Positions 1-32,819 of a stretch of DNA of 32,819 bases are shown piece after piece. The notes under the pieces were generated by a model. That model saw only the letters and a program-made list of their open reading frames with translations. It searched no databases and had not been told where the DNA came from. The number at the start of each line of letters is the position of its first letter. Position 1 is the first letter of the stretch. A program made the position numbers and the translations under genes. The stretch is from Acholeplasmataceae bacterium UBA6235. GTDB taxonomy: Bacteria; Bacillota_I; Bacilli_A; Acholeplasmatales; UBA5453. Location of the stretch: contig DJWH01000042.1 of the NCBI GenBank assembly GCA_002441525.1, positions 1 through 32,819 of the forward strand. The letters are read 5' to 3'.

Positions 1-1
1 G

Positions 2-835
2 GTTGTTTCTTTGCGTCAATATAAAAGATATTTGTATGGCACCTCAGAGATGCCATTTAAGATGTTTGTTGAACTGTGTGACCGTGTCAGTGTTGAACCA
101 CTTTATATGGTTTATGAACTCGAACATAAAAGAATCGATCAAGCGAACCGTTTGGATGTATTCAGTAACGCAATCATTGCGAGAGACTTTGATCAAGCAG
201 AAGCCTTGATGCGAGACTTGAGTAAAGAAGTCATGATCGATCAAAATAACGAAATCTATTTCAAATTAAACATACTACAACTGGATTATTACTTAAAGAA
301 ATATCCCAATGCTCATTTGGCCAAAGTTTGTGCAGAGCTCATTCACTACCCAGATATCTTAAAACACGATGTGATGAATGGCGTTGAGTTGGTCGGCTTA
401 TCCTTATTGTTAAACTTCATCCCTAATGAGGAACGATTCCCGATCATGGATAAGTTATATCAAATCATCAAAACTGGCGCTTATACCTTCATCAGTAAAG
501 ACTTCTTTCAAATGAACAGTGTCAGCTTAGGGGTTGCTAAAATGTATGGGATGAACAAAGATGATGTGAAGGTCATTGAACTCTGTAATGAAGTATTGAA
601 GGCTTGTGACTTCAATGAATCTTACTTCAATTTGGACTTAACCTACTACTTCTTAAGTCTAGCGCACCGAAATCTTGGTAAAACAGAGGAAGCACATCAC
701 TATATTGAAAAGCTTTATCACGCGACCAAAGTCAAAATTGAAAATGGCTCTTATGACCGTTTTAATGCTTTAATTAAAAAAGATTTTGGATTTGATTTTG
801 AAACGTTGTTAGCCAACAAAACAAAGAAATATTAG
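2..835 (+). CDS. Rgg/GadR/MutR-type transcriptional regulator, 5'-truncated by window edge
   Basis: The frame is open from base 2, and no ATG with a ribosome site is visible, so the real start lies outside the window. The first visible residues (RQYKRYLYGTSEMPFKMF, then LCDRVSVEP) resemble the end of the N-terminal helix-turn-helix domain and the linker of Rgg/GadR/MutR regulators. The remaining ~230 residues are all-helical and TPR-like, as in the peptide- or ligand-sensing half of that family. The protein is probably a cytoplasmic DNA-binding regulator. Its target is unknown; family members often regulate a neighbour, but the next gene has its own promoter-like sequence. A strong terminator follows at once. 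Family assignment is from recognition of the linker pattern and helical repeats; most of the HTH cannot be seen. Confidence 0.6.
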   Translation, partial: VVSLRQYKRYLYGTSEMPFKMFVELCDRVSVEPLYMVYELEHKRIDQANRLDVFSNAIIARDFDQAEALMRDLSKEVMIDQNNEIYFKLNILQLDYYLKKYPNAHLAKVCAELIHYPDILKHDVMNGVELVGLSLLLNFIPNEERFPIMDKLYQIIKTGAYTFISKDFFQMNSVSLGVAKMYGMNKDDVKVIELCNEVLKACDFNESYFNLDLTYYFLSLAHRNLGKTEEAHHYIEKLYHATKVKIENGSYDRFNALIKKDFGFDFETLLANKTKKY

Positions 836-843
836 TTCTAGCT

Positions 844-869
844 AAAGACTTCTGAGTGAAGTCTTTTTT
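844..869 (+). terminator. Rho-independent terminator after the Rgg-like gene
   Basis: An 8-bp stem (AAGACTTC / GAAGTCTT) with loop TGAGT is followed by six T residues, directly after the stop codon at 835. Confidence 0.85.
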
Positions 870-900
870 GTATTTTATATAGTCATTATTTCATTATCAG

Positions 901-929
901 TTTACTTATTGAAATTAAGGCGATAAAAT
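901..929 (+). promoter_or_regulatory. Putative sigma-A promoter of the Fic gene
   Basis: TTTACT (901-906) and TAAAAT (924-929) are separated by 17 bp, about 30 bp before the Fic start. The match is 4/6 and 5/6 to the consensus boxes; assigned by eye. Confidence 0.45.
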
Positions 930-960
930 GAGGGTGATATTTCAATAAAGAGGGTATTAT

Positions 961-2103
961 ATGAAACGTTCAGGGTATTTCAAGACAAATTTATCAGGTA
1001 AGTTGGCATATGAATCGTTTTGTCCTGCAAACCTATTACCGACACCACCTATTGTTGTAGATAAAGAAATGATGCAATTATTTCGTGAAGCTTACTATGA
1101 ACTGGGTAAGCTTTGGGGTGTATCTATGTTGGTTCCGAATAAATCACTATTCATATCGATGTATGTTCGTAAAGAGGCTTTACTTTCAAGTCAAATAGAG
1201 GGCACACAAGCAACTTTAGAGGATATATTCGACCCTCATATGACATCTGCAAATCATGATGTAGAGGAAGTCATACGTTATATTGAAGCGTTGAACTACG
1301 CAGATGAGCGCGTTAAAACACTGCCCATCTCTAACCGTTTAATCAAGGAAATACATGCGGTCTTATTGTCTTCTATACGTGGTAAAGAAAAAGACCCTGG
1401 CGCATTCCGTCAAACTCAAAACTGGATTGGTCCTATGGGTTCTACTTTGAAAACAGCGACTTTTGTCCCTCCGAATGTTGTAGATATGCATCATGCGTTA
1501 GATCAACTTGAATTATTCATTCACAATTTGGATGATGTAGACCCACTCATTAAAATAGCTTTAATCCATTATCAGTTTGAAACCATCCATCCATTTCTCG
1601 ATGGTAACGGGAGAATTGGTCGATTATTAATATCATTATTATTAAGGCAATATGGTATTTTGGATGATGGTGTTCTATATCTTTCTTACTATCTTAAAAA
1701 GAATCGTATAGAATATTACGATCGATTAACAGAAATTAGAATCAAAGGTCATTATGAAGCTTGGATTTCCTTTTTCCTTAAAGGCATTATAGAAACATCA
1801 AAGCACGCGATTGGGTGTATAGAGCAATTGGTTGCTTTGATGAATCATCATTTGGATTTGATTCAAGATGGTGATGTACGGCAAAACAAATCGATGTTAA
1901 AGTTGTATCACTATATGACTTCTCATCCAATCATGGATATTCAAAAAACAGCACTCGCTTTAAATCTTTCCTACAATACAATCGCTAGTAACATCAAACA
2001 TATGATGCAGTTAGGTATTCTAAGGGAAATGACACAAAAACAAAGAAATCGCGTGTTTGTGTACGAAGAATATTTAGCTATCCTTAGGGATGGGACTAAA
2101 TGA
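961..2103 (+). CDS. Fic family protein (class II, auto-inhibited) with C-terminal winged HTH
   Basis: 380 residues. The canonical Fic active site HPFLDGNGRIGR is at 210-221; in this family the His and the GNGR loop transfer AMP (or another nucleotide) from a nucleotide substrate to a hydroxyl of a target protein. An inhibitory-helix motif S-x-x-x-E-G is present at S76-E80-G81, N-terminal to the Fic core, which marks class II Fic enzymes that self-inhibit through the Glu. The last ~70 residues look like a winged helix that may bind DNA or protein. The start is supported by AAAGAGGG about 6 bases upstream. The gene stands alone between two terminators, with no antitoxin-like small gene beside it, in keeping with built-in inhibition. 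The target cannot be inferred. The gene ends in TGA, which shows that TGA is a stop codon in this genome. Confidence 0.93.
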   Translation: MKRSGYFKTNLSGKLAYESFCPANLLPTPPIVVDKEMMQLFREAYYELGKLWGVSMLVPNKSLFISMYVRKEALLSSQIEGTQATLEDIFDPHMTSANHDVEEVIRYIEALNYADERVKTLPISNRLIKEIHAVLLSSIRGKEKDPGAFRQTQNWIGPMGSTLKTATFVPPNVVDMHHALDQLELFIHNLDDVDPLIKIALIHYQFETIHPFLDGNGRIGRLLISLLLRQYGILDDGVLYLSYYLKKNRIEYYDRLTEIRIKGHYEAWISFFLKGIIETSKHAIGCIEQLVALMNHHLDLIQDGDVRQNKSMLKLYHYMTSHPIMDIQKTALALNLSYNTIASNIKHMMQLGILREMTQKQRNRVFVYEEYLAILRDGTK

Positions 2104-2150
2104 AAACCTCTGTGATAGCATTCATTTGCTAAAACAGAGGTTTTTGTTTT
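2103..2150. terminator. Bidirectional terminator between convergent Fic and DUF2130 genes
   Basis: An 11-bp stem (AAAACCTCTGT / ACAGAGGTTTT) has a ~20-base loop and A/T runs on both sides. It overlaps the last base of the Fic gene and touches the 3' end of the minus-strand DUF2130 gene, so it can serve both. Confidence 0.8.
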
Positions 2151-3435
2151 ATTCTAATTCTTCAAACTTCTTCTTCATCGTTGGGTTATTCTTGGTGAGT
2201 TTCTTCACGGTTAAACTGTCTGCTTTATCATTGGCGAGTCTTAAGTTATTTTCACTCGACAATAGATATTCTTTTGTTTTTTGAAGTGATTTGATGGTTT
2301 TATCGATTTCATCAATCGCGTCACCAAACTTTCGGCTTGCGAGTTCATAGTTCTTAGAGAAGGCCTGTTTAAAGGCGTTTAAATCGTCTTCGAATGTGGT
2401 GATATCAATATTTTGTCTACGCATCAAAGCGGCTTCTTGTTTGAATTTAAGTGCGTTTAATGAAGCGTTTCTAAGGAGTGTAATCATTGGGATAAAGAAC
2501 TGTGGTCTAATGACATACATCTTCGGATAGATGTGTGATACGTCAACGATACCGTTATTATAAAGGTCATTATCACTTTCTAATAATGATACTAAAATAG
2601 CGTATTCACACTTCTTCTCGTTTCTATCTTTATCGAGTTCTTTAAGGAAGTGTTCGTTTTTCTTTTTAGTCGCGGTTTCATCTTGTTCATTTTTCATTTC
2701 GAACATGATGGACAATATTTCAACGCCATTTTCATCCACTTCTCTAAAAATATAATCCCCTTTAGATCCACTTTGTGCGTCGTTGTCTTTCCCAAAGTTC
2801 GCTCTTGGGAAAGCGAGCGCACGCAGGTTGTTGAACTCATATTCACAGTGTTGTTCTAAGGTTTCACCAACCATTTTGGTCGATAATTTGGTTTTAAGGT
2901 CTTTATAGTAGGCAATCGCTTCGTCTTTTTGTTTGAGTTGTTCATCGTAGCGTTGCTTGATCGATGATTTTTCGAGTTCTGCTTGTTTCTTTTCTAATTC
3001 AATGCGAGCGGTGAGTTCTTGAAGTTGTTGTTCCTTCTTAGATAACGCTGCTTGGGTTTCGAGTTGTTTATCTTTTAATGCGGAATCGATGTTGGATTTG
3101 AGTTGTTGGATGATGAGTTCTTGTTGTTTGAGTTGTTCTTTTAGCTTGCCTTCCGCACTTAAAACAGCCAAGGATTTCGCTTGTTCACTGTTGTTGATTT
3201 TATCTTTAAGTGACTGAAGCTCTTGTTCTTTTTGGGAGAGTTTTTGTAAGAAACTCGATTCTACTTTGGTTTTCTCAATCTCAATATCTTTTTGATTTTG
3301 AACCTTGAGTTGTTCCAAGCGTTGATGGATTTCTTGGTTGAATTCTTGAGTTTTCACTTGATTGATGATGCTTAAGTAACCTTCATCATTGAGTGTGAAT
3401 TCTTGACCACAGTGTGGGCATTTGATTTGATTCAT
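2149..3435 (-). CDS. DUF2130 domain-containing protein (zinc-ribbon-like N-terminus, long coiled coil)
   Basis: 428 residues. The N-terminus has one CxxC pair (C6, C9, in CPHCGQEF), like half a zinc ribbon. Residues ~35-190 are a strongly charged, Gln/Glu/Lys-rich coiled coil. Residues ~200-345 match the DUF2130 core, with GDYIF near 226, FEMKNE near 243, and then [17 protein letters not shown]. The spacing of G-D-Y and (F)E-x-K resembles a PD-(D/E)XK nuclease active site, but that is inference; the function of DUF2130 proteins is not established to my knowledge. The start is supported by GGGAGG about 11 bases upstream. The gene may be transcribed from a promoter near 3591-3618 through a structured leader, or from a nearer TATAAT at 3470-3475. 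Confidence 0.88.
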
Positions 3436-3509
3436 AAGATAGACCTCCCTTAATATTTATACTAACTTTATTATACACCATTTTTTCGTCATCATCTCAT
3501 CTAGTTATG

Positions 3510-3584
3510 TATAAAACATAAGGGGTTACGCTTTCGCATAACCCCTTAACAGTGAGTAAGCAGTTTCCCCGATACTGCTCAACC
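3510..3584 (-). ncRNA. Putative small structured RNA or leader upstream of the DUF2130 gene
   Basis: Reading the minus strand, a good promoter is followed by about 75 bases with two stem-loops. The first is AGCAGT (3574-3579 on the plus strand) pairing with ACTGCT (3559-3564), enclosing a G-rich loop. The second is a 10-bp perfect stem TAAGGGGTTA / TAACCCCTTA (3519-3528 with 3539-3548), followed by TGTTTTATA, which is terminator-like. This could be a free-standing small RNA or a regulated leader of the DUF2130 gene that starts 75 bases further on. I do not recognise it as tmRNA, SRP RNA, 6S or a known riboswitch. Confidence 0.4.
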
Positions 3585-3590
3585 TTTTAC

Positions 3591-3618
3591 ATTATACTAC
3601 ACTTTGAAGCGAGTTCAA
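3591..3618 (-). promoter_or_regulatory. Sigma-A promoter for the putative small RNA/leader
   Basis: On the minus strand, TTGAAC (plus 3613-3618) and TATAAT (plus 3591-3596) are separated by 16 bp. This is one of the best promoter matches in the window, and it lies in a gene-free stretch. Confidence 0.6.
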
Positions 3619-3681
3619 GCAGTCAAATTGGTGACTTTTTTCCATTATAAGAAAAATATCACAATTCTAAGTTAGCTTAAG

Positions 3682-4548
3682 CTATTTAACGGGTACTTTG
3701 TCCAAATAAATGGTTTTGAGTGGTTCAACTTGGTGATAAATCATCCCCAGTAACATCGCACGGTCTGCGATGGCACCACCAATTGATATGTTGGCTTGAA
3801 TGGCCTCATCGAAGTTTTCAAAGTGAGACAACAAATGAATGACCACTGGAATACTCATTCGGATGGCACAAGCTCTACCTGCATGGGTTTCAACAAAACG
3901 TTCCGTATCCGTCATCAAGAAGGCTTGTTCTAAGGCTTCTTGATACAAGGCAGGTGACAATGATAGCGATGATTCTATGGCTTGTTTTAAACCTAGATGA
4001 AGGTTATCTAAGATGTAATCAAAGAGCTTAAAGAAATCATAGTAACTACGGTCATTTGAATAAAGCTGCGTCAGTTCAAACGCCTTTTCATTGGATAATC
4101 CCAGTTCCTTACAAACGATATAAGGTACAAAACCAACCAAATGATCATCATTAAGTGAGTAGGGTTCTACTGTCAAGTTGAGTTCTTTCGATAACATCGA
4201 AACCACGTGTTTTTTCGCATACGATTCCACATAGCCACGATAATCGCCACCTGGTTTAAAGTGATTAAAAACCAATTGGCTATAATCATTCACAGTAAAT
4301 GATGGCTTTTGTTTCATGGCTTGATATAACCACTGAATCATTTCACCTTGAACTGTAACATCACCTAAATGACTATTAGGGTATGCAAAATAGGATGGGT
4401 TTGCTTGTGCGTAATCGGATTTGGATTGTACTTTAAACAATAAAGATTGGGTTTTGGCTTGTTCTTTTAACCACTGATGGTCATAAATCCAGTGCACACC
4501 TAAGGTCGCAGCGTTAGCGGCGAGTGCTGGTTGAATGTACTTTTTCAT
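3682..4548 (-). CDS. ADP-ribosylglycohydrolase-like protein, altered metal site
   Basis: 288 residues from the ATG at 4548, chosen because AAAGGAG lies about 10 bases upstream. The frame stays open further upstream, but only by running across the divergent transporter gene. The N-terminus (AANAATLGVHWIYD) matches the clade of ADP-ribosylglycohydrolase-fold proteins that carry LGxHWIYD, close to the J1-crystallin/selenoprotein J group. Near the C-terminus, where true ADP-ribosylglycohydrolases have a D-x-D metal motif, this protein has SIGGAIADRAMLLGM. The fold is likely, but classical di-magnesium hydrolysis of ADP-ribose bonds is doubtful. It is cytoplasmic, with no signal peptide. A monocistronic gene, divergent from the amino-acid transporter operon. 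The substrate is unknown. Confidence 0.7.
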   Translation of the reverse strand: MKKYIQPALAANAATLGVHWIYDHQWLKEQAKTQSLLFKVQSKSDYAQANPSYFAYPNSHLGDVTVQGEMIQWLYQAMKQKPSFTVNDYSQLVFNHFKPGGDYRGYVESYAKKHVVSMLSKELNLTVEPYSLNDDHLVGFVPYIVCKELGLSNEKAFELTQLYSNDRSYYDFFKLFDYILDNLHLGLKQAIESSLSLSPALYQEALEQAFLMTDTERFVETHAGRACAIRMSIPVVIHLLSHFENFDEAIQANISIGGAIADRAMLLGMIYHQVEPLKTIYLDKVPVK

Positions 4549-4572
4549 AGACAACAACTCCTTTGTATCTAA

Positions 4573-4600
4573 AGTATACCATTGAAAATCAATTGTAAAA
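4573..4600 (-). promoter_or_regulatory. Putative promoter of the ADP-ribosylglycohydrolase-like gene
   Basis: On the minus strand, TTTACA (plus 4594-4599) and TATACT (plus 4573-4578) have a 15-bp spacer, or 16 bp if TTTTAC is taken as the -35 box. It lies 25 bases before the chosen start and supports it. Confidence 0.4.
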
Positions 4601-4684
4601 ACGAATGCGCTTATGTGCATTATAATTAGGATTATAAACAATGTGTGATAAAATGAGTAAAAACAAGAGAGGACTTTATAAAAA

Positions 4685-5497
4685 ATGAAAAAATTGAGCT
4701 TGTTCGTATTTTTATTAACTTCATTATTTATTTTGAGTGCCTGTGGTTTATCATCTGATCGACCATTACGCGTCGGCATGGACTTAAGATATCCGCCGTT
4801 TGAGACCGTCACGACGATGAATGACCCTGAGGGAATTAGCGTCGATGTTGCGAAAGCATTCGGTGATTTTATTGGTCGTGACGTTGAAATCGTCAACACC
4901 AACTTCGCTTCTTTAATCCCTGCACTCAATGCGGGTGATATCGACATCATCATCGCTTCGATGAGCATCACTGAAGAACGTAAACAATCGGTTGATTTCA
5001 CAAATCCTTACTTCTACTTTAAAATCATATCTCTATTGAATAAATCTTTCGCAACCACCAATGGTTTAACGGAAGATTCCACTGTGGAACAATTGCTTGC
5101 AGTTACAGGGGCGAAATATATTGGTATCGCATCTCAAGTATCCGCGACCATCCCTGCTTCTTATGGTAAAGACGTCATTGAAGCCACCGATTTGAGTACC
5201 GCGGTTGCGTCAGTTGCACAAGGCACTGCCGATATCTTATTGATGAGTGCGAACCCTGTCGTGGATGGTTATAAAGCCAACCAATCGACCACCATGGTCG
5301 TTTGGGATGCATTTGTATCCTCACCGATTGGTATGGCGGTTAAAAAAGGTAACACTGAATTGTTAGCAGATGCGAACCGTTTCATCGACACCTTCAATGA
5401 TGAGGGTGGTTTATATGATATATTAAGCGAAAAATGGGATGCCGTATTGTTAGAAAAGCTAGGACGTTATGGCCTTGAATTCTACATCAATGAATAA
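4685..5497 (+). CDS. Amino-acid ABC transporter substrate-binding lipoprotein
   Basis: 270 residues with a lipoprotein signal: MKK, a hydrophobic stretch, then lipobox L17-S-A-C20. The mature protein is a family 3 solute-binding protein: RVGMDLRYPPFE, then GDIDIIIASMSITEERKQSVDFTNPY, which is the signature region of polar amino-acid receptors. It is lipid-anchored on the outer face of the single membrane and delivers substrate to the permease encoded next. GAGAGGA lies 11 bases before the ATG, and a TATAAT at 4620-4625 may be part of its promoter. It is the first of three overlapping genes of one importer. The exact amino acid cannot be told from sequence. Confidence 0.92.
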   Translation: MKKLSLFVFLLTSLFILSACGLSSDRPLRVGMDLRYPPFETVTTMNDPEGISVDVAKAFGDFIGRDVEIVNTNFASLIPALNAGDIDIIIASMSITEERKQSVDFTNPYFYFKIISLLNKSFATTNGLTEDSTVEQLLAVTGAKYIGIASQVSATIPASYGKDVIEATDLSTAVASVAQGTADILLMSANPVVDGYKANQSTTMVVWDAFVSSPIGMAVKKGNTELLADANRFIDTFNDEGGLYDILSEKWDAVLLEKLGRYGLEFYINE

Positions 5498-6227
5498 GTT
5501 TAAATCTTTCATCGCTTATGGATTCGCCATCTTAACCATTCTCGCCTTTGTCTTATTTGTTATTTTCCGTCAAACCAGTCAGTTTGCTTTTGACGCGTTT
5601 GTGCCTTATGGATCTTTGATTATTGAAGGGATATTCAATACCATCTGGGTATCGATCATCGCCTTGATTGGTTCAATGATTTTAGGGTTTGTTTTGTACA
5701 TCTTACAGGTGTCTAAGATTAAGTATTTCAATGCTTTGGTGGATGTATTCACTGAAATCATCTATGGGACACCGTTATTGGTATTGATCATCATTATGGC
5801 GTTCTTAATCGGTCCAGCATTCAACTCTTATCGAAGAGATTTGTTTGGGATCATCGCTTTGGTGGTATATATGTCACCCTACATGAAGAATGTCTATAAG
5901 TCCGCTTTCGCATCCATATCGAAAGAACAATTTTTAGCGATGGATCTATTTTTATTCACACCCTATCAACGGTATCGTTATATCATCATCCCACAAGTGA
6001 CTAGACTATTAATGCCGACATTGATGAACAACTTCTCGATGATCATCAAAGGGAGTGCACTGCTCAACTTACTCAGCTTCGCAGAGCTTTATTATGTCAT
6101 CAATGTGGCTCAGTCACGAACATTCGCGTTCGTAGAGGGGTATTTGTTGATGTGGGGGTTGTACCTATTATTAACCATCCCGCTATCACAGTTGACTAAA
6201 TATGTGGAAAGGCGGTTCACACTATGA
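5469..6227 (+). CDS. Amino-acid ABC transporter permease (HisM/GlnP family)
   Basis: 252 residues with about five membrane segments. A typical EAA loop runs from SAFASISKEQFLAMD to YIIIPQVTR (about 140-180), where the ATPase docks, followed by the family's LMPTLMNNFSMIIKGSALL. ATG 5469 has AGGA four to five bases upstream and overlaps the upstream gene by 29 bases. A second in-frame ATG at 5490 (MNKFKSF) overlaps the upstream stop as ATGAATAA and could be used by re-initiation, so the true start is uncertain by seven residues. It forms the membrane channel, probably as a homodimer since only one permease gene is present. Confidence 0.92.
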   Translation: MALNSTSMNKFKSFIAYGFAILTILAFVLFVIFRQTSQFAFDAFVPYGSLIIEGIFNTIWVSIIALIGSMILGFVLYILQVSKIKYFNALVDVFTEIIYGTPLLVLIIIMAFLIGPAFNSYRRDLFGIIALVVYMSPYMKNVYKSAFASISKEQFLAMDLFLFTPYQRYRYIIIPQVTRLLMPTLMNNFSMIIKGSALLNLLSFAELYYVINVAQSRTFAFVEGYLLMWGLYLLLTIPLSQLTKYVERRFTL

Positions 6228-6928
6228 AAATAGCACTCGAACACATCACCCATACGTATGATATCGATATCTTACATGACATCGATTTTCAACTCGATGG
6301 GTACCATTCTGTCGCCATCATCGGGGTATCTGGTTCTGGTAAATCCACCCTCATACGACTGATGTCTGGTTTAGAAAAACCAACCACAGGTCAAATCCGT
6401 ATTGATGATTTATCTGTCGATAGTGAATCGTATAAACGACATGTGGGATTCGTCTTTCAAAACCACAATCTATTCCCGCACTTAACACTTAAAAGAAACA
6501 TCACTTTGATTCTCGAAAAAACCAGGGGTAAAACACCCGAGGAGGCGGAAAAGATTGCGAGAGGGTATTTAACCTTACTTCACTTAGAAACCCAAATGGA
6601 TAAACTCCCTAAAAACGTATCGGGTGGTCAAGCCCAACGCGCATCGATTGCGAGAGCGTTGTCGATTGACCCAAACATCATCTTCTTAGATGAACCCACA
6701 GCGTCCTTAGACCCGATTTTAACCTATGAAGTCTTAGAAGCCATTAAGAACTTGAAGTCTTTGGGTAAATCCTTCGTGTTTGTTACCCATGTGTTGAGTT
6801 TTGTACGCGAATTCGCAGATTATGTCATCTTTATGCACGATGGTCAGATTCATGAACATGGACTGCCTTCGATATTGGATGAACCTAAAACCGTTGAACT
6901 CAAAACATTTATGGATAAAGTAAAATAG
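6224..6928 (+). CDS. Amino-acid ABC transporter ATP-binding protein (GlnQ-like)
   Basis: 234 residues with the full ABC ATPase set: Walker A GVSGSGKST (34-42), Q-loop Q79, signature VSGGQ (132-136), Walker B IIFLDEP with D156 and E157, and switch His189. It closely resembles GlnQ/HisP polar amino-acid ATPases. The ATG overlaps the permease stop as ATGA, indicating translational coupling. It works on the inner membrane face, powering uptake with the two genes upstream. A strong hairpin terminator follows at once. Confidence 0.95.
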   Translation: MKIALEHITHTYDIDILHDIDFQLDGYHSVAIIGVSGSGKSTLIRLMSGLEKPTTGQIRIDDLSVDSESYKRHVGFVFQNHNLFPHLTLKRNITLILEKTRGKTPEEAEKIARGYLTLLHLETQMDKLPKNVSGGQAQRASIARALSIDPNIIFLDEPTASLDPILTYEVLEAIKNLKSLGKSFVFVTHVLSFVREFADYVIFMHDGQIHEHGLPSILDEPKTVELKTFMDKVK

Positions 6929-6955
6929 AAAAGTGCGGAAATTTTCCGCACTTTT
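6929..6955. terminator. Bidirectional terminator after the ABC operon
   Basis: A perfect 13-bp inverted repeat, AAAAGTGCGGAAA / TTTCCGCACTTTT, is almost loopless, with T runs on both strands. It ends the transporter operon and probably also transcripts arriving from the minus-strand membrane-protein gene. Confidence 0.85.
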
Positions 6956-7040
6956 GTTCGTTTAGGATATATCAACAGTCAGGCAAAGCGTTATTGCATA
7001 AATCCTAATCATATTGTAAGCAAACCCTCATTAAATGTAT

Positions 7041-7066
7041 TCTCATATCAAATAAAGACTCTAAAT
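7041..7066 (-). repeat. Third copy of the GAGTCTT motif; imperfect direct repeat of the sigma-gene leader
   Basis: Plus-strand TCTCATATCAAATAAAGACT plus CTAAA matches the sigma-gene leader (TCTCATATAATAAGACTCTA at 9459-9478) except for two small insertions. It lies 10 bases beyond the stop of the membrane-protein gene, so the two-gene sigma unit is flanked by direct repeats. No minus-strand gene follows it, so it may be a relic of a lost downstream member or a scar of unit mobility. Confidence 0.55.
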
Positions 7067-7075
7067 GCAATGTTC

Positions 7076-8935
7076 TCATTTAATATATGTGATGTAGTTA
7101 TCGTGAATTAGTCGATTGGTGTCATTTATATTTCTTACACCGTTGCCATCATTTAAATCATATTGATATATTGCAACTACTCGATAAGTACCATTGGCTG
7201 TCACTGTAAATGAGATATCGCCAGTAATGATACCTTCACCATTTGCAGGATTTAGTGTATAGCCTGAATCTTTAAACTCTAACAGCGTGTCGTTAAGATA
7301 CAGTTCAAATCCAACTAATATCAATAAATTATCCCCATCTTCAATTGAAAAGAAGGTATAAAGGGTATTGGATAATGCTACTGCACTTGTAAAGGTGACG
7401 GTTGGTGCTATTTTCTCTAAAGTCTTGAATGTGTATTCAAAAGTCATTGTTCTGAAACCTTGATTATCTTCTAAATCATATTGATATTCAATGACTAATC
7501 GATAATCAGTGTTAGATAGCAAATTACTTATATTTTTAACGAGCCCGTTTTGACTGATTATTTGATCTGTACCTTTAAATATCTGAGTCGTTAATATACT
7601 ACCATTATCCATCGTGTCCGTAATAGAAATTTCAAAGTCCATGGTTTCCTGAGACACATCGAGTGATACCAAATCTGCGGTTGGATTTGGTCTAAGACCT
7701 GTTTTGAATACTTCCTCTACTGTGTCCGTGACAACGACGTTTTGACCATTCTCGATGATGGTATAATCATAAGTCAATCGAACTAGATAATCTGTATTCG
7801 ATTTTAATTGATCAAAAGTTTGATCTACTAAATCTAATGTAGCAGATTCTTTTACGACTGTGCCATTTTCCAATAATTCTATTTTCATAATCTCGCCATT
7901 GTATTGATCCATAGAATTCACTTTAAAATCCACTTTTTCATAGTTGGATTCAATGTCTACAAGATCAAAACCTTTTTGGGTTTCAACAGTATCTTGATGA
8001 AGAATGAATGCGCGTTTGCCATTGCCATCCAAAATATCAAATGTACCAACGATGGCATATTCATAGGTTTGTCCCATACGAAGATTACTATAAGGAATGA
8101 CATTTCTGCCTAGTGTTAACTTGGTAATTTCGACAATTCTTGTGCCGTCAAATAGGTATAAGTTTAAACCAGTGTTGATGTCTATTAATAGCGCTGGATC
8201 AAGAGCTACGAATGAAATCCCAAAATTGGTTGTTTCAACAACAGTAGACATATTTTCAATGCTCGGAACATCTTCATGTAGTACACCGATTTGTATGGTC
8301 TTATCCGCTTCAAATCTAGCATTTTTAATGGAGGTATCCTGAACATATTTAATCGCGTCAATGGTGACTGATTGAATGCCTGATGTATCTTGAACATTAA
8401 ATCTAATGATAATTTGTTCAGAGTTAGAGCCATCTTGGAATTCGAATGTTTGATATAAACGCCCATTTAAAGTGAATGACAAGATTTCATAGAAATTAGG
8501 ATTACTAATCTTAACTGTAATCAAGATGGTTTCTGATTTACTCGCATAATAACTGATACCTTCAGCCATTTCAACTCCAATCTCGTCTTCAATTTGGTCG
8601 ATCATTTCACTTTCCATGTTGGTGAAAGGCGCATTGTATGATAGTGAAATCATGTCTGACAATGCTCTCGCTTCCATGCCTTGATACACAGGGGTATTTA
8701 AAAAATTGATGTAAGTAACACTAGAGAATACCACAATCAAAGCGAACGATAAAACACCTGACAATGAAATAATGGTTGCTTTTCGCGTACCAAACATTTT
8801 TTTGAATAAATTCTTTTTCACTGGCTTATTAAGCGTTTTTTCAATACCAACGCTGTTTTTAATATCGTCCTTTTTTTCTGGTTCAACATCGATGCTATTC
8901 AATACGGCATCCTTCAATATTTTAGTCTCTTTCAT
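7076..8935 (-). CDS. Single-pass membrane protein; putative anti-sigma/sensor with Fn3-like ectodomain
   Basis: 619 residues in three parts: a charged cytoplasmic tail (1-52), one membrane helix (about 53-78), and a ~540-residue outside region. The ectodomain starts with PVYQGM (82-87), followed by a module (about 135-225: LSFTLNG, YQTFEFQDGSNSE, SGIQS, TIDAIKY, IGVLHE). That module is nearly repeated in the N-terminus of the giant lipoprotein encoded upstream. About four Fn3-like repeats follow, with the same LLSNTDYRL and YDLNDGNG endings. ATG 8935 overlaps the sigma-factor stop by 4 bases (ATGA), and GAGGTG lies 5 bases before it. Its position and topology are those of a transmembrane anti-sigma factor that releases sigma on an outside signal, like RsgI-type proteins. 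The cytoplasmic tail is short and I recognise no anti-sigma domain, so that role is inference. No cysteine was noticed. It could instead be a sigma-regulated surface protein. Confidence 0.65.
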   Translation of the reverse strand: MKETKILKDAVLNSIDVEPEKKDDIKNSVGIEKTLNKPVKKNLFKKMFGTRKATIISLSGVLSFALIVVFSSVTYINFLNTPVYQGMEARALSDMISLSYNAPFTNMESEMIDQIEDEIGVEMAEGISYYASKSETILITVKISNPNFYEILSFTLNGRLYQTFEFQDGSNSEQIIIRFNVQDTSGIQSVTIDAIKYVQDTSIKNARFEADKTIQIGVLHEDVPSIENMSTVVETTNFGISFVALDPALLIDINTGLNLYLFDGTRIVEITKLTLGRNVIPYSNLRMGQTYEYAIVGTFDILDGNGKRAFILHQDTVETQKGFDLVDIESNYEKVDFKVNSMDQYNGEIMKIELLENGTVVKESATLDLVDQTFDQLKSNTDYLVRLTYDYTIIENGQNVVVTDTVEEVFKTGLRPNPTADLVSLDVSQETMDFEISITDTMDNGSILTTQIFKGTDQIISQNGLVKNISNLLSNTDYRLVIEYQYDLEDNQGFRTMTFEYTFKTLEKIAPTVTFTSAVALSNTLYTFFSIEDGDNLLILVGFELYLNDTLLEFKDSGYTLNPANGEGIITGDISFTVTANGTYRVVAIYQYDLNDGNGVRNINDTNRLIHDNYITYIK

Positions 8936-9450
8936 CCTTTCACCTCGTTTACAATCAATTTTAATGTAGGTAATGCTGCTTTATAGACTTTGGTTACGTG
9001 CTTAACATCTTTTTCCAATAACGCTGCGATATCTTTGTAAGAGAAATCAAAAATCGCTCGATATAAAATGACTTGCCTCATTTCATCAGAAAAGTGAGCC
9101 TTTAAAAGTTCATCTATTCTATCCAACTGTTCATTTTTGCTGGGTATATATTGCATGACCTCTTCGCTTTTAGACACTTTTTTGTGCTTTGCTTGATCTC
9201 GCATTGCATAGGTTAATGCTGTGTTTCTCGCTATCTGAATAATCCAAAATTTAAAACTGCAATTTTTAAATGTATCTATGCTCTTGTAAATTTTCATAAA
9301 TACCTCTTGTAAGACTTCTTCAGTCTCTTGAACAGTTCCTACAACTTGATAAATGATGTAATATAACAATTTATGATACATTTCATATAACTGATCGAAT
9401 GCAGATTCATCCTTCAATATTACCCTTTGAATTAATTGTTCATTTGTCAT
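8932..9450 (-). CDS. ECF-type RNA polymerase sigma factor
   Basis: 172 residues. Region 2 is clear: AFDQLYEMYHKLLYYII, then EEVLQEVFMKIYKSIDTF and FKFWIIQIARNTALTY, the part that binds the core enzyme and the -10 element. A spacer leads to region 4 (about 115-165: RQVILYRAIFDFSYKDIAALL, then VTKVYKAALPTLK), a helix-turn-helix for the -35 element. Length and the lack of regions 1 and 3 fit the extracytoplasmic-function group. GAGAGGG lies 5 bases before the ATG. It is the first gene of a two-gene unit coupled by an ATGA overlap to the membrane protein. The same motif precedes this gene and the giant lipoprotein gene, suggesting that it controls itself and that gene. The regulon is inferred. 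Confidence 0.88.
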   Translation of the reverse strand: MTNEQLIQRVILKDESAFDQLYEMYHKLLYYIIYQVVGTVQETEEVLQEVFMKIYKSIDTFKNCSFKFWIIQIARNTALTYAMRDQAKHKKVSKSEEVMQYIPSKNEQLDRIDELLKAHFSDEMRQVILYRAIFDFSYKDIAALLEKDVKHVTKVYKAALPTLKLIVNEVKG

Positions 9451-9458
9451 AATTTCCC

Positions 9459-9482
9459 TCTCATATAATAAGACTCTAAAAA
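9459..9482 (-). promoter_or_regulatory. Shared GAGTCTTAT motif in the sigma-gene leader
   Basis: The minus strand reads TTTTTAGAGTCTTATTATAT followed by GAGAGGG, so the motif lies immediately before the ribosome site. It matches the giant-gene leader at 13 of 14 positions in TTTT(A/C)GAGTCTTAT. AGTC could serve as an ECF-type -10 core with the start just before the ribosome site. I see no AAC-type -35 at the usual spacing, so promoter identity is unproven. Confidence 0.5.
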
Positions 9483-9510
9483 TTTATTTTTTTTATTGAA
9501 AATTAGAATT

Positions 9511-9536
9511 GGGCACCATTTTTTCGTATGGTGCCC
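9511..9536 (-). terminator. Hairpin between giant lipoprotein gene and sigma gene (weak terminator or attenuator)
   Basis: A perfect 9-bp stem, GGGCACCAT / ATGGTGCCC, with an 8-base loop, lies 8 bases after the giant gene's stop. On the minus strand it is followed by AATTCTAATTTTC rather than a clean T run, so termination may be partial and some transcripts may continue into the sigma gene. Confidence 0.55.
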
Positions 9537-9543
9537 CATAATT

Positions 9544-12500
9544 CTATTTTAAACTTGGATTTCCAATGTCATCGATAGGGTTTTCAAAATCCCAAATTGA
9601 TGAATCAAAACGAGTAGACATGATGGCGATAATTTCGCTGATTGTCTTGGTTTGTGATTTAGAATCATAAACTGTTGTGTAAGATTCTGGTTGATAGTTG
9701 CTGATGCTATAGAAGTTTTTAACAAAACCACCATTTTCAACTTTGACATAACTATAAACATTCGTGAATGTAGGGTTATTGTAATTATATCCACCACTAA
9801 TACCTACAGAGTATGTATTTGTAACGGTTCCTATTGCAAAAGCATTCATGGTTACTGTACCATCTGTTTCCCCATATAAGCCCCCAGAGTAATTGGAACT
9901 AGAGTTTATACTCATATTGCTGTAAACATTTAGAATATTTGAATTGTAATCTTGTCCAATTATACCTCCTACATAGTATTTTCCAACAATTGTAGCAACA
10001 ACTGATACATTTGATAATGTATTTCTATTTGCTGTACCTGTTAATCCACCTAAATAGTCAACGCCTTGAATATTTGTAGAAATTTGGATGTCGGTAAATT
10101 TATTGTATCCTTGGGAAGCTGCTGATAAACCACCAACATAATTAAAACCTTTGAGTTGCGATTGTATGGTAATATTAGAGAATTTGTTATATGAATTAAC
10201 ATATCCAACTAACCCCCCCACAAAAGAGTTAGATGTTTTTGACTCAACAGTTACATCCAAATCAACTAAGTTAATATTGTTATAGTTGTCCATGTGTCCT
10301 ACTAAACCACCAATTCTGACATCGCCATTTGTCTTGTTATTTACTGTAACATTTCCGTTTAGGGCTATGTTAGAGAATGTACTAACATCAGCAAATCCAG
10401 CTAACCCACCTGCATAAACACTGTAGCTGTTACCAGAGAATGTGTTCAGGGTTGCGATGATGTTAAAGTTATCCAATGTTAGATTTGTAATGGTAGAATA
10501 ATAAACTCTTCCGAAAAGACCTAAATACATATTTTCATCTTCATAAGTTCTCACTATATTAAGGTTGGATATATTATACCCATTACCATCCAATATACCT
10601 TTAAAGTTTTGAATTGGTGTCCACTCAAATCCAATTAAATCGATATCATTTGTTAACACATATCGATATCCTGATTGGATATTTTGAAGTTCTTGCGCGG
10701 TTGAGATTGGTGTAATACTTTCATTGCTTAGTACTGAGTAAAAAACATCTCCAATCGATACTACACGGTCTCTAGAAGTGATTCTGGAATTTGAATAGTT
10801 AAATTTGGTTACATTAACAGAATCATAATAACCCCAATCATTGCTGTAATAACCTGTTGTTAAGTTAAATCTAACAATAGTTTTATTCTCGTTAATCTGC
10901 AATGATGTATTATAGATCGAGTTGGACCCATAGTAACGAGTGTTGTAGTCAATTCTATTGATATCGTAACCTGTTGGGTTGTAAAACTCTACTTCCACAG
11001 TATAAGTCTCGTAAGCAGCATTGAAAGTTAATGGTTGATTGTTCTCATCAAACAATCTAACATTGGTGACATAAATTGTACCGTTGATAAAGGTGTTAAC
11101 TTGATGATTAGCTATTGGGCTGATGTAGAATCTAACACCATTCTTTGTTCCCATCAATTGTTCAATCGTGATTAAGGTATCGCCTCCAGTGAATTTATCA
11201 TCTACCGGTACATCAACTCTAATCTGCGTATCAGATATATAATCCACTGCATAATAATTGCCATTAATACGTGCCTCATCAATCACGATACCTTGTGGGT
11301 TGGTTATGTTTATTTCAAAATACAATACCTCTCCAACCATGATAGCACCTGTATTTAATATGACAGTGCTGTCGATTGAGAACTCAGGATTGGTATACAT
11401 TGCTTGAGAAATTTGGAAAGTTTGTACACCATTTCTATCGTTCTTATCATATTCATAAGTAGCAACCACGTTATAAGGCGTAAACGGCAATAAATCCATG
11501 AATTCTACAGTATCCGTTTCAACAGTCTTCACTAGTGTTTGACCTTGGAATAATTGAATTTGAACCAATTGTCCGATATTGTTCACATCAGACTTAACTG
11601 CGTTAAATACGATTGAATTGGTTGTGATAACAATATTTTGGAAGGATGCTGTTGGTGTAATTTTTTGTTCAGTTCTAGGATAAGCGAAAGAGGAAGTTAT
11701 CATTTCTCCTAGTTGATTATTCAAGTCATAAGTAATAACCATCTTAATCTCATATTGGGTGTTTGAATAAAGACCCGTGTATACCAAAACTTCGTTTGAA
11801 CTGATGGTGGTTACTTTGATGCCATCGAGGTAAAGTTCGAAATCAATATGAACAACTGTGTCATCGACGTCATTCAAAGTATATGAGAATTCAATACCAT
11901 CACTGGTTTGTTTACTGATATTAACTGAACCTGTAGGGATGGTTTTTGTAGCAGTTTTAAAACTATGTTTCGAAGCTAAAACGTTCGATCCAAAACCATC
12001 ACCAAAATCATAAATATAGTTGGTAATAATGGTGTATCTTGTGTCTGAATATAGCCCAGTAAAGACATATTCACCTGTTGACCAAGTTTGAACGATTTGA
12101 TTGTTTTCATCGATTAGCTGAATAGAGTCTATGTAACTATTTTCTACCGTAGATAGGATGTCTAAATCAAACGAAACACTTTCATTTGTTACTATAACAT
12201 CGGTATAATTGACCACTGGTACATTTGGCATATCTTGTGTTGAAACTTCCTTTTCGTATACGACAGTTTGTGGTCCATTTCCATCTAAGTAATCGAATGT
12301 ATACATCACCTTAACAACGAAAGTTGTACTGTATCTGAGTCCTTCAAATTCGTATGTTTGAGATGATTCTTTCGTTTCTTTGAGGACGCCATTTTGATAA
12401 AGTTCAACCGAATCAATCGTAGCAATTTGAGTTGGATCAATCAAATCAATATTAAAGGACACTTGTTCTGTCGTTGATTCAACTTGGACAAGTGAAATAA

Positions 12501-15500
12501 TTGGCGATTGTTTAAAGAATGGGTATTCACGGCCAAAACTCCAAACATCTTGATCCCATACCGATTTCATGGTTGCTAGAACTTCGGCTTTGTTGCTAGA
12601 GTTTATATCAAATGCATTTACTGGGTATCGACTTATGCTATGAACTACTGTTAATGATGTCCCATTTATAGTCTTTACTTGTCCAAATACATTAGAAATA
12701 TTACTTTCTGGATTATATCCCACCAGCGAACCGGCACCTTCAGTAGAATTGTTTATTGCATTCATAGTGCCTTTGGAGTAAGCATCTTGTAACGTTGAAC
12801 TATATAGATATCCCACCAAACCACCAGCATAGCCATAATTCGTTGATTTAAACTGAACATTGGTGTATGCATTTTGTATATTGGAATAGCTTGCTTGTCC
12901 GAATAATCCACCAACATAGTTTTTGGATTCAACGGATCCTTGGGTACTAACATTATTGGCACGTGTGTATTCGATGTGTCCTGCTAGTAATCCAGTTATT
13001 GAGTTACCAGTGGTTACGTTATTCATGGTTAAATCACCACTGACATGAACGTTTTCAATCAACGAATAGCTTAAAATTTGTCCAGCCAATCCACCAACAT
13101 AAGTATAATATCCGGAGTTACCAGTAACCGTTGCGTAAATCTCTACATTATCTAGTATAAGGTTTTTCACAGTTGAGTTAGTAAGTGTTGAGAACAAGCC
13201 TAAATATACATTGGTTTCATTGTAGGATCTAGTGATCTTAAGGTTAGATATTGTGTAATGATTGCCGTCTAAAATACCCGAGAAGGATTTCGGTTGCCAA
13301 TTTATACCAGCCAAGTCGATGTCATTCATCAATCGATAATGGTTACCACTTTGCATGTTTTGTAAATCACTAACTGTTCTTATTTCGATTGGTGTTGTGT
13401 TTGTAACAACTGAGAAATATTCAATCATACCACTGACGTTTTTAACACGATTAAACACTTGGTCGTTAGAATATATAAATTGTGTAATGTTGGTGCTTCG
13501 ATGATTGCTGCTTCTTACGTAACTTTGAATCGTGATTTGCGTGTTATCTTCATTCACAACAAATTGATTCGCATAATATGTTCTACTACCGTTTTCATAA
13601 ACTGTTATTTGATTAATAGTATACCCTGTTGGATTATAAAGATTAATAACCATCAAGTAGTTCGTTGAATATGCTATACCAAATTCAAACGGTGACCCAT
13701 TTAGATTTGTCAATTTGAAATCAGTGATTCTAATATCTCCGTTTATGAACTTCGATACTGCATTATTATCTAGTATGTTATAAGTGTACAGAATGCCATT
13801 ATAAGTACCATAAACAGCTTCTACTTTGAGTTCCGTATCACCAACACCCAACGTTTCATCGATGGCGACATTCACTTTAATTGAGTCAGTGTTTTGGGTA
13901 CTTACAGCGTATTTAACACCATTAATTTTGACTTCTTGAATTAAAATATTGTTTGGGTTTTCAATACCAATGTTGAATACGAGATAATCTCCTATGATTA
14001 CTGCTTCAGTATTCATTAGATCGGTAGAAATCACTGAGAAGGCCGGTGCTGTCGTGAAATCATATGTGTAAATACCTGTTTTATTACCTGTTAGATCGTT
14101 TAGATTATACACATAGGTGACTTTAATCCTATAATTAGTGTCTGGTAATAAATTCGTGATTTCAAAATCCGTCACTGTTGTAAATGTATTTTTCACAACA
14201 CTATCTTCTATGAATTCTACTTTTGTAATTTGACCAATATTAAATGGATCTGATAATTTCGGTCTAAATACCACTGAATCCTTCGAGATATTTAAAGTTG
14301 GCATGTTTACAGTTGGCATTGTTGGCATGGATGTACTGTTGCCTGTTGAGTAGGTGTCGACACGAATGCCAAAACCGTCATTCAAATCAAACTGATATTC
14401 AACCACCATATTGTAGTATTTATTCGAATATAGTCCACTAAATTTCAAAACTTGACTGTTATCAATGGTTTGAATTTTCTTACCTGTCCAATCGTATAAG
14501 TGAACAACCTTGATCTGACCCAATTCTTCAGGATCATTTTCAGTAAAATTTAAAGTCATCGATTCATGGGTCGTGTATGCACTTAACCAATCAATTCTAG
14601 GATAGGTTTTCGCATTGGTCTTTACTTGTTTTTCTTTGACAATTTCGGTTGGTCCAAAACTATCTAGGTAATCAAATTCATAAGTGACTCGTATCACATA
14701 GAAATGATTTGATAACAATTCATTGAAACTTAGATTATCTGCTGTAGTTGTAGATATCAATGTACCATCCAGTTCGAATAATTCAACTTTCGTGATTTCA
14801 CCAATGTTGTTTCCATCGATTTCACTGACTTGGAAATCGATGCTTGTTGTAGTCATACTGACTTGATCAATAGAAATTTCAGGTGAATTTTCATTATCTA
14901 GCGTTCTAAATGCTTGTTTAACCAGTACAGTTTGTGCACCAAAACCATCTTGATAGTCATAGACATATTCTATAACCAATTCATAGTCTGTACTATACTT
15001 CAAGTTATCGAAGACTAATTGGTCCAACGCTTCAATCGTTCTATATAATTGTCCTGCTTTATAAATATAAATATTATTGATGGTACCTACATTGTCCTTA
15101 TCGACTTCTCTTAATTCAAATGTGACTCCGTAAATGCTTGGTGTTACATCTAAGATTTCGATCCATGGATTTTGTTTTAGACTGAATTGAGCCGCTGAAA
15201 CATACCAATGCAATTTATCCCAAAGATTCATCTTTTCTGGAATATCGCTTGTGTTTACTTTGGTGAAATCATTCATTCCACCAGTATAGGTTGAATATGT
15301 ATTGCTGAATCTATTGTTAGCATCATTAGAATAGAGCGGTTGTACAGTATAACCTAATTTGTCATTTACATCTACAATCACGTTTGTGAGATTACTCGAG
15401 TATAAATAGCCAATACTTGCTTGTACCCACGATTGCTCATGAGACATTGTGCCTGTGACATAAACATTCGTTAGACTCAATGTACCACCGTGTGCGATTA

Positions 15501-18500
15501 AATTAGCCGCGTGTGTGTTTTTTGAAATGATATCTGTACTTGCGTAAACATCACTAATATCACTATTGTAGGACAAGCCTATCAAACCACCAGCATAACC
15601 TGCTGCAGTGATGGAACCCGAAACAGATAAGTGATTGACAGTTACACGATCGGATGAACCACTCAATAGTCCCACATAATTCGTGCCATTGGTAATATTA
15701 TCGACTTCAATGATACCTGAAATTTGAACATTCTCAATGGTACTGTTGTTAATATAACCTGCCAAAAGACCTCCATAAACGCTAAATTGACTACTTTGTG
15801 AAGTGCTAATCAACAATAAATTGAAGTCTTTAATCGTTAAATTCTTAATAATCGCACCTTCGACACGTTCAAATAAACCAGCGTACATGGTTTCATCTGA
15901 TGCGGTCTTAATGTAGATTAAGTTTTGAATAGAATATCCATTTCCATCTAATACACCATAGAAGTTATTTATAGGTGTCCAATTGAAACCTTGTAAATCA
16001 ATATCATTCGCCAATTGATAGTATTTTCCAGATTCCATATTTTGTAGTTCAGTTGGTGTCGTGATCATAATTGCTTGGTCATTGTTGATGATTGGCAGGG
16101 TTGCCCATTGGTTATAAACATTTTTGGTTTGTTCACCAACATAGATGTTGCTATAAACTATGGATTGAATTGTGACTTGCAGTCTCTCTGAACGATTCGT
16201 CACATATGGAATGATGATTCTTGTTTTGTCTTCATTCATGGTGATTTGATTCGCATAGAAACCATCATAATTGGTATTGATGTAGACTTGTTTAACATCA
16301 TATTTGGATGGGTTATATACTTCTAAGACAATATTGAAAGGTATGCCTTGCAAGATGTATTCCATCGATGACATATTTGTTGAATAGAATTCTGTACTGA
16401 TCACATAGAATTCACCATTAATCATCGTGTTAAATGTGTTATTTTCAAGCAATACAAACGTGTGCATACGATTTTCATAAAGTCCTTGTACGCTTTCAAT
16501 TGTAAATGTCTTATCACCAACACCCATTTCAGTGACTATTGGTACATAAACCAAGAATCGTTGTGCGTTGCTACTAGCGACAGGATACCATGTACCATTG
16601 ATTTGAACTTGTGTGAAATCAACGAGTAGATTGTTATCCATATTGACTTGTAAAGTTAAACGATCCCCTGTAACGATGGCACTTTGGTTCAATATAGTTA
16701 CACCTGTGAATGCCACTGTTGGGGTTGTTCTAAATGGCATATTGAAATGGATTGCTTGTTCACCATAACCATCCCCTAAATCATAAGTTACTTTAATGAT
16801 TAACTGGTATAGAGTGTTCGGTAATAAGTCTCCAAATTTTCTTAATGTTAGATCAGATAATGTATTTACCACGGTTCCTTGTTCGTCCGTGATATAAATT
16901 GAATCCACTTGGCCATAATTAAATTCATCCAGATACGTGAAGTCAAATGTCAGATGCGTGTCAAAAACATCACCTAATTGAATAACCACTTCTGGTGTAT
17001 TCTCTGCCGGCAGGGTTGTGAATTCAAATGTATTAGTTACCACTTGAATATTATCACTGCCATAGCTGTATGTATAAGATACTTTAACTGTATAAGTTGT
17101 GTTATACATTAACCCCTCAATACGAGCTGTTTTATTAACTAGCAATTCTTTTTCTAAAACATCACCTTCAAATATCTGAACCAATGTTTGCGTATTAGAT
17201 TGATTAAAGTTCGTTGTATAGATGTCAAAAGAAACATCGGTCTTGCCTACGGTTAGGCTTGATATACGGATGTGTGGTTTCCATTGAATTTGTGGGTATG
17301 TACCCGAGAAATCCCAAATATTGAGATTCCAATTTTCAGACATAATGGTATTGATTTCAGATAAAGTTGTTTTGATTGCCCCATTATAATCATCATTTGT
17401 ATTGTACACACCAGTCTTGGTACTGTTGGAGTAATCTGCAATTAGTGTGCCATTTGTGTAGGTTCCAGCATTGAATGCATATTGCATTTCATTGTTCCAA
17501 CCGCTTAGAATCAGGCCAGCTTGACTATAGTTTTGTGTAGCAATTCGTCCTGAATAATAAGCGTTACTTAAGGATGAATTATAGGCATATCCTAGTAAAC
17601 CACCAACATTACCAGTCCCCTCAAAATTCATAGAGGATCCTGCATTGGATGTTTGAGAATACGGATGCATACCTGCAACACCACCGGCATATTCAAAGTT
17701 ACCAGTTACTTTACCTTGTGTGTATACTTGGTCAATGAGGGTATTATTTGCGTAACCTACAAGTCCGCCAACATAGCCTTTGTTGGATACTAACGTGGTA
17801 TTGCTATAAATGAGTCTCATCTCAGTACCATCGGTTCTACCAACCAAACCACCCATGTATATGTGGCCGTTGGTTGTGTTGGTTATACTGATTTCACCAT
17901 CCACTGTCACGTTAGAGATGTTTGAACTACCGATATATGATGCTAGTAATCCAACTTCAGCTCCAAAAGAGTTGCTTGTCGTTGAGTTATTGAGGGTCAT
18001 GATGATGAGAGCGTTAGAAATATTAATGTTCTTCACAATCGATGAGTGAATATTTCTAAATAAGCCCAAATAGATATCGGTATCTACGTCGGTTCTGACA
18101 AAACGAAGATCATAAATAGTAAATCCATTACCATCTAATGTAATATAGCTCACATCTTTTGGTATCCATGTAATATTTGTTAGATAAATATCATTAGCTA
18201 ATTTATATGATTTACCTGATTGAACGCTTGCTAAATCGTTTGCGTTATAAATGAGCGTTGGCTCTAAATCAATCACTGCAGTCACACGATCACTATACCC
18301 AGATACATTCTTTTGTTTACTACTTTGATCATCAGAGTAGCTAAATTCTTGAAGTGTAAAGGTATAGGTGGTGTTGTAAGTAGTCGAAATACGTTCAATA
18401 AGAACGGTTTGATTCGTATCATCGATATTGAATTGTGTATAAGTGCCACTATAAGGGTATCCTTCAACACGAACATAATCGATATCATACTGTGATGGGT

Positions 18501-21500
18501 TATTGAAGACAATCTTGATAAAGAATTTTTGTTGATAGGAGACAACATCCAATGGGTTATCGTTTTCGTCGACGATTTCAATCGATTCAACTAAAATATC
18601 CCCATTCACGAATGCTGAACCAACATTATTTTCTTCTGTTAAGAAAACCCTCAGATCAGAACCACGATAACCTTCAATTCTTTCTACCACAAATGGGGTT
18701 ACCCCACCGGTATAAGATGCGTCTAAGAAGAATTCTACACGGATTTCATCGAGTGTGGTGGTGTCTGAAACATCATAGAATTCACCATTGATCATAACGC
18801 GTGTAAATACAATTTCAGATGGATTATCTACAACAATTTCTAGGACAATCTTATCACCTTCGGTAATTCTGCCTGTATTAATGATTTGTGTTGAAATTAA
18901 ATCGAGATAAGGCAATGTATAGGCTTCTGCATTTAAGCTAACCTCATGTAGACCTTTGCCATCATTTAAATCATATTGGTAGCTTACAACCACTTGATAA
19001 GTCATATCTGGTAGTAAATCCGTGAATGTCCCCTGAAGTGTGGCTAATGTTTGAACCAACACATCGTTTTGATACAATTTGACGTCAATTAAAGAACCCA
19101 AAAGATATGGATCTATTTCGGTGAGTTCATATTGAATGGTGCTTGCTGTAAAGACAAGGTTTTCAAAAGTGATGGCAGGTGTTGGGTATGTATTTGTACG
19201 AATGAATGTCTCAAATACACCAGATTGAATGCCTTTGCCATCATTTAAATTGTATTGGTAATATACCTTGATTTGATAATTGGTATTCGATAACAAGTCT
19301 GCGAAAGTAACATTGACGTCACTCAATTGGTTTGATGCAACCACAGCGTTATCATGTATGATTTCAATTAAATCTAATGACACCAATTGATTTTCATTTG
19401 TCGTTTTAACGGTAAATTGTACCGATGTAAATCGATTTTGTAATGCATCTAAATAAATCTCAGGTGTGCCTCTCGCAATGGTTGTTACAGTTTGATTGTG
19501 TTGATAGATACGAATCCCTTGTCCATCCAGTAAATCATATTCATAATTAATCACTAGTTTATACGTATTGTTCGATAGTAATCCTGTGAAAATACGGTTA
19601 GTTCCATCATTTCTAGTTTCGATTAATTGATTACCTAAATAGAGCTCAACAGATTCTAAATGACCGACTTGATCGATATCTGTGACTGTGTAGTCATAGG
19701 TAAATCCGATGTCTGTAAGATTGGTGATGTTTGTTTGAATTTGAGGTGTTAGTTTAGCCTTAGTTTGAACGGTTTCATTCACTTCTAAGTAGCGAACACC
19801 TACGCCATCATTGAGGTCATATTCATAAACTACTTGAATCGTATAATAACTGTTGGTATATAAGTCTTCAAATAATTTGACATTAAAGTTCGACAACTCA
19901 GAAACCACTGTAATGCCTGATAATAATCGGATTGCAAATAAACTACCCACTTGGTCTAGATCTTCAATCGTATAATCGAATGTGATTGTATGATAATCAC
20001 CTAAAGATTGGATGATGTTAACCACAGGATTAAGCTTACTTTGGGTTTGTACTTCCTTTGAAACAGTATAGGTTCTTTCGCCTAAACCATCATTTAGGTC
20101 ATAAACATAAACCAATCGAATCGTATAAATATTGTTCGACAATAAATGGTTGAATGTCTTTTGGTTGAGGTTCTCTAGCGTTTGAACTTTGATGCCATAC
20201 AAATACAACTCAATGGCTTTGAGCGTGCTGACATGATCCATATCTACGGTCGAATAGTCAAATGAAATACTATCCACTGTACTTTGAGTTGAATGGATTT
20301 CACCTTGTGGCATGGCCTTAGGTAACGTTCTAAATGATTTTTGAACGACGATACTTCTCATACCAAGACCATCATTTAAATCGAAACGATAGTCGATGGT
20401 GATATAGTATGTATTGTTTGACAAGAGTTGGTAGAATTCACGTTCATTTGCTGCATTGGTATCCACCACTTGTCCTTGAGATAATGTGATGCTGTGGATT
20501 GAACCTGCTTGATCTAAATCCTCGATAAATACAGCGTATGCAACCGCATCTTGGGTAATCATACTGATTTCAAAATCCATGGTTGGTTGTCGTTTGGTTG
20601 TTGTAAAGTCATGTTTAAAGACAACCGCTTGTGAGCCTTTGCCATCGTTTAAGTCATAACGATAAGTAACTCGAATTTGATAATTCGTGTTTGGTTGTAG
20701 TTCGTTGAAGGATCGATAAGACAAATTCGTTAGCTCAGAGACGATCATCTCACCGAGGTATAAACGAATTGAGTCAATTTGACCAACCGCGTTTAAGTCA
20801 TTCACAAATAAATCGAAGCTAACCGCTGAAGTCGATATGGAGGTTCTTACTATGGTAACTTTTGGCACTGCAGGACTTGTAACCACCACGACATCTTTAG
20901 TAATCACTTGGTCGCCTAAACCATCATTCAAGTTATAACGATATTCATAACGAATGATATACTCTGTATTAGAGTTTAATGCCGTAAACACTTTATTGTT
21001 AAGATTGCCCACTTGCACTAACTGAACACCTTTGTATAGGTACGCCTGTGTAATCACCAGTGTATTGGTTGTATCTGAAGTAACAAAATTGTAGTTGATG
21101 GTTGTATCGGTTGTTTCGGTCAAAAGTGTCACTTCTGGTGTTGGCATCACACCAGTTCTAATAGAATGACTGGATTCGAGGACTTGATTGCCTTGACCAT
21201 CTAGTAAGTCGTACTGGTAAGATATCACCAATCGATATTCACTATTCGATAATAAAGAAGTGAAAATATCGGTTGTAGTGTTCTTCGTTTCGATTAATTC
21301 AGCACCTTTAAATAGTTGAACGCTTGCCAATGCCCCAGCAAGATCTTTGTCTTGAATATCTGTGGTATATTGGATAGCTGATTGATTGCTGTTGTAGCTG
21401 ACATTGATCGATGGCAGTTGTTTGGTAGTTTTAAAATCGACGGTTTTTGTAATAACCTTAGAACCCAAACCATCATTAAGATCATAACGGTATAAGACCA

Positions 21501-23571
21501 TCAATTGATAGTTTTGATTTGATTTTAATAAGGTAAGCTCTCTTAAGCTTAAATTGGTAAGATTGCGCACAATCGTGCCATTTTCATATAATCGAATCGC
21601 ATCAATTTGACCAGTCGAATTGATGTCGCTTATGATAATTTCAAATTGAACTGAAATGTGATCAACAAAAATGGTATTAAGAACAAAATCTGGTGTGATT
21701 TTGGCTGTGATGAAATCATGATTAATCACTTTAGTTTGAATACCAAGTCCGTCATTTAAATCATACGTATATGTTAAACGTAATGTGTAATTTGTATTGG
21801 CTTTAAGCGTATTAAAAACACCAGTTGAAAGGCCGTTTTGGAACGCAATCAAAGTCGATTGTTGGTATATTCTTACAGAATCAATGTCTAGTACATTATC
21901 AACATCTAATGAGACTACAACATATTCTAATTGTGTTGAAGAAACCGTATAATCAATACCAACTTCTGGTGCTTGCTTTTCAAATGTTTTGAAGGTATGT
22001 TCTTGTACCAGTAATTTCATGCCATTACCATCGAACAGATTGTAAGAGATGGTCGTTCTAATGGTGTAGTTGCGATTAGATAGGAGGTTACCTAGTGCAA
22101 ATACCCCTGGATTCAATTCTCGAACAAAGTTTTCGCCATCATACAATGCTTGAGATATAGACATTACCGATTGATCAGGATCTATTAATGTTTGTGACCA
22201 AGTGTACCCTGTCTGTGTAACACTAAGTGTACTCATCGTAAATGTCGGTAATTGACGTGATAAAGTATTAAAAGTATAAGTTAAAACATCATTTGTATTT
22301 AATGCACCAAACGTATAGTGTACATGAATCACATATTCGCTGTTTGCATTCAAATCAATGAATTGTAAGACATCAAAAGCCGTTAAGCTTTCTTTAAGCT
22401 GATTATTTTGATAGAGATATACACCTTGAATGGCATATGGTAATTGGTTAATGCCTTCAATATCAAATTGTATGTGGTCATAACCAATCACTTCATCCAT
22501 GATTGATATCGCTGCTTCAGTTTGAATATATTCACTTGATAGTGTATGGACTGTAGGCCCATTGCCATTCAAAGCATCAAATCCAGCAGCAATGATATAT
22601 TGGTATTGACGATTTGGCATCAAACCATCAAATTGTACAACTTGGTTGCCTTCGACCAATGGTTTATGTTGAATCAATACGTCATTTTCAAATAAGAAAA
22701 TTCTCATTGGTGATATTTCCCATTGAATAAGGTCATTCTCATTCTTGGTGTTGATTGCTAATTGAATGCTTTCATGTGTTACAGATTGATTTGTGATATT
22801 TGCAGTCGGTAACACTTGGTGTGTTACGCCTAACTTAATGGTTTTTTCACCGGAGAAAATAACATCTTTGATGGTGTTGTTGTCAGCATCATCGATGTAT
22901 TTAATTTCATCGATTGTGAATGATTGAATGCCAGATTCTTGACCAGCTTTTACTTTTAGGATTAATTTTTCAGAATTAGATCCATCCTGGAATTCATAAT
23001 TTTGATATACTTGTCCATTGAGAGTAAAGCGCAAAATGACTAGCTTGTCTGGATTATATAAATTCACTGTAAGTAATACTTCTTCACCAGGATTAGCAAA
23101 AAAAGCAACATATTCTGTTGGGATAATTTCGATGATGTCGGAGATGTCAGTATTGAGAGCTACCTGAGTACGAGTTCGACTCGTTCTCTCTGGTGTCGAT
23201 TCAAAACTCATACCTTGATAAATCGGTATCGTTCTCGTAACACTTGTGGTTGTTTTTTCTTGCCAACGAGCAAATATAGTTGTGTTTACGTAAAACTGTG
23301 TTTCATCATAAACTCTACTACTGTTGACTGTTTCGCCCATATACCAACCCACAAAATCATATCCATCTCGTGGATTAATTTCTGGTAAATCGATGGTTTG
23401 TCCTGTTTGAATGGTTAAACCATCAATCACTTGATCTGTTCCTGTTACGAAACTGATGTTGATGTTTGTTTCACCTTGACCAGGTAGAAATTGGCAGGCA
23501 GCCAATACAGTAGATAGAATACCTATCAGTACCAAACCCATGAATCTCTTCAAAGAATGTTGTCTTTTCAT
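9544..23571 (-). CDS. Giant repeat lipoprotein: InlB B-repeat, ~23 Fn3-like repeats, four GLUG cassettes
   Basis: 4675 residues, uninterrupted. Signal peptide with lipobox L23-A-A-C26, so it is anchored by an N-terminal lipid. Order: InlB-type B-repeat (~38-105, ending GYDFVGWYMG and IFARWQ); a module shared with the downstream membrane protein (~115-345); 13 Fn3-like repeats of ~92 residues (~350-1553), each ending like LLSNTNYQIRV and YDLNDGLG; then cassettes 1-4 (about 1554-2099, 2280-2801, 3175-3689, 4062-4675), separated by 2, 4 and 4 more Fn3-like repeats. Each cassette ends in GLUG repeats (GYVGGLVGYANN type) opened by LQNMQSG and NDIDL. No C-terminal anchor; it ends within a GLUG block at NPSLK. 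No cysteine besides C26 was noticed. Start supported by AGGAGGA 5 bases upstream. Likely a long surface fibre for adhesion or carbohydrate binding; the ligand is unknown. It precedes the sigma/membrane-protein pair on the same strand, separated by a hairpin. Confidence 0.9.
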   Translation of the reverse strand: MKRQHSLKRFMGLVLIGILSTVLAACQFLPGQGETNINISFVTGTDQVIDGLTIQTGQTIDLPEINPRDGYDFVGWYMGETVNSSRVYDETQFYVNTTIFARWQEKTTTSVTRTIPIYQGMSFESTPERTSRTRTQVALNTDISDIIEIIPTEYVAFFANPGEEVLLTVNLYNPDKLVILRFTLNGQVYQNYEFQDGSNSEKLILKVKAGQESGIQSFTIDEIKYIDDADNNTIKDVIFSGEKTIKLGVTHQVLPTANITNQSVTHESIQLAINTKNENDLIQWEISPMRIFLFENDVLIQHKPLVEGNQVVQFDGLMPNRQYQYIIAAGFDALNGNGPTVHTLSSEYIQTEAAISIMDEVIGYDHIQFDIEGINQLPYAIQGVYLYQNNQLKESLTAFDVLQFIDLNANSEYVIHVHYTFGALNTNDVLTYTFNTLSRQLPTFTMSTLSVTQTGYTWSQTLIDPDQSVMSISQALYDGENFVRELNPGVFALGNLLSNRNYTIRTTISYNLFDGNGMKLLVQEHTFKTFEKQAPEVGIDYTVSSTQLEYVVVSLDVDNVLDIDSVRIYQQSTLIAFQNGLSTGVFNTLKANTNYTLRLTYTYDLNDGLGIQTKVINHDFITAKITPDFVLNTIFVDHISVQFEIIISDINSTGQIDAIRLYENGTIVRNLTNLSLRELTLLKSNQNYQLMVLYRYDLNDGLGSKVITKTVDFKTTKQLPSINVSYNSNQSAIQYTTDIQDKDLAGALASVQLFKGAELIETKNTTTDIFTSLLSNSEYRLVISYQYDLLDGQGNQVLESSHSIRTGVMPTPEVTLLTETTDTTINYNFVTSDTTNTLVITQAYLYKGVQLVQVGNLNNKVFTALNSNTEYIIRYEYRYNLNDGLGDQVITKDVVVVTSPAVPKVTIVRTSISTSAVSFDLFVNDLNAVGQIDSIRLYLGEMIVSELTNLSYRSFNELQPNTNYQIRVTYRYDLNDGKGSQAVVFKHDFTTTKRQPTMDFEISMITQDAVAYAVFIEDLDQAGSIHSITLSQGQVVDTNAANEREFYQLLSNNTYYITIDYRFDLNDGLGMRSIVVQKSFRTLPKAMPQGEIHSTQSTVDSISFDYSTVDMDHVSTLKAIELYLYGIKVQTLENLNQKTFNHLLSNNIYTIRLVYVYDLNDGLGERTYTVSKEVQTQSKLNPVVNIIQSLGDYHTITFDYTIEDLDQVGSLFAIRLLSGITVVSELSNFNVKLFEDLYTNSYYTIQVVYEYDLNDGVGVRYLEVNETVQTKAKLTPQIQTNITNLTDIGFTYDYTVTDIDQVGHLESVELYLGNQLIETRNDGTNRIFTGLLSNNTYKLVINYEYDLLDGQGIRIYQHNQTVTTIARGTPEIYLDALQNRFTSVQFTVKTTNENQLVSLDLIEIIHDNAVVASNQLSDVNVTFADLLSNTNYQIKVYYQYNLNDGKGIQSGVFETFIRTNTYPTPAITFENLVFTASTIQYELTEIDPYLLGSLIDVKLYQNDVLVQTLATLQGTFTDLLPDMTYQVVVSYQYDLNDGKGLHEVSLNAEAYTLPYLDLISTQIINTGRITEGDKIVLEIVVDNPSEIVFTRVMINGEFYDVSDTTTLDEIRVEFFLDASYTGGVTPFVVERIEGYRGSDLRVFLTEENNVGSAFVNGDILVESIEIVDENDNPLDVVSYQQKFFIKIVFNNPSQYDIDYVRVEGYPYSGTYTQFNIDDTNQTVLIERISTTYNTTYTFTLQEFSYSDDQSSKQKNVSGYSDRVTAVIDLEPTLIYNANDLASVQSGKSYKLANDIYLTNITWIPKDVSYITLDGNGFTIYDLRFVRTDVDTDIYLGLFRNIHSSIVKNINISNALIIMTLNNSTTSNSFGAEVGLLASYIGSSNISNVTVDGEISITNTTNGHIYMGGLVGRTDGTEMRLIYSNTTLVSNKGYVGGLVGYANNTLIDQVYTQGKVTGNFEYAGGVAGMHPYSQTSNAGSSMNFEGTGNVGGLLGYAYNSSLSNAYYSGRIATQNYSQAGLILSGWNNEMQYAFNAGTYTNGTLIADYSNSTKTGVYNTNDDYNGAIKTTLSEINTIMSENWNLNIWDFSGTYPQIQWKPHIRISSLTVGKTDVSFDIYTTNFNQSNTQTLVQIFEGDVLEKELLVNKTARIEGLMYNTTYTVKVSYTYSYGSDNIQVVTNTFEFTTLPAENTPEVVIQLGDVFDTHLTFDFTYLDEFNYGQVDSIYITDEQGTVVNTLSDLTLRKFGDLLPNTLYQLIIKVTYDLGDGYGEQAIHFNMPFRTTPTVAFTGVTILNQSAIVTGDRLTLQVNMDNNLLVDFTQVQINGTWYPVASSNAQRFLVYVPIVTEMGVGDKTFTIESVQGLYENRMHTFVLLENNTFNTMINGEFYVISTEFYSTNMSSMEYILQGIPFNIVLEVYNPSKYDVKQVYINTNYDGFYANQITMNEDKTRIIIPYVTNRSERLQVTIQSIVYSNIYVGEQTKNVYNQWATLPIINNDQAIMITTPTELQNMESGKYYQLANDIDLQGFNWTPINNFYGVLDGNGYSIQNLIYIKTASDETMYAGLFERVEGAIIKNLTIKDFNLLLISTSQSSQFSVYGGLLAGYINNSTIENVQISGIIEVDNITNGTNYVGLLSGSSDRVTVNHLSVSGSITAAGYAGGLIGLSYNSDISDVYASTDIISKNTHAANLIAHGGTLSLTNVYVTGTMSHEQSWVQASIGYLYSSNLTNVIVDVNDKLGYTVQPLYSNDANNRFSNTYSTYTGGMNDFTKVNTSDIPEKMNLWDKLHWYVSAAQFSLKQNPWIEILDVTPSIYGVTFELREVDKDNVGTINNIYIYKAGQLYRTIEALDQLVFDNLKYSTDYELVIEYVYDYQDGFGAQTVLVKQAFRTLDNENSPEISIDQVSMTTTSIDFQVSEIDGNNIGEITKVELFELDGTLISTTTADNLSFNELLSNHFYVIRVTYEFDYLDSFGPTEIVKEKQVKTNAKTYPRIDWLSAYTTHESMTLNFTENDPEELGQIKVVHLYDWTGKKIQTIDNSQVLKFSGLYSNKYYNMVVEYQFDLNDGFGIRVDTYSTGNSTSMPTMPTVNMPTLNISKDSVVFRPKLSDPFNIGQITKVEFIEDSVVKNTFTTVTDFEITNLLPDTNYRIKVTYVYNLNDLTGNKTGIYTYDFTTAPAFSVISTDLMNTEAVIIGDYLVFNIGIENPNNILIQEVKINGVKYAVSTQNTDSIKVNVAIDETLGVGDTELKVEAVYGTYNGILYTYNILDNNAVSKFINGDIRITDFKLTNLNGSPFEFGIAYSTNYLMVINLYNPTGYTINQITVYENGSRTYYANQFVVNEDNTQITIQSYVRSSNHRSTNITQFIYSNDQVFNRVKNVSGMIEYFSVVTNTTPIEIRTVSDLQNMQSGNHYRLMNDIDLAGINWQPKSFSGILDGNHYTISNLKITRSYNETNVYLGLFSTLTNSTVKNLILDNVEIYATVTGNSGYYTYVGGLAGQILSYSLIENVHVSGDLTMNNVTTGNSITGLLAGHIEYTRANNVSTQGSVESKNYVGGLFGQASYSNIQNAYTNVQFKSTNYGYAGGLVGYLYSSTLQDAYSKGTMNAINNSTEGAGSLVGYNPESNISNVFGQVKTINGTSLTVVHSISRYPVNAFDINSSNKAEVLATMKSVWDQDVWSFGREYPFFKQSPIISLVQVESTTEQVSFNIDLIDPTQIATIDSVELYQNGVLKETKESSQTYEFEGLRYSTTFVVKVMYTFDYLDGNGPQTVVYEKEVSTQDMPNVPVVNYTDVIVTNESVSFDLDILSTVENSYIDSIQLIDENNQIVQTWSTGEYVFTGLYSDTRYTIITNYIYDFGDGFGSNVLASKHSFKTATKTIPTGSVNISKQTSDGIEFSYTLNDVDDTVVHIDFELYLDGIKVTTISSNEVLVYTGLYSNTQYEIKMVITYDLNNQLGEMITSSFAYPRTEQKITPTASFQNIVITTNSIVFNAVKSDVNNIGQLVQIQLFQGQTLVKTVETDTVEFMDLLPFTPYNVVATYEYDKNDRNGVQTFQISQAMYTNPEFSIDSTVILNTGAIMVGEVLYFEINITNPQGIVIDEARINGNYYAVDYISDTQIRVDVPVDDKFTGGDTLITIEQLMGTKNGVRFYISPIANHQVNTFINGTIYVTNVRLFDENNQPLTFNAAYETYTVEVEFYNPTGYDINRIDYNTRYYGSNSIYNTSLQINENKTIVRFNLTTGYYSNDWGYYDSVNVTKFNYSNSRITSRDRVVSIGDVFYSVLSNESITPISTAQELQNIQSGYRYVLTNDIDLIGFEWTPIQNFKGILDGNGYNISNLNIVRTYEDENMYLGLFGRVYYSTITNLTLDNFNIIATLNTFSGNSYSVYAGGLAGFADVSTFSNIALNGNVTVNNKTNGDVRIGGLVGHMDNYNNINLVDLDVTVESKTSNSFVGGLVGYVNSYNKFSNITIQSQLKGFNYVGGLSAASQGYNKFTDIQISTNIQGVDYLGGLTGTANRNTLSNVSVVATIVGKYYVGGIIGQDYNSNILNVYSNMSINSSSNYSGGLYGETDGTVTMNAFAIGTVTNTYSVGISGGYNYNNPTFTNVYSYVKVENGGFVKNFYSISNYQPESYTTVYDSKSQTKTISEIIAIMSTRFDSSIWDFENPIDDIGNPSLK
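9547..11386 (-). repeat. Cassette 4 of the giant protein (A module + GLUG block), C-terminal
   Basis: The A module carries NTGAIMVGEVLYFEINITNP and INGNYYAV, then NTFINGTIYVTNVRL. The GLUG block opens at about plus 10715 (ISTAQELQNIQSG, NDIDLIGFEWTPI, LDGNGY) and has many VGGLVG-type repeats. It is the longest of the four GLUG blocks, and the protein ends inside it. Confidence 0.8.
12504..14045 (-). repeat. Cassette 3 of the giant protein (A module + GLUG block)
   Basis: A module with MNTEAVIIGDYLVFNIGIEN and INGVKYAV, then KFINGDIRITDFKL and NVSG. The GLUG block opens with SDLQNMQSG and NDIDLAGINWQP near plus 13385 and closes with VWDQDVWSFGREYPFFKQSP. It is followed by four Fn3-like repeats. 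Confidence 0.8.
15166..16717 (-). repeat. Cassette 2 of the giant protein (A module + GLUG block)
   Basis: A module with LNQSAIVTGDRLTLQVNMDN and INGTWYPV, then TMINGEFYVIST. The GLUG block opens with TELQNMESG and NDIDLQGFNWTPI near plus 16050 and closes at FSLKQNP. It is followed by four Fn3-like repeats. Confidence 0.8.
17275..18912 (-). repeat. Cassette 1 of the giant protein (A module + GLUG block)
   Basis: A module with INTGRITEGDKIVLEIVVDN and INGEFYDV, then AFVNGDILVESIEIVDENDN and NVSG. The GLUG block opens with LASVQSG and NDIYLTNITW near plus 18255 and closes with IWDFSGTYPQIQWKP. It is followed by two Fn3-like repeats. Confidence 0.8.
18913..22525 (-). repeat. Tandem array of 13 Fn3-like repeats in the giant protein
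   Basis: Thirteen units of ~92 codons lie end to end. Each starts around a Pro-rich turn (LPT, APE, LTP) and ends LLSN(N/T)xYxIxVxYxYDLNDGxG followed by a strand and (F/V)xTxxK. DNA encoding the DLNDG part recurs almost unchanged (plus-strand CCATC then ATTTAAATCATA), and the same stretch occurs in the downstream membrane-protein gene at about 7148, so recombination between copies is plausible. Confidence 0.85.
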
Positions 23572-23602
23572 AAAAATCCTCCTGAAATATGCATTCCAAT
23601 AG

Positions 23603-23616
23603 ATAAGACTCGAAAA
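23603..23616 (-). promoter_or_regulatory. Shared GAGTCTTAT motif in the giant-gene leader
   Basis: The minus strand reads TTTTCGAGTCTTAT, about 35 bases before the ATG and 20 bases before AGGAGGA. It differs from the sigma-gene copy at one of 14 positions. Candidate site for the ECF sigma or another common regulator. Confidence 0.5.
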
Positions 23617-23660
23617 TGTCTTTAATTTTTATACTTTTAATAGAAAAGTTAAAATTTACT

Positions 23661-23709
23661 AAAGCGCTTTCGTCTATTTGATTATAACAAATACAAATGA
23701 AAATTGTAA
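23661..23709 (-). promoter_or_regulatory. Putative extended -10 promoter and palindromic operator of the giant gene
   Basis: The minus strand has TGTTATAAT (an extended -10; the TATAAT is plus 23681-23686) with a poor -35, TTACAA, 17 bp upstream (plus 23704-23709). The expected start near plus 23674 abuts a perfect 10-base palindrome AAAGCGCTTT (plus 23661-23670), well placed for a repressor. It only loosely resembles a CcpA cre site. The rest of the 351-base gap is AT-rich, with nothing else recognised apart from the shared motif and the helicase terminator. Confidence 0.45.
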
Positions 23710-23852
23710 TGTAATTTTAATTACATTTAAAACTTCAAATGTATGATTAATAAAAAGTAATATGACTTTTTCAAAAATCTTATACATCTTTCATTCTTAA
23801 TTATTTCTTTTTTCATTCTATATGTTTTCAATAATATTGATATGGCTCTGAG

Positions 23853-23881
23853 AAAAAAACAACCTATTGATTAGGTTGTTT
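23853..23881 (-). terminator. Rho-independent terminator after the helicase gene
   Basis: A 10-bp stem, AAACAACCTA / TAGGTTGTTT, with a 5-base loop, is followed on the minus strand by a run of T (plus 23852-23859). It lies about 40 bases beyond the helicase stop. Confidence 0.8.
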
Positions 23882-23922
23882 AATAATGTAACTTAAAATC
23901 TAAGTTGTGATTCGTATATCAA

Positions 23923-26592
23923 TCAGAAACGATTAAGGGCTCGAGCTTTTCGAATCTTTCGATCATTCTTATTAATGAATGACTTTGATTTCGCCTTTAG
24001 AAGGTGCTTTCTACCTTCCACACTTCTGGTGTATATCAGTACATACTTATCCAAGACTTTCGATAAATGATTCTCCAAAATTCTCGCAACCTCCGCATTC
24101 GATATCGACGCTGGTGCGTTAAAGCTCACCCGGTGGTTTAATCCAAATAATCCTTTTTGAACGATGATATACCTTGGGTTATCCATTGGTGATAAGACTT
24201 CTTTCATCGCGTTCGTGAATACATGTTGATCATGCACATTCGCGTTGGATAACTCAATGAGAGTATTGATTTTAAAATCATCGTATTGTACTCGTACTTT
24301 GGATAAACGAGACTCAATGATTTGATGGTCTTTAAAGGTATTTAGAATCGCAACCCCAATCCACTTGATGTAGTTCATCGGAGAAATGTATTTTAGTAGA
24401 ATAATAGTACTATAAGATAATCCAAATAACACGATTAGATAGATCGAGATGATGATTGCAGCCCTTAAGTCGGGTGCTTGAACATTCACTCTAAACAAGA
24501 CATTCGCGAATATGAATAATATACCTAACAAGACTTCTCTTGCATAATGGTAAAAGGATGCACTGCGTGGTAGGGTTGTTTTTTCAACTTCAACCCGTTC
24601 GAAAATGCCATAATCATCGTATTGTTCAATCGTACTTTGCCACGCAGTTCTCACCGAATCGCGGTCCTTAGATAATTGAATCATCTCTTGATTGATGTGG
24701 TCAAATTTCTTTGGATGAAATGGGGGTTTGATGATGTCGATACGTTCGATACCACTTTCAATGGTTGAGCTATGATAGGCTGGACCCATGAAACAGTCAA
24801 ACCTTTTTTTGAGTGTTTCATAATCGGCTGAATGGATGATGTTTTTGTGTATACCAATATCATAGGAAGCCAGGTATTCTTGTTCAATGTCACCATCTTT
24901 ACCATTGGGTTCAATCGAGACCAAATGCCATATATTGGATACTTTATTGGGTTGTTTAGGATCGATGCGAATGGCTCTACCTCGCATCTGATTGGATAGC
25001 ATAAATGAACCTACATAAGAGGCGAGAATGAGGCTATTGACGGCTGGTGAATCCCAGCCTTCACCTAGTAAGGAAGCTGTCCCAATGATGATTTCAATGT
25101 CACCCGATTCAAACAGCGCTGTGATTAGTTTAACCTTGTGTTTGTTAGATCCTGTAAATGTTACCGTCATGAATTCTGTGGAAATCGGTGCTGTTGAATA
25201 CGTGGAAGAATCCCAATCCAGATGATTGGCAATCACCGATAAAACAGACATTGGTAGAATGACCAGACTCCCTGATAATAAAGCGATTTTAGGGTGTTTA
25301 GGTAGAACCCGTCTTACCGCTTCAAATAAGGTCGTGGTTCCAATCGTGGATAAAGGTTCATCCGTATGGATTAAATTCAGTTGATCCTTTTTGATGAAGT
25401 CAGTTAAAATGACCATGCGTAAGGCATCGCCTAACGCTTGGTATTCTTCTTTAACAATGGTCTGAATCGAGTTTAGCTTGGCGGATGACCCGATAATGGT
25501 CTTAATGATTTTCGCATTATAATATAAACTCAATTGATTTCTTTCAATCAGGTTGTGTTTGGAAAAGTATTGTTTTATGTATTGAACATTGGGTACGGTA
25601 TCTTGGTGTGTTAAAACAAAAGACAAGCTTTGTTCCAAGCGTTCGATGGTGATTTTCGGTAAGTGTTTTTGATCAGTGATGTCTTTGATTAATTTGGTTG
25701 GTACTTGAACTGAAATATCATCTAAAAGCATTAAGAATGAGATGAATGTATCTGGGTTATCCAAGATGCGTTCTATATCGTTTGAGTAGATTTGATAGAT
25801 GTCTTTGAGCGCTTGAATATACTGTGGGTCTTGTTTTAAGTTTTGATAAACCGCCATCGCTTGTCTTCTATAATCTAAAATGAGTTCTGATTCTGCGTCA
25901 CTCGGATAATTGAAATAAATATAGTCTTGATGCGGGGCGAGGGTGTTTTGATGAACCAGTTCCGGGATGAAGATTTCTTCATCGATGTCTCCACAAAGTT
26001 CAATGTACTTATCCCATTCTGATGAACTAGAATCGTAAGGTGGTGTCGCCGTTAAGGCGATGATTTTAATATCATTTCCTAATGCCTTAATGAAGTTCGT
26101 GAGGGATTTGTGCCATTCACTTCTTAAGTGGTGTGCTTCATCCAAACAAATCGTTTTGATGCCAAAGGCTTGGCACTGTTTGATTAAGTCGAACTGAGAA
26201 AAATCGATTTGTTCGGTTTCGGATTCAACTTCATCGCTTTCTTCAAGTACCATCCGGTTCATCGCAGCGTGTAATGCTTGATACGTGATTGAAGTGATGG
26301 GTTTTAAATCAAACACATTGGCAGATACATAAAAAGATTCTAAGGATGTATCGTTTAAGAAGTTCTTAACAAAACGCTCCATCCATTGGTGTTTGATGGT
26401 GATTGATGGTGAAAGAATCAACGTGGGTTGATTGAGTCTGGTGATCAGTTCTAATCCTAAGATGGTTTTACCTGACCCCGGTGCAGCAACGATATGTATC
26501 TTCCCATCATCGAGATAATTGGATGCTTGGTCTAATACCCGTTGTTGATACGTTCTAAATGTGCCTTGAAACGGAAATTGGTTTAGGTTCAT
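23923..26592 (-). CDS. DEAD/DEAH superfamily II helicase with C-terminal membrane segments
   Basis: 889 residues. Helicase motifs: Walker A AAPGSGKT (36-43), DEAH (151-154), TAT (181-183), motif V-like LLGEGWDSPAVNSLIL, and motif VI-like QMRGRAIRI, so both RecA-like lobes are present. The C-terminal third is odd: residues ~684-745 hold two or three strongly hydrophobic stretches (ILFIFANVLF, then AAIIISIYLIVLFGLSYSTI). They are preceded and followed by soluble parts, and the end is very basic (KAKSKSFINKNDRKIRKARA). This suggests a helicase held at the membrane. Start supported by GGAGA 7-8 bases upstream. Monocistronic, with its own terminator. The substrate (DNA or RNA) and process are unknown; it resembles neither UvrB nor the standard RNA helicases in layout. 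Confidence 0.85.
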   Translation of the reverse strand: MNLNQFPFQGTFRTYQQRVLDQASNYLDDGKIHIVAAPGSGKTILGLELITRLNQPTLILSPSITIKHQWMERFVKNFLNDTSLESFYVSANVFDLKPITSITYQALHAAMNRMVLEESDEVESETEQIDFSQFDLIKQCQAFGIKTICLDEAHHLRSEWHKSLTNFIKALGNDIKIIALTATPPYDSSSSEWDKYIELCGDIDEEIFIPELVHQNTLAPHQDYIYFNYPSDAESELILDYRRQAMAVYQNLKQDPQYIQALKDIYQIYSNDIERILDNPDTFISFLMLLDDISVQVPTKLIKDITDQKHLPKITIERLEQSLSFVLTHQDTVPNVQYIKQYFSKHNLIERNQLSLYYNAKIIKTIIGSSAKLNSIQTIVKEEYQALGDALRMVILTDFIKKDQLNLIHTDEPLSTIGTTTLFEAVRRVLPKHPKIALLSGSLVILPMSVLSVIANHLDWDSSTYSTAPISTEFMTVTFTGSNKHKVKLITALFESGDIEIIIGTASLLGEGWDSPAVNSLILASYVGSFMLSNQMRGRAIRIDPKQPNKVSNIWHLVSIEPNGKDGDIEQEYLASYDIGIHKNIIHSADYETLKKRFDCFMGPAYHSSTIESGIERIDIIKPPFHPKKFDHINQEMIQLSKDRDSVRTAWQSTIEQYDDYGIFERVEVEKTTLPRSASFYHYAREVLLGILFIFANVLFRVNVQAPDLRAAIIISIYLIVLFGLSYSTIILLKYISPMNYIKWIGVAILNTFKDHQIIESRLSKVRVQYDDFKINTLIELSNANVHDQHVFTNAMKEVLSPMDNPRYIIVQKGLFGLNHRVSFNAPASISNAEVARILENHLSKVLDKYVLIYTRSVEGRKHLLKAKSKSFINKNDRKIRKARALNRF

Positions 26593-26836
26593 ACAAAATC
26601 TCCAATCGATTTGTTTACTTTAATTATAACTTATTATTAGAAGTAAGGATGATTTATTTTTTTGATATGAATTCTCATTTTTTTGTATTTTAAACGTGTT
26701 TATGAGACTTTTTTTATCAAATTTATAAGTCCAGAACCTAATATAAAAAATTCAAATATGTTTTTTCAGATATTTCTAGAATAATCCCATTTTAAACCCG
26801 CATTTTTGAGATTTTTTAGAAAATTTTACTAAGACG
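26593..26836. other. AT-rich intergenic region upstream of the helicase gene
   Basis: No gene is recognised here. The minus strand has a TATAAT (plus 26623-26628), 31 bases before the helicase start, that may be its -10, without a good -35. The rest is AT-rich without a clear structure. Confidence 0.4.
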
Positions 26837-26865
26837 AAAAAACGCATCCGTTTTGGGATGCGTTG
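26837..26865 (-). terminator. Rho-independent terminator after the SDR gene
   Basis: A 9-bp stem, AACGCATCC / GGATGCGTT, is followed on the minus strand by a T run. It lies 10 bases past the stop of the dehydrogenase gene. Confidence 0.8.
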
Positions 26866-26874
26866 GGTGTAATT

Positions 26875-27627
26875 TTACTTTTTGACCAATCGATCAAATA
26901 TCTTCTTTTCTCTGACGTTATATATCTTGAAGAACCATGGTGCTAGCATATAACCGTACTTGAAGATAAAGGAAGGATGAATGTGTTTCTTCCCTTTTTG
27001 AATACCTTGAATGATCTTTTTAGCCACATGTTCAGGGGTTTGAACTGGCCAAGGTAGATGTTCTTGTTTGGCACGTTCGAAGAATTTTGTACGGGTCGCG
27101 ACTGGATATACAGCTTGAAGAATTTGACCTTTTTCCATTTCAAAGCGATACCCATCTAGAAAGCCTCTAAGGGCTGCTTTTGTGGATGAATATAAAGCGT
27201 AACCGGGGAGTGAAACAAAGGCTGTCGCGGATAGTGTAGAGACGAAATTGAAGGGTTGATCTTTCTTCAAAGCTTTTAATTTGGTCGCTGCGTGCATGGT
27301 TTGATATAGATTGAGTGCGAATAGGTCATTCACGTGTTTTTCATCGTAGGTTTGAAGGCGTTCATAATAGGTGAATCCAGCATTAGAAATGAAAATATCA
27401 ATATCCCCTAGTTTTTCTAAGGCGAAATCAAATAATTGGTCGATTGCTTCGGTCTTAGATAAATCTAAATCGATTTTATACAAATTGCCTTCGATGTCGG
27501 TTTTCGACATCGAGCGAGACGCTGCGACGACTGTCGCGTTTTCTTTTAATAATAGTTTGAGTGTTTCTAGTCCAATCCCTGAGGAAGCCCCAGTAATAAC
27601 GACTTTTTTGCCAGACAGTTTCATCAT
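26875..27627 (-). CDS. Short-chain dehydrogenase/reductase (SDR family)
   Basis: 250 residues. N-terminal nucleotide-binding TGASSGIG (12-19), structural NAG (82-84), and catalytic set S133, Y146 and K150 (YSSTK), i.e. a classical SDR that uses NAD(P)H to reduce or oxidise a carbonyl/hydroxyl substrate. The C-terminal ~50 residues are basic and hydrophobic (HPSFIFKYGYMLAPWFFKIY), as in SDRs of the DltE/YqjQ-like group that may associate with membranes. Its ATG overlaps the stop of the upstream DUF4250 gene (ATGA), so the two are co-translated. The substrate is unknown. Confidence 0.9.
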   Translation of the reverse strand: MMKLSGKKVVITGASSGIGLETLKLLLKENATVVAASRSMSKTDIEGNLYKIDLDLSKTEAIDQLFDFALEKLGDIDIFISNAGFTYYERLQTYDEKHVNDLFALNLYQTMHAATKLKALKKDQPFNFVSTLSATAFVSLPGYALYSSTKAALRGFLDGYRFEMEKGQILQAVYPVATRTKFFERAKQEHLPWPVQTPEHVAKKIIQGIQKGKKHIHPSFIFKYGYMLAPWFFKIYNVREKKIFDRLVKK

Positions 27628-27812
27628 TTCAGCCCTTTCTTGATTTGATTTTGTTGTTCATCATAGTGATAGTGATGTTGAAGCAGGATGGCTTCTAAAT
27701 CTGTTAAATGAACATCTAAATCTTCACATAAGTCATAGAGTGAAGCGTAATCATTGCGTAGTTTGGTATTAAGGATACTGATTAATAATTCTGGTGCCAT
27801 CGATAGATTCAT
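27624..27812 (-). CDS. DUF4250 domain-containing small protein
   Basis: 62 residues. The pattern LLISILNTKLRNDY, then SLYDLCEDLDV and HYHYDEQQNQI, matches the DUF4250 family, small conserved proteins of low-GC bacteria whose role is unknown to me. It is nearly as long as the family's usual ~60 residues, so it appears complete. GGAGGT lies 6-7 bases before the ATG. First gene of a two-gene operon with the SDR. Confidence 0.8.
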   Translation of the reverse strand: MNLSMAPELLISILNTKLRNDYASLYDLCEDLDVHLTDLEAILLQHHYHYDEQQNQIKKGLK

Positions 27813-28041
27813 AGGTTACCTCCATATGTATCAATTCAAGGATATTATACATAAAACATCATTATTTCACACGATAAATACACCATTATTTAAAAACGAT
27901 GCGCTATTATTGGAGTGCACGGTTTTAAGCATCATTGTTTTTGCTTATATGAGGTCTGGCCTAGACAATTAATTTGCAATATTTTGCGTGTTATTGCCTA
28001 TATACGTGCTTATATCGCATTTTATTGCATATTAAAAAGAA
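27813..28041. other. Intergenic region upstream of the DUF4250 operon
   Basis: No gene is supported. A minus-strand TATAAT (plus 27844-27849), about 32 bases before the DUF4250 start, may be that operon's -10. The rest is AT-rich (TTGCAATATTTTGCGTG and similar) with no structure that I can name. Confidence 0.35.
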
Positions 28042-28082
28042 AAAAAGGATGAAAGTGAGTTAAGGGATTTCATCCTTTTTTT
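28042..28082. terminator. Terminator downstream of the CoA-transferase/thiolase remnant
   Basis: The stem AAAAAGGATGAAA / TTTCATCCTTTTT with a 13-base loop has T runs on both strands. It originally probably ended the thiolase gene on the minus strand. Confidence 0.8.
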
Positions 28083-28116
28083 GCTTAAATCTGGGGGTAA
28101 AAAATTCAAATATGGA

Positions 28117-28336
28117 TTAAACGTTTTTTAGTATGATGGCTGTGCCCATCCCGCCGCCGATGCATAGAGATGCTAGACCATGTTGGCTTTGTCTTTTCTT
28201 CATTTCATGAATCAAAGTCGGCTCAGTGATTTTTTGAATGTCTTCTACGGTAATACCTTCGGCTATTTCTTTTAATAAAAGGCCTTGTGGGGTGACTTCC
28301 ATCACACCGTATTCAGTGACAATCAGGTTTACTTCT
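28117..28336 (-). pseudogene. Fused remnant: C-terminus of CoA-transferase beta subunit joined to C-terminus of thiolase
   Basis: The open frame reads [20 protein letters not shown], then [15 protein letters not shown], which is the conserved C-terminus of 3-oxoacid CoA-transferase subunit B (AtoA/ScoB type). After EPTLI it passes straight into [20 protein letters not shown] and [10 protein letters not shown], the C-terminal signature of acetyl-CoA acetyltransferases. These are two different enzymes of acetoacetate/butyrate CoA metabolism, so an in-frame deletion must have joined them, perhaps at a TLI/TLL stretch common to both. The 5' side is cut at the boundary with the TnpB element. No start codon or ribosome site remains (only an internal ATG at 28305), so it is surely non-functional. 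Confidence 0.8.
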
Positions 28337-28446
28337 GTGAACTACCCACCACTTAACTAAAAGTGGGGGCTTCCTATCCATAAAAGCGTACCCGCCAGTG
28401 ACTCAATAGGCTATCCCCGTAGTCCCTACGGTTCTTATGTGTCTTA
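28337..28446 (-). ncRNA. Probable TnpB omega-RNA (reRNA) scaffold at the element's right end
   Basis: The stretch from the tnpB stop to the element end is rich in hairpins: CCGTAGGGACTACGG, GCCTATTGAGTCACTGGC, and the terminal AGCCCCCACTTTTAGTTAAG then TGGTGGGTAGTTCAC. TnpB proteins process an RNA of this kind from the 3' end of their transcript and use the flanking bases as guide. The guide here would begin AGAAGTAAACCTGATT, within the CoA-transferase remnant. Assignment is by position and known family biology. Confidence 0.65.
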
Positions 28447-29544
28447 TTACTGGAAAGCTAATTTGTACTGTCTTAATCCCTCTTGATTGATATTGATCGC
28501 TGCGTTGTGATCTCTATCTAAGTGTAGTTCACATTGCTTACACTCAAATACTCGATTATTGAGTTTGAGTTCACTATGAATCTCACCACAGGTACTACAG
28601 GTCTTTGAGGATGGATACCACTGATCCATCACCATCAAAGTCTTACCTTGTGATTCTAGCTTATACTTTAAGAATGAAACAAATCTAGTCCATCCAAACC
28701 TCGAAATCTGTTTGGCGTAATAAGGATTCGTCTGAGACATCTCTATGAGATTTAATCTTTCTACACTCACCAAATCGTAACGCTTGGTTATCGCGTTAGA
28801 TAGTTTATGTAAAAAGTCATCTCTTTTATGTCTGATTCGTTCATGTAATAAAGCGATCTCTAATACTTTTTTATGATAGTTACTTGAACCTTTGATTCTT
28901 CTAGATAAACTCCTTTGAAGAATACTTAGTTTGATAAAGTCTGTTTGAATATCGGTTGGGTAATCTAGTTTGAATCCTTGATGATCCACATAAAAATGAT
29001 TCATCGAGAAATCTAGACCAATCGATGTTTTGATTTCTTGTCTCTTAATCTCTTTCTGGTATTCATAAAGTATCGAGACATAGTACTTACCTGTACTACT
29101 CTTAGAAACAGTTACGTTCTTCAAAGTCATATCACTAGGTATGGCTCTGTGTTGTTTGATTTTCACTTCACCGAGTTTAGGTAGTTTGATATAACCCTTT
29201 AATAGAACGATGTTATTGTTAACAAGGTTGGTTGTATACCCGTAGTCTTGTTTCTTAGAATGAAATTTAGGAAAGTCTTGTTTATGATTGAAGAATTGTT
29301 TAAAAGCTTTTTCTAGATTGAGTTGCGTATTGGCTAGAGATAATGAGTCGATGACTTTTAGAAATGGATAAGTATCTTTATACTGTGCAGGACGATTGTA
29401 TAACATGGTTTTATCAAGTTCATACTGTTTTTGTTTATCTTCTAACATCTTATTCCAGAGAAAGCGATTATGGCCAAGGGTCATATGAATCAAAGTCTGT
29501 TGAGTTTGAGTTGGATAGATTCTAAACTTAAAGGCTTTGTTCAT
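28447..29544 (-). CDS. tnpB: TnpB, RNA-guided transposon-associated endonuclease
   Basis: 365 residues from ATG 29544, chosen because GGGGGT lies 7 bases upstream; an ATG 15 bases earlier would add MGVSL. RuvC-like residues are all present: D178 (GLDFSMN), E262 (VERLNL) and D345 (LDRDHNAAINI). The zinc finger is intact: C316, C319, C335, C338. The length is within the usual TnpB range and there is no frameshift, so the nuclease may be active. In this family TnpB cuts DNA matching the guide of its omega-RNA next to a short TAM motif, helping the element to persist after excision. There is no TnpA transposase here, so movement would need one in trans. Confidence 0.93.
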   Translation of the reverse strand: MNKAFKFRIYPTQTQQTLIHMTLGHNRFLWNKMLEDKQKQYELDKTMLYNRPAQYKDTYPFLKVIDSLSLANTQLNLEKAFKQFFNHKQDFPKFHSKKQDYGYTTNLVNNNIVLLKGYIKLPKLGEVKIKQHRAIPSDMTLKNVTVSKSSTGKYYVSILYEYQKEIKRQEIKTSIGLDFSMNHFYVDHQGFKLDYPTDIQTDFIKLSILQRSLSRRIKGSSNYHKKVLEIALLHERIRHKRDDFLHKLSNAITKRYDLVSVERLNLIEMSQTNPYYAKQISRFGWTRFVSFLKYKLESQGKTLMVMDQWYPSSKTCSTCGEIHSELKLNNRVFECKQCELHLDRDHNAAININQEGLRQYKLAFQ

Positions 29545-29676
29545 CAGAGATACCCCCATTTCATAGTATTTATGTATAGTGATTATTCAACTATATTATA
29601 ACATTATTTATGGGTGTTTGTATACTAAAGAGTGAAAACAAATCAATTCATCCCACTACCTAAAGTGGGTGTGGAC

Positions 29677-29891
29677 GTCTTGATTGTGTTTTTAAAGGCA
29701 TAAATGGTATTTTCAGGATAAAGTGCTTTGGCACCACCGTGGGGGATGATCCAAGGTTTTGAAGTTTCATTGATCCACGCATTCGTCTTTGAATATGACA
29801 ATGCCCATGGGCTGAATTCCAGCGCTGCTAGAAACCCTACAATGACCAATAATACAATAAAAATTCGCTTAAGGTGTTTTAACCATTTCAT
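29677..29891 (-). pseudogene. Glycerophosphodiester phosphodiesterase, 3'-truncated by the TnpB element
   Basis: The first ~72 codons are a GDPD N-terminus: a membrane segment (about 10-26), then PWIIPHGGAKALYPENTIYAF, where HGG and PENT belong to the catalytic site of enzymes that hydrolyse glycerophosphodiesters to glycerol-3-phosphate. After KNTIKTS the frame runs into the element end and stops at 29643, giving an 82-residue product instead of the ~250-300 usual for the family. Its ATG overlaps the rnhB stop (ATGA), so it was the last gene of the ftsK-lepB-rbgA-rnhB operon. The catalytic C-terminal barrel is missing. Confidence 0.85.
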
Positions 29892-30517
29892 AGCAATTTC
29901 TCCCTGATGATGGATTTAATCGGTTCAAATGTTTTACGGTGAATCGGACAGATGCCATAAGTTTCGATGGCTTCGATATGTGCTTTGGTCGGATAACCCA
30001 TGTGTTTTTTAAAGCCATACATGGGAAATAACTTATCCATCTCAATCATGTATTCATCTCTAGTCACTTTCGCAACGATACTTGCCGCAGCGATACTGGC
30101 TGATAATTGATCACCCTTGATGATGGATTCGGTTGGGATGCCCAATTCTTCTTCTAACATCATCGCATCCGCGAGGATATATTCGGGTTTGATTTTTAAT
30201 GCTTTGATGGCTGAAATCATGGCTTCCTTGGCTGCCCTGTAAATATTGATTTGATCAATTTCCTGAGGTGAAACGATGCCGATGCCGACAGCCAATGCTT
30301 CTTTTTTAATGGTTTCGATGAGAGCACGACGTTTTTTATCGGTGAGTTTTTTGGAATCATCGACACCTTCGATTTTCGCACCTTTACGCAATATTACCGC
30401 AGCAGCAACCACTGGACCAGCCAAGGGTCCCCGACCAGCTTCATCGGTTCCCGCAATAAACGTAACACCTTTTTCATAAAGTGCTTCTTCATATTCATAC
30501 AGATTCAAATCGGTCAA
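29888..30517 (-). CDS. rnhB: Ribonuclease HII
   Basis: 209 residues from TTG 30517. I chose this start because GGAGGG lies 7 bases upstream and the product then begins MTDLNLYEYEEALYEKG, the usual length before the catalytic core; an in-frame ATG at 30541 has no clear ribosome site. RNase HII motifs: GTDEAGRGPLAGPV (catalytic D-E), ILADAMML (D), and KGDQLSASIAAASIVAKVTR (D). It removes ribonucleotides and RNA primers from DNA-RNA hybrids. It overlaps the end of rbgA by 23 bases and, by ATGA, the gdpD remnant. Confidence 0.93.
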   Translation of the reverse strand: MTDLNLYEYEEALYEKGVTFIAGTDEAGRGPLAGPVVAAAVILRKGAKIEGVDDSKKLTDKKRRALIETIKKEALAVGIGIVSPQEIDQINIYRAAKEAMISAIKALKIKPEYILADAMMLEEELGIPTESIIKGDQLSASIAAASIVAKVTRDEYMIEMDKLFPMYGFKKHMGYPTKAHIEAIETYGICPIHRKTFEPIKSIIREKLL

Positions 30518-31346
30518 AGGTAATCCCTCCAAACGCACCATCACGAATATCTTTGAGGATAATATCATAAACCAAATCAAAGTTGACTTGATTGCCTTTC
30601 ATTAAAGTACCTCGTTTGCGACCAATCATCTCAAACGTTTGTGCAATATCGGATAAATCTGTGAGATCGTATCTCGCTTTATAGGCTTCAGGATAATAGG
30701 CACTTAAGAATCTATGGGCATATACAGCCACTTCTTCATTGGGTAAAATGGCGTCTTTAATCGCGCCACTGAGGGCTAGATGATAACCTACTTTCGGGTC
30801 ATCAAATTTAGGCCATAATACCCCTGGGGTATCTAATAGTTCAAAATCTTCAGAAATCTTAATCCATTGTTGAGCTTTGGTTATACCCGGTGTATTACCG
30901 GTCTTAGCTGCCTTTTTCTTCGATAATGTATTGATCAATGTCGATTTACCTACGTTGGGTATACCGATAATCATGGTACGAATGGCCCTCGGTAAAATCC
31001 CACGACGACGGTCTTTCGCAATCTTTTCTTCCAGTATTTCTAAGGTTGCTTCTTTAATTTTATTGATATTTAACCCAGTAATCGCGTCGATTTTTAATCC
31101 TTTTAAACCTTGATTGGCGTAATAAGATAACCATTTATTCAGTTCTTTTTGGTCTGCCATGCTCGATTTTGTATATAAAATCAATGCTGGTTTATTCTCG
31201 ATGATTTCTTGAATGCGTGGATTCATGGATGATTCTGGTAAACGTGAATCCAATAATACGAAAACAATATCCACCAAGGTTAATGACTCTTTAATCTCTC
31301 TTAAGGCTTTGGACATGTGTCCAGGAAACCATTGTACCTGTTTCAT
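30495..31346 (-). CDS. rbgA: Ribosome biogenesis GTPase RbgA (YlqF), degenerate G4 motif
   Basis: 283 residues, circularly permuted GTPase order as in the YlqF family: N-terminal VQWFPGHMSKALREI, G4/G5 region before G1, then G1 GIPNVGKST (128-136), G2 GNTPGIT and G3 DTPG (172-175), and a helical C-terminal domain. RbgA helps mature the large ribosomal subunit. Odd: the G4 motif, usually NKxD (LNKxD in this family), reads YTKSS (58-62), lacking both the Asn and the Asp that read the guanine base. Start overlaps lepB by ATGA. Family identity is secure; nucleotide specificity may be changed. Confidence 0.93.
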   Translation of the reverse strand: MKQVQWFPGHMSKALREIKESLTLVDIVFVLLDSRLPESSMNPRIQEIIENKPALILYTKSSMADQKELNKWLSYYANQGLKGLKIDAITGLNINKIKEATLEILEEKIAKDRRRGILPRAIRTMIIGIPNVGKSTLINTLSKKKAAKTGNTPGITKAQQWIKISEDFELLDTPGVLWPKFDDPKVGYHLALSGAIKDAILPNEEVAVYAHRFLSAYYPEAYKARYDLTDLSDIAQTFEMIGRKRGTLMKGNQVNFDLVYDIILKDIRDGAFGGITFDRFESV

Positions 31347-32149
31347 TCAATGACCCCCACTTTCGGATAAAATCGGAATATGACTTTGGCTTTAATGTCC
31401 TGTTCACGGATAAAACCAATATTTCTTGAATCGTGGGAATTAGCCACATTGTCACCTAACACAAAGTAAAACCCATCCATGATTTTACCTTCCGGCAAAA
31501 ATTCGATCCAATCTTTGACACTATCCACTTGGCTTAAAGGTAAATCTTGGACAACGATGCCATTGATCAACAACTGATTGGATGCATTCACAGCGATGGT
31601 ATCACCTGGTAATCCAACCACGCGTTTAACATAGTGAGATTCATCGATGCCATAATAGTCACCATCGATGAAGATGACCACCACGTCGTTTCTTTTTGGT
31701 GTGTAATCAAATTGATACACTATCAAGCGGTCATGCTGTTGTAAGGTTGGGTTCATCGAACTTTGAAACACTTCTGCCGTAAACACATAAAATGTGATGA
31801 TGTGTAAAACGATGAGTAAACTGATGGTCAAAAACTGAACCGTATCTAGCCATTTGAATAATTTGAATAGTTTAGCCAATGGGGTGATTGTTGTTCGATT
31901 GAGGTACACAAGTCCTAGGGTTGAGATGACCACAAAAAACCCGCTAAAAATAATCAGTAGGTATTTTTGCGTGCTGCCTGTAAATGTTTGGTAATCTCTG
32001 ATGGTATAGACCAACGCGACACCAAATATAAGCAAAGCGACGACGTTCAAGGTCGCCACTTTTACAATGATTTTTTTGGTTAAAGTTTGGGATGCTTCTG
32101 CTGAATCCTCTTGATTTGATACAAGAAGTGCGATGTCTTTTAAGGTCAT
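31343..32149 (-). CDS. lepB: Signal peptidase I with extra N-terminal membrane segments
   Basis: 268 residues. Catalytic Ser131 lies in SSMNPTL and Lys175 in YVKRVVGLPGD, then GDN...SHDSR, the S26 serine/lysine protease motifs. It removes signal peptides from secreted proteins at the outer membrane face. Unlike the ~180-residue Gram-positive form, there is an N-terminal extension with three predicted membrane segments (about 26-50, 62-84, 104-124). The third directly precedes the catalytic domain. The start overlaps the ftsK stop by ATGA. Confidence 0.93.
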   Translation of the reverse strand: MTLKDIALLVSNQEDSAEASQTLTKKIIVKVATLNVVALLIFGVALVYTIRDYQTFTGSTQKYLLIIFSGFFVVISTLGLVYLNRTTITPLAKLFKLFKWLDTVQFLTISLLIVLHIITFYVFTAEVFQSSMNPTLQQHDRLIVYQFDYTPKRNDVVVIFIDGDYYGIDESHYVKRVVGLPGDTIAVNASNQLLINGIVVQDLPLSQVDSVKDWIEFLPEGKIMDGFYFVLGDNVANSHDSRNIGFIREQDIKAKVIFRFYPKVGVIE

Positions 32150-32819
32150 AACATATTTTCCAATTCTGCCATCGTCACTAAGACTTGACGAGCTTTCGTG
32201 CCTTCATTTTTAGAGACAATGCCTTGTTCTTCTAAGAGTTCGACAATGCGTTGGGCACGGTTAAAACCAATGCCAAATTCTTTTTGAATGGCATTGATGG
32301 AGGCGTTGCTTTCGCGTACGACAAATTGAGCGACAGGATACATCAAATCATCTGAGGCAGCGGATTCCTTCTTAATGGTAAATGTTCTCAAGGAATCGTG
32401 ATCGAATAAGAAATTCGGTGGCATTTGATCACGAATAAAATCGGTAATACGTTCAATTTCACTGTCCTTCAAAAATGCACCTTGGAGACGGATTGGACGT
32501 TCGGTTTCTTTGAATAACATGTCCCCTTTACCCAATAACGATTCTGCACCAGCCCCATCCAAGATGGTTGTAGAGTCCACATAAGAAGCGACTCTAAAGG
32601 CGATACGTGATGGGATGTTGGCTTTGATGGTACCTTTGACGACATCGGTCGTTGGACGTTGTGTCGCAACCAATAAGTGGATACCAGCCGCTCTTGCTTT
32701 TTGGGTAATGCGTTGGATGGCTTCTTCAACATCGTTCGCAGAAACCATCATGAGGTCTGCCAATTCATCGATGACGATGACGATATATGGCATTTTTTCT
32801 AATGTAGGATCTTCCTTGG
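32146..32819 (-). CDS. ftsK: DNA translocase FtsK/SpoIIIE, C-terminal part (cut by window edge)
   Basis: The frame stays open to the last base, so the 5' end lies outside. Visible: Walker B MPYIVIVIDELADLMM; ATQRPTTDVVKGTIKANIPS, with the typical FtsK motor residues; then the C-terminal gamma winged-helix domain (YPVAQFVVRE, INAIQKEFGIGFNRAQRIVE), which reads polar DNA signals (KOPS/SRS). The motor moves chromosome ends away from the division site. The internal ATG at 32793 is not the true start. First visible gene of the operon running into lepB, rbgA and rnhB. Confidence 0.95.
   Translation of the reverse strand, partial: KEDPTLEKMPYIVIVIDELADLMMVSANDVEEAIQRITQKARAAGIHLLVATQRPTTDVVKGTIKANIPSRIAFRVASYVDSTTILDGAGAESLLGKGDMLFKETERPIRLQGAFLKDSEIERITDFIRDQMPPNFLFDHDSLRTFTIKKESAASDDLMYPVAQFVVRESNASINAIQKEFGIGFNRAQRIVELLEEQGIVSKNEGTKARQVLVTMAELENML

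Follow-up and report, generated by a model that had tools for sequence, protein, structure and literature searches.

A recurrent trio of ECF sigma factor, membrane protein and giant lipoprotein in Acholeplasmatales, with a possible sensor built like the product it may control

The locus described here raises the question of why a membrane protein encoded next to a sigma factor should display, outside the cell, the same domains as a giant surface lipoprotein encoded by the neighbouring gene. The window, i.e. the whole stretch of DNA analysed, comprises 32,819 nucleotides and is contig C101 of the genome of Acholeplasmataceae bacterium UBA6235 (G000), a wall-less bacterium using the standard code; genetic code 4 was considered and dropped, since table 11 leaves each of the three genes open and code 4 would lengthen the sensor by just five residues. 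These genes, coding for the giant lipoprotein (the product), the sigma factor and the membrane protein (the putative sensor), all lie on the minus strand, at the positions given in a preliminary description of this DNA. The features of the locus are the following:

6928..23929, no strand: 17.0-kb unit, missing as a block in the same-species genome G159 (genome comparison)
7076..8935, minus strand: single-pass membrane protein of 619 aa, proposed anti-sigma sensor (BLASTP, AlphaFold2)
7136..8269, minus strand: sensor residues 223-600, four Fn3-like domains (AlphaFold2, structure and sequence matches)
8270..8689, minus strand: sensor residues 83-222, module common to the giant (BLASTP, AlphaFold2, module identities)
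8699..8782, minus strand: sensor residues 52-79, transmembrane helix (AlphaFold2)
8783..8935, minus strand: sensor residues 1-51, cytoplasmic tail, helices predicted at 2-14 and 19-28 with low block pLDDT (42-64)
8932..9450, minus strand: ECF sigma factor of 172 aa, regions 2 and 4 (Pfam, TIGR02937)
9468..9497, minus strand: promoter-like element 5' of the sigma gene, core TTTAGAGTCTTAT at 9468-9480 (motif scans)
9511..9536, minus strand: terminator-like hairpin between the giant and sigma genes
9544..23571, minus strand: giant lipoprotein of 4675 aa, with lipobox Cys26, List_Bact repeat 39-101, module and 24 Fn3-type domains
within 9544..23571, minus strand: four GLUG-type blocks of the giant, each with two weak module copies ahead (by eye; Pfam passes two GLUG stretches)
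22813..23226, minus strand: giant residues 116-253, membrane-proximal module common to the sensor (BLASTP, profile, module identities)
23603..23633, minus strand: promoter-like element 5' of the giant gene, core TTTCGAGTCTTAT at 23603-23615 (motif scans)
23661..23670, no strand: palindrome AAAGCGCTTT between both putative giant promoters, the window's only copy
23681..23710, minus strand: candidate second giant promoter, sigma70-like, ATTACA-18-TATAAT with TG ahead of the -10

The sigma and sensor genes overlap by 4 bases (ATGA, 8932-8935); the product gene is placed upstream of the sigma gene, as its own transcription unit behind the terminator-like hairpin. An Rfam scan of 6900-24100 gave zero matches at the gathering threshold.

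The ectodomain of the sensor and the N-terminal part of the giant are colinear, as the preliminary description had proposed: sensor residues 82-616 align with giant residues 116-622 over 540 columns, with 162 identical (30%) and 274 positive (51%) positions and a BLASTP E-value of 2e-63. The strings on which that proposal was based (YQGM, LSFTLNG/LRFTLNG, FEFQDGSNSE/YEFQDGSNSE, SGIQS and TIDAIKY/TIDEIKY) are all present, while IGV.H was slightly off, since the giant reads LGVTH. The homology extends beyond the module to the Fn3 domains behind it, whose order is unchanged, again as had been described. Over the core of the module, about 100 residues, the window sensor shares 48% identity with its own product, more than with any of the 22 other modules compared; identities with these were 30-36% with eight trio products, 22-43% with six orphan products and 28-42% with eight sensors of other loci. 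In most of the other eight trios the nearest module to the sensor is not that of its own product.

In the giant, a module-only profile finds one strong copy (residues 153-252, 115 bits), located after the lipobox and the List_Bact repeat, and eight weak, remote copies (1.1-7.7 bits), arranged in four pairs ahead of later blocks; with a Fn3-type profile, 24 copies score 11.8-82.8 bits and two more are marginal, and the GLUG repeats anticipated for this protein are recognised by PF07581 (E 1.2e-7), with two stretches passing. The AlphaFold2 model of the sensor, built on 45 sequences (mean pLDDT 85.6), displays the tail helices, the transmembrane (TM) segment, the module at 83-218 and four further beta domains. 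Within the predicted module, the strand PVYQGM is followed by a low-confidence loop, a helix and beta strands, and residues ~222-619 match Fn3 chains by structure and weakly by sequence. When the module alone was compared with known folds, the Foldseek and VIA-align lists were filled by Fn3/Ig chains and the module fold was unmatched. In sensors and products alike, the module stands soon after the TM segment or the lipobox.

The assignment of the sigma gene to the ECF group, already suggested in the preliminary description, holds: TIGR02937 scores 64 bits against a cut-off of 42.9, PF04542 has an E-value of 1.3e-14, PF08281 lies just below its cut-off (E 6.4e-5, 23 bits versus 25.7), and the protein consists of regions 2 and 4 only, in ~170 aa, as ECF factors do. 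Its best NCBIfam model is sigma70-ECF, over cut-off, and not the SigI type (among the best 25 of 77 models), and the model of a relative's sigma aligns to ECF sigma structures over both domains. The putative anti-sigma partner has a short tail (~50 residues) and a single TM segment (52-79, from AlphaFold2 and hydropathy), as in class II anti-sigma factors; the tail helices 2-14 and 19-28 are predicted with low confidence, at block pLDDT of 57-64.

CnrY, a metal-resistance regulator not known to have a product-like ectodomain, offers an anatomical comparison, since the window tail is likewise very short, with two predicted helices followed by one TM segment. The two helices of CnrY wrap the sigma factor, one on sigma4 and one on sigma2, according to the available part of PMC7406223. 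With its two short helices at low confidence, the modelled tail is consistent with a CnrY-like anatomy; no sequence match to CnrY was found, the sensor giving only fibronectin matches among PDB chains at E up to 0.1. Pfam returned zero matches for the tail and recognised no known anti-sigma domain in the sensor; the RsgI N-terminal domain is absent from it in Pfam at E up to 0.1, in a search whose HMMER filters can drop weak matches.

A model of sigma plus tail, built with the natural sequences of the related locus L046 as one chain, has a mean pLDDT of 77.9 and a pTM of 0.74, with the block of the second tail helix at pLDDT 86; it is a read-through fusion with a four-residue linker, assessed by its overall arrangement, and its alignment left out three tail-only rows, which were misaligned. 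By TM-score over the full-length ECF chains listed, its sigma2/sigma4 arrangement is closest to CnrH-CnrY (0.65), followed by SigW-RsiW (0.62); among the matches listed, AlgU-MucA comes first by E-value and several are tied by VIA-align Z. The nearest solved ECF arrangements, among these matches, are anti-sigma-bound, and the model is consistent with inhibition of sigma by the tail but does not prove it.

As for the release of sigma, an M50 site-2 protease (PF02163) was found over cut-off in 8 out of 8 genomes tested, with a partial match in the window's own genome (profile positions 1-125 of 221). Self-cleavage at an Asn-Pro site is known from RsgI proteins. A site of this kind was rejected for the sensor: the NP pair is common in the module, yet products have it too and several sensors lack it.

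The trio is not confined to the window. A search with a profile of seven sensors matched 17 of 160 Acholeplasmatales genomes, six of which contain nine full-length mimic sensors (one each in G000, G042 and G024, two each in G028, G048 and G149); these counts are lower bounds, because in several genomes just eight first-look candidates were scored. Each of the nine has an adjacent, co-directional ECF sigma gene, and a module lipoprotein adjoins the pair on the same strand, the lipobox of the L045 product being upstream of the called start. Eight of the trios, all except the window, are ordered sigma-sensor-product, and in these eight the membrane-protein gene is adjacent to, or overlaps, the sigma gene. 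A degenerate locus in G017 (L054) retains the sigma gene and a broken sensor, with no product, and G001 (L095) has an ECF gene directly beside a 114-aa membrane protein that matches profile positions 1-84 only (E 6.5e-5), corresponding to the tail-to-TM part of the sensor. In L046, a second, degenerate sigma-like ORF (7169-7618; 149 aa, E 0.002) was observed directly 5' of the sigma gene of the trio, behind a promoter-like element.

Conversely, module products were found in fetched stretches containing neither sensor nor sigma gene in G039 (4693 aa), G142 (3073 aa), G004, G007 and as a third copy in G149, and without a sensor, at a contig end, in G003. Outside the order, a wider profile, which also holds Fn3, matches 29 of 392 genomes in a phylum sample and 62 of 395 in a class sample; the sets overlap and some matches are to Fn3 only. 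Out of 20 stretches opened from these samples, 16 have a module protein, resembling in all cases a lipoprotein or a signal-peptide protein, two have Fn3 matches only and two nothing; none of the 16 module loci has a mimic sensor beside it, and in two of them (L194, L195) an ECF gene lies at most four genes away, accompanied by a membrane protein without the module. By its own terms, the preliminary description would be refuted by giants regularly found without the sigma pair and vice versa. The first half came out against it, since module products, giants included, often occur in this way (the five orphan cases lacking a sigma gene, and the 16 loci of the wider samples without a mimic sensor); the second half did not, all nine full mimic sensors having both sigma and product adjoining.

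In phylogenetic trees of sensors and products, the eight sensors of the other family form one group apart from the products, with support of 84/85 and 86/96 in two trees (not starred). Sensor and product branching agree as far as resolved: each contains the pairs (G048b,G149b) and (G028b,G042), G024 standing close to the second pair, and each separates the three a-type from the five type-b loci, although among sensors this split rests on a starred type-b group. Sensor and product distances are correlated (Mantel r 0.76, a value reached in 0 of 5000 permutations), which co-inheritance in one operon alone would also give. In these trios, sensor and product may have arisen by a duplication before the trios diverged and then travelled together. 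The tree places the window sensor with products, but we are unsure of this position: a single clade of all sensors is compatible with the AU test (p 0.152), as are window sensor and product as sisters (p 0.293), in a tree without the long-branched O_G007 row, which the other tree includes.

A protein search of metagenomes with the sensor profile retrieved 102 proteins, the window's own included, 101 of which have the module; only the 7995 best candidates were scored, and some of the 102 are near-copies of each other. By their N-terminus they were divided into 42 with the tail type of the window sensor, itself included (tail-1), 22 with a second type (tail-2, with a pattern like IDDEIIDRNTxKR), 30 lipoproteins and eight others, after seven had been moved by eye out of the tail-1 list of the script; 42 tailed rows were aligned. 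Candidate sensors in metagenomes would thus be about 64. The tail-2 type, which we take to be clostridial-looking, includes proteins ending in LRR_5, M23 peptidase or Fn3 domains, and that they are anti-sigma factors is a guess; none was found in the loci opened from the phylum and class samples, in viral contigs or in plasmids. Four of them (P0077, P0086, P0093, P0099) are membrane proteins combining the module with an M23 peptidase domain (PF01551). P0017 and P0042 have a sensor-like ectodomain and a TM segment with no cytoplasmic tail, and might be products or uncoupled decoys.

The trio behaves as an island. In G159, a 99% complete genome of the same species, the two flanks (2150-6927 and 23930-26671, with 96% and 91% identity) follow each other without a break, 43 bp standing between them in place of the 17-kb trio; the whole trio has therefore been gained or lost as a block, in agreement with the self-contained unit previously proposed. 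No integrase was found among the ORFs of the block, and a scan of its ends revealed no clear target-site duplication, the shared words of at least 9 bases amounting to one 11-base match. An IS200/IS605-type TnpB gene is present at 28447-29559, a few kb from the block; related genomes have several copies of the stretch around this gene, close to which synteny with G159 is also lost. On the other side, the window stretch 873-2149, with a gene for a Fic-type protein (961-2103), is unmatched at the G159 locus.

The two transcription units share an upstream motif, GAGTCTTAT, which occurs twice in the window, 17 bases 5' of the sigma start codon and 31 bases 5' of the giant start codon. Exact copies of TTTNGAGTCTTAT are three in the own genome and seven across seven congeneric genomes, the own included; just the two island sites of these seven 13-mers lie immediately upstream of a start codon, four being inside ORFs and one being followed by no ORF of 50 aa in the next 200 nt. 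The hexamer TCTTAT was found within 80 nt upstream in 6 out of 6 chosen cases (window sigma, window giant, the sigma-first trios L044, L046 and L092 and the degenerate L054) versus 8 out of 176 others, where the motif had been picked after seeing the sequences, the L046 copy precedes the small sigma-like ORF, and type-b operons are counted among the others; when 3000 sextets were drawn at random, none had a 6-mer of such rarity in common. The longer pattern GGRAAWWW-N14-17-TCTTAT fits L044, L046, L092 and L054, neither of the two window sites, and 0 of the 176 others. Taken alone, the pairwise similarity of the sequences upstream of the window sigma and giant genes is weak, its score being equalled in 39 of 1000 shuffles and by 143 of 3000 background pairs, and the motif with one mismatch is not specific, with 22 genome sites versus 14 for a reversed control and 9 of the 11 loci opened lying inside genes. 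In the five type-b trios the first gene codes for another lipoprotein and is preceded, by eye, by a sigma70-type promoter, with no TCTTAT there.

In its layout, the window motif resembles ECF promoters in general, and the likeness includes their -10 part. The GGAACTT element is reported for RpoE in the available part of PMC8103513. The giant gene may have in addition a sigma70-like promoter, although the five such sites in its upstream region compare with a mean of 4.2 by chance, and the palindrome AAAGCGCTTT (23661-23670), which resembles LacI/CcpA-family operators, hints at sugar control of the giant; with such a promoter and operator-like palindrome, the sigma would tune, and not start, expression. 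An imperfect third copy of the motif, TTTAGAGTCTTTA, followed by TTTGATATGAGA, is found at 7053-7065, just 3' of the sensor stop; it is much like the sigma upstream and is perhaps a duplication relic. Beside two type-b trios, genes for LRR_5 and DUF898 multi-pass membrane proteins (L047:3565-6726, L091:13147-16146) are preceded, by eye, by an ECF-like element, TGAATAAA...GTGTCT, and might possibly be a further target of that sigma. One of the eight background TCTTAT hits precedes the G048 LRR_5/DUF898 gene near a type-b trio, the G149 relative being less exact by eye.

In our judgement it is fairly probable that the locus is an autoregulated, self-contained ECF sigma/anti-sigma switch, whose sensor ectodomain copies its product. 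The short two-helix cytoplasmic tail would hold the sigma factor, and the outside part would be a shortened copy of the giant N-terminus, with the same place beside the membrane that this has in the giant. If the contact of the shared module changed, either with a common ligand or with neighbouring giant molecules, the sensor would be cleaved, first in a site-1 event and later by the M50 site-2 protease, and the freed sigma would transcribe its own operon and the giant gene from the matching promoters. Layout, shared module, recurrence, island behaviour, shared motif and M50 protease are present in the sequences; from these we infer the binding of the tail to sigma, the proteolysis of the sensor, the use of the promoters and, above all, the signal, which for sensor and giant would be the same ligand or the assembly of the coat. 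The same trio in relatives suggests that the cell senses its coat, or the target of the coat, with a copy of the coat. The interpretation advanced in the preliminary description is thus retained in part, for the ECF sigma, the product-like ectodomain, the anti-sigma-like tail and the behaviour as a unit; recurrence in the order and the promoter-like motif ahead of both transcription units support it as well, and it is weakened by products often occurring without sigma.

The general logic is known from RsgI, while sigma type and anti-sigma domain differ in the window. SigI is not classed as an ECF sigma, and the same CBM types found in these sensors occur on cellulosomal enzymes. As proposed for the window, the system combines a sigma factor with a single-pass anti-sigma that senses what the regulated extracellular machinery meets; RsgI, however, is equipped with a particular N-terminal domain and, in most cases, with a periplasmic domain that cleaves itself, whereas the window ectodomain copies, domain by domain, one large surface lipoprotein that is encoded by a neighbouring gene and putatively regulated by the sigma. 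In C. thermocellum, the extracellular domain senses the substrate of the regulated machinery and sigma is released proteolytically, according to the available part of PMC12203970. SigW/RsiW offers another likeness, with a sigma-anti-sigma operon, likely autoregulation and likely site-2 proteolysis; to our knowledge, RsiW-type ectodomains do not resemble regulated products. Around 55% of the ECFs with predicted targets are autoregulated in one analysis (PMC8103513, in its available part). Surface lipoproteins of the Fn3/GLUG and BspA types share with the giant the lipobox, the Fn3 arrays and the GLUG or LRR_5 repeats; the window differs in that its membrane-proximal module is also present in a candidate membrane anti-sigma. 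Among the matches listed in the open-licence literature, which mostly leaves out subscription papers, no account of such a layout was found.

If the shared module were a generic membrane-proximal stalk, with the signal read elsewhere (by the outer Fn3 domains or as membrane stress), the locus would be an ordinary ECF switch having its neighbour by chance. This explanation is possible but doubtful: it accounts for the position of the module soon after the TM segment or lipobox in sensors and products, for the common module lipoproteins without sensors and for most sensors not being nearest to their own product, but it sits poorly with a module product adjoining all nine full sensors, with a homology to the giant that continues through the Fn3 domains in unchanged order, and with the window sensor being nearest to its own product. 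Somewhat less likely still is that the sensor acts as a decoy that copies the coat protein, at the same height in the membrane and packing side by side with it via the shared module, so that sigma release would report coat density or quality.

That the membrane protein is another structural component of the surface, co-expressed with the giant, with the tail as a mere cytoplasmic anchor and sigma controlled otherwise, appears very improbable: the 4-base coupling of its gene to sigma, the similar tail in 42 proteins and the tail-to-TM protein directly beside an ECF gene in G001 argue against it, although P0017 and P0042 lack a tail and Pfam recognises no known anti-sigma domain in the sensor. 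The 17-kb block might also be mainly a mobile or variable surface locus, subject to phase or strain variation, with incidental regulation; absence from G159, with the 43-bp replacement, and the nearby multi-copy TnpB gene point in this direction, whereas the lack of an integrase ORF and of a clear target-site duplication, together with the recurrence of the trio in another family, make it quite unlikely, and it would be compatible with the switch reading.

If the sensor copies its product on purpose, as the switch reading proposes, the trigger of the sensor would tell what the surface protein binds, and the same question of the trigger applies to about 64 candidate sensors in the family. If the decoy reading were true, surface coats would be regulated by self-recognition and not by an outside ligand, and the association of the module with the tail-2 type (22 proteins) would turn it into a widespread principle that has arisen at least twice. 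Mollicutes have been described with strongly reduced gene regulation, and the available part of a promoter study on this group contains zero mentions of ECF, extracytoplasmic or anti-sigma (PMC5138195); a strain-variable island with its own sigma, sensor and giant surface protein contrasts with such a reduction. The window's own genome contains three further ECF genes (C87, C115, C2), none with a mimic sensor beside it. The one on C87 (L038:2603-5750) is followed by a small single-TM protein whose tail is, by eye, like that of the sensor, and the locus continues with lipoprotein/secreted genes and, again by eye, a subtilisin-like ORF.
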